DNA from: Sulfuricella denitrificans
GTDB taxonomy: Bacteria > Pseudomonadota > Gammaproteobacteria > Burkholderiales > Sulfuricellaceae
Assembly (NCBI GenBank): GCA_002632355.1
Contig: NSJJ01000013.1
Location: 31,438 to 95,437, forward strand
Direction of reading: 5' to 3'
Length of the DNA: 64,000 nucleotides
The position numbers were made by a program, and so were the translations under genes. Below are positions 1 through 64,000 of the stretch, piece after piece; the first letter of the stretch is position 1; each line of letters starts with the position of its first letter. The notes below the pieces were generated by a model, which was not told the origin of the DNA, did not search any database, and saw only the letters and a list, made by a program, of their open reading frames with translations.

Positions 1-284
1 TGCCGGATACCTCGCGGAAACTGATAGAAGAGGAACTTGCCAGCAGGGAGTTCATGCCCGAAATTCGCAGTATCCGCCATGTTTCAAGTTTCGCCACACC
101 CAGCACATGGCAGGTTGAAACCGACCGCGGCGATGCCACCTTCGTGCTCAAGGGGGAAGACGACATCCGGCGCATCGGCGCCTCCACCTTGCAGATCGCG
201 GACAGTCATGGCATCCACTTCCTGGTTCGTGACGTTCTCGCACTGGACAAGCAAAGTCGCAAGCTGCTCGATCGCTTCCTGTAA
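1..284 (+). CDS. DUF1854 domain protein, C-terminal part only
   Basis: The open frame runs in from the left edge (first full codon at base 3) and stops with TAA at 284, so only the last ~94 residues are present. The segment has the DUF1854 pattern: a Trp-Gln-Val core strand, TDRG, a Phe-x-Leu-Lys-Gly strand, a Gly-Ile-His-Phe-Leu-Val-Arg-Asp strand and LD-x-x-SRKLLDRFL at the end. In known families this domain lies next to, or is fused to, ABC transporter subunits linked to cyanophycin-type peptides, but no transporter part is visible here. The function is not established. Confidence 0.7.
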   Translation, partial: PDTSRKLIEEELASREFMPEIRSIRHVSSFATPSTWQVETDRGDATFVLKGEDDIRRIGASTLQIADSHGIHFLVRDVLALDKQSRKLLDRFL

Positions 285-320
285 CATGGACTGCCAGACG
301 CGCGTCAAGAAAAGACCATT

Positions 321-1925
321 ATGTTGCGAATAACCGAAGTCAAGCTCCCGCTCGCCCACCCAGAAAGCGAAATCCGGGCGGCCATTCTCAAAAGGCTGGG
401 GATTCCGGCCACGGAATTGATCGGCTACACCATTGCCCGTCGCGGCTACGATGCGCGCAAGCCGGATGCCATCCTGTTTGCCTATACGCTGGATGTCGAA
501 GCAAGGAATGAAGCGGCGATCCTGAAGCGCCTTGAAAATGACCGCCACCTTTCCCCCGCGCCGGACACCCGCTACCGCTTCGTGGCCCAGGCTCCCAAAA
601 ATCTGAGATCACGCCCGGTCGTGGTCGGGATGGGCCCGGCGGGGCTGTTTGCGGCCCTGATCCTGGCCCAGTCAGGCTTCCGCCCGATCATCCTGGAGCG
701 CGGCAAAGAGGTACGCGAACGCGCCAAGGATACCTTTGGCCTGTGGCGCAAGGGCGAGTTGAACCCGGAATCCAACGTGCAGTTCGGCGAAGGCGGCGCA
801 GGCACCTTTTCCGACGGCAAGCTGCACAGCCAAATCAAGGACCCCAAACATTACGGCAGGAAAGTGCTGACCGAATTCGTCCAGGCCGGCGCGCCCGAGG
901 AAATTCTCTACGTCAGCAAGCCGCACATTGGCACTTTCCGACTGGTGAGCATGGTCGAAAAAATGCGCGCCACGATTATCGAGCTCGGCGGCGAGATCCG
1001 TTTCCAGAGCCGTGTGGACGACATCGAAATCGAAAACGGCAAGGTGTGCGGCGTGGTGCTTGCCGGCGGTGAACGCATCGCCACCAGCCACCTCGTCATG
1101 GCCATCGGCCACAGTGCGCGCGATACCTTCGAGATGCTGCACCGGCGCGGCGTGTACATGGAAGCCAAACCTTTTTCCATCGGCTTCCGCATCGAACACC
1201 CGCAATCGCTCATCGACCGCTGCCGCCTGGGCAAGAATGCCGGCAATCCGCTGCTCGGCGCGGCGGACTACAAGCTGGTCCACCATTGCAAAAACGGGCG
1301 CTCGGTATACAGCTTCTGCATGTGTCCGGGCGGCCAGGTGGTGGCTGCCGCATCCGAACCGGGGCGCGTGGTGACCAACGGCATGAGCCAGTATTCGCGC
1401 AGCGAGCGCAATGCCAACAGCGGCATCGTAGTGAACATCACGCCGGAAGACTATCCGGGCGGCCCGCTGGCGGGCATCGAATTCCAGCGGCACTGGGAAG
1501 AACGGGCATTCGAGCTGGGCGGCCGAAATTATGAAGCACCTGGCCAGCTGGTCGGAGACTTCCTGGCAGAAAAAACTTCAACAAAGCTCGGCTCGGTTCA
1601 GCCCTCCTACACGCCTGGCGTGCATCTGACCGACCTCAGCACGGCGTTGCCGGACTATGCCATCGAAGCCCTGCGCGAGGCCATCCCCGCCTTCGAAAAG
1701 GATATCAAGGGATTTTCCATGCACGATGCGGTGCTGACCGGGGTCGAGACACGCACCTCCTCGCCGCTACGCATCACGCGCGGAGAAAATTTCCAGAGCC
1801 TGAATACTGCAGGCCTCTATCCCTCTGGCGAGGGCGCAGGCTATGCGGGGGGGATTCTCTCCGCCGCAGTGGACGGCATCAAGGTCGCTGAAGCCCTTGC
1901 CCTGAGCATGCTTGATCACGAATAA
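321..1925 (+). CDS. FAD-dependent dehydrogenase, COG2509 type
   Basis: A 534-residue cytosolic flavoprotein. Residues ~1-95 form the small N-terminal domain typical of COG2509. A Rossmann FAD-binding motif GMGPAG lies at 103-108, followed by an FGEGGAGTFSDGKL segment and, near the C-terminus, a second FAD-contacting block (GLYPSGEGAGYAGG). The length is normal for the family. Members are annotated only as uncharacterised NAD(P)/FAD oxidoreductases, and the substrate is unknown. It starts 36 bases after the DUF1854 gene on the same strand, so co-transcription is possible. The ATG is supported by the match of the N-terminal domain to the family. Confidence 0.85.
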   Translation: MLRITEVKLPLAHPESEIRAAILKRLGIPATELIGYTIARRGYDARKPDAILFAYTLDVEARNEAAILKRLENDRHLSPAPDTRYRFVAQAPKNLRSRPVVVGMGPAGLFAALILAQSGFRPIILERGKEVRERAKDTFGLWRKGELNPESNVQFGEGGAGTFSDGKLHSQIKDPKHYGRKVLTEFVQAGAPEEILYVSKPHIGTFRLVSMVEKMRATIIELGGEIRFQSRVDDIEIENGKVCGVVLAGGERIATSHLVMAIGHSARDTFEMLHRRGVYMEAKPFSIGFRIEHPQSLIDRCRLGKNAGNPLLGAADYKLVHHCKNGRSVYSFCMCPGGQVVAAASEPGRVVTNGMSQYSRSERNANSGIVVNITPEDYPGGPLAGIEFQRHWEERAFELGGRNYEAPGQLVGDFLAEKTSTKLGSVQPSYTPGVHLTDLSTALPDYAIEALREAIPAFEKDIKGFSMHDAVLTGVETRTSSPLRITRGENFQSLNTAGLYPSGEGAGYAGGILSAAVDGIKVAEALALSMLDHE

Positions 1926-1996
1926 CCTCTAACTGGATGATCAGGTATATAATTACGCCCTGATATTTTTTAAGCACCGTTTGAAGCGCCTGACAA

Positions 1997-2308
1997 GTGA
2001 CCGCCGCCAGCCACCCGCATGAGATACTGCGCGCCAAGATCAACCTGGAAACATCCCGGATTGCCTGGAAAGAATTGCTACGGTTTTTCGCAAGTGGTAC
2101 GGTGATCACGGTAAGCCCCGAACTGGATCTGGTCGAGGTTGCCACCCGGATATCGGCAGACGACAAGGTGCCGGTCGGACAGTGGCTGTCTTCCGGCAAG
2201 ATCGCCAGGGTATCGGATGACCAGGCCAGAGCGTGGCTGGAAAGCGATGCCGTGCTGTGGTCGGTGGTCGTGAAACCCTGGATTCTGGTGCAGCAACGAA
2301 CAAACTAG
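1997..2308 (+). CDS. DUF2288 family protein
   Basis: A small 103-residue protein matching DUF2288: an LRAKINLETSRIAWKEL helix, a short FASGTVITVSPELDLVEVA segment, a central W-L-S-S-G-K block and a C-terminal VVKPWILVQQ strand. No signal peptide or membrane segment is seen. The best start is GTG, giving VTAASHPHEILRAKI, because no ATG precedes the conserved helix. The biochemical role of the family is not known. It lies between two flavoenzyme genes on the same strand with short gaps, but a shared function is only a guess. Confidence 0.7.
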   Translation: MTAASHPHEILRAKINLETSRIAWKELLRFFASGTVITVSPELDLVEVATRISADDKVPVGQWLSSGKIARVSDDQARAWLESDAVLWSVVVKPWILVQQRTN

Positions 2309-2360
2309 GCGCCTGCTGCTTGGCGTCGCAAACACCTGCTTTGGCAGTTAAAGGAATGCA

Positions 2361-3614
2361 ATGAAATGTGTGGATGATTTCCGCCTCCGGTTTGGCAAAC
2401 ACGAACTGGTGCCGATCATGATTGGCGGAATGGGCGTCGATATCTCGACGGCTGAACTGGCGCTCGAAGCCGCGCGCCTGGGCGGCGTCGGACACATTTC
2501 CGACGCCATGCTGCCGACCGTGACCGACCGCCGTTACGACACGCATTTCGTCAAGCAGAAGCTCAAACAGTATAAATACAACCTCGACAACTCCGACAAG
2601 TCCGAGGTGAAATTCGATCTCGGCCAGATTGCCGAGGCCACCCGCCTGCATGTCAGCAAGTCGATGGAAGCCAAGCGCGGTGAAGGCATGATCTTCATCA
2701 ACTGCATGGAAAAACTGACCATGAACGCGCCGCGTGAAACCCTGAGCGTGCGCCTGCGCACCGCGCTGGACGAAGGCATCGACGGCATCACCCTGAGCGC
2801 CGGGCTGCATCTCGGCTCGTTCGCGCTGATGGAAGATCACCCGCGTTTCCGCGATGCCAAGCTGGGCATCATTGTTTCCTCGCTGCGCGCGCTGCAACTG
2901 TTCCTGCGCAAAACCGCCAGGCTCAACCGCCTGCCTGATTTCATCGTGGTCGAAGGCCCGCTGGCCGGCGGCCATCTGGGGTTTTCCATTAACGACTGGG
3001 CAAAATACGACCTGCGCACCATCACGCTTGAAGTCATGCAGTATCTGAAAACCGAAAACCTCAGCATCCCGGTGATCCCGGCCGGCGGCATCTTCACCGG
3101 CAGCGATGCAGTGAATTTTCTCGAAGAAGGTGCTGCCGCCGTGCAGGTCGCGACACGCTTCACCGTGGCGGACGAATGCGGCCTGCCGAACAAGGTCATG
3201 CAGGAATACTTCAAGGCCAGCGAAAACGACATCGAGGTCAACACCACCTCGCCCACCGGCTACCCCATGCGCATGCTCAAGAACAGCCCGTCGATCGGTT
3301 CCGGCATCAGCCCCGGATGCGAATCCTATGGCTATCTTCTGGACGGCAACGGCAACTGCTCCTACATCGACGCCTACAACCGCGAGGTGGCTGCCCACCC
3401 CGGCGCGAAGAAAGTCTCGGTCATGGACAAAACCTGCCTGTGCACCCACATGCGCAACTTCAACTGCTGGACCTGCGGCCATTACACCTACCGCCTCAAG
3501 GACACCACGCGCAAGAACACAGATGGCACCTACCAGATTCTGAGCGCAGAACACATCTTCCGCGACTACCAGTTCAGCAAGGACCAGAAAATCGCCCTGC
3601 CGCCGCTGGAATAA
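2361..3614 (+). CDS. Nitronate monooxygenase-like FMN enzyme with Cys-rich tail
   Basis: A 417-residue TIM-barrel flavoprotein of the nitronate monooxygenase / 2-nitropropane dioxygenase family. It shows the start PIMIGGMGVDIS, the flavin-binding GPLAGGHLGF at 199-208, and an AGGIFTGSDAVNFLEEGAAAVQ block at the second phosphate site. Family enzymes bind FMN and oxidise alkyl nitronates or act as NAD(P)H:quinone or related oxidoreductases; the substrate here is unknown. The protein is longer than the usual ~320-360 residues because of a C-terminal extension with C359, C361, C369 and C372 (C-x-C-x7-C-x2-C), which could bind a metal. The gene is followed by a strong hairpin. Confidence 0.8.
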   Translation: MKCVDDFRLRFGKHELVPIMIGGMGVDISTAELALEAARLGGVGHISDAMLPTVTDRRYDTHFVKQKLKQYKYNLDNSDKSEVKFDLGQIAEATRLHVSKSMEAKRGEGMIFINCMEKLTMNAPRETLSVRLRTALDEGIDGITLSAGLHLGSFALMEDHPRFRDAKLGIIVSSLRALQLFLRKTARLNRLPDFIVVEGPLAGGHLGFSINDWAKYDLRTITLEVMQYLKTENLSIPVIPAGGIFTGSDAVNFLEEGAAAVQVATRFTVADECGLPNKVMQEYFKASENDIEVNTTSPTGYPMRMLKNSPSIGSGISPGCESYGYLLDGNGNCSYIDAYNREVAAHPGAKKVSVMDKTCLCTHMRNFNCWTCGHYTYRLKDTTRKNTDGTYQILSAEHIFRDYQFSKDQKIALPPLE

Positions 3615-3615
3615 C

Positions 3616-3637
3616 CGGGCGTGACTACACGCCCGGC
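3616..3637. terminator. Hairpin between convergent genes
   Basis: A perfect 9-bp stem (CCGGGCGTG / CACGCCCGG) with loop ACTA directly follows the stop codon of the nitronate monooxygenase-like gene. It has no T-run, so it is not a classic intrinsic terminator, but its place between two convergent genes fits transcript-end formation. A second hairpin (AATGCC-TTCC-GGCATT, 3651-3666) follows and would be read at the 3' end of the opposite-strand HPP gene. Confidence 0.4.
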
Positions 3638-3686
3638 CGTCACCCCGTAAGAAATGCCTTCCGGCATTCCGTCTCCCTGATTCTTC

Positions 3687-4424
3687 CTAAGCGGCGCCCA
3701 GTCGACGGGGCACGTCATTGTGGCGAACAGCCAGATGGTAAATCTGCAGCAAATCCTCTTCAGTCACATCAATGAAAGAATCCATTTCCGACAAGGCATA
3801 CACGAGATCACTGTGGGCGATCATGCACTTCTCCGGATTCCCCTGAGGCGCAACGACAGGCGTTTCTTCCCGTGAAGACAGCCACTCAGGATAACGTCTC
3901 CAGCGAAAAGGGTAGTTAGCGGCAATCGCAACGATCAGAATGATCAGCACATTGGCCAGCACCGGCGTGATAAGAAAGCTGTAACCCAGGGCACGAACCG
4001 GTTCTCCTCCCAGTACAGCGACCAGTGCCGTTGCTCCGCCCGGCGGATGGAGACAACGGAGATAGTGCATGGCGCCGATGGACAAGGCTACCGCCACAGC
4101 CCCCGCATAAAATGGATTTACCAGAAACTTGGCGCAGGTGACGCCGATGAAGGCGGAAATCAGATGGCCGCCCAATAACGCCCATGGCTGAGACAACGGG
4201 CTATGCGGGGTGGCAAAAAGCAGCACGGCGGATGCGCCCATCGACGCGACCACGAGGGCAACGCCGTGAAAATCCAGCACCTGGCCACTCACCATCAGCA
4301 CCAGCAGGATACCCACGAAGCCGCCCACCGTCGAAATCAACTTTTCGGCGTGGCTGGCAGGATGAGCGTCGCGGCTGCGCAAACCCATCCAGAAGTGCCG
4401 TATTACATTAGCAACCCTTTTCAT
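3687..4424 (-). CDS. HPP family integral membrane protein
   Basis: A 245-residue inner-membrane protein of the HPP family. It carries four to five hydrophobic helices in the first ~165 residues and the signature HPPGGATALVAVLGG that names the family. Some cyanobacterial and plastid HPP proteins act in nitrite transport, but most bacterial members are untested. Many relatives carry CBS domains at the C-terminus. Here there is only a ~60-residue cytosolic tail (SDLVYALSEMDSFIDVTEEDL...) of no recognised fold. It is divergent from the LysR gene across a 142-bp regulatory gap. Confidence 0.8.
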   Translation of the reverse strand: MKRVANVIRHFWMGLRSRDAHPASHAEKLISTVGGFVGILLVLMVSGQVLDFHGVALVVASMGASAVLLFATPHSPLSQPWALLGGHLISAFIGVTCAKFLVNPFYAGAVAVALSIGAMHYLRCLHPPGGATALVAVLGGEPVRALGYSFLITPVLANVLIILIVAIAANYPFRWRRYPEWLSSREETPVVAPQGNPEKCMIAHSDLVYALSEMDSFIDVTEEDLLQIYHLAVRHNDVPRRLGAA

Positions 4425-4514
4425 ATCACTCCCTACGCAGAAAAATATTGCGATAACGCTTCAAACATGCTTTCGAATTACGTGTGGCAATCAGAGTAGA
4501 TTTTTCTCATGTAT

Positions 4515-4553
4515 TTGACAAACGATATATTTTGCTATTATCTATCGAATAAT
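4515..4553 (+). promoter_or_regulatory. Sigma70-like promoter with LysR-type dyad
   Basis: A consensus -35 TTGACA (4515-4520) is followed 17 bases later by TTATCT, or 15 bases later by TATTAT. Overlapping the -10 is a perfect dyad ATTAT-N7-ATAAT (4537-4553), which has the T-N11-A form of LysR-family boxes. It lies just upstream of the LysR gene start, so autoregulation is a reasonable inference. No binding data exist. Confidence 0.5.
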
Positions 4554-4566
4554 CCGATATAAAGAC

Positions 4567-5472
4567 ATGCCCATGGATATTGAATCTGCCCGCACTTTTC
4601 TGGCTGTCGCGGCAGCCGGAAATTTTGTAGGCGCTGCGCAACGCCTGTACGTGACCCAATCGACCGTCAGTGCCCGCATACAGACGCTGGAGAACCAGCT
4701 TGGGGCGACCCTGTTCAGGCGCGGCCGGAGCGGTGCCGAATTGACCCCGGCAGGCCACCGTTTTCTGCGCCATGCCAAGACGCTGGTGCAGACGCTGGAA
4801 CAGGCCAAACACGATGTCGGCCTGCCCGCGGGTTTCCGGGGAAGCCTGACCCTGAGAGGGCGTATCGCCTTGTGGGATGGGTTTTTACCCCAATGGGTAG
4901 GCCGAATGAGGGAAACCTCTTCCGACATTTCTCTCCGCCTGGAAGTCGGCTTCGAGGAAGACATCATGCAAGGACTGGTGCAGGGCACAGTGGACGTAGG
5001 CATGATGTTCACGCCCGAAAGCCGGCCCGGCCTTGGAATAGAACGACTTTTCGAGGAGGTGCTGGTACTGGTTGCGACAGAACCTTCCAGGCCATGGCCA
5101 GACCCTGGCTACATCCACATGGACTGGGGAGCGGAATTTCATGCCCAATTCACAACCGCTTTTCCGGATATTCCGCCACCAGCAATCACTGCCAATATCG
5201 GCTGGCTGGCAATGCAGCAGATTCTGCACTGTGGCGGCTCAGGCTATTTCCCCATGCGTACGATCCGTGACCTCATCGACCAGGGGCAGTTATGGCTGGC
5301 GCAAAACAGTCATTCATTTTCACTACCTGCCTATATGGTATTCCCGGTAGACCGCAAGGAAGACATGCTGCTCAGAGCGCTGGACAGCTTGCGCACGCTC
5401 GGTGCCGAAGAACGTGTAGCCAGCGCCGCTGGCCTGGATAGCATCATAAATAAACAGGAATCCCATGGTTGA
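4567..5472 (+). CDS. LysR-family transcriptional regulator
   Basis: A 301-residue regulator. The N-terminal winged helix-turn-helix is clear (ARTFLAVAAAGNFVGAAQRLYVTQSTVSARIQTLE, then LGATLFRRGRSG and LTPAG within residues ~5-70). The remainder is a periplasmic-binding-protein-like effector domain. A second in-frame ATG two codons downstream is an alternative start. Its 3' end overlaps the start of the cation/proton antiporter gene by 8 bases, so the regulator and transporter are translationally coupled. The natural inference is that it senses a condition linked to ion or pH balance. The effector is unknown. Confidence 0.9.
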   Translation: MPMDIESARTFLAVAAAGNFVGAAQRLYVTQSTVSARIQTLENQLGATLFRRGRSGAELTPAGHRFLRHAKTLVQTLEQAKHDVGLPAGFRGSLTLRGRIALWDGFLPQWVGRMRETSSDISLRLEVGFEEDIMQGLVQGTVDVGMMFTPESRPGLGIERLFEEVLVLVATEPSRPWPDPGYIHMDWGAEFHAQFTTAFPDIPPPAITANIGWLAMQQILHCGGSGYFPMRTIRDLIDQGQLWLAQNSHSFSLPAYMVFPVDRKEDMLLRALDSLRTLGAEERVASAAGLDSIINKQESHG

Positions 5473-7288
5473 ACATACTCTGATCAGCCTGAGCGCGGTT
5501 GTCGTGCTCGGCATCACGGCGCAGTGGCTGGGCTGGCGCCTACGCATGCCGTCGATTCTGCTGCTGCTGATTTTCGGCATTCTCGCCGGGCCCATCCTCG
5601 GCTGGATCAGGCCCGGCGAAATGATGGGGCCAATGCTTTACCCGGTGGTATCGCTGGCAGTGGCAGTCATTCTTTTCGAAGGCGGATTATCGCTTTCGCT
5701 CAAGGAATTCCGTGCCATCGGAGGCGTGGTTCTGCGACTGGTGACGCTGGGCATGATGGCCGGGTGGCTGATCATTTCCCTGGCAGCTTACTGGGTGCTC
5801 GGCCTGTCGTGGCAACTGGCGACACTGCTGGGCGCCGTGCTGATAGTCACCGGGCCCACCGTGATTTCACCCATGCTCAGGCATGTGCGCCCGACAGGCC
5901 AGAGCGGGGCAATTCTGAAATGGGAGGGCATCGTCATCGATCCTATCGGCGCCATGCTCGCGGTGCTGGTATTCCAGGCCATCGTACTCTACGAAACCGA
6001 AGCCGAGCCCGTTGCTGCCGTCATGCTCAGCCTGCTCAGAACCGTTGCCGTCGGCGCCGGCACAGGGCTGACCGGGGCACTGGGAATGATCCTGCTGCTG
6101 CGACGCGAATGGATTCCCGACTTTCTGCAAAACCCTGTGGCACTGATGTTCGTCGTCGCTGTTTTTACCGGAGCCAACCTGCTACAGACCGAAGCCGGGC
6201 TGCTGGCGGTAACGATCATGGGTTTCGCCATGGCCAATCAGCGCAAGGTTTCGATTCAGCATATCGTCGAATTCAAGGAAAACCTCGGCGTGATGCTGAT
6301 CGCCTTTATCTTTATATTGCTGGCGGCGCACCTCAAACATGCCGACCTCGACCATATCGGTTTTTCCAGCTTTTTTTTCCTGGCCATTTTGATTCTTGTT
6401 GCCAGGCCTGTATCCGTCTTTCTTTCGACCCTGGGCACACGTTTAAGTCGACAGGAAAAAATCTTTCTTTCATGGATGGCGCCACGAGGCATCGTAGCCG
6501 CTGCCGTGGCTTCCATTTTTGCGCTGCGTCTGGAAGAAGTGGGTTTGCCGGGCGCCGATGTGCTCGTTTCCCTCACTTTTTTCGTCATTATCGGGACAGT
6601 CACCGTGTACGGGCTTACGGCAGGAATGGTTGGAAAACGCATGGGACTGGCACAGGCTAATCCGGAAGGGGTGATTTTCCTGGGCGCACGCTTCTGGGCA
6701 CGGCGCATCGCCAGGTCGCTTCAGGATGAGGGTTTCCCGGTCATGCTGGTGGACAACGACCTGCATAACGTCCTTGCAGCCAGGATGGAGGGCCTGCCTG
6801 TATTTTACGCCAGCATATTTGCGGAAAACGTGCTCGATCAGGTGGAACTCGGTGGCATCGGGAAGTTGCTGGCCCTGACCAGCAACGATGATGCCAACTC
6901 CCTTGCGGCGATGCATTTTGCAAGGGTTTTCGAACGTTCCCAGATATTTCAGCTGGCCCCGGAAGAAAGCAAGCTGGCTACAGAGGTTTCTCCCCACCTG
7001 CGAGGGAGAACGGTATTCGGAGATAGCATTACCCACTCAGAGCTGACACAACGTTTCCTGGGGAACTGGGTGATCAAGAAAACCCGTCTCTCCAGGGATT
7101 TTGATTTCGAGGCACTGAAAGATTACTATCTTGGGAATGTGCTGCCTTTATTTCTGATCAGCGAGTCTGGTCGCCTGCGTATTTTTGCAGCCGACATGCC
7201 ATTGTCCCCGCAACCGGGCGATACCCTGCTAAGTCTGGTGCAGCCTAAAAATGAGGACAAGCCCGTTCCGCAGCAGTCGCTGCAATAA
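5465..7288 (+). CDS. CPA1-type cation/proton antiporter with TrkA-N domain
   Basis: A 607-residue membrane protein. Residues ~1-385 hold about twelve hydrophobic helices of the monovalent cation:proton antiporter fold (for example GPTVISPMLRHVRP and the WMAPRGIVAAAVAS helix). From ~395 a cytosolic TrkA-N/RCK-like domain follows (GVIFLGARFWARRIARSLQDEG, VMLVDND), expected to bind a nucleotide and gate transport, and then a TrkA-C-like tail. Such proteins exchange Na+ or K+ for H+. The specific ion cannot be read from sequence. It overlaps the upstream LysR gene by 8 bases. Confidence 0.87.
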   Translation: MVEHTLISLSAVVVLGITAQWLGWRLRMPSILLLLIFGILAGPILGWIRPGEMMGPMLYPVVSLAVAVILFEGGLSLSLKEFRAIGGVVLRLVTLGMMAGWLIISLAAYWVLGLSWQLATLLGAVLIVTGPTVISPMLRHVRPTGQSGAILKWEGIVIDPIGAMLAVLVFQAIVLYETEAEPVAAVMLSLLRTVAVGAGTGLTGALGMILLLRREWIPDFLQNPVALMFVVAVFTGANLLQTEAGLLAVTIMGFAMANQRKVSIQHIVEFKENLGVMLIAFIFILLAAHLKHADLDHIGFSSFFFLAILILVARPVSVFLSTLGTRLSRQEKIFLSWMAPRGIVAAAVASIFALRLEEVGLPGADVLVSLTFFVIIGTVTVYGLTAGMVGKRMGLAQANPEGVIFLGARFWARRIARSLQDEGFPVMLVDNDLHNVLAARMEGLPVFYASIFAENVLDQVELGGIGKLLALTSNDDANSLAAMHFARVFERSQIFQLAPEESKLATEVSPHLRGRTVFGDSITHSELTQRFLGNWVIKKTRLSRDFDFEALKDYYLGNVLPLFLISESGRLRIFAADMPLSPQPGDTLLSLVQPKNEDKPVPQQSLQ

Positions 7289-7344
7289 AAACGCATTGAC
7301 ATCACCTGACACCCCGAAGCTATTAACCACATAGAACCCATCTC

Positions 7345-8232
7345 ATGCCTGAATTTTCCCCCGAAACAGATTCCTTCATCGCCGAATTTGATGCCGCCAT
7401 CGAAGCGCACATGGAATGGACGCAACGAATTCTGCGCTGTGCGGTGCTGCATGCATCACCCGGTGATGATGTGCTGGCGCCCATGGCGCATAATCTGTGC
7501 CGGTTCGGGCGCTGGTTTGCATCGAACAGGGCACATTTCGATGTCATCGATGCCGATGCCGTGCAACGTGTCGAAACTTTCCATCAAACCATGCATGACG
7601 CCATTCGGGCCATCTGCGCCAACGTCATGACTGGAAGACCTGGGCAGAGCGCCGATCTGGAAGCTTTCGAGCAATCGCAGTCCGAACTGCTTGCCCTGCT
7701 TGCCCGGCTAAAAACACTAACGCTGTCCAACGCCGTGCGGCACGATCCGCTGACCGGCCTGCCTCTTCGCTACGGTGTTGAAAACGATTTCACGCTATGC
7801 CAGAAGGACGCCAGGCGCAACCACACGCTGCTGTATGTCGCGATGATCGACATCGATCATTTCAAACTCATCAACGACAATTATGGCCACCCGCAGGGCG
7901 ATCTGGTGTTGCGCAACCTGGCGGCCACTTTGAAAAGTGCACTGAGAAGCAATGACCCGCTTTACCGTTTTGGCGGCGAGGAGTTCCTGTGGCTGATGCG
8001 TTGCCAATCACAGGAAGAGGCTGAACAATTGGCGCAAAGAATTGTAGCCACGGTCAGCACGACGCCCGTCCCCGTCGCCGGTGGCGCTTCTTTGAGTCTG
8101 ACCATCACGCTCGGCCTGGCACGGGTAGGTCCAGAGGAAGACATTGCCAGTGCAATCAAACGCGCCGATGAAGCACTTTACGAGGGTAAAAGAAGCGGGC
8201 GCAATCGTTATGTCATGGCGGATATGGGGTGA
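7345..8232 (+). CDS. Diguanylate cyclase with zinc-binding CZB domain, DgcZ-like
   Basis: A 295-residue soluble enzyme that should make c-di-GMP from two GTP. Residues ~8-125 form a chemoreceptor zinc-binding (CZB) domain with candidate ligands H22, C52, H80 and H84, almost the spacing known in E. coli DgcZ, where zinc inhibits the cyclase. Residues ~130-292 are a full GGDEF domain with active-site GGEEF at 210-214 and an inhibitory-site R201-x-x-D204 five residues before it, so product feedback is expected. There is no membrane segment. It stands alone, 56 bases behind the antiporter gene. Confidence 0.9.
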   Translation: MPEFSPETDSFIAEFDAAIEAHMEWTQRILRCAVLHASPGDDVLAPMAHNLCRFGRWFASNRAHFDVIDADAVQRVETFHQTMHDAIRAICANVMTGRPGQSADLEAFEQSQSELLALLARLKTLTLSNAVRHDPLTGLPLRYGVENDFTLCQKDARRNHTLLYVAMIDIDHFKLINDNYGHPQGDLVLRNLAATLKSALRSNDPLYRFGGEEFLWLMRCQSQEEAEQLAQRIVATVSTTPVPVAGGASLSLTITLGLARVGPEEDIASAIKRADEALYEGKRSGRNRYVMADMG

Positions 8233-8261
8233 CCAGGGCGTGTTAATACTGGCTTTACGCC

Positions 8262-10757
8262 CTAGCCCAGCTTGCCCAGCGTTTGCAACGGCGGCTGATG
8301 CAGCACGCCTCGCGTCCCGATCCAGCCCGCCAGGGTCACACCCAGTATGCCGACCGTCAGGGCAATAAACCACAACCAGGGGTTGAAGTGGTAAGGCAAA
8401 TGAAATGCCTGTGTCGCCAGCACATAACCCAGGCCGGTCGCGGCCAGGGCGGACACGACCCCGGCCAGCAGGCCGATCAGGATGAATTCTGCCAGCTGGC
8501 TCAGCAGGAGTTGCCGGCCACTCGCGCCCAATGTCCGCATCACTGCAGCCTCGACCATGCGCTCCTCGCGGGTCGCAGCAATCGCCGCATACAAGGCCAT
8601 CAGGCCGGCTGCCAGGGTAAACAGGAACACGAATTCCACAGTTGAGGCAATCCGCTCCATCATGGCGCGTACCTGATTCATCAATGCAGCCACGTCAATC
8701 ACGGTCAGGTTGGGAAAAGCCCTGACCATATCGTTAAGCAGTGCTTCATCCCCCGCAGGCAAATAGAAAGCCGTGATGTAGCTGGCAGGGTAGGCCTCCA
8801 GCAAGACGGGCGTGGCGATAACGAAGAAGTTGACGCGGAAGGAATCCCAGTCGACCTTGCGCAGGCTGGTGACCTTGGCGCTGAAGCTTTGCCCTGCCAC
8901 CTGATAAGTCAGGGTATCACCGAGGCGGATGCCAAGGTTCTTGGCGATGCCCTCTTCCACCGACCACTGGGCCGTGCCAGCGTGATTTGTTTCCCACCAG
9001 CGCCCGGCGACGATCTGATTGTCACTCTGCAGCCGCTCGGCCCAGGAGAGGTTGAACTCCCGTTCCACCAGGCGCCGGGTCCGCTCTTCAGCATAATCCC
9101 CAGCAGATATTTCACGGCCATTGATGGCCATCAAACGCCCGCGCACCATGGGGAACAGTTGCGGGGAAGCCATGCCCCGGGCAGCAAGAAAATTCCGGAT
9201 CAATGGCACCTGATCCGGCTGAATGTTGATGACGAAACGATTGGGGGCGTGCATGGGCAGGGTGCTCTGCCAGCTGCGCAACAGGTCGCCGCGCACCAGG
9301 GTCAGGAGCAGCAGCGCCGTCAGTCCCAGTGCCAGCGCCACTACCTGGCTGGCACTGGCATGACGACGCCGCACCAGGTTTGAAAGGCCATAACGCCACG
9401 TTATACCCACCAGGCCCGCCCTGCTTCTCAACGGTGACAGCCCCCTGATCAGGACATGCGTCAACAGCAGCCCCACCACAACGACAGCCGTCAGCCCTGC
9501 CAGCACGTAAAGCCCCAGCCTGAGCTCGCCCGCCTGCCACAGCAGCATGGCCAGCAACACGGCCACCCCGGCGGAAAACCCCGCCAGACTGTGCCCCTGC
9601 GCCCCCCCAAGTTCGCGCCGCAGTACCCACAAAGGGGGAACGCGCTTCAAACGCTGCAGGAAAGGCAGGGAAAATCCCAGCAGCGTGGCCATCCCGGTCA
9701 GGAGGCCGTAGCCCAGCGGGACCCATGAGGGCTCGGGCAGACCGGCAGCAATCAGCCCGCCCAGTTGGCGCGCCAGCACCCATTGCGCGCCATAGCCGAG
9801 CAAACAACCTGCCAGGCTGGCCAGCATCCCCAGCCACAGAAACTGGTACAGATAAAGCCGGAATACCTGCCCCTGACTCGCCCCGCTGCAGCGCATCACG
9901 GCACAGCCATCCAGATGGCGTTCAAGGAAGCGCCGCGCCGATAGCACAATCGCCACTGCGGCCAGAATCAGGCTGGTGAGCGCGGCCAGGTTGAGGAACT
10001 TGCCGCCGCGTTCAAGCGCCGAACGGATCTCGGGACGGCCGTCGCTGACGCCTTCGAGCTTCTCGCCCCGCGCCAGGCGGGGCACTGCCCATGCCCGGTA
10101 AGCGGCGATCGCCTGAGGACGCCCGGCCAGCAGGAGACGGTAATGGATGCGGCTGCCGGGCTGGATCAGGGCAGTGGCAGATAGGTCCTGCGCATTCATC
10201 ATCAGGCGGGGCGCGATGCTGAACATGTCGCCGCCGCGATCCGGTTCAAAACGAAGTGCCGCCGCCACTTTGAGGCGCGCAGACCCGAGTTCCAGGGCAT
10301 CGCCCACCGCCAGGTGCAATTGCGCCAGCAGGCGATCGTCCAGCCAGACCGTGCCGGGAGCCGGAATAGCCTCCGCAACCCGTTCGCCTTCCCCGGAGCG
10401 GATGCGCAGCTTGCCGCGCAACGGGTATCCGGGCGCCACCGCCTTGATTTCCGCCAGCTGGTTGCCCGTGGCGCTGACCACCATGCTCGGAAAGGTGAGG
10501 ATGCGCACCGGCGTCAGGCCGCGCAAATGCGCTTCCGCAAGGAATTCGCGCTTCACCTCATGATCTGCAGCCAGCACCAGATCGGCCGCCAGCAACTGGC
10601 TGGCTTCGGTCGTCAGGGCCTGGTTGACGCGGTCGGTGAAGAAGCCCACGGCGGTCACCCCGCCCACGGCAATGAGCAACGCCAGCGTCAGGGCGTAAAG
10701 CTCCCCTGCCCGCCATTCGCGCAGCAGCATGCGCCAGGACAGCCGCAGCAGGCTCAT
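8262..10757 (-). CDS. ybbP: YbbP-type ABC transporter permease
   Basis: An 831-residue permease with the architecture of E. coli YbbP: an N-terminal helix (ALTLALLIAVGGVTAVGFF), a large periplasmic MacB-like region, a first FtsX-type four-helix block near residues 260-430, a second periplasmic region, and a second FtsX block at ~710-830. It pairs with the ATPase encoded immediately upstream; the two overlap by 4 bases. YbbA-YbbP systems belong to the MacB/LolCDE-like mechanotransmission ABC class, and their substrate is not settled. The divergent tesA neighbour is conserved in E. coli. Confidence 0.88.
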   Translation of the reverse strand: MSLLRLSWRMLLREWRAGELYALTLALLIAVGGVTAVGFFTDRVNQALTTEASQLLAADLVLAADHEVKREFLAEAHLRGLTPVRILTFPSMVVSATGNQLAEIKAVAPGYPLRGKLRIRSGEGERVAEAIPAPGTVWLDDRLLAQLHLAVGDALELGSARLKVAAALRFEPDRGGDMFSIAPRLMMNAQDLSATALIQPGSRIHYRLLLAGRPQAIAAYRAWAVPRLARGEKLEGVSDGRPEIRSALERGGKFLNLAALTSLILAAVAIVLSARRFLERHLDGCAVMRCSGASQGQVFRLYLYQFLWLGMLASLAGCLLGYGAQWVLARQLGGLIAAGLPEPSWVPLGYGLLTGMATLLGFSLPFLQRLKRVPPLWVLRRELGGAQGHSLAGFSAGVAVLLAMLLWQAGELRLGLYVLAGLTAVVVVGLLLTHVLIRGLSPLRSRAGLVGITWRYGLSNLVRRRHASASQVVALALGLTALLLLTLVRGDLLRSWQSTLPMHAPNRFVINIQPDQVPLIRNFLAARGMASPQLFPMVRGRLMAINGREISAGDYAEERTRRLVEREFNLSWAERLQSDNQIVAGRWWETNHAGTAQWSVEEGIAKNLGIRLGDTLTYQVAGQSFSAKVTSLRKVDWDSFRVNFFVIATPVLLEAYPASYITAFYLPAGDEALLNDMVRAFPNLTVIDVAALMNQVRAMMERIASTVEFVFLFTLAAGLMALYAAIAATREERMVEAAVMRTLGASGRQLLLSQLAEFILIGLLAGVVSALAATGLGYVLATQAFHLPYHFNPWLWFIALTVGILGVTLAGWIGTRGVLHQPPLQTLGKLG

Positions 10758-11440
10758 GCTGCCGCCAGATGCCCGTCCACCAGCCGCAGTCTGCGGCTGC
10801 AGCGGGCCGCCAGTTCGGCATCGTGGGTGACCAGCACCAGGGTGGTACCCTGTTCGCGATTCAGTTCGAACAGGAGATCGATGATCCGCGCGCCGGTCGC
10901 GCTATCGAGATTGCCGGTGGGCTCGTCGGCGAGCAACAGTTCGGGCTGTGTCGCGAAGGCGCGCGCAATGGCGACGCGCTGCTGCTCGCCGCCGGAAAGA
11001 TGTTTCGGGTAGTGTTGCAGGCGTTCGCTCAACCCCACCCGGTGCAGGACAGCCAGCGCCTTTTCGCGCGCCGCCGGGCTGCCTGCCAGTTCCAGCGGCA
11101 GCATGACATTTTCCAGCGCGGTCAGGGCGGGCAGCAGCTGGAAGGACTGGAACACGAAGCCGATCAGGCGCCCGCGCAGGGCGGCACGCTCATCTTCGTC
11201 GAGCGTGAACAGATTTTTCCCGTTAATCTGCACCTCGCCGCTGCTGGGCAGATCCAGCCCCGCCAGCAGGCCGAGCAGCGTGGACTTGCCCGAGCCCGAT
11301 GCGCCGAGAATGGCGACCGACTCGCCACGGGCAATTTCCAGATCGAGCCGGTGCAGGATGGTCAGCACGCCATCGCCTACCGGCACTTGCCTGGACAGAC
11401 GGCTCGCCTGCACAATGAGGGAGGAATTAGGAGAGTTCAT
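10754..11440 (-). CDS. ybbA: YbbA-type ABC transporter ATPase
   Basis: A ~228-residue LolD/MacB-class ATPase with Walker A GASGSGKST, Q-loop FVFQSFQLLPALT, signature LSGGEQQRVAIARAF, Walker B LLLADEPTGNLD and the switch His in LVTHD. A longer reading frame reaches 11506, but the start at MNSPNSSL (11440) fits the family N-terminus. With this start, its ATG lies inside the same CATG as the divergent tesA start. No clear Shine-Dalgarno site precedes it. It pairs with the overlapping YbbP permease gene. Confidence 0.88.
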   Translation of the reverse strand: MNSPNSSLIVQASRLSRQVPVGDGVLTILHRLDLEIARGESVAILGASGSGKSTLLGLLAGLDLPSSGEVQINGKNLFTLDEDERAALRGRLIGFVFQSFQLLPALTALENVMLPLELAGSPAAREKALAVLHRVGLSERLQHYPKHLSGGEQQRVAIARAFATQPELLLADEPTGNLDSATGARIIDLLFELNREQGTTLVLVTHDAELAARCSRRLRLVDGHLAAA

Positions 11441-12044
11441 GCGGATTCGCTGGTTATTGTATGCATTGCTGTTAATCGCTCCCTCGGCCTGGGCCGGACA
11501 GACCATCCTGGTATTCGGCGACAGCCTCTCGGCCAGTTACGGCATTGCAACCGGGGCGGGCTGGGTGAGTTTACTGCAACAGCGCCTCGACCGTAAGGCG
11601 CATGACCACAGCATCGTCAATGCCAGCATCAGCGGCGAAACCACAGCGGGCGGGGCGTCCCGCATCGAGGCCGCGCTCGATGCCCACCAGCCGGAGATCG
11701 TGATCATCGAACTGGGCGCCAATGACGGGCTGCGCGGGCTTTCCCTTGAGGCTACCCGACGCAATCTGGACAGCATCATGCAAAGCTGCCGTGATCACAA
11801 GGCGCGCATCCTGCTCATCGGCATGCGCCTGCCGCCCAATTACGGCCCCGCCTACACCGAAGGTTTTGCCGCGATCTATCCTGATCTGGCAAAAAAATAT
11901 CATGCCGCCCTGCTGCCCTTCCTTCTGGATGGGATTGCAGGGAAGCGCGATTGGTTCCAGGCCGACAACCTCCATCCCACGGCAGCGGCACAGCCGGTGA
12001 TCATGGAAAATGTCTGGATCAAACTGAAGCCGCTGCTGCAATGA
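11439..12044 (+). CDS. tesA: TesA-like multifunctional acyl-CoA thioesterase / lysophospholipase
   Basis: A 201-residue periplasmic SGNH hydrolase. A signal peptide (MRIRWLLYALLLIAPSAWA) precedes the mature start GQTILVFGDSLSASYG, which carries the catalytic Ser in GDSLS. Block III is GANDG, and the catalytic Asp-His pair lies in DNLHPT near residue 180. TesA enzymes hydrolyse acyl-CoA, lysophospholipids and esters. The start is set by the signal peptide and an AGGAG site just upstream. It overlaps the arginase gene by 4 bases (ATGA), so the two are translationally coupled. Confidence 0.9.
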   Translation: MRIRWLLYALLLIAPSAWAGQTILVFGDSLSASYGIATGAGWVSLLQQRLDRKAHDHSIVNASISGETTAGGASRIEAALDAHQPEIVIIELGANDGLRGLSLEATRRNLDSIMQSCRDHKARILLIGMRLPPNYGPAYTEGFAAIYPDLAKKYHAALLPFLLDGIAGKRDWFQADNLHPTAAAQPVIMENVWIKLKPLLQ

Positions 12045-12919
12045 AACCGGTCGAAATCATCGGGGTTGCATCAGGACTTGGCGCGCGCGACCCAGGTTGC
12101 GCCGCAGGCCCGGGCAGCGTGGAACAATCCGGCCTCGTGCCCGGACTGCGGCAGCAGGCTTGCGATATTGCCTGGCGCACCACCCTGCACCCCGCCACCG
12201 GACTTTCTCCACTGGCCGGTATCCAGGTACTGTGTGCTGACCTGGCCCGGGAAGTCCGCACCACCATCGACCACAACAGGCTGCCGCTGGTCATCGGCGG
12301 CGATCATTCCTGCGCCATCGGCACCTGGAGCGGCGCGGCGCAGGCACTCAGGGAACAGGGAGCGCTCGGCCTGATCTGGATCGACGCCCACATGGACAGC
12401 CATACCCCGCAAACCACGCCCAGCGGCGCGATCCACGGCATGCCCCTGGCGGTGTTGCTGGGCTTCGGCGCGCCGGAGCTGGTCGATATCACGAACTTCA
12501 GCCCGAAAATACTGCCAGCCCATGTTTGCCTGATCGGCGTGCGCAGCTTTGAGTCAGGCGAAGCGAATTTGCTGCAGCGCCTCGGCGTGCGGATTTTTTT
12601 CATGGCAGAAGTGAAACAGCGCGGCATCGCCGCCGTCATGGCCGAGGCGCTCACTATCGCCCAGCACGGCACGGCGGGCTTCGGCATCAGCATCGATCTT
12701 GATGCCTTCAACCCGAAAGAAAGTCCGGGCGTGGGCACGCCGGTAGGACATGGACTGCATCATCTGGCACTGGACAAGACTTTGCGGGGGATCTTGCACC
12801 ACCCCCGGCTGGTCGCTCTGGAACTGGCAGAATACAACCCGCTACGCGACCAGAATCAACGCAGCCTCAGGCTTGTAGAGGATTTGCTCGGTGCTTTTTG
12901 CCGTCAGAACAAAACTTAA
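12041..12919 (+). CDS. rocF: Arginase-family ureohydrolase
   Basis: A 292-residue cytosolic binuclear manganese hydrolase. The metal-ligand motifs are all present: GGDHS, DAHMD and SIDLDAFNP. The SGAIHGMPLAVLLG block is typical of arginase rather than agmatinase or formimidoylglutamase. Arginase cleaves arginine to ornithine and urea. The ATG overlaps the tesA stop, and at the other end its TAA shares a TTAA with the stop of convergent msrA. Other ureohydrolase specificities remain possible. Confidence 0.82.
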   Translation: MKPVEIIGVASGLGARDPGCAAGPGSVEQSGLVPGLRQQACDIAWRTTLHPATGLSPLAGIQVLCADLAREVRTTIDHNRLPLVIGGDHSCAIGTWSGAAQALREQGALGLIWIDAHMDSHTPQTTPSGAIHGMPLAVLLGFGAPELVDITNFSPKILPAHVCLIGVRSFESGEANLLQRLGVRIFFMAEVKQRGIAAVMAEALTIAQHGTAGFGISIDLDAFNPKESPGVGTPVGHGLHHLALDKTLRGILHHPRLVALELAEYNPLRDQNQRSLRLVEDLLGAFCRQNKT

Positions 12920-13485
12920 CGCTGCTTCAGCTTTCCTGCGAATCTGGCCCGCAATTTGGCCACTTTGGGCGCCACGACCACCTGGCAATAGGGCTGCTGT
13001 GAATTCCGGCTGAAATAATCCCGGTGGTAATCTTCCGCCGGGTAGAAAACCGGTGCAGGGAGCACCTCGGTCACAATCGGATAATCCCATATGTGCTCTC
13101 TGGAAAGCGCGTCAATCATTTCCTGTGCCGCGACCTCCTGTTCTGCTGAATGATAGAAGATCACCGATCGGTACTGCGTTCCGGCATCGTTGCCCTGGCG
13201 GTTCAGGGTAGTGGGGTCATGGACGGTGAAAAAAGCCGTCAGCAACTCCCGGTAACTGATAACTGATGGATCAAAGCTCACCTGCACGACTTCGGCATGC
13301 CCCGTATTGCCGCTACATACGGCCTCATAATCGGGATCATCCACCAGGCCGCCACTGTAGCCGGAAACCACCCTGGTGACGCCATCGAGTTCGTTGAATG
13401 CGGCTTCCAGGCACCAGAAACAGCCGCCACCAAACGTGGCAAGCTCGGAATTCAGATTCATTTCATGCACCGCCATTGAAGTCAT
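12916..13485 (-). CDS. msrA: Peptide-methionine (S)-S-oxide reductase MsrA
   Basis: A 189-residue cytosolic repair enzyme that reduces methionine-S-sulfoxide in proteins. The catalytic motif GGCFWCLEAAF lies near residues 19-29 with the active Cys at 22; conserved GYSGG and the GHAEVVQVSFDP block follow. MsrA usually recycles through C-terminal cysteines, but here the C-terminus (VAKLRARFAGKLKQR) has none, so resolution may involve C25 or an external thiol. Several in-frame Met codons occur in the first nine residues, and the true start among them is uncertain. It converges on the arginase gene with overlapping stops. Confidence 0.92.
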   Translation of the reverse strand: MTSMAVHEMNLNSELATFGGGCFWCLEAAFNELDGVTRVVSGYSGGLVDDPDYEAVCSGNTGHAEVVQVSFDPSVISYRELLTAFFTVHDPTTLNRQGNDAGTQYRSVIFYHSAEQEVAAQEMIDALSREHIWDYPIVTEVLPAPVFYPAEDYHRDYFSRNSQQPYCQVVVAPKVAKLRARFAGKLKQR

Positions 13486-13593
13486 TCATGGGCCATTCTA
13501 TTCATTTATGACCTGTCCGGACAAAGCAATTCCATAAAATATTTCTTCTTTATATTGAAGTATATTCGGATATTCTTATCTACATAGATCGCA

Positions 13594-13690
13594 GAGTTTA
13601 AACTCTTTCTAAAGCCGTTCTAAACCTGTAATCTTCGCGTTGCAAAATGGACGTGGTGTTTGTAACAAACCAATTGAATCGGGAGACTCA
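13594..13690 (+). promoter_or_regulatory. Promoter/operator region of the octaheme cytochrome operon
   Basis: The 207-bp gap between msrA and the DUF302 gene is AT-rich and carries several dyads: a perfect 12-bp palindrome GAGTTTAAACTC (13594-13605), a TTCTAAA-gccg-TTCTAAA direct repeat just after it, and GTTTG-TAA-CAAAC (13658-13670). A weak -35-like TTGCAA at 13640 is the best promoter guess. GGGAG before the ATG serves as ribosome site. These could be operators for a redox or sulfur regulator; none matches a box I can name. Confidence 0.4.
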
Positions 13691-13692
13691 AA

Positions 13693-14241
13693 ATGCTAAA
13701 AATTCTAAGTGGTTTCTTATTGGGGCTGATTTTTGTTGCTTTTCTAGGCTATAACATGGCCCCCGGCCTGATGTTCCATGAGCGCGTAAGCCCTTATGGT
13801 CTTGAGGAAACAGTCGCACGCATACAGCAGAACATTGAAGAAACTGGCAATGGCTGGTCCCTCTCCGGTCTGCGCAATCCTGCCAAGGCAGTGCAGAAAG
13901 ATGGCAGCAACACCCTGCCGGTCCTGATGATCGAAGCCTGCAGCACCAAATACTCCGGCCCGATCCTGAAAGACGACTCCGTGCGTTACCTGTCCATCCT
14001 GATGCCCTGCAAAATTTCCGTCTATCAGAAAAACGATGGCAAGACCTACATCGGCAACATGAATGCCGGTCTGATGGGCAAGATGTTCGGCCCTATGGTT
14101 GGTGAAGTCATGGGGCATGTCGCTGCAGATCAGGCCAAATTCCTTGAATTCGACCCCAACAAGCCCGCACCTCAGATGAAGGTGGGTACGCCGGGCGGTG
14201 GTGGTGCTGGTGGTGCTGCCGGTGGTGGTGGTGGCTGCTAA
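13693..14241 (+). CDS. DUF302 domain protein, membrane-anchored, Gly-rich tail
   Basis: A 182-residue protein with an N-terminal hydrophobic anchor (ILSGFLLGLIFVAFLGY), a DUF302 domain at ~30-150 (start GLEETVARIQQNIEE, core PVLMIEACSTKYSGPILK, then LMPCKISVYQ) and a tail made almost only of Gly and Ala that ends in Cys. It is probably periplasmic and tethered. DUF302 proteins often neighbour sulfur-metabolism and haem-protein genes, but their activity is unknown. It is the first gene of a three-gene operon with an octaheme cytochrome and a cytochrome b, suggesting an accessory role in that enzyme. Confidence 0.8.
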   Translation: MLKILSGFLLGLIFVAFLGYNMAPGLMFHERVSPYGLEETVARIQQNIEETGNGWSLSGLRNPAKAVQKDGSNTLPVLMIEACSTKYSGPILKDDSVRYLSILMPCKISVYQKNDGKTYIGNMNAGLMGKMFGPMVGEVMGHVAADQAKFLEFDPNKPAPQMKVGTPGGGGAGGAAGGGGGC

Positions 14242-14283
14242 TAGCGCCAGGCACACATCTCGAATCAGAATTCAGGAGGAATC

Positions 14284-15963
14284 ATGTTAAACAGAAAAAA
14301 ATTCATGGCCTGGGCACTTGCCGTCGGCAGCACGCTGACAGCAGTGACCGTTCTGGCCACATCGGCGCCCACGGCGGCGCCGTCCATGGCACCCGCTGCG
14401 GCTCCTGTCGTTGCGGCAGTCCCGGCGATCCCGGCAGCAGAGGTCAAGAAAGTTTCGACCTCGACGGCCGACCACAGCAAATTCAAGGAGCTGCAAAAGG
14501 ACTTCAAGGAAGGCCCGGAAGTGACCAAGGCTTGCCTGAGCTGCCACACCGAGGCAGCCAAGCAGGTGCAGCACACCAAGCACTGGACCTGGGAATTCCT
14601 GAATCCGGATACCAAGCAGCGTCTGGGCAAGAAGAACGTCATCAACAACTTCTGTACCGCTGTGCCATCGAACTACCAGTTCTGTACCGCCTGCCACGTT
14701 GGCTACGGCTGGAAGGATGACAAGTTCGACTTCAGCAAGCAGGAAAATGTGGACTGCGTTGTCTGCCACGACACCACCGGCAAATATCGCAAACTGCCCG
14801 GTCTTTCCGGCCATCCGCCCTATGAGGATACAGAGTTCCCTCCGCATTCAGGCAAAATCGTCAAGGCAGTTGATCTGAAGGATGTGGCGCAGCACGTGGG
14901 CAAGACTTCCCGCGCCACCTGTGGAGCCTGTCACTTTTATGGTGGCGGCGGCGATGCGGTGAAGCACGGAGATATCGACAGCACGCTGACAAATCCCGGC
15001 AAATATCTGGATGTGCACATGGCCAAGGATGGATTGGATTTCACCTGCGCCACCTGCCATGCGACCACCGGGCATAACGTATCCGGCAGCCGTTACACGC
15101 CGACCGCCATGGCCAAGGAAAAAGCCCACCTGCGCGGCAAGGCGGATAACAGCAATCCCGCCACCTGTCAGGCCTGCCACGGCACGACGCCTCATCCAGC
15201 GGACAAGCCCAAGCTGAACGAACATACTGCCAAGATTGCCTGCCAGACCTGTCACGTTCCTGAATTTGCCCGTGGCCAGGCCACCAAGATGAGTTGGGAC
15301 TGGTCAACCGGTGGCAAGATGAAAGATGGCAAGCCCTTTACCGAAAAGGACTCTGCTGGCAAGAACGCCTATGACAGCAAGAAGGGTAACTTCACCTGGC
15401 AGCATGACGTGATCCCGGAATACGTCTGGTTCAACGGCAAGGTGGATTACACCCTGCGTGAAACCAAACTGGACCCGAGCAAGGTCGTGAAGATCAATAC
15501 CATGAATGGCAGCCCGACCGATGGCAAATCCATGATCTGGCCGATGAAGGTATTCCGCGGCAAGCAACCCTATGACGCAGGAAATAACCAGCTGGTGGTA
15601 TTCCATACCTACGGCAAGGACGACAGTGCGTACTGGGGCAACTTCAACTGGGACAAGGCGCTTGAATACGGCATGAAGGAAATTGGCGCGGAATACAGCG
15701 GCAAATACGCCTTCGCCGAAACCGAAATGTCCTGGCCGATTACCCACATGGTTGCACCCAAGGGTGATGCACTGACCTGTGCGCAGTGTCATGACGCCAA
15801 GACAGGTGGTCGCCTGAAAAACGTCAGCGGACTCTATATGCCGAGCACTGATCGCCAGAACAAATGGCTCGATATGGGTGGCTGGGCACTTGCCCTCCTG
15901 ACCCTGCTCGGGGTGATCATCCACGGTGCCGGCCGCATCTACATGAGCAACAGGAAAGGATAA
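14284..15963 (+). CDS. Octaheme c-type cytochrome, tetrathionate reductase (OTR) family, membrane-anchored
   Basis: A 559-residue exported multihaem cytochrome. A signal/anchor segment (residues ~5-27) and an Ala/Pro linker (~28-52) precede eight CxxCH haem sites with haem-binding His at 88, 138, 162, 217, 259, 299, 324 and 503. The large gap before the eighth haem and the overall layout match the OTR family, whose Shewanella member reduces tetrathionate, nitrite and hydroxylamine in vitro. Unlike that soluble protein, this one ends in a predicted membrane helix (~532-550) and Arg/Lys tail. AGGAGGA precedes the ATG. It is followed 4 bases later by its likely cytochrome b partner. Confidence 0.9.
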   Translation: MLNRKKFMAWALAVGSTLTAVTVLATSAPTAAPSMAPAAAPVVAAVPAIPAAEVKKVSTSTADHSKFKELQKDFKEGPEVTKACLSCHTEAAKQVQHTKHWTWEFLNPDTKQRLGKKNVINNFCTAVPSNYQFCTACHVGYGWKDDKFDFSKQENVDCVVCHDTTGKYRKLPGLSGHPPYEDTEFPPHSGKIVKAVDLKDVAQHVGKTSRATCGACHFYGGGGDAVKHGDIDSTLTNPGKYLDVHMAKDGLDFTCATCHATTGHNVSGSRYTPTAMAKEKAHLRGKADNSNPATCQACHGTTPHPADKPKLNEHTAKIACQTCHVPEFARGQATKMSWDWSTGGKMKDGKPFTEKDSAGKNAYDSKKGNFTWQHDVIPEYVWFNGKVDYTLRETKLDPSKVVKINTMNGSPTDGKSMIWPMKVFRGKQPYDAGNNQLVVFHTYGKDDSAYWGNFNWDKALEYGMKEIGAEYSGKYAFAETEMSWPITHMVAPKGDALTCAQCHDAKTGGRLKNVSGLYMPSTDRQNKWLDMGGWALALLTLLGVIIHGAGRIYMSNRKG

Positions 15964-15967
15964 GATC

Positions 15968-16567
15968 ATGTCTGAAAAAATCTATGTATTCAAAGTCTTC
16001 GAGAGGTTCTGGCACTGGTCTCAGGCCTCGCTCATCATCTTCATGCTGATTACCGGCTTCGAGGTGCATGGCTCCTACCATCTCTTAGGCTTCGCCAAGG
16101 CGGTGAGCCTGCATACTATCGCCGCCTGGACCCTGGTTAGCCTGTGGGTGTTCGCCATCTTCTGGCACTTCACTACCGGCGAGTGGAAGCAGTACATCCC
16201 GACCCTGGACAAGGTGGTAGCCATGGTCAAGTACTATTCCGTCGGGATCTTCGTCCATGCGCCCCACCCCTTCCGCGCAACCACGCTGAAGAAGCATAAC
16301 CCGCTGCAACGCCTGGCCTATCTCGGCGTGCTGCTGTTCATCGGGCCATTGCTGTGGTTCTCGGGTTGGTTCTATCTGTTCTTCGGCGACTGGAACGCAT
16401 GGGGCGTGGACAAATATGTCTCTCTCGAATGGGTGGCGTTCTTCCATACCGCAGGCGCATTCATGATGCTGCTGTTCCTGATCGCCCACGTTTACCTGAC
16501 GACAGCCGGTCATACCCCGACGGCTCACATCAGGGCCATGATTACCGGCTGGGAAGAAGTGGATTAG
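15968..16567 (+). CDS. Cytochrome b, quinone-linked membrane partner of the octaheme cytochrome
   Basis: A 199-residue inner-membrane cytochrome b561/hydrogenase-type subunit with four hydrophobic helices. Candidate haem b ligands are H16, H49, H160 and H174, located in the helices as the family requires. Such subunits carry electrons between the quinone pool and periplasmic redox partners. The four-base gap to the octaheme gene and the membrane anchor of that cytochrome argue for a quinol-octaheme reductase (or the reverse) complex. The direction of electron flow is not known. The operon ends here at a strong terminator. Confidence 0.87.
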   Translation: MSEKIYVFKVFERFWHWSQASLIIFMLITGFEVHGSYHLLGFAKAVSLHTIAAWTLVSLWVFAIFWHFTTGEWKQYIPTLDKVVAMVKYYSVGIFVHAPHPFRATTLKKHNPLQRLAYLGVLLFIGPLLWFSGWFYLFFGDWNAWGVDKYVSLEWVAFFHTAGAFMMLLFLIAHVYLTTAGHTPTAHIRAMITGWEEVD

Positions 16568-16596
16568 AGTCTCCCTCCCTCCACCCCGACCGGTGG

Positions 16597-16625
16597 CCGG
16601 GCAGTGAAAACTGCCCGGTTTTTTT
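16597..16625 (+). terminator. Intrinsic terminator of the octaheme cytochrome operon
   Basis: An 8-bp GC-rich stem (CCGGGCAG / CTGCCCGG) with loop TGAAAA is followed by seven T residues. It lies 30 bases after the cytochrome b stop codon and just before the 3' end of convergent lon. The T-run is on the plus strand only. Confidence 0.9.
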
Positions 16626-16643
16626 ATGTCCGGATAAGCGGCT

Positions 16644-19034
16644 TTATCCCTTTTCGGGGAAAACGACCTTCACCACATCCTTGAACTGTTTAGCGAAGTG
16701 GACCTTGACCCCCGCCCGGATGTGATCCGGCAACTCGTCAAAATCGCGCCGGTTGGCCTCGGGCATGATCAGTTCCATGATCTTGACGCGTCTTGCGGCA
16801 ATGACTTTCTCGCGCACGCCGCCAATCGCCAGCACTTCGCCGGTCAGGGTCAGTTCGCCGGTCATGGCCAGAGGCCGGGCGATTTTCTGGTTGCGCGCAA
16901 GGGAGAGCAGCGCCGTCGCCATGGTGACGCCAGCACTGGGGCCATCCTTGGGCGTGGCACCCTCGGGCAGGTGCAGGTGCACGAAGGCCTCGTCGAAGAA
17001 TTTCAGATCACCCTTGTACTCCTTGAGGTGAGACGAGATATAGCTGTAGGCAATTTCGGCAGACTCCTTCATCACGTCGCCGAGCTGACCGGTGAGCTTG
17101 AAACCGCGGTTGCGGGTATGCACCCTGGTCGCCTCAATTGAAAGGGTGGTTCCTCCCATCGCGGTCCATGCCAGCCCGGTAATCACGCCGATACCGCTAA
17201 GCGGCTTCTCCTGGGTGAATACCGGCTTGCCCAGGTAATCCTCCACCTGAGCAACGTTGATGCGAGACACTTCTTCATCTCCGCTCATGCGCTTCACCAC
17301 CGACTTCCTGACCAGGCGACCAAGCTGTTTCTCCAGGTTGCGCACACCGGCTTCGCGCGCATAGCCATCGATCACGTGCTTCAGTGCCACATCGCTGATA
17401 GACAACTCGCCGCGCTTGAGGCCCGTTTTTTCCAGTTGCTTGGGCCACAAGTGGTGTTTGGCAATCGCCACTTTCTCGGCAGTGATGTAGCCCGACAGCC
17501 GGATCACTTCCATGCGGTCGAGCAAGGGCCCGGGAATGGTGTCGAGCTGGTTGGCGGTACAGACGAACAAGACTTTGGACAAATCAAAGCGCACGTCGAG
17601 GTAATGATCGAGAAAATCGCTGTTCTGCTCCGGGTCGAGCACTTCCAGCAGGGATGAGGCCGGATCGCCATGATAGGAGGCGCCGATCTTGTCCACTTCA
17701 TCGAGCATGATGACCGGATTCTGCGTGTCGCATTCCTTGATGGCCTGAATAAATTTGCCCGGCATGGCGCCGATATAGGTGCGCCGATGGCCCTTGATCT
17801 CGGCCTCGTCGCGCATGCCGCCAAGCGAGAAACGGTAGAACTTGCGCCCCAGCGCATCGGCGATGGAACGCCCGATGGAGGTCTTGCCCACGCCGGGCGG
17901 GCCCACCAGCAACACGATGGAACCAGCGATTTCACCTTTCAGCGCACCCACCGCGAGGAATTCGATAATGCGCTCCTTGACGTCCTCCAGACCGTCATGA
18001 TCGCGGTCGAGAATCTTGCGCGCGCGCTTGAGGTCGAGCTTGTCCTTTGAATATTTTCCCCATGGCAGTTGTGTCAGCCAGTCGAGGTAGTTGCGCGTAA
18101 CGGCATATTCCGGCGATCCGGTTTCGAGCAGGGAAAGTTTCTGCATCTCCTCGTCTACGCGCTTCTGCGCTGCCTCTGTCAGCTTGAGCTTGGTGAGGCG
18201 CTCCTGAAAACGCTCGATCTCGGCTGTCTTGTCATCCTTGGCGAGGCCCAGTTCCTTCTGAATCGTCTTCAACTGCTCGCGCAGGAAAAACTCGCGTTGC
18301 TGCTTGGTCATTTTCTCATCGACCTGCTCACGAATCTGCGACTGCAGACGGGCGACATCCAGCTCCTTCTTGATCAGCACCAGCACCTTTTCCATGCGGC
18401 GGCGCAGATTCAGGGCTTCCAGCACATCCTGCAACTTTTCCTTGGAGGCCGTGGTGAGGGAAGCGGCAAAATCGGTCAGCAAGGACGGCTCGTTCGGGCT
18501 GAAGCGATTCAGAAAAAATTTAAGCTCCTCGCTATACAGGGGGTTGAGCGGCAAGAGCTCCTTGATGGAATTGATGATCGCCATCGCATAGGCCTTCACC
18601 TCGTCGCTATTGGCGCCCCGGCTGTCACTGATGTATTCCACCTGCGCCAGGTATGGCGCCTTTCTGGATAACCATTTGACGATACGAAAACGCCGCTGGC
18701 CTTCAGCGATGAACTGGATCTTGCCCTCGGTGCGCACCGGATGGTGCATGTGCACTGCAGTCCCGGTGGCATAAAAATCCTGAGGCGTGACGTCGTCGGC
18801 AGAGTTGGGCCGCACCAGCACCAGGCCGACCATCTTGTGCTCGGTCTCGCCGATTTTTTCCACCGTTTCCAGCCATGGCCCCATATTCATCAGCAGGGGC
18901 AGGGTCTGGGCGGGGAAAAATGGCCGTTCGGTAAGCGGTAACAGGTACAGGGTATCGGGCAACACCTGTTGTTGCAGCGCCAGTTCGGTAGACTCGATCA
19001 CTTCACCTTCAATCGCTTCATTTGCTTCGGGCAT
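16644..19034 (-). CDS. lon: ATP-dependent Lon protease
   Basis: A 796-residue cytosolic AAA+ serine protease that degrades misfolded and regulatory proteins. It has the N-terminal LON domain (LPLTERPFFPAQTLPLL, EGQRRFRI), a coiled-coil segment, Walker A GPPGVGKTS, Walker B VIMLDEVDK, and the protease domain with catalytic Ser in GPSAGVTMA and Lys in the GGVREKVIAARR block. A longer frame reaches 19094, but MPEANEAIEGEV (19034) is the likely start because residues before it do not resemble Lon. A heat-shock-type promoter sits just upstream. Confidence 0.93.
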   Translation of the reverse strand: MPEANEAIEGEVIESTELALQQQVLPDTLYLLPLTERPFFPAQTLPLLMNMGPWLETVEKIGETEHKMVGLVLVRPNSADDVTPQDFYATGTAVHMHHPVRTEGKIQFIAEGQRRFRIVKWLSRKAPYLAQVEYISDSRGANSDEVKAYAMAIINSIKELLPLNPLYSEELKFFLNRFSPNEPSLLTDFAASLTTASKEKLQDVLEALNLRRRMEKVLVLIKKELDVARLQSQIREQVDEKMTKQQREFFLREQLKTIQKELGLAKDDKTAEIERFQERLTKLKLTEAAQKRVDEEMQKLSLLETGSPEYAVTRNYLDWLTQLPWGKYSKDKLDLKRARKILDRDHDGLEDVKERIIEFLAVGALKGEIAGSIVLLVGPPGVGKTSIGRSIADALGRKFYRFSLGGMRDEAEIKGHRRTYIGAMPGKFIQAIKECDTQNPVIMLDEVDKIGASYHGDPASSLLEVLDPEQNSDFLDHYLDVRFDLSKVLFVCTANQLDTIPGPLLDRMEVIRLSGYITAEKVAIAKHHLWPKQLEKTGLKRGELSISDVALKHVIDGYAREAGVRNLEKQLGRLVRKSVVKRMSGDEEVSRINVAQVEDYLGKPVFTQEKPLSGIGVITGLAWTAMGGTTLSIEATRVHTRNRGFKLTGQLGDVMKESAEIAYSYISSHLKEYKGDLKFFDEAFVHLHLPEGATPKDGPSAGVTMATALLSLARNQKIARPLAMTGELTLTGEVLAIGGVREKVIAARRVKIMELIMPEANRRDFDELPDHIRAGVKVHFAKQFKDVVKVVFPEKG

Positions 19035-19069
19035 GTTGCTTTTCCAATTTGATATCCAGTGATTGAAAT

Positions 19070-19095
19070 TTGTGGCCGGACAGCGACAATTCAAG
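19070..19095 (-). promoter_or_regulatory. Sigma32-like promoter of lon
   Basis: Read on the minus strand, CTTGAA (perfect sigma32 -35) is followed after 14 bases by CCACAA, which matches four of six positions of the heat-shock -10 CCCCAT. Its distance to the lon ATG (~35 bases) fits a transcription start. Lon is a heat-shock gene in many proteobacteria, which supports the call. Confidence 0.5.
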
Positions 19096-19121
19096 CCCGG
19101 ACTTCACATACAATAGGATTC

Positions 19122-19700
19122 ATGAACCGATTCCATGTCCTGCTGCTCGTGCTCGCTTCAAGTGCCACAGCCGCCGCTTTCGAGTTCCCCCCGGGTTCGC
19201 GCCCCCCTCCGGTCGTGTTGGCTGGCGGCACGGTCCAGCTTGCCTTCAGTCCGGAGGATGATACCGGCGCCATGGTGGTCTCGGCGATTCATGAGTCAAG
19301 AAAACAGATTCTTGTTCAGGCTTTCAGTTTTACCCATCGCAAAATCGCTCAGGCGCTGATCGAAGCCAGGCATCGCGGCGTAGACGTACAACTGATCGCG
19401 GATGGAGAACAAATTCGAAAAATGCAGCGCGGGCTGATACCGGAAATCGCTGCCGCTGGAATCCCCACTTTTGTTGATCGGGAACATGACAGCGCACATA
19501 GCAAGATCATGGTCATCGATGCAGACTCGACCCAATCGGCTGTTATCACGGGTTCATTCAATTTCACCCATGCAGCTCAGTACAGGAATGCGGAAAATCT
19601 GCTGATCTTCCGTGGCAATCAAGCACTGACCCAGGCTTACCTGAAAAACTGGCAGCACCACCGCACCCATTCACAAGTTTTCGAGGCCCAGCGCTACTGA
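19122..19700 (+). CDS. Phospholipase D-like / Nuc-type endonuclease, exported
   Basis: A 192-residue protein with a signal peptide (MNRFHVLLLVLASSATAAA) and one HKD motif, HSKIMVID, followed by ITGSFNFT. That single-motif layout is typical of the small Nuc/PLD endonucleases that work as dimers. The likely substrate is a phosphodiester (DNA or lipid) in the periplasm, but specificity cannot be read. The ATG at the signal peptide with AGGA upstream is preferred over an in-frame start 63 bases earlier. It overlaps the MscS gene by one base (TGATG). Confidence 0.85.
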   Translation: MNRFHVLLLVLASSATAAAFEFPPGSRPPPVVLAGGTVQLAFSPEDDTGAMVVSAIHESRKQILVQAFSFTHRKIAQALIEARHRGVDVQLIADGEQIRKMQRGLIPEIAAAGIPTFVDREHDSAHSKIMVIDADSTQSAVITGSFNFTHAAQYRNAENLLIFRGNQALTQAYLKNWQHHRTHSQVFEAQRY

Positions 19701-20962
19701 TGCAAAACAACCAGGAAATACGTAATCTGATTTTCGAGCTGCTGAATGACCTTGGCCAGACTTCGATATTATGGCAGCTTGCTGCGCTTGTACTGAGCCT
19801 GGCTGCTGCGTGGCTGCTTACACGTCTGGTTCGCAGGCAGATTCCACAACAGGAAGGCGCATGGAAACTGGGCATGGGCGGGGTAGACCGGGTCATTTTT
19901 CCACTCACCGCGCTACTGCTGGTACTGGTGGCAAAGACCCTGCTCAAGCACTGGCATTCCATCAGCGTGCTGAATCTTGCCATCCCGCTTTTGCTTTCAC
20001 TCGCCCTGATAAGATTCTCCGTTTACATGCTGCGACATATCTTTAGTCCCGGCGGATGGGTACAGACCTCGGAGCGTTTCATCGCAATTCTGATCTGGAG
20101 TGGCGTGGCCTTGCACATCACTGGCTTTCTGCCAGAAATCCTGGGTGTACTGGATGATTTCAGCTTTCACATCGGCAAGCAGAAAGTTTCGCTGCTGATG
20201 ATACTGAGCGCCCTGCTTTCCATTGCCGTGACACTTTTATTCGTGTTGTGGCTGGCTTCAACACTGGAAAAACGCCTGATGGCGGCAGACAAACTCGACA
20301 TGAGCCTGCGCGTGGTACTGACCAAACTCATCCGCGCCGGTCTGTTACTGCTGGGCATACTGTTCGCACTGCCCATTGCCGGCATCGACGTTACCGTACT
20401 CTCCGTGTTTGGTGGCGCACTGGGCGTGGGCATCGGATTCGGCCTGCAGAAAATTGCCAGCAATTACGTCAGCGGCTTCATCATTTTGCTGGACCGTTCC
20501 ATCCGCATCGGCGATCTGGTCACGGTAGAAAGCCGTTATGGCACTGTCACCAGCATCACCTCGCGCTACGTCGTGGTCAAAGGCCTGGATGGAACCGAAG
20601 CCATTATTCCCAATGAAGCGCTGATCACTTCTACCGTGCTGAATCACTCCTACACCAATCATGAAGTGCGGATTTCCATCCCGGTCCAGGTCAGTTACGA
20701 CAGCGACCTGAGAAAAGCCACGCAAATCATGCTGGAAGCCGCAGGCAACCAGCCCCGCGTACTGAAGGAACCCGAACCCAGGGCTTTCCTGAAGAGTTTC
20801 GGTGAAAGCGGGATCGATCTGGAAATGAGTATCTGGATCAACGACCCTGAAGAAGGCCAGCTCAACCTGAGGTCCGACATCAACTGGGAAATCTGGCAGA
20901 AGTTCCAGCAGGCCGGCATCGAAATTCCCTTCCCGCAGCGTGTGATCAAGCTCCTGCAGTAA
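19700..20962 (+). CDS. MscS-family mechanosensitive channel
   Basis: A 420-residue inner-membrane channel. Four to five hydrophobic helices occupy residues ~20-230. The pore-lining helix and beta domain signature GALGVGIGFGLQKIASNYVSGF, then ILLDRSIRIGDLV, is textbook MscS. The C-terminal alpha/beta domain follows to the end (RVIKLLQ). It opens under hypo-osmotic tension to release solutes. The extra N-terminal helices make it longer than E. coli MscS (286 aa). It is coupled by a one-base overlap to the upstream PLD-like gene and followed six bases later by a PilZ gene. Confidence 0.9.
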   Translation: MQNNQEIRNLIFELLNDLGQTSILWQLAALVLSLAAAWLLTRLVRRQIPQQEGAWKLGMGGVDRVIFPLTALLLVLVAKTLLKHWHSISVLNLAIPLLLSLALIRFSVYMLRHIFSPGGWVQTSERFIAILIWSGVALHITGFLPEILGVLDDFSFHIGKQKVSLLMILSALLSIAVTLLFVLWLASTLEKRLMAADKLDMSLRVVLTKLIRAGLLLLGILFALPIAGIDVTVLSVFGGALGVGIGFGLQKIASNYVSGFIILLDRSIRIGDLVTVESRYGTVTSITSRYVVVKGLDGTEAIIPNEALITSTVLNHSYTNHEVRISIPVQVSYDSDLRKATQIMLEAAGNQPRVLKEPEPRAFLKSFGESGIDLEMSIWINDPEEGQLNLRSDINWEIWQKFQQAGIEIPFPQRVIKLLQ

Positions 20963-20968
20963 CCCAGA

Positions 20969-21670
20969 ATGGCCACTCAATCAGCGATGCAAAACGAAGA
21001 TGACATTTTCGAACGGCTCAAGCTGCATGTAGGTGACCGCCTGCAAATCGAGCTCCCCACCCCGCGCCACGAGCAGCGCTATTTCACCAGCCTGGTGGGT
21101 TATGTCAGCGGTCTCAGCATACTGGTCCGCAACCCGATCGTAAACGGACTTTCCTTGCCTATGCGGGATAATGAAACGCTGATCGTGCGGGGATTTTCCG
21201 GCATCGAAACTTTCTCCTTCGAAACGGCAGTCGAACGCGTCTGCCTCTCCCCTTTTCCCTACCTCCACCTGACCTACCCCCATACCATCCGCACCGTTCC
21301 GGTGCGGAATGAAGTCCGCGTCAAAACCAGCATCCCTGTCAAGGTCAGGATAGGACAAAGGGAAATGCCTGTTGATGCCGTAATTTCGAATATCAGTTCC
21401 GGCGGCATCCTGATCGATTCCGAGGAAGAGTTGGGAAATGCCCATGACGAAATTGAAGTTTCGTTCCATATTACCGTACAGCCCAATGATTATCAGGCGC
21501 ACATCGAGACCCGGGCCGTGATTCAGAATGCCATGATTCAGGGCAACCCCAATGGAGGCATGCTGTTTCAGTATGGCGTCAAACTTCTCAACCTCCAGAG
21601 CAGCCAGGCTATTCTTTTACAGAACCTGATCTACCAGTCTTTGCTCGAAGATCATCACAATATCGCCTAA
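20969..21670 (+). CDS. PilZ domain c-di-GMP receptor, YcgR-like
   Basis: A 233-residue cytosolic protein with two domains: an N-terminal YcgR/PilZN-like beta domain (~10-115, LKLHVGDRLQIELP...SLVGYVSGLSILVRNP) and a C-terminal PilZ domain (~120-228). The PilZ c-di-GMP contacts are the Arg-rich start RNEVRVKTSIPVKVR and NISSGG. YcgR-type proteins brake flagella or alter surface behaviour when c-di-GMP is high. No flagellar genes are present in the window. It sits right behind the MscS gene and upstream of a GGDEF-EAL gene. Confidence 0.85.
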   Translation: MATQSAMQNEDDIFERLKLHVGDRLQIELPTPRHEQRYFTSLVGYVSGLSILVRNPIVNGLSLPMRDNETLIVRGFSGIETFSFETAVERVCLSPFPYLHLTYPHTIRTVPVRNEVRVKTSIPVKVRIGQREMPVDAVISNISSGGILIDSEEELGNAHDEIEVSFHITVQPNDYQAHIETRAVIQNAMIQGNPNGGMLFQYGVKLLNLQSSQAILLQNLIYQSLLEDHHNIA

Positions 21671-21793
21671 TTCAATGATATGTAGATATATTTCATAATA
21701 TTTCTATTTAATAAAAATGTAATATACTCACGCTTTTTCAGAATCCGCATGCACGAGAGGCATTGACCGGATCAGACCTGTTTCAGGCAAGGC

Positions 21794-23482
21794 ATGGCGA
21801 ATCACCCCACAAGCAAGGTATCGACTTCGAATTCGCCCCTGGGCTATCTCGAACAGGCGAATGATGCGGTCTTCGTCATGGGTGAAGACATGCGACTCCG
21901 TCTCGCCAATGCCGTGCTTGCCCAATGGATGAACGAAAAAAGCCCTGCCCCGGGGTGTTCCGTTCTGACTCGTCTGATCGGACTCAGCAAAAGCATCGAT
22001 CTATTCGTGCATAAATGCGAAATTGCCCTCAGCGGCACGCCGGTTCGCTTTGAGTGCCTGATACGTCCCCAGAACAGCATGCTGCGCTGGACAGAAATCT
22101 CGCTCAATCGAGTCACATCGAATCATCCGGACACGGAGATACTTGCCATTGCACGCGATATCAGCGCGACCCGGAATGAGATTGCAAAACTCAGGCACCA
22201 GTCCAGCCATGACGAACTGACCGGCCTGTTAAACCGGCGCGAATTCACGCGCAAACTGAAATTACTGACTTTAAATCATCAAACAGACCATACCCTGCTT
22301 TACCTCGACCTGGATCAATTCAAGGTAATCAACGACGCTTGCGGCCATCAGGCCGGAGATGACCTGCTGGAGCGACTTGCCAGACTGCTCGCGGAAACCC
22401 TCCAGGGTAACGGCACCCTGGCACGTATGGGTGGCGATCAATTTGCCATTCTGCTGGAAGACATCACGCCTGAAAATGCCCGGAAAATTACAAATGCCAT
22501 TCGAGACGCTGTCGCTGGCTTCCGCTTTTTCTGGGAAAACAAGTATTTCGATATGAGCACCAGTATCGGGATCGCCGTCATCAAGGCAGATAACGTAAGC
22601 GTGGACTGTGTTTTGAGCGCTGCAAACTCGGCTTGTCTTGTGGCGAAGAGCAAGGGAAGAAACCAGATTCATGTCCATGCCGACAGTATCGAATGTGCTT
22701 TTCTGAAACGCGAAACTGCATGGATATCGCGCATTACAGATGCCTTCGAGAATGACCGTTTCCGGCTTTATTACCAGAACATCCTGTCCATCGATTCAGT
22801 TTTCGGGTGCTTCAGTCACCGGGAAATTTTGTTGCGCATGATAGACGAAGACGGACATGAGATAACTCCAGGTGAATTCGTTCCGGCTGCAGAAAAATAC
22901 CACCTCATGCCGCTCATTGACCGCTGGGTGATCCGCACCCTGTTTTATCGCAATGCCGCATTGTGGCGAGGCGCCTTGAAGATGCTGGAGAACGGAGAAA
23001 GCAATTCCATGCCGCTATGCAGCATCAACATATCCGGCGCCAGCCTCAACGACGATTATTTCCCGATTTTTTTACGCGACCAGTTGAATCTTCACCAGAT
23101 TCCGCCACGCTCGATATGCTTCGAGATAACCGAAACCGTGGCCATCAACAATCTGGAAAAAGCGAGTTCCCTGATCAGGGAAATGAAGACACTGGGATTC
23201 CGTTTTTCACTGGACGACTTTGGCAGCGGCATGTCGTCCTTTGCCTACCTGAAATCCCTGCCCGTTGATTTTCTGAAAATCGACGGGTCTCTGGTCAAGA
23301 ATCTGGACCACGACAAAACCGATTACTGCATGGTGGAAGCGATCAACAAAATCGCTCAGGAAATGGGCATCAAGACCATTGCCGAGTTTGTCGGGAATCA
23401 CATCGTGCTTGAAAAACTGCAGGCCATCGGCGTGGATTTTGCCCAAGGCTACTGCATCCACGAACCCGAACATCTGCATTGA
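21794..23482 (+). CDS. PAS-GGDEF-EAL protein, probable c-di-GMP phosphodiesterase
   Basis: A 562-residue soluble signalling protein: PAS-like domain (~12-125), GGDEF domain (~135-295) and EAL domain (~310-560). The cyclase motif is changed to GGDQF (213-217), and no RxxD inhibitory site precedes it, so cyclase activity is doubtful. The EAL motif reads E-I-L (344-346), but later catalytic blocks are intact: NISG, FEITET, LDDFGSG (DDFG at 474-477) and FLKIDGSLV. I infer a phosphodiesterase with a regulatory GGDEF. An AT-rich 123-bp gap in front probably holds its promoter. Confidence 0.87.
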   Translation: MANHPTSKVSTSNSPLGYLEQANDAVFVMGEDMRLRLANAVLAQWMNEKSPAPGCSVLTRLIGLSKSIDLFVHKCEIALSGTPVRFECLIRPQNSMLRWTEISLNRVTSNHPDTEILAIARDISATRNEIAKLRHQSSHDELTGLLNRREFTRKLKLLTLNHQTDHTLLYLDLDQFKVINDACGHQAGDDLLERLARLLAETLQGNGTLARMGGDQFAILLEDITPENARKITNAIRDAVAGFRFFWENKYFDMSTSIGIAVIKADNVSVDCVLSAANSACLVAKSKGRNQIHVHADSIECAFLKRETAWISRITDAFENDRFRLYYQNILSIDSVFGCFSHREILLRMIDEDGHEITPGEFVPAAEKYHLMPLIDRWVIRTLFYRNAALWRGALKMLENGESNSMPLCSINISGASLNDDYFPIFLRDQLNLHQIPPRSICFEITETVAINNLEKASSLIREMKTLGFRFSLDDFGSGMSSFAYLKSLPVDFLKIDGSLVKNLDHDKTDYCMVEAINKIAQEMGIKTIAEFVGNHIVLEKLQAIGVDFAQGYCIHEPEHLH

Positions 23483-23488
23483 CCTGAA

Positions 23489-26110
<2,622 letters not shown>

Positions 26111-26149
26111 GCGTGCTTTCCAAATTATTCAATCGTGACTACAAAATTT

Positions 26150-26506
26150 TCAAAAACGTTGTGTTTCCATGATGCGCAGTCCAATCGACTGCCCGCCAAT
26201 GATCGCGGCGCTTTCCACCACACCCGTGACATTGACGGTTTCATTGACCGCTGGCAGCTTGTCATGTGCAATCACCGTCACCTCGCCGCTGCCGTCATCC
26301 ACGACATACATGGAAAGATCGATCAGCGGAATCTTGACGATATCCCTGACCTTGCCGCGGATGCGCACTTCCTTGCCTTCGAACTGCGCTGGCGCTTCCA
26401 CAATCTCTTTCAGCGGCGTCTGTCCGAACGGCAGATAGTTACATCCGGACAACAGCAGCAGACAAGACAACGCCATTCCAGAAAAAACAGGCTTCATTTG
26501 CATCAC
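26150..26506 (-). CDS. OB-fold lipoprotein
   Basis: A 118-residue probable lipoprotein. The signal sequence ends in lipobox LLSGC (Cys ~22), followed by a ~95-residue beta-rich OB-fold domain (EGKEVRIRGKVRDI, MYVVDDGSGEVTVIAHDKLP, VNVTGVVE). It resembles the nucleic-acid-binding-fold (tOB/BOF-like) periplasmic proteins of unknown function. It overlaps the recX stop by 4 bases, so it is translated with the recA-recX string although it acts outside the cytoplasm. A role in DNA repair is not implied by this position alone. Confidence 0.7.
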   Translation of the reverse strand: MMQMKPVFSGMALSCLLLLSGCNYLPFGQTPLKEIVEAPAQFEGKEVRIRGKVRDIVKIPLIDLSMYVVDDGSGEVTVIAHDKLPAVNETVNVTGVVESAAIIGGQSIGLRIMETQRF

Positions 26507-26943
26507 TCTCCGCCACCCCGCAATACTTTGCCGATAGTGCCGGAACTGAAGCCGCGGCTCATCAAGAAACGCATCTGCTTCGCCCGTTCCCTGGCATCCT
26601 GCGGCAGGGCGCCAAATTTCTTCGCCCAGACCGCACGCGCCGTTTCCAGCTCGCTTTCCCGCAAATCAGGCAGAATTGCCGCCACTGCATCCGCGCTGAT
26701 GCCTTTTTCCTTCAGTTCATGAACAATGCGCTGGGCGCCGAATTTACTCCGGCGCGCATGCACGACCTGCTCGGTGAAACGTGCTTCCGACAACCATCCA
26801 CGCGCGGCAAAATCATCAAGCAGGGACTCTACTTCATGCTCGTGCTCGGCATGGGGCGCCAGCTTGCGTTTCAACTCAAGACGCGAATATTCGCGCCGCG
26901 AGAGAAAACCAAGTGCACGCTCTCTGAGACCGGGATCAGGCAT
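26503..26943 (-). CDS. recX: Recombination regulatory protein RecX
   Basis: A 146-residue RecX made of three-helix repeats ([52 protein letters not shown]). RecX binds RecA filaments and limits their activity. The gene overlaps the recA 3' end by 8 bases and the lipoprotein gene by 4, so the three are translationally coupled. Length is normal. Confidence 0.92.
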
Positions 26944-27967
26944 CCACGGTGTCAGGGTCGACCGTGGTCGGCAAGCCGCTCACGCCGACCGCCTCGCGTA
27001 CCCTGGCCTCGATCTCGGCAGCGATCTCCTTGTGCTCGCGCAGGAACTCACGTGAATTGTCCTTGCCCTGGCCGATTTTTTCGCCCTTGTAGCTGTACCA
27101 GGCACCGGATTTCTCGACGAATTTGTGCTCCACGCCCATGTCGATAATCTCGCCTTCGCGCGAAATGCCCTCGCCATAGAGAATATCGAATTCGGCCTGC
27201 TTGAAAGGAGGGGCGACCTTGTTCTTGACCACCTTGACGCGGGTCTCGGAACCGATCACTTCCTCGCCTTTCTTGATCGCGCCGGTACGACGGATATCCA
27301 GGCGCACCGAGGCGTAGAACTTAAGGGCGTTACCGCCAGTGGTGGTTTCCGGGTTACCGAACATGACGCCGATTTTCATGCGGATCTGGTTGATGAAGAT
27401 CACCAGGGTGTTGGTACGCTTGATATTGGCAGTCAGCTTCCGGAGCGCCTGCGACATCAGGCGGGCCTGCAGTCCCATGTGGGAATCGCCCATCTCGCCC
27501 TCGATTTCGGCCTTGGGGGTCAGCGCGGCGACCGAGTCGACCACCACGATATCGACCGAGCCCGAGCGCACCAGCATGTCGGCGATTTCCAGCGCCTGCT
27601 CGCCGGTATCCGGCTGGGAGATCAGCAGGTCGGCCACCTTCACGCCGAGCTTCTGGGCATATTGCGGATCGAGCGCATGTTCCGCGTCGATAAAAGCGGC
27701 GGTGCCACCCAGTTTCTGCATCTCCGCGATCACCTGCAGGGTCAGCGTGGTCTTGCCGGACGATTCCGGACCGTAGATTTCCACCACCCGGCCGCGCGGC
27801 AGGCCGCCCACGCCAAGCGCGATATCCAGTCCCAGCGAACCGGTGGATACCACCTGAATGTCCTGCGACGCGGCGTGATCGCCCAGGCGCATGATGGAAC
27901 CCTTGCCGAACTGTTTCTCGATCTGGCTCAGGGCTGCGGCAAGCGCCTTGCTTTTATTCTCGTCCAT
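26936..27967 (-). CDS. recA: Recombinase RecA
   Basis: A 343-residue RecA with Walker [10 protein letters not shown], Walker [11 protein letters not shown], the L2 loop region ([30 protein letters not shown]) and the C-terminal domain. It forms filaments on single-stranded DNA for recombination and SOS induction. The 33-base gap to pncC shows no CTGT-N8-ACAG LexA box, so any SOS control must lie inside pncC or further upstream. No intein is present. Confidence 0.98.
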
Positions 27968-28000
27968 GGTTTTTCCTTAAATCTTGACTTGCGGATTATG

Positions 28001-28489
28001 TCACAGTTGCAGAAGTGCTAAAACACCTTGCAGGGCATGCGCAACAGCCTGATGCCGAACGCTGAAACGATCCCCTGCAAAGACACAACGTTCACTCTTC
28101 AGCGGCCCGTTTCTGACCGCCCAGGCAAAGCATACCGTACCCACTGGCTTGTCAGGTGAGCCACCGCCGGGACCGGCAATGCCGCTGATCGCCAGGGAAA
28201 TATCGGCCTGGCTATGCAATAGCGTGCCAGCGGCCATCTCACAGACGGTCGCTTCACTGACAGCACCCGTATTTTCCAGCGTCTCGGCCTGCACCCCCAG
28301 CATCTCCTGCTTGGAGGCATTGGTGTAGGTAATGAAGCCGCGGTCATACCAGGACGAACTGCCAGCCACCGCCGTCACAGACTCGCCCACCCATCCGCCG
28401 GTGCAGGATTCCGCCGTGGCCAGCGTCCAGCCGCGCGCTTTCAGGGCATGGCCGGTTTCTTCGGCCAGGTGGAACAGGGACTCATCCAT
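28001..28489 (-). CDS. pncC: Nicotinamide-nucleotide amidase PncC (CinA C-terminal domain type)
   Basis: A 162-residue stand-alone CinA C-terminal domain. Conserved blocks are ATAESCTGGWVGESVTAVAGSS, YDRGFITYTNASKQEMLGV, AISGIAGPGGGSPDKPVGTVCFAW and the final VRHQAVAHALQGV. It deamidates NMN back to nicotinic acid mononucleotide in pyridine nucleotide salvage. The chosen ATG (MDESLFHLAEE) overlaps the pgpA stop by 8 bases; an upstream Met (28543) would add unrelated residues. Position before recA is a known arrangement. Confidence 0.9.
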   Translation of the reverse strand: MDESLFHLAEETGHALKARGWTLATAESCTGGWVGESVTAVAGSSSWYDRGFITYTNASKQEMLGVQAETLENTGAVSEATVCEMAAGTLLHSQADISLAISGIAGPGGGSPDKPVGTVCFAWAVRNGPLKSERCVFAGDRFSVRHQAVAHALQGVLALLQL

Positions 28490-28988
28490 AAAAATGCTCC
28501 AGCAGTTTGAGCACAGCGAGCGCATAGCCCGCTGCCAGCACATCGTCCAGCATCACCCCGAAGCCGCCCTTGACGTGCTGATCGAAATAACGGATGGGAA
28601 AAGGTTTCCAGATATCGAACAGACGGAACAGCAGGAAGGCGATGCCGAACCACAGCCAGGTGGGCGGCGTAAACGCCAGGATCAGCCACATTGCCACGAT
28701 CTCGTCCCACACGATGCCGCCATGGTCGGATACGCCCAGCGCCTTGCCGGTCAGGTCGCAAAACCAGATCCCGATGACAAAGGCCAGCGCCACTACAAGC
28801 AGCAATGGCCACAGTGAAAGAAAACCGGCCAGCGCCATGAAGAGGGGAATCGCCAGCAGCGACCCCGCTGTTCCCGGCGCAACAGGCGACAGACCGGAGC
28901 CAAAGCCCAGCGAGAAGAAATGGGCCGGGTGGGAAAATAGCAACTTCAGATCCGGCGTATTATGCAAAATGGTCAAATCCTTTCGCAT
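28482..28988 (-). CDS. pgpA: Phosphatidylglycerophosphatase A
   Basis: A 168-residue inner-membrane enzyme that dephosphorylates phosphatidylglycerophosphate to phosphatidylglycerol. The PgpA signature GFGSGLSPVAPGTAGSLLAIPLF is intact, followed by three further hydrophobic helices and the acidic DHGGIVWDEIVAMW and FDQHVKGGFGVMLDDV blocks. The N-terminus overlaps the thiL stop by 29 bases. The thiL-pgpA order is standard in proteobacteria. Confidence 0.93.
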   Translation of the reverse strand: MRKDLTILHNTPDLKLLFSHPAHFFSLGFGSGLSPVAPGTAGSLLAIPLFMALAGFLSLWPLLLVVALAFVIGIWFCDLTGKALGVSDHGGIVWDEIVAMWLILAFTPPTWLWFGIAFLLFRLFDIWKPFPIRYFDQHVKGGFGVMLDDVLAAGYALAVLKLLEHFYG

Positions 28989-29916
28989 TTACCGGCATGG
29001 GGCCACCCTTCCCGTCCAGCACGGCCAGCCCTGCTCCACCGACAATACGGCCAATGCAGGTCAACGGCAGCGCCAGTTTCTGCGACAAGGCCAGCAACTC
29101 GGCATGGCGTGTAACAGGTGCGGTAAAACACAGTTCGTAATCATCCCCACCTGCCAGCGTGCAGTTTTTTACAGCATCAAGTTCAATATGGCGGCGCACG
29201 ACTTCGTGCAGGGGCAAAGTTTCGAAATGGATTTCAGCACCAACTCCGGACTGCTCCAGAATATGCCCCAGATCCGCCAGCAAGCCATCAGAAACATCGA
29301 TTGCGGCAGTCGCAATATCACACAACGACAGACCCAGAGCCACACGCGGCTGAGGCACATAAAGTGCAGGCAGGCAGGCCGCGGCTTCCATCTGATCGAG
29401 CTCTACCCTGCCCTGACGAAAAGCCAGCGCCAGCGCGGCCGTGCCCAGCACACCACTGACCCAGATTTCATCACCTGCCTTTGCGCCATCGCGGCGCAAG
29501 GCCTTGCCAGACGGCACCTCGCCCATGATCTGGATGCAGATATTGAGCGGCCCGCGCGTGGTGTCGCCGCCGATCAGTTCGACGCCGAACTTGCCAGCCA
29601 GGCCAAAAAATCCGCCGGCAAAACCACGCAACCATTTCTCGTCAGCGGCCGGCAGCGCCAGCGCCAGCGTCGCCCAGCGCGGTCGCGCGCCCATGGCGGC
29701 CATATCGGAAAGATTCACCGCGAGGGATTTGTGGCCCACGGTGCCAGGGCCGTCCTGCGGCGCGAAATGCCGCCCTTCCACCAGCATGTCCACCGAAACA
29801 GCCAACTCCATGCCCGGAGAGATTTGCAGCAGAGCGGCATCGTCGCCGACGCCCAACAAGGCGCTCGGGGTAGGCCGCGTGAAATACTGGCGGATCAGGT
29901 CGAATTCGGAGGGCAC
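28960..29916 (-). CDS. thiL: Thiamine-monophosphate kinase
   Basis: A 318-residue cytosolic kinase making thiamine diphosphate from thiamine monophosphate. Seen are GVGDDAALL, DMLVEGRHF, NLSDMAAMGARP, GGDTTRGP and AIDVSDGLLADLGHIL, all ThiL signatures for Mg-ATP and substrate. Length is normal. It begins 6 bases after uup and overlaps pgpA at its end. Confidence 0.95.
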   Translation of the reverse strand: MPSEFDLIRQYFTRPTPSALLGVGDDAALLQISPGMELAVSVDMLVEGRHFAPQDGPGTVGHKSLAVNLSDMAAMGARPRWATLALALPAADEKWLRGFAGGFFGLAGKFGVELIGGDTTRGPLNICIQIMGEVPSGKALRRDGAKAGDEIWVSGVLGTAALALAFRQGRVELDQMEAAACLPALYVPQPRVALGLSLCDIATAAIDVSDGLLADLGHILEQSGVGAEIHFETLPLHEVVRRHIELDAVKNCTLAGGDDYELCFTAPVTRHAELLALSQKLALPLTCIGRIVGGAGLAVLDGKGGPMPVNAKGFDHFA

Positions 29917-29922
29917 AGCAGG

Positions 29923-31839
29923 CTACTCTCCCGCTGCCATTTTCTGCTTGTCTTCCAGTTCTTCCCAGCGCGCCAGCGCTTCGAGCAGTTCTTCCTCGAT
30001 CGCATTGACCCGTTCCTGCAGGCGCTTGGCTTCCGCAGGGTCGCTACGATAGATATCGGCATCGGCCAGCTTGCCGCCAATTTCTTCCTGCTCCTGCTCC
30101 AGCGATTCGATCTTGCCTGGCAGGATTTCCAGTTCGCGATTTTCGTTGAAACTCAGTTTTACCCGGGGGGCAGGTTTAACCGATTTGACAGCCACTTTCT
30201 GCGGCGCTTCCGGCTTCTTCTGGGCTTCGGCTTCACGCAGCTTTTTCGTCCGCACGTAGTCGTCGTAGCCGCCTGCATATTCCTGCAGCTTGCCATCGCC
30301 CTCAAAAGCAATAACCTGAGTCACCACGTTATCGAGGAAAGTCCGGTCATGGGAGACCAGCAGCACCGTGCCCTTGTATTCCTGCAGCAGTGTTTCGAGC
30401 AGTTCCAGGGTTTCGATGTCGAGGTCGTTGGTAGGCTCGTCCAGCACCAGCACGTTGGCCGGACGGGTGAATAGGCGCGCCAGCAGGAGGCGGTTGCGTT
30501 CGCCGCCGGACAGGGATTTTACCGGGGAGCGGGCGCGCTGCGGGGCAAACAGGAAATCTTCCAGGTAGCTGATGACGTGCTTCTTCTCGCCACCAATTTC
30601 GATGAAGTCGCTGCCCTTGCTGATGGTATCGGCCAGTGTGGCTTCTTCGTCGAGCTGGGTGCGGAACTGGTCGAAATAAGCCACAGCCATCTTGGTGCCC
30701 AGCTTGACCGTGCCGCTGTCGGGCTGCAGTTCGCCCAGAATGAGCTTGAGCAGGGTGCTCTTGCCGGCGCCATTGGGCCCCACCAGGCCGATCTTGTCAC
30801 CACGTATCACGCGGCCGGTGAAATCACGGATAATGGTTTTGTCGCCATAGGACTTGCTGACGTTTTCCAGTTCCGCCACCAGCTTGCCCGAGCGCTCACC
30901 TTGATCAACGTTGAGGTTGACCGTGCCGCTGCGTTCACGGCGCGCAGCACGTTCGCGGCGCAGCGCTTCCAGTCGGAGCACACGCCCCTCGTTGCGGGTG
31001 CGACGCGCCTGGATACCCTTGCGGATCCAGACTTCCTCCTGCGCCAGCACCTTGTCGAATTTTTCGTTATGCACCGCTTCGATTTCGAGCAGTTCCTGCT
31101 TCTTGATCTGGTAGGCGGAAAAATTACCGTCGAAACCCACCAGCAAGCCACGATCCAGCTCGACAATACGCGTTGCCACATTGTCGAGAAAACGCCGGTC
31201 GTGGGTGATCAACAGCACGCTGCCGGTAAATTCGTTGAGCAGGCCTTCCAGCCATTCGATCGCGGCCAGATCCAGGTGGTTGGTGGGTTCGTCCAGCAGC
31301 AGCATGTCCGGCGCCATCACCAACGCCTGCGCCAGTGCCACGCGTTTTTTCTGCCCGCCGGACAAGGCGCCGATCCTGACATCTTCGGGCAGGGAGAGCC
31401 GGCTCATGGTAGCTTCCACCCGTGCTTTCATGTTCCAGCCGTCGTGCGCCTCGAGCTCCACCTGCAGATCGTGCATGCGTGCCAGCAGGGCATCCATATC
31501 GGCATCCGGATCGCCCATGGCATGGGTGACCTCGTGATAGTCGAGCAAAAACTGGTGTGCCGCGCCCAGTCCTTCCGCCACGGCTTCGAACACCGTATGT
31601 TCAGGGTCGAGTTCAGGCTCCTGCGGGACGTAGGCCAGCTTCATCCCCGGCGCACGCCACACCCGGCCATCGTCGGGTTGCGCCGTACCGGCGATGATCT
31701 TGAGCAGGCTGGATTTGCCGGTACCGTTGCGCCCGATCAGGCCGACCCGTTCGCCGGGCTCCAGCACCAGGTCGGCATGGTCGAGCAGGGGGACATGCCC
31801 GAAGGCGAGAGATAACTTATCAAGTTGGATTAATGGCAT
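29923..31839 (-). CDS. uup: ABC-F ATPase, Uup-like
   Basis: A 638-residue soluble ABC-F protein with two ATPase cassettes: Walker A GRNGTGKSS with signature LSGGQKKRVALAQAL, and GPNGAGKST with LSGGERNRLLLARLF, joined by the ~80-residue charged linker. The C-terminal ~85 residues are a coiled coil (REAEAQKKPEAPQ... to WEELEDKQKMA), as in E. coli Uup, which binds ribosomes and branched DNA. No membrane segments, so it is not a transporter. It is followed 6 bases later by thiL. Confidence 0.85.
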   Translation of the reverse strand: MPLIQLDKLSLAFGHVPLLDHADLVLEPGERVGLIGRNGTGKSSLLKIIAGTAQPDDGRVWRAPGMKLAYVPQEPELDPEHTVFEAVAEGLGAAHQFLLDYHEVTHAMGDPDADMDALLARMHDLQVELEAHDGWNMKARVEATMSRLSLPEDVRIGALSGGQKKRVALAQALVMAPDMLLLDEPTNHLDLAAIEWLEGLLNEFTGSVLLITHDRRFLDNVATRIVELDRGLLVGFDGNFSAYQIKKQELLEIEAVHNEKFDKVLAQEEVWIRKGIQARRTRNEGRVLRLEALRRERAARRERSGTVNLNVDQGERSGKLVAELENVSKSYGDKTIIRDFTGRVIRGDKIGLVGPNGAGKSTLLKLILGELQPDSGTVKLGTKMAVAYFDQFRTQLDEEATLADTISKGSDFIEIGGEKKHVISYLEDFLFAPQRARSPVKSLSGGERNRLLLARLFTRPANVLVLDEPTNDLDIETLELLETLLQEYKGTVLLVSHDRTFLDNVVTQVIAFEGDGKLQEYAGGYDDYVRTKKLREAEAQKKPEAPQKVAVKSVKPAPRVKLSFNENRELEILPGKIESLEQEQEEIGGKLADADIYRSDPAEAKRLQERVNAIEEELLEALARWEELEDKQKMAAGE

Positions 31840-31845
31840 GAATCA

Positions 31846-32241
31846 TCACATCGAAGGCGTGTTTTCGCTGGTGTGCGTTTTTTCATATGTCTGCTGGCAA
31901 TTGACGCAGCGTATGGCCGTAGGGCAGGCCAGCAGGCGCTCGAAGCGGATATCCTCGCCGCAATCGCCGCAAACGCCATATACCCCTTCCCTGATCTGCT
32001 TGCGCGCCGACTCGATGGCCCGCATCTCGTTGACCTGCCGATCTACCCGAGCGGCGGCAATATCCGCCAGTGCATCGGCAACGGATTCGTCACCCTGATC
32101 GGAACCGCCCGCCTCGGCGAAATCGGCAAAGTGTTGCTCGCCGTCCTTCCCAAGTTCCTGACGCACCTCATCGATCAATTGCTGATAACGCGATTTCAGT
32201 GCCAGTTGAATCTGTTTTTGATGCTCTGCCGATAGTGCCAT
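31846..32241 (-). CDS. TraR/DksA-family zinc-finger protein
   Basis: A 131-residue protein with an N-terminal helical hairpin (EHQKQIQLALKSRYQQLIDEVRQELG...) and a C-terminal four-cysteine zinc finger (CGDC at ~97-100, CVNC at ~118-121). Members bind the RNA polymerase secondary channel and alter initiation, some with ppGpp. The tip residues differ from canonical DksA (DxxDxA), so its effect need not be the same. It heads the nine-gene minus-strand string and ends six bases before uup. Confidence 0.82.
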   Translation of the reverse strand: MALSAEHQKQIQLALKSRYQQLIDEVRQELGKDGEQHFADFAEAGGSDQGDESVADALADIAAARVDRQVNEMRAIESARKQIREGVYGVCGDCGEDIRFERLLACPTAIRCVNCQQTYEKTHTSENTPSM

Positions 32242-32489
32242 TTCTTTCCCTTAAAACCTTGAATTTATCCAAGGATATTGTCATTTCAATCACCGGGATT
32301 TTAACATAGCCACGGGTATTCATTCCGCCGCTGAACAAACAATAGCCAAATGCTGCCCGGAAATACCCTTGAAATCTTAATAGTGGATTAACCAGGATTC
32401 TGGTTTGGAAATATCACGCCCGGAAGGCCAGACGACAACGATCAGGAGAAGCCATGATTCTTTGGCATTGACCGTTCACCCAAATGAAA

Positions 32490-32519
32490 AAGGACACCCG
32501 ATGGCGGTGCCTTTTTTTA
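32490..32519 (-). terminator. Terminator hairpin behind tRNA-Arg
   Basis: A stem of AAAGG/CCTTT plus CACC/GGTG with one bulged A and loop CGATGGC is flanked by T-runs on both strands (seven on plus, five on minus). It lies 9 bases beyond the 3' CCA of the minus-strand tRNA-Arg, so it most likely ends that transcript. Confidence 0.7.
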
Positions 32520-32527
32520 TCTCTGAC

Positions 32528-32604
32528 TGGCGCGCCCGACAGGAGTCGAACCTGTGACCTTTGGCTTCGGAAACCAACACTCTATCCAACTGAGCTACGG
32601 GCGC
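32528..32604 (-). tRNA. tRNA-Arg (anticodon CCG)
   Basis: A 77-nt cloverleaf on the minus strand: acceptor stem GCGCCCG/CGGGCGC, D arm AGCTCAGTTGGATAGAGT, anticodon loop TTCCGAA in a 5-bp stem closed by a G-T pair, T arm with GGTTCGACTCC, discriminator G and encoded CCA. Anticodon CCG reads CGG arginine codons. Confidence 0.95.
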
Positions 32605-32674
32605 GTGATTTGAGCGCTGGATTATACCCGACTTGACAAATCCGGTGCAAAAAGTAAAATGCCGCTCTCTTCGT

Positions 32675-32751
32675 GGTGATATAGCTCAGTTGGTTAGAGC
32701 ACAGCACTCATAATGCTGGGGTCGGTGGTTCAAGTCCACCTATCACCACCA
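32675..32751 (+). tRNA. tRNA-Met (anticodon CAT, elongator type)
   Basis: A 77-nt cloverleaf with acceptor GGTGATA/TATCACC, anticodon loop CTCATAA in a CAGCA/TGCTG stem, T arm GGTTCAAGTCC, discriminator A and encoded CCA. The paired first position excludes initiator tRNA. A CAT anticodon could also belong to tRNA-Ile2 (lysidine), but the GGGGTC variable region resembles elongator Met. Confidence 0.92.
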
Positions 32752-32762
32752 GAACACGATCC

Positions 32763-32810
32763 AAAAAAGGCCGGAAACCCCAATAAATACAAGGTTTCTG
32801 GCCTTTTTTA
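32763..32810. terminator. Bidirectional terminator between tRNA-Met and the SulP gene
   Basis: An 11-bp stem GGCCGGAAACC / GGTTTCTGGCC (one G-T pair) is flanked by A6 on the left and T6 on the right. It can terminate the tRNA-Met transcript on plus and the SulP-family gene on minus. The 163 bases from here to the SulP stop hold nothing I recognise. Confidence 0.88.
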
Positions 32811-32973
32811 CGTCCAATCCAGTTCTGACCGGACTATTGCAATCCTCTTGGCTTTGGGGTTTGGTGAACAGGGTTGTTACATTTAAAAAAACGATATGGT
32901 TCAGGATTGCGAGAGCAAGTCCCACGCCGGCATTGCTTGGCGCCTTGTTCAAATGGCTCGCCGCTTTTAAGCT

Positions 32974-35208
32974 TCAGGCTCTCAACGTGCGCAGCTCCTT
33001 GTTCGTCACGCGCAGGCGCATGGCCAGAACTTTGGCGATACCCTCGAAAAGATATGAGCCGGTGGCACCGTACTGCTCGGCAACCTGATTGAAGCGGGTG
33101 CGAGAAAGCATGAAACAGTCGGCGTCGATCATCGCTATAGCATCGGCGGAACGGCGCGTACTATCAAGAAAACCCATCTCGCCAATGAAATCTCCACGGC
33201 CGAAGGTACCGATGTGCCAGGTGTTTTTCTTGTGAATCGGCAGTTCCACACGTACAGTGCCGCGCCGGATGAACAACAGTTCGTCGCCTGGCGTGCCCGC
33301 CTCGAATAGTTTCTTGCCCGTAGGGATGTGGATTTTCTCGATGATGGGTTCCAGCGCGGTCAGCGTGCCCGGCTTCCAGCCCAAGAGTGTTTCCAGTTCG
33401 GGCAGTTCGAGCAGCGGGCCATTGTCCTCGCCTACGTATGCCGCTTCCTTTAATAATTGCGCCTCAACCCATTCGAGTGCGTAATCGAGCTGCCGGAATG
33501 CCAGCGCCTTGGCTGTATCGCGCACCAGCCCGACTTCGCGCAGGTAGCGCTTCATTTTCAGTCCGCTGGGGAGGCCATAAGGGATTTCGGTGAAAATCAG
33601 ATAGGCACCAGCGCTTTCAAGCCGGTCCTTGATCTGTTCCAGGACATGGGTTGCTGTCAGGTCGATCGACTGGACCCGGCGCATGTTGAGGATGACGTAG
33701 GTGCGCGGCCCGATCTCCGGCTCTAGCGCCTGGAATAGCTGGTTCGCAGTGCCGAAGAACAGGCTGCCCTGAAGTTCGACAACCACGGTTTTGCTTCCGT
33801 TGCGGATCAGGATCGATAATTCCTGCTCGTGACGCACCACCTTTGAGAAGACGCTGCTACCCTCGACCTTGTGACGCAGCACCGTACTCCGCATCTGTTC
33901 GCGCAGATAGAGGATGATGGCGAGTACGATGCCGACGCCGGACGCGGCAATCAGGCTCACAGTCAGGGCGGTAACAATGACCGCGACAATCACGAGGAAA
34001 TCGAAGCGCGTCGATTTGGTGCGGAAGAACTCAAGGCTGTGCTGATCGATCATGCGGTAACCGACCACCAGAAGAATGCCGCCTAGCGCTGCAATCGGGA
34101 TCCAGGCAACCAGGGGGGCCAGAAGAAGGAATGCAATCAGCGAAAAGGCGCCCTCGATCACCCCGGAGCGGCGGGTATAGGCACCGCTGGACAGGTTGAC
34201 CATGGATGCCCCCATTTGACCCGCCCCCGGGACGCCGCCGATCAGCGCCGAGCCAATATTGCCCAGCCCCTGTGCGATCAGTTCGCGGCTCGGATTGTGG
34301 TGGGAACTGGTCATGGCATCGAGTACAACGCAAGTCTTCAGCGTATCGATTGACAACAGGGCGGCGAGCGTTAACGCGGGCAGGAAAATCTGGACAAGCA
34401 GGGTCGGATCCCAGGCACGCAGGGCCTTGACATGCTGCATCACGGCATCGAGGAGGTGCATATCCGAGCCACCGAGCGGGCCGACAATCAGGGGATTGCC
34501 ATGACTAACCCACAAACCCGGATCGACAATGCCAAGACCAAAATACAGAAGCACGCCGATCACCATGGAAATGATTGCCGCCGGCACTATACGGGTGATG
34601 CGTGGGACCGTCACCATCGATACCACCACCGCCACACCGACAAGCGTGCTCTGCCACCGCCAGTCGCCTGGATGCTGGATCGCTTCCCATAGCCCCATGC
34701 CTTTGGGTGTGCCGAACACACTTGGCAACTGGCTGCCGATAATTGTCAGGCCGACGCCGCTGAGATAACCGCTCACGACTGGATAAGGAATGAATTTGAT
34801 CAGACGACCGATACCTGCAGCACCCAGGCCGATCTGAATGGCTCCGGCGAGCAAGGCAATGAGCACCAGCATCAGGATACAGGCCTCCGGCTGGACCCCG
34901 CTTTGCACAAGCCCGATTGCAACTGCAGTCAGCACAGCGGCGGCAGGTGCGCAGGGCGCCGTGATGAGACGATCAGTCCCACCAAAGCTTGATGCGATCA
35001 GGCCCAGCGCCGTGGTCCCCAAAATGCCAGCGATGGCGCCTTGGGCAGCATAACCTGCGCCCAACGGGGAAAAGATGGTGACGCCAAATGCAATGGCCGA
35101 AGGGAGCGCCACAAGCATCGAAGCCATCCCACCCCATAAATCCCCGGTCCACGGGCGTGCCACTTTGTCAGGTTCCATAAACGGCTTTACGAATGTTACG
35201 TGGGACAA
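32974..35208 (-). CDS. SulP/SLC26 anion transporter with STAS and cyclic-nucleotide-binding domains
   Basis: A 744-residue inner-membrane transporter. About eleven to twelve hydrophobic helices fill residues ~25-420 (LVALPSAIAFGVTIFSPLGAGYAAQGAI). A STAS domain (~455-555, VVVELQGSLFFGTANQLFQAL, VQSIDLTATHVLEQI) and a C-terminal cNMP-binding domain (~610-725, GDFIGEMGFLDSTRRSADA) follow. SulP proteins carry sulfate, bicarbonate or other anions; substrate is not assignable. The cNMP module suggests gating by a cyclic nucleotide, although its phosphate-binding cassette is only partly canonical. A second in-frame ATG lies 10 codons in. Confidence 0.87.
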   Translation of the reverse strand: MSHVTFVKPFMEPDKVARPWTGDLWGGMASMLVALPSAIAFGVTIFSPLGAGYAAQGAIAGILGTTALGLIASSFGGTDRLITAPCAPAAAVLTAVAIGLVQSGVQPEACILMLVLIALLAGAIQIGLGAAGIGRLIKFIPYPVVSGYLSGVGLTIIGSQLPSVFGTPKGMGLWEAIQHPGDWRWQSTLVGVAVVVSMVTVPRITRIVPAAIISMVIGVLLYFGLGIVDPGLWVSHGNPLIVGPLGGSDMHLLDAVMQHVKALRAWDPTLLVQIFLPALTLAALLSIDTLKTCVVLDAMTSSHHNPSRELIAQGLGNIGSALIGGVPGAGQMGASMVNLSSGAYTRRSGVIEGAFSLIAFLLLAPLVAWIPIAALGGILLVVGYRMIDQHSLEFFRTKSTRFDFLVIVAVIVTALTVSLIAASGVGIVLAIILYLREQMRSTVLRHKVEGSSVFSKVVRHEQELSILIRNGSKTVVVELQGSLFFGTANQLFQALEPEIGPRTYVILNMRRVQSIDLTATHVLEQIKDRLESAGAYLIFTEIPYGLPSGLKMKRYLREVGLVRDTAKALAFRQLDYALEWVEAQLLKEAAYVGEDNGPLLELPELETLLGWKPGTLTALEPIIEKIHIPTGKKLFEAGTPGDELLFIRRGTVRVELPIHKKNTWHIGTFGRGDFIGEMGFLDSTRRSADAIAMIDADCFMLSRTRFNQVAEQYGATGSYLFEGIAKVLAMRLRVTNKELRTLRA

Positions 35209-35465
35209 ATATCACAGCCATTCCCGGCCTCAGGGAGGTGCCAGGCCACTTTAACATTCTTGATATGGCATTGACAGCCACGCTCAGCGCTAAAACCATT
35301 TTTCCGTAACTCACGGTGGCCGAGTGGAGTCGCACCTCGTCGGATAAAAATCGCTTGATGCTTGTAAAATTCCAGGCCTTGCCTGCTTCGTCTCATGGGT
35401 TTGCGCCCTACTATCACAACGATAGGGGGTAATGCCAAACGGGTTCATTTAGCACAAACCCGCTT

Positions 35466-36821
35466 TCAGGCAGCAGGCAGGTCGAGCAGGAAAGCGCTCC
35501 CTCCGAGGGCGCTTTTAACAATGGCGATACGTCCGTGGTGCAGTTCGACAAAAGCTTTGGCCAGGCTCAGCCCAAGTCCCGATCCTGCCATCGTGCGGCT
35601 GGGATCGAGGCGGGAAAATCGTTCGAACACCTTATCCCGCATTTCGGGAGGAATACCCGGCCCACCATCTTCCACCACCACCTTGATTTGATTATCCTGG
35701 CGATGCGCGGCCAATCTGACCTCGCCTCCCGATGGAACATATTTGAGTGCGTTGTCGAGCAGGTTGGAAATCATCTGGGCAAGAAGCTGCCGGTTACCGT
35801 AGATCAGCAAGCCTTCGGCCACATCGCCATGCAGAAGTAGTCCATGCTCCTCGGCAGAAGGCTCATAGAACTCAAGCAGTTCGTTGAGAAGCTCGGAAAA
35901 ATCCACCACGGTTCGTTTCACCGGCATCCCGCCCGATTCTGCACGGCTGATAGCAAGGAGCGAACTGAAAATGCTCTGCATTTTTTCCAGTTCTTCATGC
36001 ACTCTTTGCAGCGCGGCATAGTATGTTTCGGGATTTTCCTGCTGCAACGCTACCTGGACATCCGAACGCAAGCGCGTCAGCGGGGTGCGCAAATCATGTG
36101 CGATATTGTCGCTCACCTGGCGTATGCCCTGGACCAGTCGCTCTATTCGCTCCAGCATCGCGTTCATGTTGCTGGCGAGCACGGAGAGTTCGTCGTTACC
36201 GGATACCGGCATGCGACTGGAAAGGTCGCCGGACTGCATGATCAAATTGGTATTCCGGTTGAAGGCATCGATCCGGGCGCGAAAGCGTTTTGCAAGCCAA
36301 AAACCGATCGCCAGACCGAACAGGGACAAGACTCCGGCCGTCAGGAGAAAAGTCTGACGAAAACGCCTGACCAGTTCAATTACCGGATCCATGCTGACAG
36401 CGGAGAATGCAGTCAGTCCATCGCCGAGGGAAAAGGAGATGACTCTTGCCTGATGCACCTTGCCGTCACTTGCCTCGACATCCATCTGCCGCACACCGGA
36501 AAACAGCTTTTCCAGGGGCAGGGACAAACCTCCAGCCTGGTAGGTGATCCGGTTGTGCTGATCAATGATACGAAAACCGTGAGACTGACTTCCCTCACTT
36601 TCGATTTCGCTCTTGATCGCGCGATAAAGCCCTTCGGTACCATTGTCGCGGTATTGAAACTGAAGCAGGTTACGTTCTTCCGACAGGGTGTGATCTGCCC
36701 CCTGGGTCAGGGTTGAGGCGAGCTGGTAGTCGAGGAAAGAAAAAATCAGCCCGGCGCTTGCCACATAAACGACCAGCAGCAGCAATACCAGGCGTACCGG
36801 CGCCGAATTGAAAAATCTCAT
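35466..36821 (-). CDS. Membrane sensor histidine kinase
   Basis: A 451-residue kinase: transmembrane helix ~10-30, a ~120-residue periplasmic sensor, second helix ~157-178, HAMP (~180-232), HisKA with phospho-acceptor H242 in AHDLRTPLTRLR, then HATPase with N-box LLDNALKYV, G1 VEDGGPGIPPE and G2 MAGSGLGLSLA. It overlaps the response-regulator gene by 4 bases and is its partner. The periplasmic domain matches nothing I can name, so the stimulus is unknown; the kinase core resembles metal/envelope-stress OmpR-class kinases. Confidence 0.93.
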   Translation of the reverse strand: MRFFNSAPVRLVLLLLVVYVASAGLIFSFLDYQLASTLTQGADHTLSEERNLLQFQYRDNGTEGLYRAIKSEIESEGSQSHGFRIIDQHNRITYQAGGLSLPLEKLFSGVRQMDVEASDGKVHQARVISFSLGDGLTAFSAVSMDPVIELVRRFRQTFLLTAGVLSLFGLAIGFWLAKRFRARIDAFNRNTNLIMQSGDLSSRMPVSGNDELSVLASNMNAMLERIERLVQGIRQVSDNIAHDLRTPLTRLRSDVQVALQQENPETYYAALQRVHEELEKMQSIFSSLLAISRAESGGMPVKRTVVDFSELLNELLEFYEPSAEEHGLLLHGDVAEGLLIYGNRQLLAQMISNLLDNALKYVPSGGEVRLAAHRQDNQIKVVVEDGGPGIPPEMRDKVFERFSRLDPSRTMAGSGLGLSLAKAFVELHHGRIAIVKSALGGSAFLLDLPAA

Positions 36822-37495
36822 TCAGCACGCAGCAGATAACCCTCGCCGCGCACCGTGTGCAGGAGGGGAGTGGGGAAAGATTTGTCGATCTGCTGGCGCA
36901 GACGACTGATGTGAACATCCACCACATTGGTCTGAGGATCGAAATAATAATCCCAGACATTCTCCAGCAACATGGTGCGGGTCACGACCTGGCCTGCATT
37001 CCTCATGAGATATTCGAGCAGGCGCAATTCGCGCGGCTTGAGAAGAATCTCCTGCCCTGAACGGGTCACCTTGCGGCTCAGAAGATCCAGTTTCAAATCG
37101 CCTACATCCAGCACCGTTTCCTGAATTTGCGCACTGCGGACGCGGCGCAACAAAGCCTCGATACGCGCCTGCAATTCGCTGAAAGCATAGGGCTTGACCA
37201 GGTAATCATCCCCGCCGGAACGCAAACCTTCGACCCGCTCATCCACTTCACCCAGCGCACTCAACACCAGCGCCGGCGTGTTGTTCGCCTCGCCGCGCAG
37301 GGTCCGTAACATGGTCAGCCCATCCATTCTGGGCATCATGATATCCACGACCCAGAGATCAAAATTTCCGCTACGTGCCTTCTCCAGGCCCTGTTCTCCA
37401 TCCCTTGCAATATCGGAACGATAACCCAGGCCGTTCAGCCCCTGCTGTAATAGCTGCGCAGCGATGGTATCGTCTTCAACGATAAGAATGTTCAT
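36818..37495 (-). CDS. OmpR-family response regulator
   Basis: A 225-residue regulator. Receiver domain 1-~118 has acidic pair E7-D8-D9 and phospho-acceptor D51 (VVDIMMPRMDG). The winged-helix DNA-binding domain is ~128-223 (LKPRELRLLEYLMRNAGQVVTRTMLLENVWDY, VVDVHISRLRQQID, VRGEGYLLR). It is translated before, and overlaps, the histidine kinase gene. Targets are unknown; a short dyad in the upstream gap is a candidate autoregulatory site. Confidence 0.95.
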   Translation of the reverse strand: MNILIVEDDTIAAQLLQQGLNGLGYRSDIARDGEQGLEKARSGNFDLWVVDIMMPRMDGLTMLRTLRGEANNTPALVLSALGEVDERVEGLRSGGDDYLVKPYAFSELQARIEALLRRVRSAQIQETVLDVGDLKLDLLSRKVTRSGQEILLKPRELRLLEYLMRNAGQVVTRTMLLENVWDYYFDPQTNVVDVHISRLRQQIDKSFPTPLLHTVRGEGYLLRAE

Positions 37496-37557
37496 TGAGT
37501 GCCCGGTTCCATTGACTAGAGTGGTTGAAATGCTAGTTCAATTATTACAGAAACAAC

Positions 37558-37573
37558 ATGAACAAATGTTCAT
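37558..37573. promoter_or_regulatory. Dyad upstream of the two-component operon
   Basis: ATGAAC-AAAT-GTTCAT is a perfect 6-bp inverted repeat in the 130-bp gap between the response regulator gene (minus) and a small plus-strand gene. It could be an operator for either. No family-specific box is recognised. Confidence 0.3.
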
Positions 37574-37637
37574 TTCTGTTTCTTGATCAAAGTGCTATAT
37601 TGATCCAAGTCAACTGCGTAGGTATATGGAGGAAATC

Positions 37638-37817
37638 ATGGCAAGCAAATCTGCTCTTCCTGTCTATGAAGTCGAATTCATCCCTCTGGAACGCCGTCTC
37701 GACGACCGTCGCAGGAAAGCCGAGAACTGTTATGCCGGGCCAGAGCGGCGACGCGAAAAAAGCCGCCGCGACAACGAACACAGGGCTGCAAAACCGCGCC
37801 TGCATTCGATGAACTAG
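37638..37817 (+). CDS. Small Arg-rich protein of unknown function
   Basis: A 59-residue soluble protein, strongly basic, with two R-R-x-x-D-R-R-type clusters (LERRLDDRRRK and GPERRREKSRRD). A good ribosome site GGAGG lies 5 bases before the ATG at MASKSALPV; an earlier in-frame ATG lies inside that ribosome site. I do not recognise a family. The ERR-DRR pattern recurs in short tails of proteobacterial signalling proteins, but no function follows from that. It is isolated: both neighbours are on the minus strand. Confidence 0.6.
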   Translation: MASKSALPVYEVEFIPLERRLDDRRRKAENCYAGPERRREKSRRDNEHRAAKPRLHSMN

Positions 37818-37827
37818 AAGCAGCAGC

Positions 37828-38868
37828 TTATCTCACGGCGACCCTGATCTCGCCAGCAGTCATTTTTCCGATTTCGCAGGCGTAGCCAAACCCCTCCTGG
37901 CGGAAGAGATCCAGCACATCGGCAACCGCTTCCGGCGCACAGGCCACCAGCAAGCCGCCGCTGGTCTGCGGATCGCATAGCAGATTCTTTTTCCACGCCT
38001 CCAGACCCTCCGGTAACATCACTTCCTTGCCGTAACTGTCCCAGTTGCGCGCTGCCGCACCGGGCGCATATCCCTGTTTGGCAAGTTCCAGCGCCGCCGG
38101 AAGCACAGGCAGACGGTCGAATTCAAGTTCGGCGCCCAGCCGGGAACCGCGGCAGATTTCCAGCAGATGCCCGAGCAGGGCAAAACCGGTCACATCGGTC
38201 AGCGCATGCACGCCCTGCATGTGGGCCAGCGTCGAGCCCGCCACGTTGAGCTGGGTCGTGCTTTCCAGCATCTGGCGATAGCCTTCCTCGGAAAGCTCGC
38301 CTTTCTTGAGCGCTGCGCTCATGATGCCGATGCCCAGCCCCTTGCCGAGGATCAGCACGTCACCGTCCTGCGCGCCCACGTTGCGCTTTACTTTGTCGGG
38401 ATGAACCACGCCCAGCGCCACCAGACCATAAATCGGCTCGGGCGAATCGATCGAGTGACCGCCTGCGACCGGAATGCCGGCAGCCGCGCACACCGCCTCG
38501 CCGCCCGCCAGAATGTTGTGGATGACGTCCGTCGGCAGCTTGCCTACCGGCATGCCGACAATTGCCAGCGCCATGATCGGCTGTGCGCCCATGGCGTAAA
38601 TGTCCGACAATGCATTGGTCGCAGCGATTCGGCCGAAATCCACCGCATCGTCCACGATGGGCATGAAAAAATCGGTCGTGGCCACAATAGCCTGATGCTC
38701 GTTGAGACGATAAACCGCCGCATCGTCGCCGGTTTCCGTCCCGACCATGAGATTGGGGTGAACCAGGCGGGCGGGCATGTTGGCGAGAATTTCATTCAAC
38801 AGGGCGGGCGCAATTTTGCAGCCGCAGCCACCACCATGAGAGAACTGTGTTAATTTAATTGCTGTCAT
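37828..38868 (-). CDS. selD: Selenide, water dikinase (selenophosphate synthase)
   Basis: A 346-residue cytosolic enzyme that makes selenophosphate from selenide and ATP. The active-site loop is SHGGGCGCK with C15 and C17, so this version uses Cys, not selenocysteine. Further family blocks are TGDDAAVY, ATTDFFMPIVDD, NALSDIYAMGAQP, AGGHSIDSPEPIYG, ALTDVTGFALLGH and CDPQTSGGLL. Start chosen at MTAIKLT; a longer frame reaches 38916. It is divergent from mnmH, which uses its product. selA, selB and selC are not in this window. Confidence 0.95.
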   Translation of the reverse strand: MTAIKLTQFSHGGGCGCKIAPALLNEILANMPARLVHPNLMVGTETGDDAAVYRLNEHQAIVATTDFFMPIVDDAVDFGRIAATNALSDIYAMGAQPIMALAIVGMPVGKLPTDVIHNILAGGEAVCAAAGIPVAGGHSIDSPEPIYGLVALGVVHPDKVKRNVGAQDGDVLILGKGLGIGIMSAALKKGELSEEGYRQMLESTTQLNVAGSTLAHMQGVHALTDVTGFALLGHLLEICRGSRLGAELEFDRLPVLPAALELAKQGYAPGAAARNWDSYGKEVMLPEGLEAWKKNLLCDPQTSGGLLVACAPEAVADVLDLFRQEGFGYACEIGKMTAGEIRVAVR

Positions 38869-38891
38869 TTTATATCTGCAGGACCAAGAAA

Positions 38892-39932
38892 TTGCTGAAA
38901 GAGGCAAACCTAGCACAGCTGGACCAGTTTGACGAGATTATCGACGTCCGCACACCCTCAGAATTTGCCGAGGACCATATTCCCGGCGCGCTGAATTTTC
39001 CTGTGCTCGACGACGAGCAGCGCATTCGCATCGGCACGATGTACAAACAGGTTTCCTCCTTCGAGGCCAAAAAAGCCGGCGCGGCCCTGGTGTCGCGCAA
39101 CATTGCCAGGCATCTGGAACAGGCTTTTGCCGACAAGCCGAAAAACTGGCGTCCGCTGGTCTATTGCTGGCGCGGCGGCAAGCGTAGCGGTTCAATGGCC
39201 CACGTGCTGGGTCAAGTGGGCTGGCACAGCGGCCAGCTGGGCGGCGGCTACAAGGCTTACCGGCGCCAGGTGCTGGAAGACCTGCAAATCCTGCCTGCAC
39301 GCTTTCAGTGGCGCGTGGTATGCGGCGCCACCGGCTCCGGCAAAAGCCGTTTGCTCCAGGCGCTGCATGCCGCAGGCGCTCAGGTACTGGACCTGGAAGA
39401 CCTGGCGAACCATCGCGGTTCTTTGCTCGGCAATGTGCCTGGCACACCGCAGCCGGGGCAGAAATACTTCGAAAGCCTGATCTGGTCGAAACTGCACGGC
39501 TTCGACTCCGCCCTGCCCGTCTATGTCGAAGCCGAAAGCAAGAAAATCGGCAACGCCCGCGTGCCGGAAACCCTCATCGCCGCCATGTGGCAGAGCCAGT
39601 GCATCCGTGTCGAAGCGAGCATCGCGCAACGGGTCGAACTACTGAAAGAGGAATATGCCCATTTTCTCGCAGACCCGGACGAGCTGGGGAAAAAACTCGG
39701 CTTTCTGACCGACCTCCACGGCAGGGAACGCATCGCCCGCTGGCAGCACATGGCACAGCAGGGCGAGTGGGACACGCTGGTAGCGGAATTGCTGGAGCAG
39801 CACTACGACCCGGCTTATACCCGTTCCACGCTCAAGCACTATCCGCGTTACAGCGAAGCGCTCATCCTCCAGCCCCAAAGCCTGGGCATGGAGGCGATGC
39901 AGGAAGCCGCACGAGAAATACTCAGGCGTTAA
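38892..39932 (+). CDS. mnmH: tRNA 2-selenouridine synthase (MnmH/SelU)
   Basis: A ~346-residue enzyme that replaces sulfur with selenium in 2-thiouridine of tRNA wobble positions. Residues ~15-125 are a rhodanese domain (IIDVRTPSEFAEDHIPGALNFP, catalytic Cys in VYCWRGGKRSGSMA). A P-loop domain follows (CGATGSGKSRLL). No ATG fits: the likely start is TTG at 38892, which puts IDVR at the usual distance; another TTG at 38859 would overlap selD. The proposed starts of selD and mnmH are 23 bases apart, so both promoters must overlap or lie inside the genes. Confidence 0.92.
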   Translation: MLKEANLAQLDQFDEIIDVRTPSEFAEDHIPGALNFPVLDDEQRIRIGTMYKQVSSFEAKKAGAALVSRNIARHLEQAFADKPKNWRPLVYCWRGGKRSGSMAHVLGQVGWHSGQLGGGYKAYRRQVLEDLQILPARFQWRVVCGATGSGKSRLLQALHAAGAQVLDLEDLANHRGSLLGNVPGTPQPGQKYFESLIWSKLHGFDSALPVYVEAESKKIGNARVPETLIAAMWQSQCIRVEASIAQRVELLKEEYAHFLADPDELGKKLGFLTDLHGRERIARWQHMAQQGEWDTLVAELLEQHYDPAYTRSTLKHYPRYSEALILQPQSLGMEAMQEAAREILRR

Positions 39933-40714
39933 CTGCAGCGCCCGTTCCTGTCCAGTTTCATATATTTCTGCAGCCAGCCCTTGACCCGTTCCCGCGCGTG
40001 CCGGGTGGCAATTTTCTCTTCCGGGGTCTGGTCGTTACGGAAATCGAAAGCGCGGCGCGCCAGCGGGTAATATTGCATCTCGACCGGGACACCGCGCTCA
40101 TATAAGGCATAGAAAGCACGACCGCCGTTGATGCGACGCAGTTCGAAATCCTGCTCACCGATCAGGAACAGCATCGGCGTGGTGATCTGCGAAATTTCCG
40201 GCGCCACGCTAAAAAGCTGCTCCGGCTCCGGTGCATTGGGGTTCTGCATGTGGCCCGCATAGGCGGCTATTGCCGCGATGTCCTTGCCACGTTTGGCTGC
40301 CAGCCGGATCGAGTAATAACCGCCGCGTGAGTATCCGACCACCCCCACCGGTATTCTGCAGGACTCGGGCAAAGCCATGAGCGCATTCAGACTGGCTTCG
40401 ACATCACTTTCCGTTGCCGGATCATGCGCTGAAGGCCAGCGCTCGATAAAGCGCCCTCCCTGCCAGTCTGGTGCCAGCACCACAAAACCCTGCTCTGCCA
40501 GGGTGGAAATATGGCGCTGGTCGACTTCGTCATAGCCCCGTTTGGCATGGATATACAGCACTGGCGGAAATGGCCCTTTGCCAGCGGGAATGGCGATTTC
40601 CGCCGGAACCTCCACATCGCCGGACTTGATGGATATCTTTTTGAGCTGGATATCCCCCGCCAGGACAAACGGGGATGCAAGCAGCAAACTTAACATCAGG
40701 GTGATGATTTTCAA
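39929..40714 (-). CDS. Dienelactone-hydrolase-like alpha/beta hydrolase, exported
   Basis: A 261-residue protein with a signal peptide (MKIITLMLSLLLASPFVLA) and an alpha/beta hydrolase fold. The nucleophile elbow is GYSRGG (Ser), and the acid is probably Asp in GEQDFE. Where the catalytic His normally stands (GxxHxF before the final helix), the sequence reads PLARRAFDF, with Arg in its place. Either another His serves or catalysis is lost. Substrate is unknown. It converges on mnmH, overlapping its stop by 4 bases. Confidence 0.8.
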   Translation of the reverse strand: MKIITLMLSLLLASPFVLAGDIQLKKISIKSGDVEVPAEIAIPAGKGPFPPVLYIHAKRGYDEVDQRHISTLAEQGFVVLAPDWQGGRFIERWPSAHDPATESDVEASLNALMALPESCRIPVGVVGYSRGGYYSIRLAAKRGKDIAAIAAYAGHMQNPNAPEPEQLFSVAPEISQITTPMLFLIGEQDFELRRINGGRAFYALYERGVPVEMQYYPLARRAFDFRNDQTPEEKIATRHARERVKGWLQKYMKLDRNGRCS

Positions 40715-40832
40715 GTGGATTCATCCTTAAATTGAAGACAGGAAGATTCTCACACAGCAGGATAAATTTGTATTGAGCTGTTTGGACTAGAACGTGGAAC
40801 AAGTATTCGTAGTAAGCCACTGAACCGCAACT

Positions 40833-42155
40833 CTAAACCCCGTCTCTTTCTGATGACCATAACAATCTTTCGGCCTGGTCGATCCAGGCCCGTAGTGAGG
40901 CAGATGAAGGGCTAGAAGTGGTTGCCAGATCTGGCCAGCGCCGCCTGGTTTCAAAAATGACATCTCTTAGCTGCCATCCGGTTTCGGTTACCAGCAGATC
41001 GAGTTCTGACAGGCTGGCCTTGTCTTCCTCGATACCCAGAGTAAGGGCATCTTCCCCGACTGAATTGTAACCTGCGTCGAACAGTGCTATCTCCAGCTTG
41101 GTCAGGCGTTCACTTACGTATGCCAGACAGTCCTCCAACGGGGTTCCGTGAAAAGGTGCGAATGTTTGATTCCAATCGGCCAGAATTTTGCTGATACTGT
41201 CCAGTCGGGAGCAAATCATCGTAATGTCTGATTGTTTCTGGAACACAGGAGTAGCCATCCTCCGTTTAATCGCAGACAGATGCCCCACCATATCAGAGCG
41301 AAATTGCCCTGAGTTGAACTTGAGGATGACTTCAACCTGCGCATATGCATTGGTCTGGTCCTCGCGACCACACAAGCTTCCGGTGACTTCAGCCACCGCC
41401 AGGATCTGGCTCAAGGGGTTGATCTTGTCCCCCTTGATGTTGCGCGGATAACCGCTCCCATCGAGTCGTTCATGGTGATCCAGCACAGCCATGCTGACAT
41501 TTGGGTGGTACTCCGGATATTCCTTAAGAATCAGATAAGCGATCATCGGGTGAACATAAATGTGCTGGCGCTCTTTATCGGATAGCGCATGCGCAGGATC
41601 AAGCAAGGCAGGATCAATATGCAGTTCCCCAAGATCATGGAATAAAGCCGCCATGGCTAGATCTTTCATCTCTTCAGGCTTGAGGTGGATGGAAGCGCCG
41701 AGAAAAAGGCTGATGAGCGCTACACGTATACTGTGCATGTAGAGTAAAGGGCGCTTTTCCCGGGCCAGGGTAAGCTTGAAGGCGAGCGGAGGATTGAGTA
41801 CGATCTGCCCCAAGGCATTACGCAATAACAGGGTATCCGGCAGTGAGCCCGCCATACACCCGAACACATCATCCTCGTCGATCAGTCGTGCCGCTTCGAT
41901 TGCCAGACTATGGGGCGTGACCCCACCCTTGACAGAAAGACTGCGGTCTATTGGCGAAGCGGCCAGTTTGTGATGAATCAGACGCTCGTAAACGGTATTG
42001 TCGAGGCGTGTATCCTTGCCGATCAGCTTGATGCCGTTTTGGGAATAAATATCCTCGTGACTGACAACTTCTGCGCTTTCGCTCAACTCGGAGACAATTT
42101 TGAGGTAATAAGGGTCCGGGTTGCTGATCTCAGTTATGGTTTGATCCATCGGCAC
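40833..42155 (-). CDS. HD-GYP domain phosphodiesterase
   Basis: A 440-residue soluble protein. The central HD-GYP domain (~125-290) has HD at 173-174 (ALFHDLGELHID) and HHERLDGSGYP (GYP at 235-237), both needed to hydrolyse c-di-GMP. The N-terminal ~120 and C-terminal ~140 residues match no domain I can name. Start is MPMDQ or MDQ two codons later. It is monocistronic. Confidence 0.85.
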   Translation of the reverse strand: MPMDQTITEISNPDPYYLKIVSELSESAEVVSHEDIYSQNGIKLIGKDTRLDNTVYERLIHHKLAASPIDRSLSVKGGVTPHSLAIEAARLIDEDDVFGCMAGSLPDTLLLRNALGQIVLNPPLAFKLTLAREKRPLLYMHSIRVALISLFLGASIHLKPEEMKDLAMAALFHDLGELHIDPALLDPAHALSDKERQHIYVHPMIAYLILKEYPEYHPNVSMAVLDHHERLDGSGYPRNIKGDKINPLSQILAVAEVTGSLCGREDQTNAYAQVEVILKFNSGQFRSDMVGHLSAIKRRMATPVFQKQSDITMICSRLDSISKILADWNQTFAPFHGTPLEDCLAYVSERLTKLEIALFDAGYNSVGEDALTLGIEEDKASLSELDLLVTETGWQLRDVIFETRRRWPDLATTSSPSSASLRAWIDQAERLLWSSERDGV

Positions 42156-42497
42156 TCACAAATCTCTGGTTTTCGTGTATTGGTGGGAATTACGTCCATT
42201 CTATAACGACCTACAGGATTGCATCCCAGACTCAAATATGATTAGCGGCAATAATATTCGTTTTAGTAATGAGCATGAACACTAAAAATAGAAAGCGATG
42301 TTGTAGGACTTGACTTTACCAGTCAGTTATAAAGGGAAATTGAGCATCCTCAATTGACCATCGAAAAAAAAGTGCTAGGCTATAAGCACCATGTAGGTAG
42401 AAGAAGGTTTTACTGTTCTCGAGCATGGAATTCCAACCCCGACTCCAGGCGACCGCAACCCGGTCAAATGGAATCACAATCAGGAGTGTTGAACATT
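42156..42497. other. Intergenic region, 342 bp
   Basis: An AT-rich gap between the divergent HD-GYP and host-attachment-type genes. The only candidate signal is TTGACC (42354) - 17 bases - TAGGCT (42377), a weak sigma70-type promoter for the plus-strand gene. The frame open from 42354 into that gene looks non-coding. Nothing else is recognised. Confidence 0.45.
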
Positions 42498-42938
42498 ATG
42501 AGCACCACCTGGATTCTTGTTGCAAATGCCAGCATCGCACGTCTCTACGCCAATCACGGCCCGAAAAAAGGGCTGCAACTCATCAAGGAACTGGCTCACC
42601 CGGAAAGCCGGGAAAAAGCCGCCAACCTGGTTTCAGACCGACCCGGCCACAATCCCGGTGCGGGTGATGGCCATGGCTCGTTTGTCCCATCTGCGTCCCC
42701 GAAACACAACGAGGCGGAACGCTTCGCCCAGCAACTGGCGCACGAAATGGACAATGGACGTACCTCGAACAGCTACACGCGCGCCATTCTGGTGGCGGCA
42801 CCCGCTTTCATGGGGCTGCTCAAGGGCTGCATCAACAGCCATGTGAGCAAGCTGGTGAGCGAAGACGTGGATAAGGACTACACCAAGGCCACTGAAAAAG
42901 AACTGGCCGGCCACCTAGAGAGCATCATTTTTCTCTGA
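42498..42938 (+). CDS. Host attachment family protein
   Basis: A 146-residue cytosolic protein of the family named for Agrobacterium attachment proteins. Seen are the start TTWILVANASIARLY, the ELAHPESREK strand-helix, a His/Gly-rich loop with ERFAQQLAHEM and the LVAAPAFMGLLKG core. The fold resembles eRF1 domain 2/Pelota-like proteins. The family name is historical; a role in attachment here is not supported by sequence. AGGAG lies 11 bases before the ATG. Its 3' end overlaps convergent thpR by 24 bases. Confidence 0.8.
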   Translation: MSTTWILVANASIARLYANHGPKKGLQLIKELAHPESREKAANLVSDRPGHNPGAGDGHGSFVPSASPKHNEAERFAQQLAHEMDNGRTSNSYTRAILVAAPAFMGLLKGCINSHVSKLVSEDVDKDYTKATEKELAGHLESIIFL

Positions 42939-43481
42939 CACACCGGAAAGCCCCCAGCGGCCTATGACTTCATAGGTCGCGCCGGTATCGGTCGTTGCCG
43001 ATTTCACCAGCACGAATGCATCAACCGCCCACGCAAGCGGCATCATGGGCGGCATCTCGATCTCATTGCAACGGGCATTCCTGAGCAAAGTCACATGCGG
43101 CACAAAGACGGGGCGGTCGTCGAAAACGAAATCTGCATTGCGCAAATTCTCCTGTAGCCGCGCCACCAATCCCTGCAACGCCTCCGGTATTTCCTGCGGC
43201 GCAGCCCAGGCCACCCGGTTATGGCGCCACCAGCCGAAATGATCCAGCGTCATGGAAAAAGGGGCGCCAGACACGCCCCCGGTCACGGCACGCAATTCGT
43301 CCAGCCGCGCCACCGCCACGTTGCCCAGAAATACCAGGGTGAGATGCAGATTCGGCGCCCGCATGCGGCGCCCGCCACAAACGGCGTGCAGCTTTCTGCC
43401 CGCCTGATCCAGTGCGCGCCGGACCTTGGCGTCCGGCCACAGGGCGAAAAACAGCCGGACTGTCTGCTCGCCCCCGGCCAC
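42915..43481 (-). CDS. thpR: RNA 2',3'-cyclic phosphodiesterase (LigT/ThpR)
   Basis: A 188-residue 2H phosphoesterase. The two catalytic H-x-T motifs are present, LHLTLVF (~46-52) and PHVTLL (~128-133). The enzyme opens 2',3'-cyclic phosphate ends of RNA; it was first seen as a 2'-5' RNA ligase. The gene follows ispF with a 7-base gap and is likely in the same transcript. Confidence 0.9.
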   Translation of the reverse strand: MAGGEQTVRLFFALWPDAKVRRALDQAGRKLHAVCGGRRMRAPNLHLTLVFLGNVAVARLDELRAVTGGVSGAPFSMTLDHFGWWRHNRVAWAAPQEIPEALQGLVARLQENLRNADFVFDDRPVFVPHVTLLRNARCNEIEMPPMMPLAWAVDAFVLVKSATTDTGATYEVIGRWGLSGVSEKNDAL

Positions 43482-43488
43482 CGCGTTT

Positions 43489-43962
43489 TCAGCCCTTCAT
43501 CAGCAGGCACACCGCCTGCGCGGCAATACCTTCACCACGGCCGGTATAACCGAGCCTTTCGGTGGTCGTCGCCTTGACATTGACAACGCCGGTATCCACC
43601 TCGAGATCGGCTGCGATATTGGCTTCCATCTGCGGAATATAGGGTGCCATTTTAGGCGCCTGGGCGATGATCGTGGCATCCACATTCACCACATGAAACC
43701 CTTCGAGCGCGATCAGGCGAACCACTTCGCGCAACAGATGACGGCTATCGGCCCCCTTGAACGCCGGGTCGCTATCCGGAAAGTGACGCCCGATATCGCC
43801 CAGCCCCACCGCCCCCAGCAGCGCATCGCAAATGGCATGCAGCAGCACATCGGCGTCCGAGTGGCCGGCCAGTCCCAGCTGATAGGGCACTTCCACGCCC
43901 CCCATGATCAGCCTGCGTCCTTCCACCAGGGCATGCACATCGAAACCTTGACCAATTCTCAT
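43489..43962 (-). CDS. ispF: 2-C-methyl-D-erythritol 2,4-cyclodiphosphate synthase
   Basis: A 157-residue trimeric zinc enzyme of the MEP isoprenoid pathway. [11 protein letters not shown] supplies the D-x-H metal ligands, [20 protein letters not shown] is the signature, and the end has the [23 protein letters not shown] pocket. It overlaps ispD by 4 bases. Confidence 0.97.
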
Positions 43963-44654
43963 CTTGCCTCCTTTTTAAGCAGCAGTTCTGCCATTTCCAG
44001 ATCCTGTGCGTAGGTCACTTTAAAATTGCGGCTATCCCCCAGCACCAGCCTGGGTTTAAGCCCCATCAACTCGATTGCCTGCGCCTCGTCGGTAGGCACA
44101 TGCGATCCCGGCTGCGACAAGGCTTCGAGCAAGGCCCCGTGGCGGAACATCTGCGGCGTCTGCGCCTGCCACAGGCCGGTGCGCGATTCGGTATGAGCGA
44201 CATGATGCTCACCGTCGGAACGCTTCAGCGTATCCGCCACCGGCACGGCCAGCAGTCCGCCCACCTCGTCCGCGCCGCCTTCGGCGATCAGGCGTGCCAA
44301 TGCTTCCTCGCTCAGGCCCGGCCGGGCGGCATCGTGTACCAGCACCCAGTCGCCCGCAGCAACGTCATCCTGAATCGCCTTGAGGCCGTTGCGCACGCTT
44401 TCGAAACGCTCCGCCCCGCCGCAGAACAGCGGCACCAGCGTCGGCGCGAAAACTTCCCAGTCATAACTGCCCCAGCGCTCGTCGTCGCGCGCCAGCACCA
44501 CATACACCCGCTCGATTTCCTGGCAGCCGCAAAGCCGTGCAATCGCATAGTAAATCAGGGGATGCCCACCGATTTCGAGATATTGTTTGGGTCTGGGCGC
44601 GCCCATGCGTGAACCGGAACCGGCTGCGGGAATCAAAGCATAAAAGGGGGTCAT
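43959..44654 (-). CDS. ispD: 2-C-methyl-D-erythritol 4-phosphate cytidylyltransferase
   Basis: A 231-residue cytidylyltransferase, third step of the MEP pathway. The CTP-binding loop [19 protein letters not shown] and VLVHDAARP are clear, as are the [17 protein letters not shown] and TDEAQAIE blocks. It is the first gene of ispD-ispF-thpR, divergent from the AmmeMemoRadiSam operon. Confidence 0.96.
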
Positions 44655-44657
44655 CTC

Positions 44658-44708
44658 TTGATCCGAATTGTGTCAGGGGTATGATGAACTAAGGTCTTGA
44701 TCATACCC
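44658..44708 (+). promoter_or_regulatory. Promoter with overlapping operator-like dyad before the AmmeMemoRadiSam operon
   Basis: TTGATC (44658-44663) and TATGAT (44680-44685) at 16-base spacing form a sigma70-like promoter. The -10 lies inside the left arm of a perfect 9-bp inverted repeat, GGGTATGAT (44677-44685) and ATCATACCC (44700-44708), 14 bases apart. The position suggests repressor control of the plus-strand operon, and possibly of divergent ispD. A short T-run after the right arm also allows a weak hairpin terminator/attenuator reading. Confidence 0.45.
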
Positions 44709-44742
44709 GTTTTACTGTCAGTTACGACATGGAGGGGTAAAC

Positions 44743-45552
44743 ATGAAGGAAGTCCGTCCCGCCGCCGTCGCCGGCGCCTTCTATCCTGGCGAAGCCGGCG
44801 TCCTGAAACACGACATACAGGTCATGCTGGCCGCAATTGCCGTATCTACCAAAGTCACCGCCCCACCCAAGGCGCTGATTGTACCCCACGCCGGGTACAT
44901 CTATTCCGGCCCCATCGCCGCTAGCGCCTATGCCCGCCTCATCCCGCTGCGCCAGCAAATCAGGCGCGTGGTGCTGCTCGGCCCGGTGCATCGCGTACCG
45001 GTACGCGGCCTGGCGCTGCCCGGTGCGGACAGCTTCGAAACGCCGCTGGGCATCATCCCGCTGGATCAGCACGCCATGGCACAAATCGCCGGCCTGCCGC
45101 AGGTGGAAGAAAGCATCCCGGCCCATGCCTGGGAACACTCGCTGGAAGTGCAGCTCCCCTTCCTGCAAACGGTGCTGGACGATTTCAGCCTGGTGCCGCT
45201 GGCCGTGGGGGACGCCACCCCGCAGGAAGTGGCGGAAGTCCTGGAACGTCTGTGGGGCGGCCCGGAAACCTTGATCGTCATCAGCTCCGACCTTTCCCAC
45301 TTCCTGCCCTACGATGTGGCGAAGCGTGTTGACCACGAGACAGCCCAGACCATCCTGAACCTGGCCGCCCCGGTCAGCCACGAGCAGGCATGCGGCGGCA
45401 CCCCGGTCAACGGCCTGATGCTGGCCGCGCAGCGCCATCACCTCAAACCGCACCTGCTCGATCTGCGCAATTCCGGCGACACTGCGGGCGACCGCAGCCG
45501 CGTGGTGGGCTACGGCGCATTTGCCTTCGAAGAGCCCGGCCATGTCCACTGA
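44743..45552 (+). CDS. AmmeMemoRadiSam system protein B (Memo-like)
   Basis: A 269-residue Memo-family protein. Family blocks: VRPAAVAGAFYPG at the start, PHAGYIYSGPIAASAYA, LGPVHRVPVRGLALP, HSLEVQLPFLQ and SSDLSHFLPYD. The fold is related to extradiol dioxygenases; human MEMO1 binds copper or iron, while the bacterial role is unknown. GGAGGG lies upstream of the ATG. It overlaps the AMMECR1 gene by 11 bases, placing it in a tight trio with a radical SAM enzyme. Confidence 0.92.
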   Translation: MKEVRPAAVAGAFYPGEAGVLKHDIQVMLAAIAVSTKVTAPPKALIVPHAGYIYSGPIAASAYARLIPLRQQIRRVVLLGPVHRVPVRGLALPGADSFETPLGIIPLDQHAMAQIAGLPQVEESIPAHAWEHSLEVQLPFLQTVLDDFSLVPLAVGDATPQEVAEVLERLWGGPETLIVISSDLSHFLPYDVAKRVDHETAQTILNLAAPVSHEQACGGTPVNGLMLAAQRHHLKPHLLDLRNSGDTAGDRSRVVGYGAFAFEEPGHVH

Positions 45553-46090
45553 TCAGGGAAAAATCCTGCTCGCCATCGCCCGCGCGACGATTTCCGGCGC
45601 GCTGGGCAAACCCATGCAGGCGGATGAATCCGCGCCCTGGCTGCAAGAGCCGGGCGCGACCTTTGTCACCCTCACCCGGCAGGGTGAACTGCGCGGCTGC
45701 ATCGGCAGCCTGGAAGCGCACCGCTCGCTGCTGGCGGACATCAAGGCCAACGCCCTGGCCGCCGCCCTGCGCGACCCGCGCTTTGCCCCGCTGGGCGCGG
45801 ACGAACTGGACCTGACCGGGGTGGAAGTCTCGCTCCTTTCGCCGCTTTCTCCTATCACCTTCAGCAGCGAACAGGACGCGCTGGCGCAATTGCGGCCGGA
45901 CATCGACGGCATCGTGTTCGAATACGGACCTTACCGCTCCACTTTCCTGCCCCAGGTGTGGGAACAGCTGCCGCAGCCCGCCGAATTCATGGCGCACCTC
46001 AAGCACAAGGCAGGGTTGTCGCCCGATTTCTGGGCTCAAGGCATCAAACTCTTCCGCTATACCGTGAACAAATGGAAGGAGCCATCATGA
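45542..46090 (+). CDS. AmmeMemoRadiSam system protein A (AMMECR1 domain)
   Basis: A 182-residue AMMECR1-domain protein. The hexapeptide LRGCIG, hallmark of the family, occurs near residue 56, with FVTLTRQGEL before it. The central ALRDPRFAPLGADELDLTGVEVSLLSP block is also typical. Its molecular function is unknown in any organism. The ATG lies inside the Memo-like gene's end, and its stop overlaps the radical SAM start (ATGA). Confidence 0.92.
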   Translation: MSTDQGKILLAIARATISGALGKPMQADESAPWLQEPGATFVTLTRQGELRGCIGSLEAHRSLLADIKANALAAALRDPRFAPLGADELDLTGVEVSLLSPLSPITFSSEQDALAQLRPDIDGIVFEYGPYRSTFLPQVWEQLPQPAEFMAHLKHKAGLSPDFWAQGIKLFRYTVNKWKEPS

Positions 46091-47196
46091 ATACCGATGA
46101 ATCCAGTACTGTTGAATCCAGCCATCCTGGCCGCTGGTGGCATACGCTGGATGAGAAGACCATCCAGTGCGACCTGTGCCCGCGCGACTGCAAACTGCAC
46201 GAGGGGCAGCGCGGCCTGTGCTTCGTGCGCCAGAATATCGGCGGCAAGATGATCCTCACGACTTATGGCCGTTCCTCGGGTTTCTGCATCGACCCGATCG
46301 AGAAGAAACCGCTCAACCACTTCTACCCCGGCAGCAGCGTGTTCTCGTTCGGCACCGCTGGTTGCAACCTGGCCTGCAAATTCTGCCAGAACTGGGACAT
46401 CAGCAAGGCTCGCGACATGGACCGCCTGATGGACCGGGCCTCGCCGGAGGAAATCGCCCGCACCGCCGAACATCACGGCTGCAAGAGTGTGGCCTTCACC
46501 TACAACGACCCGGTGATTTTCGCCGAATACGCCATGGACGCCGCGGATGCCTGCCATGCGCACGGCATTCAGACCGTGGCCGTTACGGCAGGCTACATCC
46601 ACCAGGCGGCAGGGCGAGAGTTTTTCGCCAAAATGGATGCCGCCAACGTGGACCTGAAAGGCTTCACCGACGACTTCTACCATAGCCTGTGCGCCGGCCA
46701 CCTCCAGCCGGTGCTGGACACGCTCGCCTACATTCACCACGAAACAAAATGCTGGCTGGAAATCACCACCCTGATCATCCCCGGCCAGAACGATTCGGAG
46801 CAGGAAATCACCGCGCTCTCCCAATGGATCGCGAAGGAACTGGGGCCGGACGTGCCGCTGCATTTCTCGGCCTTCCACCCCGATTACCGGATGATGGACA
46901 TTCCCGCCACGCCATGGACCACGCTCAGCAAGGCGCGCCACATCGCCATGGAACAGGGCCTGCATTATGTCTATACCGGCAACGTGCACGACCCGGCGGG
47001 CGACACCACCTACTGCCCGAAATGCCAGTCGGCACTGATTGCGCGCGACTGGTACCAGATCAATGCCTACCATCTCACCGACAACGGCCATTGCCCGCAT
47101 TGCAAAACGGCTATTGCCGGGCATTTCGAACCCTTTTCCCTAGCCAGCCAGTTCGGGCGAAAACAGATTCCGGTAGCGGTCCACCGTCACGCATAG
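46087..47196 (+). CDS. AmmeMemoRadiSam system radical SAM enzyme
   Basis: A 369-residue radical SAM protein. The 4Fe-4S cluster motif C-x3-C-x2-C is at C93, C97, C100 (CNLACKFC), followed by QNWDISKARD. An N-terminal Cys cluster (C28, C31, C35, C45) and a C-terminal pair of C-x2-C (CPKC, CPHC) suggest extra metal sites. Relatives of pyruvate-formate-lyase activase share this layout. The substrate is unknown; a protein or tRNA target has been a speculation for the trio. Confidence 0.93.
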   Translation: MNTDESSTVESSHPGRWWHTLDEKTIQCDLCPRDCKLHEGQRGLCFVRQNIGGKMILTTYGRSSGFCIDPIEKKPLNHFYPGSSVFSFGTAGCNLACKFCQNWDISKARDMDRLMDRASPEEIARTAEHHGCKSVAFTYNDPVIFAEYAMDAADACHAHGIQTVAVTAGYIHQAAGREFFAKMDAANVDLKGFTDDFYHSLCAGHLQPVLDTLAYIHHETKCWLEITTLIIPGQNDSEQEITALSQWIAKELGPDVPLHFSAFHPDYRMMDIPATPWTTLSKARHIAMEQGLHYVYTGNVHDPAGDTTYCPKCQSALIARDWYQINAYHLTDNGHCPHCKTAIAGHFEPFSLASQFGRKQIPVAVHRHA

Positions 47197-47227
47197 AAAA
47201 CCCTGTTTTGGGTTAAACTGCGGCCTC

Positions 47228-48271
47228 ATGGCCACGCACCCCTACAAAATCCTGATCGTCGCCCCCTCCTGGGTGGGCGACATGGTCATGGCCCAGCCGC
47301 TGTTCATGCGCCTGCACCAGCTTCACCCCGGTCTGCAACTGGACGTGCTGGCGCCCGCCTGGACCCTGCCCTTGCTGGCGCGCATGAAGGAAGTGCACGA
47401 AGCCATTGCCAACCCGTTCGGGCATGGCGAATTCAGGCTGGCAGCCCGTTATCAACTGGGCAAAACCTTGCGCAAAAGCCAGTACGACCAGGCCATCGTA
47501 TTGCCGAACTCCTGGAAATCCGCCCTGGTACCGTTTTTCGCCGGGATTTCCATGCGCACCGGCTACCTCGGGGAAATGCGCCTGGGGCTGCTCAACGATG
47601 CGCGCAAACTGGACAAGGAAGGACTGCCGCTGATGGTGGAACGCTTCGTGGCGCTTGCCGAGAGCCCCGAACGCCCCCTGCCAGACGCCATCCCGCAGCC
47701 CGAATTGAACACAGACGAGCAGCAGCGCCTCGCCACTCTGGCCAGGCTCGGCCTGAACCCTGAGCCCCGCATTGCCGCCTTGTGCGTGGGCGCCGAATAC
47801 GGCCCGGCGAAACGCTGGCCGGCAGCGCATTTCGCCGCACTGGGAAAATTGCTGCACCGGCAGGGTTACCAGGTGTGGCTGGTGGGTTCCGCCAAGGATG
47901 CCGAAGCTGGCGCCGAAGCGGCATCCTTGAGTGAGGGTGCATGCCTCGACCTGTGCGGCAAGACCAGCCTCAACGAAGCCGTGGATCTGCTCGCCTCGGC
48001 CCGCGTGATCGTCAGCAACGATTCCGGCCTGATGCATGTCGCCGCCGCCCTGGGCAAGCCGCTGGTCGCGCTCTACGGCTCCAGCAGCCCCGGCTTTACG
48101 CCACCGCTGTCACGCAAGGCGCATATTCTCAGCCTGAATCTGGATTGCAGCCCCTGCTTCAAGCGCGAATGTCCGCTCGGCCATCTCGACTGTCTGATGA
48201 AACTGACGCCGCAACAGGTATGGGAACAAACCGGCATCGCCGTCAACGAGGAAAATCATGGCACTGTCTAA
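47228..48271 (+). CDS. waaF: ADP-heptose:LPS heptosyltransferase II
   Basis: A 347-residue GT9 glycosyltransferase that adds the second heptose to the LPS inner core at the cytoplasmic face. It has ILIVAPSWVGDMVMAQPLF at the start, CVGAEYGPAKRWPAAHFA, DLCGKTSLNEAVDLLASA and SNDSGLMHVAAALGKPLVALYGSSSP. Length is normal. It follows the radical SAM gene after 31 bases and overlaps the next gene by 14. Confidence 0.93.
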   Translation: MATHPYKILIVAPSWVGDMVMAQPLFMRLHQLHPGLQLDVLAPAWTLPLLARMKEVHEAIANPFGHGEFRLAARYQLGKTLRKSQYDQAIVLPNSWKSALVPFFAGISMRTGYLGEMRLGLLNDARKLDKEGLPLMVERFVALAESPERPLPDAIPQPELNTDEQQRLATLARLGLNPEPRIAALCVGAEYGPAKRWPAAHFAALGKLLHRQGYQVWLVGSAKDAEAGAEAASLSEGACLDLCGKTSLNEAVDLLASARVIVSNDSGLMHVAAALGKPLVALYGSSSPGFTPPLSRKAHILSLNLDCSPCFKRECPLGHLDCLMKLTPQQVWEQTGIAVNEENHGTV

Positions 48272-49280
48272 AGAACTCGACGCAGGCAAGATCGAAATCG
48301 CCGCCTGGGTGATCGCCGCCGCACTGCTTGTTTTTATCGTTTATTCTCATCTATTGCCGGCACTGCTGGCAGGCCTGCTGATGTATGAGCTGGTCCACCT
48401 GCTGGCTGCACGCATCAACCTGCGCCGCTTTGGCGGGCGGCCCGCCAAAATCGCTGCCGTTGCCCTCCTGGCCGGCCTGATGGCCACCCTGATCACCTTT
48501 GCCACGATCGGCCTGATGGCTTTCTTCCACAGCGATACCGGCAAGCTCCCCATACTGCTGCAGAAAATGGCAGTGATTATCGAAGGCTCCCGCTCATTGC
48601 TTCCGGAATGGCTGGTAGAAAAACTGCCCACCAGCGCCGAGGGGATTCAGGCTGCCGCTGTGGAACTCCTGCGCACCCACGCCAGCGAAGTGCAAACGGC
48701 CGGCAAGGAAATGGGCCGCACCCTGATTCACGTACTGATCGGCCTGATCATCGGCGCCATGATCTCTTTGCGCGAAGTAACGTCAGAACACCGCTACCAC
48801 CCTCTTTCAGGCGAACTGGCAGAGCGGGTCAGGCTGCTTGGCGATGCCTTCCGCCGCATTGTCTTTGCACAGGTCAGGATTGCAGCACTGAACGCCATTT
48901 TCACCGCGGTTTATCTGATGGTGATACTCCCCCTGTTCGGCGTCCATCTGCCCCTTACCAAAACGCTGATCATCATCACTTTCCTGGCTGGCCTGCTGCC
49001 CGTGATCGGAAACCTGATTTCCAACTCTGTCATCGTCATCGTCAGCCTGGGGCAATCGCTACATGTCGCCATCGCCTCACTGCTGTTCCTGATTGTGATC
49101 CACAAACTGGAATACTTCCTCAATGCCCGCATTATCGGCACCCAGATCCGTTCCCACGCATGGGAGTTGCTGCTCGCAATGCTGCTCATGGAAGCAGCTT
49201 TCGGCATCATGGGCGTGGTATCAGCGCCAATTTACTACGCCTACCTGAAAAGCGAACTCGAGCGGAAGAACTTAATCTGA
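48258..49280 (+). CDS. AI-2E family membrane transporter
   Basis: A 340-residue inner-membrane protein with about eight hydrophobic helices in pairs separated by a long hydrophilic region (~95-150), the AI-2E/UPF0118 pattern. The conserved segment TFLAGLLPVIGNLISNSVIVIVSL and final helices VIHKLEYFLNARIIG are clear. Members have been proposed as autoinducer-2 exporters or Na+/H+ antiporters; the family name does not prove AI-2 transport. No luxS is in the window. Start overlaps the waaF end. Confidence 0.85.
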   Translation: MALSKELDAGKIEIAAWVIAAALLVFIVYSHLLPALLAGLLMYELVHLLAARINLRRFGGRPAKIAAVALLAGLMATLITFATIGLMAFFHSDTGKLPILLQKMAVIIEGSRSLLPEWLVEKLPTSAEGIQAAAVELLRTHASEVQTAGKEMGRTLIHVLIGLIIGAMISLREVTSEHRYHPLSGELAERVRLLGDAFRRIVFAQVRIAALNAIFTAVYLMVILPLFGVHLPLTKTLIIITFLAGLLPVIGNLISNSVIVIVSLGQSLHVAIASLLFLIVIHKLEYFLNARIIGTQIRSHAWELLLAMLLMEAAFGIMGVVSAPIYYAYLKSELERKNLI

Positions 49281-49402
49281 TCCCCGTGCATCCGCATTAT
49301 TTCGCCACAAACACCTTGCCAAACGATAACCCATCATGGATAATTGGCCAATTTTTCGCGGCCCAAAAACCCGCACTCGAGCAACAGGCAAGGATTTGAA
49401 TC

Positions 49403-49606
49403 ATGAAACCGGATACCCACCCAAATTACAACGAAATCAACGTGAACTGCAGCTGTGGTTTTACTTTCAAGACCCGCTCCACCATGAGCAAAGACCTGAC
49501 CGTTGAAGTCTGCTCACAGTGCCACCCTTTCTATACTGGCAAACAGAAGATTGTTGACACTGCGGGCCGCGTCGAGAAGTTCCGCCAGAAGTACGGCATG
49601 AAATAA
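49403..49606 (+). CDS. rpmE: 50S ribosomal protein L31, zinc-binding form
   Basis: A 67-residue ribosomal protein with four cysteines (C16, C18, C37, C40), the zinc-containing C+ form. Start [14 protein letters not shown] and end FRQKYGMK are typical. A strong terminator follows 20 bases after the stop. Confidence 0.97.
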
Positions 49607-49626
49607 GTTCGCACCCAACTCGGAAA

Positions 49627-49656
49627 GAAAGGCAGCCCAGGCTGCCTTTCTTTTTT
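49627..49656 (+). terminator. Intrinsic terminator of rpmE
   Basis: Near-perfect stem GAAAGGCAGCC / GGCTGCCTTTC with a very small loop, followed by six T. It ends 18 bases before the start of the glycosyltransferase gene, which therefore either has its promoter in this short gap or depends on readthrough. Confidence 0.9.
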
Positions 49657-49673
49657 GTTGCGCTTACCTGCAA

Positions 49674-51308
49674 ATGCCTTTTTTTGAGCCATTCCGTCAA
49701 GCACCCCGCATTCACCTGGGCTGGGTGATCGCGCTTTGCGCGCTCTGGACCCTGCTTGGACTGGTGGGCCACGACCCATGGAAGCCTGACGAAGCCAACA
49801 GTTTCGGCCTCATCTACTCGATTCTGCAGGGCAGCGACTGGGTCATTCCCATGTTGGCTGGCGAACCCTTCATGGAAAAACCGCCGCTCTACTATCTCAC
49901 GTCAGCCGCACTTGCCAAGCTCTTTTCAGGCTGGCTGCCGCTGCACGACGGCGCCCGCCTCGCCAGCGGGCTTTATATGGGACTTGCACTCACTTTCACC
50001 GGCCTGACCGGGCGTGAGTTATGGGGCAAAGGCTATGGCCGCATTACCGCCCTGATCATGATCGCCTGTCTTGGACTGGTGGTCCGTACCCACCAGATCA
50101 TCACCGACACAGCCTTGCTTGCAGGCGTGGCAGTTGCCCTTTATGGCCTGGCGCTGGCACCACGGCGCCCAGCTATCGCCGGGATCATTATCGGCACTGG
50201 CATGGGTATCGGCTTCATGTCCAAGGGACTGTTCGAGCTGGGTATCATTGCTGTCACTGCGGCACTCCTGCCTTTCCTGTCCAGCACCTGGCGCAGCCAG
50301 AAATATGCCATATGCTTGTTTATTGCATTCATCGTGGCCCTGCCCTGGCTCACCATCTGGCCATTTCTGCTACACCAGCGCGCCCCCCTGTTATTCATGG
50401 AATGGCTATGGACCAACAATCTGGGGCGCCTGACCGGCGCCACGCCGCTCATATCCAGTTTCGAACCCGGGTATTACCTCACCATCCTGCCCTGGTTTGC
50501 CTGGCCGGCGCTTCCCCTGGCACTCTGGACCTTATGGCGCCACAACTGGAAAGAAGGCTTCATCCCCGCCATTGCCCTGCCGCTCACCGCTTTTCTGGTA
50601 ATCCTGCTCATCCTCAGTACCGCAGTCACGGCGCGCGATGTCTACGCACTGCCGCTACTCCCACCTCTCTCGGTCCTGGCTACTGCTGCCGTCAATTCCT
50701 TGCGCAGGGGCGCAGCCAATTCGCTGGACTGGTTCAGTGTCATGACCTTCACCCTTTTTGCCGTTGTGCTCTGGCTCGGATGGTACGCCACCCTGACCGG
50801 ACACCCGGTTGAAATCGCTCACTGGATCGACAAGCGCCAGCCCGGCTATATTGCACATTTCGAAGGCATGCCCCTGCTACTAGCCGTAACACTCAGTGCG
50901 GCATGGCTAACAGTCATCACACGCATGAAACGTGGCGCGCTGCGCGGGATTGTCAATTCCGCGCTGGGCATTACGCTGGCATGGGGACTGCTCGCCACGA
51001 TCTGGCTGCCATGGCTGGATGCCGACAAGAGTTACCGCGCCATGATCGTTTCCATGCAAGGCAGCCTGCCAGCCAACTACAACTGCATCAGCAGCCAACA
51101 TCTGGGAGAACCACAGCGTGCCCTGCTGCACTATTTTGCCGGGATCATCACGTTGCGAACAGAAATCGATGACAACCACTGCGAGCTGAAATTGATCCAG
51201 AACAGAGCGGATTTTCAAGAAATGGCTGAACCTGGGTGGAAATTGGTCTGGCAGGGACATCGTCAGGGCGATGCCTCAGAAATATACAGTTTGTTTCAGA
51301 AGCACTAA
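49674..51308 (+). CDS. GT39/ArnT-like membrane glycosyltransferase
   Basis: A 544-residue polytopic protein of the dolichyl-phosphate-mannose / ArnT class. The first periplasmic loop carries the DEA motif (HDPWKPDEANSFG) and the next EKPPLYYL, both diagnostic. About ten to eleven hydrophobic helices follow, with a ~90-residue soluble end. Such enzymes transfer a sugar from a polyprenyl-phosphate carrier to lipid A or proteins in the periplasm. The donor and acceptor are unknown; the conserved arn genes are not nearby. Confidence 0.87.
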   Translation: MPFFEPFRQAPRIHLGWVIALCALWTLLGLVGHDPWKPDEANSFGLIYSILQGSDWVIPMLAGEPFMEKPPLYYLTSAALAKLFSGWLPLHDGARLASGLYMGLALTFTGLTGRELWGKGYGRITALIMIACLGLVVRTHQIITDTALLAGVAVALYGLALAPRRPAIAGIIIGTGMGIGFMSKGLFELGIIAVTAALLPFLSSTWRSQKYAICLFIAFIVALPWLTIWPFLLHQRAPLLFMEWLWTNNLGRLTGATPLISSFEPGYYLTILPWFAWPALPLALWTLWRHNWKEGFIPAIALPLTAFLVILLILSTAVTARDVYALPLLPPLSVLATAAVNSLRRGAANSLDWFSVMTFTLFAVVLWLGWYATLTGHPVEIAHWIDKRQPGYIAHFEGMPLLLAVTLSAAWLTVITRMKRGALRGIVNSALGITLAWGLLATIWLPWLDADKSYRAMIVSMQGSLPANYNCISSQHLGEPQRALLHYFAGIITLRTEIDDNHCELKLIQNRADFQEMAEPGWKLVWQGHRQGDASEIYSLFQKH

Positions 51309-51334
51309 GACCCTTATAAACTTGAATTTTTATT

Positions 51335-51418
51335 TTGTTTATGTCCTAATACGTAGCATATAAGTTATATTCAATCTAAATATACCAAAAATATACCGTA
51401 CAAATTTTCCAGGAGAAT
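51335..51418 (+). promoter_or_regulatory. Promoter and ribosome site of the OmpA-like gene
   Basis: TTGTTT (51335) - 18 bases - TATAAG (51359-51364) is the best sigma70 match in a very AT-rich 113-bp gap, with a strong AGGAG ribosome site 6 bases before the ATG. The AT-rich leader with direct ATATACC repeats fits a highly expressed envelope gene. Confidence 0.4.
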
Positions 51419-51421
51419 AAT

Positions 51422-52096
51422 ATGAAACACACGCAAATCGCTAAAATAACCCTGAGCCTGGTTCTGAGCTTGGCTTTTTCTGGCGCTGCATTTGCTCACT
51501 CGGTTGAAAAAGAAGGCTACCTGATTGACACCCGTGGCAATGTCGTCAAGAACAACTACAACGAGTGCTGGAGAACCGGTTACTGGACCCCGGCAATGGC
51601 GATTGCAGAATGCGACCCTGATCTGGTGAAAAAAGAAGAAAAAGCTGCCGCGCCGGCTCCTGTAGTCCCAGCCGGTCCAGAAAAACCGGCTTTCGACAAA
51701 ATTACCCTGCAAGCCGAAACTCTGTTTGATTTCGACAAGTCTGTCGTTCGTGCGGATGGCAAGCAGAAGCTGAACGATGAAGTCGTTGCAAAAATGAAAC
51801 AGTACCCACAGGTGGAAGTGGTTCTGGTAACCGGCCACGCTGATCGCATCGGCAAGGATAGCTACAACCAGAAACTGTCCGAGCACCGTGCTGCTGCGGT
51901 CAAGAATTATCTGGTTAGCCAGGGCGTCGAAGCAAGCCGTATTGAAACGGCAGCCAAGGGCGAGTCCGAGCCAGTTGTTTCCTGCAGCGACATCAAGGGC
52001 AGGGAAAGTGGCAAGAACAAGAAACTGGTCGCCTGCCTGCAACCTAACCGCCGTGTAATGGTTGAAGTCAAAGTACAGAAGCCAACACAGAAGTAA
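51422..52096 (+). CDS. OmpA-family peptidoglycan-associated protein
   Basis: A 224-residue envelope protein. Signal peptide to ~26 (LVLSLAFSGAAFA), a short ~45-residue linker with paired Cys, an Ala/Pro stretch, then the OmpA C-terminal domain (~100-222): LFDFDKSVVRADGKQKLND, TGHADRIGKDSYNQKLSEHRAAAVKNYL and the Arg of NRRVMVEVK for peptidoglycan binding. No beta-barrel is present. It should tether to peptidoglycan in the periplasm. It stands alone between its promoter and terminator. Confidence 0.92.
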   Translation: MKHTQIAKITLSLVLSLAFSGAAFAHSVEKEGYLIDTRGNVVKNNYNECWRTGYWTPAMAIAECDPDLVKKEEKAAAPAPVVPAGPEKPAFDKITLQAETLFDFDKSVVRADGKQKLNDEVVAKMKQYPQVEVVLVTGHADRIGKDSYNQKLSEHRAAAVKNYLVSQGVEASRIETAAKGESEPVVSCSDIKGRESGKNKKLVACLQPNRRVMVEVKVQKPTQK

Positions 52097-52115
52097 TTAA
52101 GCTTGAGTTTTTTTG

Positions 52116-52143
52116 AAAAGCCCCGCTTTAGCGGGGCTTTTTT
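52116..52143 (+). terminator. Intrinsic terminator of the OmpA-like gene
   Basis: Stem AAAAGCCCCGC / GCGGGGCTTTT with loop TTTA followed by T-run. It lies ~20 bases after the stop codon and separates this gene from the mtaD-ubiG-gph operon. Confidence 0.93.
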
Positions 52144-52160
52144 CTTGCCCGGATTTCGAG

Positions 52161-53483
52161 ATGCAACAAGTCGATACCATAATTGATGCTCACTGGGTGG
52201 TCCCGGTCAGGCCCGCACATCAGATTCTGAATCACCACAGTGTCGTCATCAACGCTGGTGACATTGTCGCCATCCTGCCTACCGCTGAAGCTCATACCCA
52301 GTATTCAGCCCGCCGAGTGATCACACTGGGAGCGCACGTCCTCATTCCCGGGCTGATCAATCTGCACACCCATGCGGCGATGAATCTGATGCGCGGCCTG
52401 GCTGACGACCTGCCTCTGATGGAATGGCTGCAACAACATATCTGGCCGGCTGAAAACCGGCATGTTTCGGCGCAATTCGTGCACGACGGAACACTGCTGG
52501 CCTGTGCGGAGATGCTTCGCGGCGGCATCACCTGCTTCAACGACATGTATTTCTTTCCGGATGCCGCAGCCGAAGCCGTTCTCAAATCGGGGATGAGGGC
52601 CACCATTGGCCTGATCGCCCTGGACTTCCCCACGTCTTATGCAAGCGATGCTGATACCTATCTGCACAAAGGCCTGGCCATCCGTGACCAGTTTTCGGCG
52701 GAACCGCGACTCTCCTTCTCGCTCGCGCCTCATGCCCCCTATACCGTCAGCGACAAGACGCTGGGAAAAGTGCTGACCTACGCCGACCAGCTGGACTTGC
52801 CGATCCACATCCATCTTCACGAAACCGAAGATGAAATCCAGCAAAGCCTGAAACAGCATCAGCTCAGACCGCTACAACGCCTGCAGAACCTGGGCTTGCT
52901 TGTTCCCAATCTGATTGCCGTCCATGCCGTGCATCTGAAACCCGGCGAAATGGAAACGCTTGCCCGCGAAGGTTGCCATATCGCCCACTGCCCCACCTCC
53001 AATCTCAAACTGGCAAGCGGCATCGCCCCCATCCATGCCATGATGGAACAAGGCATCAATGTCGGCCTCGGCAGCGACGGTGCTGCCAGCAACAACCGGC
53101 TCGACATGTTTCAGGAAATGCGTCTTGCAGCCCTGCTTGCCAAGGGCACCAGCGGCAAGGCAGACCGGCTGCCCGCATTCGACGCCCTGGAGATGGCAAC
53201 GCTCAATGGCGCCCGTGCCCTGGGCCTTGACCAAAGGACAGGCTCGATCGAACCCGGAAAAGCCGCAGACATGGCAGCCATCAGGCTCGATAATCTGGAG
53301 ACCATGCCATGCTATGATGTGGTCTCGCATTTGGTATACGCGGCTGGCCGTGAACATGTCACCCATGTATGGGTCAACGGTGAAACCGTCGTAGAAAACA
53401 GCAATCTGCTCACACTTTCACAGCAGCAGTTATCTGCACAGGCCGCACTCTGGCAGGAACGAATAGGCAAGAAACATGAATAA
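52161..53483 (+). CDS. mtaD: TRZ/ATZ-type amidohydrolase, probable MTA/SAH deaminase
   Basis: A 440-residue cytosolic metal hydrolase. Metal ligands are in [12 protein letters not shown] (start of barrel), HIHLHET, the VHAVHL His and the Asp of [11 protein letters not shown]. This matches the TRZ/ATZ subgroup that includes 5-methylthioadenosine/S-adenosylhomocysteine deaminase. The neighbour ubiG produces S-adenosylhomocysteine, which fits that substrate, but guanine- or triazine-type substrates are possible. The ATG chosen (MQQVDTII) lies after the upstream terminator. It overlaps ubiG by 8 bases. Confidence 0.85.
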
Positions 53484-54195
53484 CACATCCACAACCCAAA
53501 ACGCCGATCACCAGGAACTCGATAAATTCAGCCAGCTCGCTCACCGCTGGTGGGACCCCAACAGCGAATTCAAACCGCTGCATGACATCAACCCCCTACG
53601 ACTGGAATACATCGACAATCTTGCGAGCCTGGCGGGAAAGCAGGTTCTGGATGTCGGCTGCGGCGGCGGCATCCTGTCGGAAAGCATGGCGGCACGCGGC
53701 GCCAGCGTGACCGGCATCGATCTGGGCGAAAAAGCCCTCAAGGTAGCAAAACTCCACCTGCTGGAGAGCGGCCAGAAAGTGGATTATCGCCTGATTGCCG
53801 TGGAAGAACTGGCGCAGCAGTCGCCGGGAAGCTATGACGTGGTCACCTGCATGGAAATGCTGGAGCATGTTCCAGACCCATTAAGCGTCGTCAAAGCCTG
53901 CGCCCAGTTGGTCAAGCCGGGCGGCCATGTATTCTTTTCCACGCTCAACCGCAACCTGAAGTCCTACCTGTTTGCCGTCATTGGCGCCGAATACATTTTA
54001 AACATGCTGCCGCGCGGCACGCACGACTATGCCAAATTCATCAAACCATCCGAACTGGCGCGACACTGCCGTACCGCCGGGCTGGCAGTCGATCAGGTCA
54101 CCGGCATGAGTTACAACCCGCTTTCGAAAGTTTACTCGCTCGGCGACGACACCAGCGTCAACTACCTGCTCGCCTCCCGCCGCGAAGCCGAATAG
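53476..54195 (+). CDS. ubiG: Ubiquinone biosynthesis O-methyltransferase UbiG
   Basis: A 239-residue SAM methyltransferase carrying out both O-methylations of ubiquinone synthesis. Family marks: [29 protein letters not shown] at the N-terminus, SAM motif [14 protein letters not shown] and motif post-[14 protein letters not shown]. It suggests ubiquinone as the respiratory quinone. Confidence 0.96.
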
Positions 54196-54208
54196 CGGGG
54201 ACAGCAGC

Positions 54209-54856
54209 ATGATCAGGGCAGTCCTGTTCGACCTCGACGGCACGCTTGCCGACACGGCGCTGGATCTGGGCTTTGCGCTCAACGAACAACGCCGCAGGCA
54301 CAACCTGCCCACGCTTCCTCACGAACATATCCGGCCATACGCCTCCCATGGCACCGTTGGTCTGCTCGACGTGGGCTTTGGCTTAAACCCCGACAACGCA
54401 CGCTTCCCCGAAATGAGACAGGAATACCTGGAGCTCTACACAGCCAACCTGTGCCGGTTCACCTGCCTGTTCGAGGGCATGACCGAAACCCTGAATACCC
54501 TCGAGCAAAGAGGAATCGCATGGGGCATCGTCACCAACAAACCTGAGCGCTTCACCAATCCGCTCATGGCAGCACTCGGACTCGAAAAACGCGCGGCCAG
54601 CATCATCAGCGGCGACACCTGTGCCCACCCCAAACCGCATCCGGAACCGCTGCTGTGCGCCAGCCGAGAAATCGCCGTGTCTCCCCAGCAATGCGCCTAT
54701 GTGGGCGATGCCGAGCGCGACATTGAAGCCGCCATTGCAGCCGGCATGCTCCCCATCATCGCAAGATATGGATACCTCGGCTCGGACGATCATCCAGAAG
54801 AATGGGGCGCACGGGGATCGATCGAGCACCCGGCTGAACTATTGCGCTTTCTGTAA
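54209..54856 (+). CDS. gph: Phosphoglycolate phosphatase (HAD family)
   Basis: A 215-residue HAD hydrolase. Motif I FDLDGTLADT, motif II TNKPERF, Lys in AHPKPHPEPL and motif IV YVGDAERDIEAA are intact, with a helical cap between. The ubiG-gph pair is conserved in proteobacteria, where this enzyme clears 2-phosphoglycolate. Related HAD substrates cannot be excluded. It follows ubiG after 13 bases. Confidence 0.9.
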   Translation: MIRAVLFDLDGTLADTALDLGFALNEQRRRHNLPTLPHEHIRPYASHGTVGLLDVGFGLNPDNARFPEMRQEYLELYTANLCRFTCLFEGMTETLNTLEQRGIAWGIVTNKPERFTNPLMAALGLEKRAASIISGDTCAHPKPHPEPLLCASREIAVSPQQCAYVGDAERDIEAAIAAGMLPIIARYGYLGSDDHPEEWGARGSIEHPAELLRFL

Positions 54857-54877
54857 TGCCCATTGTGATAAAATCAA

Positions 54878-54921
54878 GCTTCATATTGAACTTTTGTCAT
54901 TAGCGTCAGTCAATATGAAGC
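54878..54921 (+). promoter_or_regulatory. ssrA promoter inside a 12-bp inverted repeat
   Basis: TTGAAC (54886-54891) and an -10 at TCAATA/CAATAT (54910-54916) place a start at the mature tmRNA 5' end. The promoter is bracketed by a perfect inverted repeat, GCTTCATATTGA (54878-54889) and TCAATATGAAGC (54910-54921): the left arm overlaps the -35 and the right arm contains the -10. Confidence 0.45.
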
Positions 54922-54923
54922 AC

Positions 54924-55284
54924 GGGGGCGACCCGGTTTCGACGTGGGTTGCAAAGCAGCGTAGGGCATACCGAGGACCAGTTCCCTCGTAAATCTACTG
55001 GAAAAAACTAGTCGCAAACGACGAAAACTTCGCTGTAGCCGCTTAAGGCTTAGCCTCTGCAACGGTTCTCTCATGGGCCGCGTCAGGCAACTGACAGCAG
55101 AGTCATTTACATGAGATCGCGCCGGTCCGGGTTACTTGAACCGGTGCTAAAGAAAAGGTAACTCGCCCGAGTCCAGCCTGTCCGGTTGGCGTGACAAGGG
55201 TTAAAACCAAACAATCGGACTAAGTATGTAGAACTGCCTGTAGAGGGCTTGCGGACGCGGGTTCGATTCCCGCCGCCTCCACCA
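54924..55284 (+). ncRNA. ssrA: tmRNA (SsrA), one-piece
   Basis: A 361-nt tmRNA. The 5' end GGGGGCG pairs with 3' CGCCTCC to make the tRNA-like acceptor, with GGTTTCGACGTGGG near the start and GGTTCGATTCC T-loop plus encoded CCA at the end. The tag frame begins with GCA at 55014 and reads ANDENFAVAA-stop (to 55046), a variant of the common ANDENYALAA. It rescues stalled ribosomes with SmpB. Confidence 0.97.
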
Positions 55285-55294
55285 AAATCGAATG

Positions 55295-55322
55295 AAAACG
55301 GCACCCTTGCGGTGCCGTTTTT
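55295..55322 (+). terminator. Intrinsic terminator of ssrA
   Basis: Stem AAAACGGCACC / GGTGCCGTTTT with a short loop and T-run, starting 10 bases after the tmRNA CCA end. The next 111 bases up to the restriction endonuclease stop hold nothing recognised and no copy of the tmRNA 3' end. Confidence 0.93.
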
Positions 55323-55433
55323 GTTTGGTGGAAGGCAGAGGCCGCAGAATTGTGTCGAGGCGAGATTGGCACAAAATTATCGCCGTCAGGCCGCGTCGCT
55401 CCACACATTTAATTGAACCCGGCCCTATTTCCC

Positions 55434-56747
55434 TTAAATTTGCCGACAACCTGGTCTCTTCGAAGAAACCTCTTCGTCGAAAAATTCACGGAACGTAATT
55501 ACGTTTATCTTGCCGTTGTAGCAAGTTTCCTTCGACTTTTTCAGCGACTCAGGCACAACCAGATGAATTCCCTGATTATTCATATCATCTATAGCAGCCG
55601 AAGATACCCGATCATCGACGGTAGCCAAGAACAGTGCGCAGTTGAATTTCTCCATTACCACCTGCTTCCAGCGCTCACGAAGGGTGGTTTTTGCCGAGAG
55701 TACCATCGCTTCTTCGAACTTCCGTTTCTTGGTCTTTAGAACCACAAGACTGGGCAGCACAAAGTCCGGGCGGCGGCCTCCCGTTACCGCTTGTTCTTCA
55801 AAAGCAATCCAGCCATCACGAAGAAGCCTTGAAATGTGTTGTTCAAAGGAGCGTCCCGCACGCGATTTTCGGTGCTGGCTAGCGCTCAAGAAAGTTGCGT
55901 CCAGATCGGGAAATCCACGCACGACTGAAGAAACAATATCTGCCCCACCACTGGTGATGATTCGGATTACCTCGGCAGCGCGGTAGCGTCGCTCCGCACG
56001 CTTGTAAAGCGAATACTCAATGTCCCGACTAATCTTCATGATCGCATCGCCAGGGTTTGGCATTTTGTATGGGCTCAAGTCTCCGAGATGGTGTTGCTGG
56101 AGAAAAACGCGTTGCGCCTCCGCCGCTAATGTTTCCGGTGCTGGCATTTTCGAAACTGATGCGATAAAAGCTGCTAACGATCCCATCTTGAGCGCTACAC
56201 TTAACTCGTCAACGAGTTGTTCGGTTTCATCCTTTTGGATTTTCAACGCATCCGCTGGATCAAATAGCCCATAGTGAAACTCGGCTCCCAAGTCAAACAT
56301 CGCCTCCAGCAGTTCCACCTCCTCGGAAGCAGAATCAACAATCATGAACCAGTGGTGAATATCATCGTCTGGTTCGCGCAGGGTTCCACCTATCATCAAT
56401 GATGCCGGCGTAAGTCCGGCAAACTCGCCTTTTGGCACCCCCGTAAAGTGCATCTCGGTGCCCTTATTCGAGTAGTGTTTCAAATTGGATAGCTTAATTT
56501 CCCCTGTTGCTGGCCAAAGTGTTTTGAATTGCGACTCAAAAATATGCGGCTTATCTTGATTAATATTCTTGAGTTGCGGAAAGAAGTCAGACTCTCGTAT
56601 TGCACGAGGAATGTACACGCCGTTTTGGTGTCCATTTTTACTTCCATCTGCCCAGCCGCAATCATTTCTGGAAAGTTTTTTAATCAGTAACTGGCGGCTT
56701 TTCCCTACCCACTCTTGAATGTCACTCCACTGATTAGCAAATGTCAT
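55434..56747 (-). CDS. EcoRII-type restriction endonuclease (CCWGG predicted)
   Basis: A 437-residue type IIE-like endonuclease. The C-terminal catalytic domain (~290-437) matches EcoRII: RAGRSFEQHI, FEEQAVTGGRRPDF (RPD at 326-328) and LSAKTTLRERWKQV with K353 as the probable PD-(D/E)xK lysine. The N-terminal ~200 residues would be the effector-DNA binding domain of the EcoRII class. The neighbouring Dcm-like methylase predicts recognition of CCWGG. The gene starts inside the vsr stop (4-base overlap), so it is last in a four-gene operon. Its base composition is visibly lower in GC than the surrounding core genes. Confidence 0.85.
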   Translation of the reverse strand: MTFANQWSDIQEWVGKSRQLLIKKLSRNDCGWADGSKNGHQNGVYIPRAIRESDFFPQLKNINQDKPHIFESQFKTLWPATGEIKLSNLKHYSNKGTEMHFTGVPKGEFAGLTPASLMIGGTLREPDDDIHHWFMIVDSASEEVELLEAMFDLGAEFHYGLFDPADALKIQKDETEQLVDELSVALKMGSLAAFIASVSKMPAPETLAAEAQRVFLQQHHLGDLSPYKMPNPGDAIMKISRDIEYSLYKRAERRYRAAEVIRIITSGGADIVSSVVRGFPDLDATFLSASQHRKSRAGRSFEQHISRLLRDGWIAFEEQAVTGGRRPDFVLPSLVVLKTKKRKFEEAMVLSAKTTLRERWKQVVMEKFNCALFLATVDDRVSSAAIDDMNNQGIHLVVPESLKKSKETCYNGKINVITFREFFDEEVSSKRPGCRQI

Positions 56748-57163
56748 TTAACTTCCCCAGTTATTTCCGAATAAAGCAAATCTAAACGCGCCATCCCTTC
56801 ACGCAACTCACATTCCCATACAACAAAAACTCGCCAACCAAGTCCAACCAATGCAGCAATTTGGTAAGAGTCTCGTGCTACATTTTCGGAGAGCTTGTTT
56901 GTCCAAAAATTCTCACGGCTGCTTGGCGTAGTTGCATATTTGCAACCAGAATGCCGATGCCAGAAACATCCATGCACAAAGACAACTGCATTGTATTTTG
57001 GAAAAACCAAATCGGGTTTTCCCGGCAACTTCTTGGCATGAAGCCTGAAGCGAAGCCCTTTGCCATGCAGATATTTTCTAACCAGAAGCTCTGGCTTGGT
57101 GTTCTTGCCCTGAATGCCAGCCATCATCCGGCTACGGGTAGCCGAATCAACAACGTCAACCAT
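56744..57163 (-). CDS. vsr: Very short patch repair endonuclease Vsr
   Basis: A 139-residue mismatch nicking enzyme that repairs T:G made by deamination of 5-methylcytosine at Dcm sites. Signatures: SATRSRMMAGIQGKNTKPE, PGKPDLVFPKYNAVVFVHGCFWHRH (catalytic Asp and His) and LGWRVFVVWECEL. The start MVDVVD is chosen because its ATG shares one base with the upstream stop (TGATG) and matches Vsr N-termini; an earlier Met lies 8 codons upstream. It overlaps the endonuclease gene by 4 bases. Confidence 0.93.
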   Translation of the reverse strand: MVDVVDSATRSRMMAGIQGKNTKPELLVRKYLHGKGLRFRLHAKKLPGKPDLVFPKYNAVVFVHGCFWHRHSGCKYATTPSSRENFWTNKLSENVARDSYQIAALVGLGWRVFVVWECELREGMARLDLLYSEITGEVK

Positions 57164-57444
57164 CAGGCATCCAGTTGAATGCCGCAAGCGGTCATGAAAA
57201 TCGGATAAGCAGCCTCAATCACCTTTTCGTGACCAATACCTTCCTCAAGTTCGTTTAGCAAGAAGCGCAATTCTTTCACCTCGCTACTCGAGAAGAGACG
57301 TTCACCGTTTGAGATGCGGATAATATCAGCGGGATCATCTTCGGGATGAAAAAGCAGATTGCCACATTGCATCTCCGAGAACCACAACAAAGCGCCATCA
57401 AAAGTGGTCTCTTGGAGTTTTGGAATACGTGATTGGGTATGCAT
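57163..57444 (-). CDS. Unrecognised 93-residue protein in the dcm-vsr operon
   Basis: A small acidic soluble protein with a predicted beta-rich first half (FDGALLWFSEMQCGNLLFHPEDDPADIIRI) and a helical second half (SSSEVKELRFLLNELEEGIGHEKVIEAAYPIFM). I do not recognise a family. It has an excellent AAGGAG ribosome site, begins 9 bases after dcm, and its stop overlaps the vsr start by one base, so it is very likely translated. Possible roles are control of the restriction system or a helper of Vsr; neither is supported beyond position. Confidence 0.7.
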   Translation of the reverse strand: MHTQSRIPKLQETTFDGALLWFSEMQCGNLLFHPEDDPADIIRISNGERLFSSSEVKELRFLLNELEEGIGHEKVIEAAYPIFMTACGIQLDA

Positions 57445-57453
57445 GATTTCTCC

Positions 57454-58728
57454 TTAAGCGGTTGCGTAATGAAGGGGTAATTCAGGTTCCAGGATATCAG
57501 CTTCCAGTATTGGTTGCATCAATCTTGCAACATGAGTCATGACATCAACAACAACAGAATTGCCAAACTGCTTATAAGCCCGCGTATCCGACACCGGAAT
57601 CCTGAACGAATCCGGGAAGCCCATCAGCCGTGCGCATTCGCGCGGCGTCAAACGCCGTGGATTGATATTCTCTCCCTGATAGACAAGGATTTCGGAACCG
57701 TCCTTGTAGTACCTCGCGGATAAGGTACGGGTGACGCTATCGGGCGTGACCAACCCGAAACCAAAGCCGTTGCCTTTGGCCCGGTGCTTCGCTGCATAGC
57801 CTTGCAAATAGGCCCATAATTTGTCGGTAAGTGTGTATTTGGGATCAACCTGCCGCCCCGCGTGGTTGAAAAAACGGTCCCCGTCCCACGCCAATCTAGG
57901 CTCGCTGCCATCGGTCTTGTGCAGGATTTCGCGTAATGTACGCCTACCCTTGTCGGGCAAAGGCAGCGCGTCGAAATCAAAGTTCACCGGTTCGCGAAAA
58001 CCGACTATGAGTATCCGCTCGCGATGCTGAGGCACGAAGTGGGCACCGTCGATCACGCGGGTATAAACGTGATAACCCAACTCAACTTCCAGCGTCCTGC
58101 GTATGACATCGAAGGTTCGCCCCTTGTCGTGCGAGACGAGGTTCTTGACGTTCTCCAGCAGAAAGGCACGGGGCCGTTTCTCATCGATAATGCGCGCGAC
58201 ATCGAAAAACAGGGTGCCTTGGGTTTCACAGGCGAAACCATGCGCCTTGCCTAAGGCATTCTTTTTACTGACCCCGGCAATGGAAAATGGCTGGCAGGGA
58301 AAACCGGCCAGCAGGACATCATGATCGGGGATGTCCGCTGCGGCCACTTGCGTGATATCGCCGTTGATCTGGTGGCCGCCGGGGTAATTGTCGGCATAGG
58401 TTTTCTGTGCGTAACTGTCCCACTCGCTGGTAAACACGCAATGCCCGCCCAAACCTTCGAAGGCCATGCGGATGCCACCAATACCGGCAAAGAGGTCGAT
58501 GAACGTGAACCGGGCATCGTCAGCAAACGGCAATTCCAGTGGCAGGAGACGTTGCAGGCCGAATGCGTAATGTGCCGGTACTGACTGTTCAACTACCCAG
58601 CGCCGGACTGTGCGGGCATCTACACCCAAGTGACGGGCGATCTCCGCTTGCTTGTGGGTCTTTAGCGCAGCGGTGAGGTAGTTTGCCGCAATGTCCCGGT
58701 CTGGGCCTGTGTGGAAGACTGTAGCCAT
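57454..58728 (-). CDS. dcm: Dcm-like DNA (cytosine-5) methyltransferase, CCWGG predicted
   Basis: A 424-residue m5C methylase. An N-terminal helix-turn-helix-like segment (~20-48, [21 protein letters not shown]) precedes motif [19 protein letters not shown], motif [11 protein letters not shown] with catalytic C145, motif VI ENVKNL, motif [15 protein letters not shown] and motif X GNSVVVDV. The target-recognition end ([43 protein letters not shown]) closely follows E. coli Dcm, hence the CCWGG prediction. It protects host DNA from the EcoRII-type nuclease encoded downstream. AAGGAG precedes the ATG. Confidence 0.93.
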
Positions 58729-58760
58729 GGCGAACTCCTTATCTGGGAATAATAGCGGAC

Positions 58761-58788
58761 ATTATGCCCTTGTTTATCCCTTTTGCAA
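58761..58788 (-). promoter_or_regulatory. Sigma70-like promoter of dcm
   Basis: On the minus strand TTGCAA, 16 bases, CATAAT, with the dcm ATG about 33 bases downstream of the -10. No copy of CCWGG lies in the promoter, so methylation of its own site is not an obvious control here. Confidence 0.45.
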
Positions 58789-58918
58789 CTCTCATTGAAA
58801 CGGCATGGACAAATCCAGTAAAACGAGGGTTCATGCCGCTGGCGGGTCGTGGAATGTATGGCGCGCTAGCGAAGGCGTGGGGCTTGTGGGGTTTTGTGGC
58901 AAGCCCCATGGCTGTCGC

Positions 58919-58952
58919 GCCATTGTTCCGGCTTTAGCCGGTTTACAATGGC
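58919..58952. repeat. REP-like palindrome, copy 1
   Basis: A two-part hairpin: outer stem GCCATTGT / ACAATGGC and inner stem CCGGCT / AGCCGG around TT. The core ATTGT-(T)-CCGGCTTTAGCCGG recurs in inverted orientation at 60145-60163, on the other side of the toxin-antitoxin genes. No T-run, so not a simple terminator. Confidence 0.6.
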
Positions 58953-58999
58953 GGCGATGCCCGCACGGGAGAGCGGTCAAGGTAGCAGTCCTGAACCAC

Positions 59000-59028
59000 T
59001 TGAAATTATGGATTGCAATACATATGCT
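59000..59028 (+). promoter_or_regulatory. Promoter of the toxin-antitoxin operon
   Basis: TTGAAA (59000-59005), 17 bases, TATGCT (59023-59028). The toxin ATG follows 20 bases later without a Shine-Dalgarno site, so the leader is short and the toxin may be poorly translated. Confidence 0.45.
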
Positions 59029-59048
59029 TTTAACGGCATACTCCACTT

Positions 59049-59435
59049 ATGAGCTGGACTATTCTTTTTCACGATGACTTTGAAACCGAGGTTCAGGGGT
59101 TGCCCCTAGCGCTCCAGGATGAAATGCTGGCGCATGCCATCCTGTTGCGCGAGTTTGGGCCGAATCTCGGCAGGCCGACCGTGGATGGACTCAAGGGCTC
59201 CAGACACGCCAACATGAAGGAGCTGCGCTTTAGCTGGGAAGGCGAGGTTTGGCGCATCGCTTTCGCATTCGACCCAAAACGCCAGGCCATCCTGCTGGTA
59301 GGTGGCAACAAGGGTGGCGCGGATCAACGGCGATTCTACAAACGCTTGATCGCCATCGCCGATGCGCGTTTTGACCAGCACTTGGCAGCACAACAGGAAA
59401 CTGTAAAGGAGCACAAACATGGCAAAAAATCTTGA
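59049..59435 (+). CDS. RelE/HigB-type toxin (Gp49-like)
   Basis: A 128-residue member of the RelE/ParE superfamily, phage Gp49/HigB branch. Seen are the start TILFHDDFETEVQGLP, the central GLKGSRHANMKELRF and the EVWRIAFAFDPKRQAILLVGGNKGG strand pair followed by the RRFYKRLIAIADARF helix. Such toxins cleave mRNA on ribosomes. The gene overlaps the following antitoxin by 17 bases, with toxin first, as in HigBA systems. Confidence 0.87.
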   Translation: MSWTILFHDDFETEVQGLPLALQDEMLAHAILLREFGPNLGRPTVDGLKGSRHANMKELRFSWEGEVWRIAFAFDPKRQAILLVGGNKGGADQRRFYKRLIAIADARFDQHLAAQQETVKEHKHGKKS

Positions 59436-59778
59436 CCAGATCATGGCTGATCTGCCCACCGAGCGCCGGGCGACGATCGAGGCACGCGCCGCCGAGCTGG
59501 CCACACTTAAAGACTTGCGCCAAGCCGTGGCGCAGACACAGGAAGAATTGGCCACAGCCTTGGGGGTTGGCCAGGATACAATTTCCCGCTTGGAGAAGCG
59601 CAGCGACATGCTGCTTTCCACCCTGCGCCGCTATGTCGAAGCCATGGGAGGGAAGCTGGAGCTAGTTGCACAATTCCCTGATCGCCCACCTCTGATAATC
59701 GACCACCTGGCGGGTGAAGCGTCACCCCGCCAGGCGCATAAAGCGCGCAGCCCGATACCCAGCAAGGCACACGCCTAA
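59419..59778 (+). CDS. XRE-family antitoxin (HigA-like)
   Basis: A 119-residue antitoxin with an XRE helix-turn-helix at ~45-85 (AQTQEELATALGVGQDTISRLEKRSDMLLSTLRRYVEAMGG). It should bind the overlapping toxin and repress the operon. The C-terminal ~25 residues are Pro/Arg/Ala-rich and probably unordered. GGAG (in AAAGGAGCACAAAC) precedes the ATG. Confidence 0.88.
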   Translation: MAKNLDQIMADLPTERRATIEARAAELATLKDLRQAVAQTQEELATALGVGQDTISRLEKRSDMLLSTLRRYVEAMGGKLELVAQFPDRPPLIIDHLAGEASPRQAHKARSPIPSKAHA

Positions 59779-59794
59779 AGTAGACAAGACAGTC

Positions 59795-60130
59795 ATGGCA
59801 AAGACGATTGAAACGGTAGATGCAGGCAGCGGCGACGTATTCCGCGATCTGGGCTATGCCGATGCGGGGGAACGCAAACTGCGCGTGCAGCTTGCCATGC
59901 GTGTCAACGAAATCATCAAGGACAAGCGCCTCACCCAAGCTACTGCGGCAGCGCTGTTCGGCATTCCCCAACCCCATGTCTCGGAACTCAAGCATTTCAA
60001 GCTCAATCGCTTCTCCTCCGAACGGCTGCTGCATTTCATGACACAACTCGACCGCGATGTCGAAATCGTCATTCGTCCACGGGATGCCGCCCACCCCACG
60101 GGCCAGCTATCGGTGCTGTTCGCGGTTTGA
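59795..60130 (+). CDS. Second XRE/HigA-like helix-turn-helix protein
   Basis: A 111-residue protein of the HTH_37/HigA type, different from the preceding antitoxin: DVFRDLGYADAGERKLRVQLAMRVNEIIKDKRLTQATAAALFGIPQPHVSELKHFK, then RLLHFMTQLDRDVEIVIRP. It begins 16 bases after the first antitoxin. It may regulate the locus, act as a third component, or be the orphan of a second toxin-antitoxin pair whose toxin was lost. Confidence 0.85.
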   Translation: MAKTIETVDAGSGDVFRDLGYADAGERKLRVQLAMRVNEIIKDKRLTQATAAALFGIPQPHVSELKHFKLNRFSSERLLHFMTQLDRDVEIVIRPRDAAHPTGQLSVLFAV

Positions 60131-60144
60131 GTCCAGGAACATCC

Positions 60145-60163
60145 GGCTAAAGCCGGACAATCT
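60145..60163. repeat. REP-like palindrome, copy 2 (inverted)
   Basis: CCGGCTAAAGCCGG followed by ACAAT, the reverse complement of the core of the palindrome at 58922-58941. The two copies bracket the three toxin-antitoxin genes and lie 15 bases beyond the last one. Confidence 0.6.
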
Positions 60164-60232
60164 GGGGGTATTGTTGGGGATATTTGTTGAAAATCTCACC
60201 TTGGCGTTTTTAATTTTTGTTGACGTCTCATC

Positions 60233-60397
60233 ATGGGCGCCATTTTCAAGGCAATCTCGAAACTCAGGGGCTTTAACATCATGGAAATTCAGCGCATGAA
60301 AGCGTTCGCGCAGCTCCTCAGACTTGGAAATAACTTAAATTTGCTTAAAACCGGATACTTCGCTGTCGAGAATCGAGACGGGGAGAATAATCGGTGA
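60233..60397 (+). CDS. Possible 54-residue leader ORF coupled to pldA
   Basis: An ATG-initiated frame of 55 codons (MGAIFKAISKLRGFNIMEIQ..., basic and amphipathic) ends in TGA that overlaps the GTG start of pldA as GTGA, the form of a translationally coupled pair. No Shine-Dalgarno site precedes it and codon choice is not distinctive, so this may be chance. If real, it would be a membrane-active-looking small peptide or a leader controlling the phospholipase. Confidence 0.25.
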   Translation: MGAIFKAISKLRGFNIMEIQRMKAFAQLLRLGNNLNLLKTGYFAVENRDGENNR

Positions 60398-61413
60398 ATA
60401 AAGCACGCTTTATGCTTTTACTATCCGGCATGTTGCCACTATTGGCCACCGGGGCAGATTACGAAAAATGCGCTGTCATTGTTCCGGATATCGAACGCCT
60501 TGCCTGCTATGACCAGACCGCCGCACAGGCCATAAAGGCGTCTCCGGCACTCGCCGGACCCAGCCAAAAAATATCAGGGCAACGTCCAGAAACACTAGCG
60601 GAAACAGACTCATTTATTGGCAGGCGATGGGAACTGGACAAAGCATCAAAAAAAGGGACTTTCCGTTTTCGCGAATACAAGCCGGTCTATATTCTGCCAT
60701 TTCACTATAGCAACAACCCCAATCAGTCACCGGCTTCGCCAGCACCAGATCATTCCATTATTTCATCCATGCCTGTTGGAAACACCGACGTCAAATACCA
60801 GTTAAGTTTCAAAACCAAGTTATGGGAGGACGCTCTCGGCGACAATGGTGACCTGTGGTTTGCATATACGCAGCAGTCTCACTGGCTACTTTATAACCCG
60901 CAAGTCTCTTCGCCATTCCGTGAAACCAATTACGAGCCTGAGTTGATATTTACCCTGCGTACAGATGTCGATCTGCCTGGAGAAATGCGCTGGCGCATGC
61001 TGAACCTGGGACTGTCACATCAATCGAATGGACGCGGGCTGCCACTTTCACGAAGCTGGAACCGGGTCTATGCCCAGCTCGGTTTCGAACGCGAGAACTT
61101 CACTATATTCCTGCGTCCCTGGCTGCGCCTGCCCGAATCCAGCGAGAAAGACGACAACCCAGACATTACTCGTTACATGGGCAACGGCGATGTCCTGCTT
61201 AACTACCGGAGTGGCGAGAATACCTACTCTGCTCTGGGGCACGTCAGCCCCAGCACGGGCCATGGCGCCTTGCAACTGAGCTGGGGATTCCCAATTTCAA
61301 AAACGCTCAAGGGCTATGTCCAGGCATTCAGCGGCTATGGCGAGAGCCTGATCGATTACAACCATAAACAAACCAGCCTTGGTATCGGTTTCTCCTTGCA
61401 GGAGTGGCGCTAG
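60394..61413 (+). CDS. pldA: Outer-membrane phospholipase A (OMPLA)
   Basis: A 339-residue outer-membrane enzyme. Signal peptide ~1-20, an ~80-residue N-terminal extension, then the 12-strand barrel ending in an aromatic-rich strand (LGIGFSLQEWR). Catalytic H209 and S211 in GLSHQSNGRG and N223 in SRSWNRVYAQ match the known His-Ser-Asn triad and calcium site. It hydrolyses phospholipids misplaced in the outer leaflet. GTG is the start; GGGGAG lies about 10 bases upstream. Confidence 0.92.
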   Translation: MNKARFMLLLSGMLPLLATGADYEKCAVIVPDIERLACYDQTAAQAIKASPALAGPSQKISGQRPETLAETDSFIGRRWELDKASKKGTFRFREYKPVYILPFHYSNNPNQSPASPAPDHSIISSMPVGNTDVKYQLSFKTKLWEDALGDNGDLWFAYTQQSHWLLYNPQVSSPFRETNYEPELIFTLRTDVDLPGEMRWRMLNLGLSHQSNGRGLPLSRSWNRVYAQLGFERENFTIFLRPWLRLPESSEKDDNPDITRYMGNGDVLLNYRSGENTYSALGHVSPSTGHGALQLSWGFPISKTLKGYVQAFSGYGESLIDYNHKQTSLGIGFSLQEWR

Positions 61414-61481
61414 GCATGGGCTGTATCTTTCGCTTCTCGGGTCACCCCGGAGCAAGCTTTATTTCCTGAGAGAAAATAGTC

Positions 61482-63824
61482 ATGAGCACTGAACAGATAC
61501 CTGGCTACTGCGCCCTGTGCATCTCACGTTGCGGCTGTATCGGCACGGTTCAGGACGGCATTCTTACACGAGTCGATCCTGATCCGCAGCACCCCACCGG
61601 GCGGGCCCTCTGCGTCAAGGCCAAGGCCGCGCCGGAAGCGGTATATCACCCCGGGCGCATTCTGCACCCGCTGCGCCGCACCCGCCCCAAGGGTTCGGCT
61701 GACCCCGGCTGGGAGCAGATTTCATGGGATGAAGCGCTCGACCTGGTGGCGGACAAGGTGCGTCACACCATCGATCGGCACGGCGCCAGCGGCCTGGCTT
61801 TCGGCGTGGCCACGCCGAGCGGGACGGCGGTTGCCGACAGCTTCGCCTGGATCCACCGCCTCGCCCATGCCTGCAAAAGTCCCAACCTGGTGTTCGCCAC
61901 CGAAAACTGCAACTGGCACAAGGATTTTGCCCCGGCCTACACCTTCGGCGCGGGCATCGGCATGCCCGATTACGAGCATACCGGCTGTATCCTGCTGTGG
62001 GGCTTCAACCCGGCCACGTCCTGGCTCTCGCAGGCCACGGCAGTGCGGGAAGCGCAGAAGCGCGGCGCGAAGTTGATCGTGGTGGACCCGCGCCATGCCG
62101 GACTGGCGGGCGCCGCCGACCTGTGGCTGCGGCCCAGACCGGGGAGCGACGGGGCGCTGGCCATGGGCCTTGCAAATGCATTGCTGGAGAGCGAACGGTT
62201 CGACCGCGATTTCGTCCTGCGCTGGAGCGATGCGCCCTTTCTGGTGGCGGAGGAAACCGGGCAGCCGCTGACTGCGGCCGACCTGGAGACTGGCGGAGAC
62301 CCGAAGTGTTTCGTCGCCTGGGATCTCGCCGCAAATCGCGCTGTGGCCTGCCCTCAACGCCCGCCCAATCCCCATAACGAGGCAGCACTCGCACTGGAGG
62401 GGCGCTGGACTGTGCATACCGTACGCGGCCCGGTGCTCTGCCGCCCGGTATTCGAGCGCCTTGCCGGACGCTGCCGTGCCTGGCCTGTGGAAAGAGTTGC
62501 CGAAGTGACCGGCATTCCGGCAGATCAGGTCAGCGAAGCGGCACGCCTCATTTCAGATCACCTGCCCCTGTCCTTCTTCACCTGGACCGGCACCTGCCAG
62601 CACACCAATGCCACACAGAGCGGGCGCGCCATCTCCGCGCTGTACGTCCTCACCGGCTGCATCGACGCTCCCGGCGGCAACGTCTGGTTCAGCAAGCCGC
62701 CGGTAGCCGATGTCGCGGGCTTCGAATCGGTAACGCCGGAGGAACGCGCATTGACCCTCGGCCTCGGCCAGCGCCCCCACGGCCCGCCACAGAAAGGCTG
62801 GGTGACAACGCGCGACCTGTTCCGCGCCATCGCCGAGAAACAGCCCTACCCGGTTTCCTGTTTCATTTCTTTCGGCAGCAATTTCCTGCTCTCCAAGCCG
62901 GACACCCGCCTGGCGCAAGAGGCACTTGAGAAACTTGATTTCCTTGTCCTGGCCGAGCTTTTCGAGACGCCCACGGCACGCCATGCAGACCTGCTCCTGC
63001 CGGTCTGCACCGCTTGGGAGCGCGAGGGACTGCAGGCGGGGTTCCAGGTCAGTGCGGCAGCCGATGCGCACCTGCAGCTTCGCCCCGCCTTTGTGCCACC
63101 CCAGGGGGAAAGCCGCTCCGATACCTGGATCGTGTTCGAACTGGCCAAGCGCCTTGGACTCGCCGAGGAGTTCTTCGAAGGCGACCCCAGCAAGGGTCTG
63201 GAGCATGTGCTGGCACCGGCCGGCATCACCGCCGAACGCCTGCGCGCCGAGCGGCGAGGCGTTGCGCTGCCGCTGGAAACCCGCTACCGCAAATATCAGG
63301 AAAATGGCTTCGCCACGCCCAGCGGACGAATCGAATTTTACAGCGAAAGATTGCGTGCCGCGGCGCAGGACCCGCTGCCCGATTTCGTCGCTCCGTGCGT
63401 GCCGCGCGACGTGGATTTTCCCCTTACCCTGACCACGGCAAAATGGCCGCAGTATTGCCACAGCCAGCAGCGCAACCAGCCTTCGCTGCGGCGCCGCATG
63501 CCCGAACCGCTGCTGGAAATTCATCCGGAGACGGCAGCGGCGCGTGGCATCCGCGAGGGCGACTGGATTGAAGTGGCGACGGCGACCGCCCGCATGCGCG
63601 CCCGCGCCCGGCTGGACAAACACCTTGACCCGGAAGTGGTTTGCGCCCAGTACGGCTGGTGGCAGTATGCGGATGGAGCGGGAGATGCCAACCGACTGAT
63701 CGACGGCGAATATTTCGACCCGGTGGCGGGCTCGAACAGCCTGCGTTACTTCCCCTGCGAAGTCAGATTGGGCGAGGCACTGCCCTCGTCCCTCGCAACG
63801 GATGCCGCTTCAAACCCCCTCTGA
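61482..63824 (+). CDS. Molybdopterin oxidoreductase, Cys-ligated, substrate unknown
   Basis: A 780-residue DMSO-reductase-superfamily enzyme. The N-terminal 4Fe-4S site is C10, C13, C17, C44. The Mo/W ligand is probably C143 in TENCNWHKD, as in Nap- and formate-dehydrogenase-like enzymes with Cys or Sec. Two MGD-binding domains follow, including the TGTCQHTNATQSGRA block and a C-terminal molybdopterin dinucleotide domain (~650-770). There is no Tat signal, so it is cytosolic. No partner subunit is in the window. Substrate cannot be assigned; nitrate, formate and hydratase-type (acetylene) relatives share this layout. The last residues (SNPL) come from a repeat element. Confidence 0.88.
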   Translation: MSTEQIPGYCALCISRCGCIGTVQDGILTRVDPDPQHPTGRALCVKAKAAPEAVYHPGRILHPLRRTRPKGSADPGWEQISWDEALDLVADKVRHTIDRHGASGLAFGVATPSGTAVADSFAWIHRLAHACKSPNLVFATENCNWHKDFAPAYTFGAGIGMPDYEHTGCILLWGFNPATSWLSQATAVREAQKRGAKLIVVDPRHAGLAGAADLWLRPRPGSDGALAMGLANALLESERFDRDFVLRWSDAPFLVAEETGQPLTAADLETGGDPKCFVAWDLAANRAVACPQRPPNPHNEAALALEGRWTVHTVRGPVLCRPVFERLAGRCRAWPVERVAEVTGIPADQVSEAARLISDHLPLSFFTWTGTCQHTNATQSGRAISALYVLTGCIDAPGGNVWFSKPPVADVAGFESVTPEERALTLGLGQRPHGPPQKGWVTTRDLFRAIAEKQPYPVSCFISFGSNFLLSKPDTRLAQEALEKLDFLVLAELFETPTARHADLLLPVCTAWEREGLQAGFQVSAAADAHLQLRPAFVPPQGESRSDTWIVFELAKRLGLAEEFFEGDPSKGLEHVLAPAGITAERLRAERRGVALPLETRYRKYQENGFATPSGRIEFYSERLRAAAQDPLPDFVAPCVPRDVDFPLTLTTAKWPQYCHSQQRNQPSLRRRMPEPLLEIHPETAAARGIREGDWIEVATATARMRARARLDKHLDPEVVCAQYGWWQYADGAGDANRLIDGEYFDPVAGSNSLRYFPCEVRLGEALPSSLATDAASNPL

Positions 63825-63858
63825 CTCCCCCTTGTCAGGGGAGGACGGGAGGGGTTTG
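63811..63858. repeat. Palindromic intergenic repeat overlapping the oxidoreductase stop codon
   Basis: CAAACCCC (63811) and GGGGTTTG (63851) are perfect arms around an inner TCCCC / GGGGA hairpin. This C-run/G-run form is typical of dispersed intergenic repeats in betaproteobacteria. The stop TGA of the oxidoreductase lies inside it. Only one copy is in this window. Confidence 0.55.
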
Positions 63859-63890
63859 AGACCAAGAACCACCTCAAACCTCGACGTTCT

Positions 63891-64000
63891 CAGCCATCCA
63901 GCGCAACATAGCGAATCTCCACCACGTCCAGCTCTTCCACCCCGGGCGGGGTGGAAGAGCTGGACGTGGTGGAGATTCGCTATGTTGCGCTGGATGGCTG
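63891..64000. repeat. Perfect 110-nt fold-back palindrome at the window end
   Basis: The last 110 bases form two perfect arms of 54 nt (63891-63944 and 63947-64000) around GG. The arms may continue beyond the edge. The minus-strand reading of the left arm (GVEELDVVEIRYVALDG then TGA) looks like the C-terminus of a protein, so the palindrome duplicates coding-like sequence in mirror form. Either a sequence-assembly fold-back or a real inverted duplication. Confidence 0.9.

Follow-up and report, generated by a model that had tools for sequence, protein, structure and literature searches.

Octahaem tetrathionate reductases (OTRs) have been under study since 2004, and to our knowledge neither their physiological substrate nor their physiological partner has ever been settled. 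The enzyme of Shewanella oneidensis (PDB 1sp3) was described as soluble (PMC6449678). In vitro, OTR was reported to reduce nitrite and hydroxylamine (PMC4484225), and a purified OTR from Beggiatoaceae reduced nitrite as well as tetrathionate, the latter at rates reaching 93 umol per min per mg, reactions on the free compounds that need no carrier (PMC6449678). For Thermosulfurimonas dismutans (TDIS_1882/1883), a tie to the membrane via a neighbouring cytochrome b was proposed in 2016 (PMC4911364). The Beggiatoaceae OTR BOGUAY_2386 likewise has a cytochrome b downstream, described as of the thiosulfate-reductase type (PMC6449678). The available portions of these two accounts mention neither DUF302 nor a cysteine-tipped protein (PMC4911364, PMC6449678). 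In lucinid symbionts a divergent SoxY and soxZ are reported to adjoin otr, and the arm motif of the SoxY-S3 beside otr is altered at multiple positions (PMC11237559). In the Sox system itself, the c-type cytochrome SoxAX joins thiosulfate to the cysteine on the flexible arm of SoxYZ (PMC5336275). Here we describe an OTR operon in which the OTR-cytochrome b pair is of the kind already in print; the cysteine-tipped partner is the part that has gone unnoticed.

The OTR-cytochrome b pair in the window

The window, a stretch of 64,000 nucleotides from Sulfuricella denitrificans, holds the genes for a DUF302 protein, an OTR and a cytochrome b in this order, followed by a terminator, and these form one real operon (Table 1). 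A sequence-only reading of this DNA had described an OTR-family protein with eight CxxCH sites, an N-terminal signal or anchor and a C-terminal membrane helix, with a tethered DUF302 protein upstream, a cytochrome b 4 bases downstream and a terminator, and each of these parts was recovered. The OTR matched TIGR04315 with 628.8 bits (cut-off 375) over model positions 1-440 of 440, and appears to begin with a signal-peptide-like segment. The cytochrome b, which starts 4 bases past the OTR stop, matched PF01292 with 75.3 bits (cut-off 30.1). The promoter of its own that the operon had been credited with was not found: a scan of the + strand of 13480-16700 gave no sigma-70-like site, and no dyad was common to more than 4 of 35 upstream regions.

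Table 1. Positions of the operon parts within the window.
Feature	Position	Strand	Evidence
DUF302 protein, 182 aa	13693-14241	+	PF03625 profile match, 38.8 bits vs cut-off 23
Glycine-rich arm codons with C-terminal cysteine (DUF302 residues 167-182)	14191-14238	+	Operon copies and database homologues
Octahaem cytochrome c, OTR family TIGR04315, 559 aa, 8 CxxCH	14284-15963	+	TIGR04315 profile match
C-terminal membrane helix of OTR (residues 527-557)	15862-15954	+	Hydropathy and structure model
Cytochrome b, 199 aa, PF01292	15968-16567	+	PF01292 profile match
Intrinsic terminator, 11-pair stem then T run	16595-16620	+	Sequence scan

Residues 70-507 of the OTR are homologous to 1sp3 (E 1.2e-115), with which it has the eight haem sites in common. 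Asn121, Cys124, Asp224 and Lys227 align with 1sp3 residues 61, 64, 150 and 153, positions which, following the work on that structure, we take to line the active site. Cys124 is the sole non-haem cysteine of the window OTR. Both Cys124 and Lys227 are invariant (104/104 OTRs), whereas at position 224 of the same set 91 have Asp and 13 have Asn. Tetrathionate reductase activity has been documented for two relatives. The window OTR differs from the soluble Shewanella enzyme in its C-terminal helix, its dedicated cytochrome b and its cysteine-tipped partner. The helix is no peculiarity of the window locus, since it recurs across the 81 OTRs of the compared loci, whose genes were predicted with a codon-usage caller: downstream of the final haem site, 70 exceeded a hydropathy threshold, 10 more have this helix at 1.25-1.59, and the remaining one (L095) is truncated by its contig. 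The structure model of the OTR, built from 16 sequences, was poor (mean pLDDT 46) and was used solely for this helix.

Eight histidines of the cytochrome b (16, 34, 49, 67, 100, 110, 160 and 174) are conserved in at least 95% of 70 full-length copies, and by comparison with FdnI we presume His16, His49, His160 and His174 to be the haem ligands. Of the 80 nearest loci, 75 have this gene beside OTR and 5 are cut off by contig edges; in a class-wide sample the pair occurs in 22 of the 23 OTR genomes. The assignment of OTR and cytochrome b to one putative quinone-linked unit is thus well supported by linkage.

The cysteine-tipped arm and its substitutes

The structure model of the DUF302 protein predicts an N-terminal membrane helix (residues 2-27) followed by the DUF302 core, for which the top Foldseek match was 1q9u, a DUF302 structure (TM 0.80 by target length). 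Beyond the core extends a glycine-rich arm of about residues 167-182, predicted to be disordered (pLDDT <50), whose last residue is Cys182. This arm is the part that the sequence-only reading missed, and it is because of its cysteine tip that a likely role for the DUF302 protein can be put forward. Cys83 and Cys106 in the core and Cys182 at the tip are invariant in 51 aligned DUF302 sequences. A terminal cysteine was found in 35/35 operon copies and in 120/120 homologues among the matches listed (of 1154). Canonical DUF302 proteins (PF03625) share this fold and both core cysteines, whereas the canonical members read are about 130 residues long and have neither membrane helix nor cysteine-tipped arm. 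In Acidithiobacillia a gene of the DUF302 family is reported to lie between soxA and soxB (PMC5037610). Our literature search, whose coverage mostly excluded subscription journals, found no paper on DUF302 and octaheme tetrathionate reductase together.

The arm follows the OTR closely. All 16 strong DUF302 matches among the relatives end in Cys and sit directly upstream of OTR, in one case (G016) of a partial OTR at the edge of its contig. Arm-bearing DUF302 genes lay beside OTR in 6/6 cases of the class sample and in 2/2 of a phylum sample, while none of 14 armless loci of the class sample, whose flanks were read over at most about 1.5 kb each, had an OTR there. Counting the window genome, which belongs to all three samples, only once, this gives 22 of 22 different genomes. 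The 23 armless DUF302 relatives read had neither arm nor OTR neighbour, and two armless membrane paralogues (L152, L153) lack the terminal Cys.

DUF302 itself stands beside OTR in 35 of the 81 loci and is therefore rejected as an obligatory third subunit. The quinone-linked complex of the sequence-only reading is thus partly supported, well by linkage for OTR and cytochrome b, but not with DUF302 as a universal member. Of the 46 loci without it, 34 carry another cysteine-tipped protein: a cytochrome c in 22, a 106-residue protein in 11 and both in 1. These two proteins are unrelated to DUF302, and the tail of the 106-residue protein is not glycine-rich. The cytochrome c has Cys as its penultimate residue in 23/23 copies, and in 119/120 homologues among the matches listed (of 1481); the 106-residue protein ends in Cys in 12/12. 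As background, only 5 of 793 other neighbouring proteins have a terminal Cys, and 10 have one within the last two residues. An operon at L154 unites both types, in the order DUF302, OTR, cytochrome b, cytochrome c, transporter, rhodanese, OTR, cytochrome b. The cytochrome c has copies at loci that lack OTR (L229, L230), and its interpretation as an OTR-specific protein was rejected. Away from OTR it accompanies a PhsA-like molybdoenzyme (524 bits against a cut-off of 694) and the PF04143 transporter.

A tipped protein was missing from 12 of the 81 loci. Eight of these are cut by contig ends at the place where it is expected, L086 is short and ambiguous, and L089, L098 and L102 show none despite ample flanks. 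In the class sample, OTR has a tipped neighbour in 7 of the 23 OTR genomes, 6 times DUF302 and once the cytochrome c; 16 have none there, several of their contigs being short. These 16 genomes and the three loci with ample flanks indicate that the carrier is dispensable for some OTRs. As most related operons have either the tipped DUF302 or an unrelated cysteine-tipped substitute, we consider the cysteine a likely carrier of a sulfur compound, one whose oxidation or reduction is predicted to be the task of the enzyme.

Sulfur and nitrogen context

The substrate had been proposed to be a sulfur or nitrogen oxyanion, and the genes neighbouring the sister operons, together with the co-occurrence of SoxB, narrow this towards sulfur. 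Rhodanese genes occur in 23 loci and a PF04143 sulfur transporter in 13, all of the sister types with cytochrome c or the 106-residue protein, where an ArsR regulator gene also occurs; the nearest models of transporter and regulator include TsuA and BigR, respectively, each below its NCBIfam cut-off. Neither rhodanese nor PF04143 genes were found at the 35 DUF302-type loci among the 81, many of which have thioredoxin-like genes nearby. As only L154 joins rhodanese and PF04143 to a DUF302 operon, the sulfur link of the window type is indirect. SoxB was present in 18/23 OTR genomes vs 94/251 other genomes, a difference confounded by shared ancestry. On the nitrogen side stand the in vitro activity on nitrite and NapC/NrfH-type genes near OTR at 4/81 loci, two of them DUF302-type (L051, L054).

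The cysteine tip as a candidate sulfur carrier

We propose that DUF302, OTR and cytochrome b form one quinone-linked system in which Cys182 would carry a sulfur group for the octahaem cytochrome, a reading to which we give a probability of roughly one half (about 0.48). The N-terminal helix of DUF302 would keep the tip near the membrane, and the tip may enter the active site of OTR close to Lys227 and the free Cys124, as placed by homology to 1sp3. There a thiosulfate (or sulfane) group would be joined to the tip, or split from it, as a thiosulfonate or persulfide, in a reaction of the kind known from SoxAX and SoxY. Two electrons would pass through the eight haems and the cytochrome b to the quinone pool, or in reverse; the oxidative direction, towards quinone, is weakly favoured in a lineage that bears SoxB. 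Unloading of the tip could fall to the rhodanese in the cytochrome c and 106-residue operons, and possibly to a thioredoxin-like protein in the DUF302 type. What the sequences show directly is the genes and their order, the cysteines at the tips, the swaps and the invariance of Cys124; complex formation, location, carrier role, substrate and direction are inferred from these. The divergent SoxY and soxZ next to otr in lucinid symbionts (PMC11237559) speak independently for the proposal. Against it speak the OTRs with no tipped neighbour, the activity of OTR on free compounds, the different tail of the 106-residue protein, the penultimate rather than final cysteine of the cytochrome c and its copies away from OTR, and the altered arm motif of SoxY-S3.

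The likeness to Sox lies in the proposed chemistry. Pfam and the fold search both assign the protein to DUF302 and neither gives a family match to SoxY, so that it could at most work like SoxY; the OTR differs in being octahaem and predicted to be membrane-linked, with electrons that would reach quinone. TsdA, a thiosulfate dehydrogenase/tetrathionate reductase, is a dihaem enzyme that is not known to use an external carrier protein. It resembles the proposed system as a cytochrome c enzyme that interconverts thiosulfate and tetrathionate by way of an S-thiosulfonate on a cysteine (PMC4423706).

The activity of the purified Beggiatoaceae enzyme on tetrathionate and nitrite (PMC6449678) could instead mean that OTR and cytochrome b simply use quinol to reduce free tetrathionate (or nitrite), the tipped proteins having a separate task such as sulfane scavenging or enzyme protection. 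In marine Acidobacteriota otr was reported to be up 36-fold at day 8 after tetrathionate addition, and the quoted +198 mV of the tetrathionate/thiosulfate couple would make quinol-driven reduction favourable (PMC8528874); the class-sample genomes with no tipped protein beside OTR fit as well. We nevertheless find this explanation rather unlikely, as it accounts neither for the mutual swapping of unrelated cysteine-tipped proteins at the operon nor for the occurrence of the DUF302 arm solely beside OTR in the sampled genomes.

The invariance of the tips and of Cys124, the only free cysteine of the OTR, would also suit a structural or regulatory ligand that gates the enzyme, through binding to the active-site haem or a disulfide to Cys124, and carries no substrate. 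Cys124 is just as invariant in 18 distant OTRs whose loci show none of the three tipped protein kinds, however, and the tipped cytochrome c also accompanies the PhsA-like molybdoenzyme, which makes such a gate improbable. Slightly less probable still is an operon for nitrite or hydroxylamine, serving ammonification or detoxification. Both compounds are reduced in vitro (PMC4484225), and besides the four loci with NapC/NrfH-type genes, the distant loci L190 and L192 have multihaem cytochromes and a NapC-type gene as neighbours, but the commonest recurring partners in the 81 loci are rhodanese, the PF04143 transporter and thioredoxin-like proteins.

Extending the sulfur-carrier reading, we tentatively suggest that one large OTR clade consists of enzymes of protein-bound sulfur, independent of Sox, for which three unrelated proteins gained cysteine-tipped tails and became interchangeable swinging-arm carriers. 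The natural OTR substrate would then be a carrier-bound thiosulfonate or persulfide, with tetrathionate, nitrite and hydroxylamine as surrogates, which would explain why no substrate has been settled. Carrier-bound sulfur chemistry would then have arisen in yet another form, unrelated to Sox and Dsr. An invariant cysteine tip that is swapped in sister operons makes the question of the OTR substrate directly testable. The hosts include Sulfuricellaceae, Gallionellaceae, Rhodocyclales, Burkholderiales and others, many of them known as MAGs from groundwater or other environments; cultured relatives with this operon include Sulfurimicrobium lacus and Sulfurisoma sediminicola. The OTRs of L034 and L059, from a metagenome bin, lie among betaproteobacterial sequences in the tree.

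The operon and its OTR–cytochrome b pair

The operon that holds the octahaem tetrathionate reductase family cytochrome c (OTR) lies in a genome of 3.09 Mb (G000), whose OTR has its nearest named relatives in Sulfurimicrobium and in Sulfuricellaceae MAGs. The upstream gene, msrA-like, and the downstream gene, lon-like, are both on the opposite strand, and thus the operon stands alone. It is closed by a terminator, as the sequence-only reading had stated.

Features of the operon in the window
Feature	Position	Strand	Remark
DUF302 protein	13693-14241	+	window operon
OTR	14284-15963	+	TIGR04315 profile, 628.8 bits against a cut-off of 375
cytochrome b	15968-16567	+	window operon, 3′ of OTR
terminator	16595-16620	+	closes the window operon

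Residues 70-507 of the window OTR align to the Shewanella enzyme (PDB 1sp3), whose active site we take to be Asn61, Cys64, Asp150 and Lys153. In the alignment these match Asn121, Cys124, Asp224 and Lys227. Asn121, Cys124 and Lys227 are invariant over 104 OTRs, and position 224 (window 14953-14955) is Asn instead of Asp in 13 of the 104, 11 of which come from loci with DUF302. Cys124 is the sole cysteine of the window OTR outside the haem motifs, and the active-site haem is presumably lysine-ligated.

A scan of 84,980 species, each represented by one genome, gave at least 593 stretches, at least 580 of them from relatives. As the best 80 of these at least 580 loci were used, the sample is tilted to near relatives. 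Cytochrome b lies at most 101 bases after OTR in 75 of the 80, and the remaining five loci end 7-81 bases past OTR. The class sample, an independent draw of 274 genomes, has OTR above cut-off in 23 genomes, 22 of them (the window's genome counted) with cytochrome b directly 3′ of it. The single exception (G207, L181/L208) is also without the OTR C-terminal helix, as judged by eye. Among sub-threshold OTR matches, cytochrome b is present in L183 and L184 and absent from L182 (262 bits). The linkage of OTR to a cytochrome b partner, claimed from the sequence alone, is borne out by both samples. The conserved cytochrome b histidines, which we assume from FdnI to be haem ligands, are consistent with two b haems in the FdnI fashion. 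The pairing is true but already known, since OTR and cytochrome b have been proposed as a membrane-linked unit in Thermosulfurimonas dismutans (PMC4911364) and a thiosulfate-reductase-type cytochrome b was seen after a Beggiatoaceae OTR (PMC6449678).

Cysteine-tipped proteins beside OTR

All three genes had been expected to occur together. This stood for OTR and cytochrome b, but DUF302 is the third gene in only 35 of 81 OTR loci. In all 35 operon copies the very last residue of the DUF302 protein is Cys, preceded by a stretch rich in glycine and alanine and variable in sequence, here called the arm. A homologue search made without using OTR found 1154 homologues, and each of the 120 listed has Cys as its last residue (after Gly in 119, after Ala in one) and no second Cys within the final 30 residues. 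The structure model consists of a helix (2-27), the DUF302 core and a disordered arm (167-182), and its top Foldseek match is 1q9u, a DUF302 structure. Four canonical DUF302 proteins, compared over their full length, keep the two core cysteines and end before any arm.

PF03625 matched in 174 of the 274 class-sample genomes. The arm-form DUF302 profile matched in 20, of which six have the arm, all adjoining OTR; 14 other loci (L214-L227) show no terminal Cys, and no OTR within ∼1.5 kb or less on each side. In three further matches without loci the alignment stops short of the arm end of the profile. Among the 269 genomes of the phylum sample this profile matched in 15, with the arm in two: that of the window, beside OTR, and that of G517, which adjoins a multihaem ORF with seven CxxCH in the portion covered. 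None of seven armless DUF302 loci of this sample is beside OTR. A strong DUF302 match (286 bits or more) was found in 16 of 41 relatives, each with a terminal Cys and directly upstream of an OTR, including G016, where the OTR is a fragment at a contig end; G014 has two weaker paralogues without the arm. DUF302 is absent beside the OTR of G006 and G040 and beside the second OTR copies of G002, G003, G007, G008 and G013.

Where DUF302 is missing, the neighbours include a monohaem cytochrome c, a transporter (PF04143), a rhodanese protein, a DUF3373 porin, an ArsR regulator and a 106-residue protein with no family assigned. The cytochrome c and the 106-residue protein are cysteine-tipped. In the former, Cys is the last residue but one in all 23 locus copies and in 119 of 120 homologues listed out of 1481 in the database (the exception looks frame-shifted); the latter ends in Cys, its only cysteine, in 12 of 12. 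Among 793 other complete neighbour genes, five end in Cys and ten have Cys within the last two residues. The DUF3373 porin and the 106-residue protein recur as a pair beside OTR–cytochrome b in several of L056-L103.

The proposed carrier is DUF302 in 35 of the 81 loci, cytochrome c in 22, the 106-residue protein in 11 and the latter two together in one. Of the 12 with none, eight (L059, L062, L066, L071, L088, L093, L095, L100) are cut at the expected position of a carrier, the short L086 is of unclear status, and L089, L098 and L102 have no carrier despite ample flanks. In a tree of the 104 OTRs, made by a quick method, one clade of 81 rows (SH-aLRT 99) holds 36 of 37 DUF302 rows and every cytochrome c and 106-residue row; its eight carrierless rows and the doubtful L158 are all contig-cut on the carrier side. 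Outside it are L091 (with DUF302), L086, L089, L098, L102 and 18 distant rows without any of the three carriers. The tree calls for at least two changes of carrier. In L199, of a distant OTR lineage, the gene just 5′ of OTR encodes a different c-type cytochrome ending in RFCN, with a penultimate Cys.

A tipped protein adjoins OTR in seven of the 23 class-sample OTR genomes (DUF302 in six, cytochrome c in G122), and none was seen beside it in the other 16, some of them on short contigs. OTR can therefore evidently do without one.

Sulfur or nitrogen

Rhodanese occurs in 23 and the PF04143 transporter in 13 of the 81 loci, only in those with cytochrome c or the 106-residue protein. Among the NCBIfam models closest to the transporter is that of TsuA, a thiosulfate transporter, and among those closest to the ArsR regulator is that of the sulfite-sensing BigR; both score below cut-off. 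As neither rhodanese nor this transporter is found in the 35 DUF302 loci, the sulfur link of the window's type is indirect, through kinship and through L154 (G013:C1:1160500-1177500, 4618-13030, minus strand), where one operon reads DUF302-OTR-cytochrome b-cytochrome c-transporter-rhodanese-OTR-cytochrome b. Thioredoxin-like genes lie at most seven genes from OTR, on either strand, in 19 loci (17 with DUF302, plus L090 and L100), with CxxC in 18. The cysteine-tipped cytochrome c also occurs away from OTR: in G085 (L234, G085:C6:135500-148000, 473-6202, minus strand) it precedes a PhsA-like molybdoenzyme in a cluster with a TtrB/DsrO-like iron-sulfur protein, NrfD and a YedE/TsuA-type transporter, and in G259 (L235, G259:C33, 4316-7189, plus strand) it lies between a rhodanese-like gene and a transporter, adjoining NiFe hydrogenase and sulfhydrogenase-like genes. 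SoxB is above cut-off in 18 of 23 OTR genomes versus 94 of the 251 remaining genomes (p = 2e-4 by Fisher's test, uncorrected for shared ancestry). In lucinid symbionts, as PMC11237559 independently describes, a divergent SoxY and soxZ adjoin otr, and the arm motif of this SoxY is altered at multiple places. Against sulfur, NapC/NrfH-type genes are found near OTR in four of the 81 loci, two of them with DUF302.

These genes are three to six genes from OTR (L051, L054, L076, L078). The distant OTR–cytochrome b loci L190 and L192 are flanked by multihaem cytochromes and a NapC-type protein, and one multihaem cytochrome of L190 has a weak similarity, below cut-off, to hydrazine dehydrogenase; the two are possibly a nitrogen variant of the OTR locus.

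Proposed mechanism and direction

At the carrier tip, a thiosulfonate or persulfide would be made or split by the OTR active site, which has a free cysteine beside the lysine-ligated haem, and electrons would pass between OTR and quinone via cytochrome b, either way. From complex formation onward, we infer each step by analogy with SoxAX, which oxidatively couples thiosulfate to the cysteine of the SoxY swinging arm; SoxYZ conjugates have been made via tetrathionate treatment (both in PMC5336275). OTR on its own can reduce both tetrathionate and nitrite in vitro (PMC6449678), which counts against the need for a carrier. The DUF302 protein may work like SoxY. As a candidate SoxY itself, it was tested and fails.

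The direction is weakly set. The presence of SoxB in the lineage favours the oxidative direction, and the tetrathionate couple, quoted as +198 mV, and the 36-fold induction of otr by tetrathionate (both in PMC8528874) favour the reductive one.
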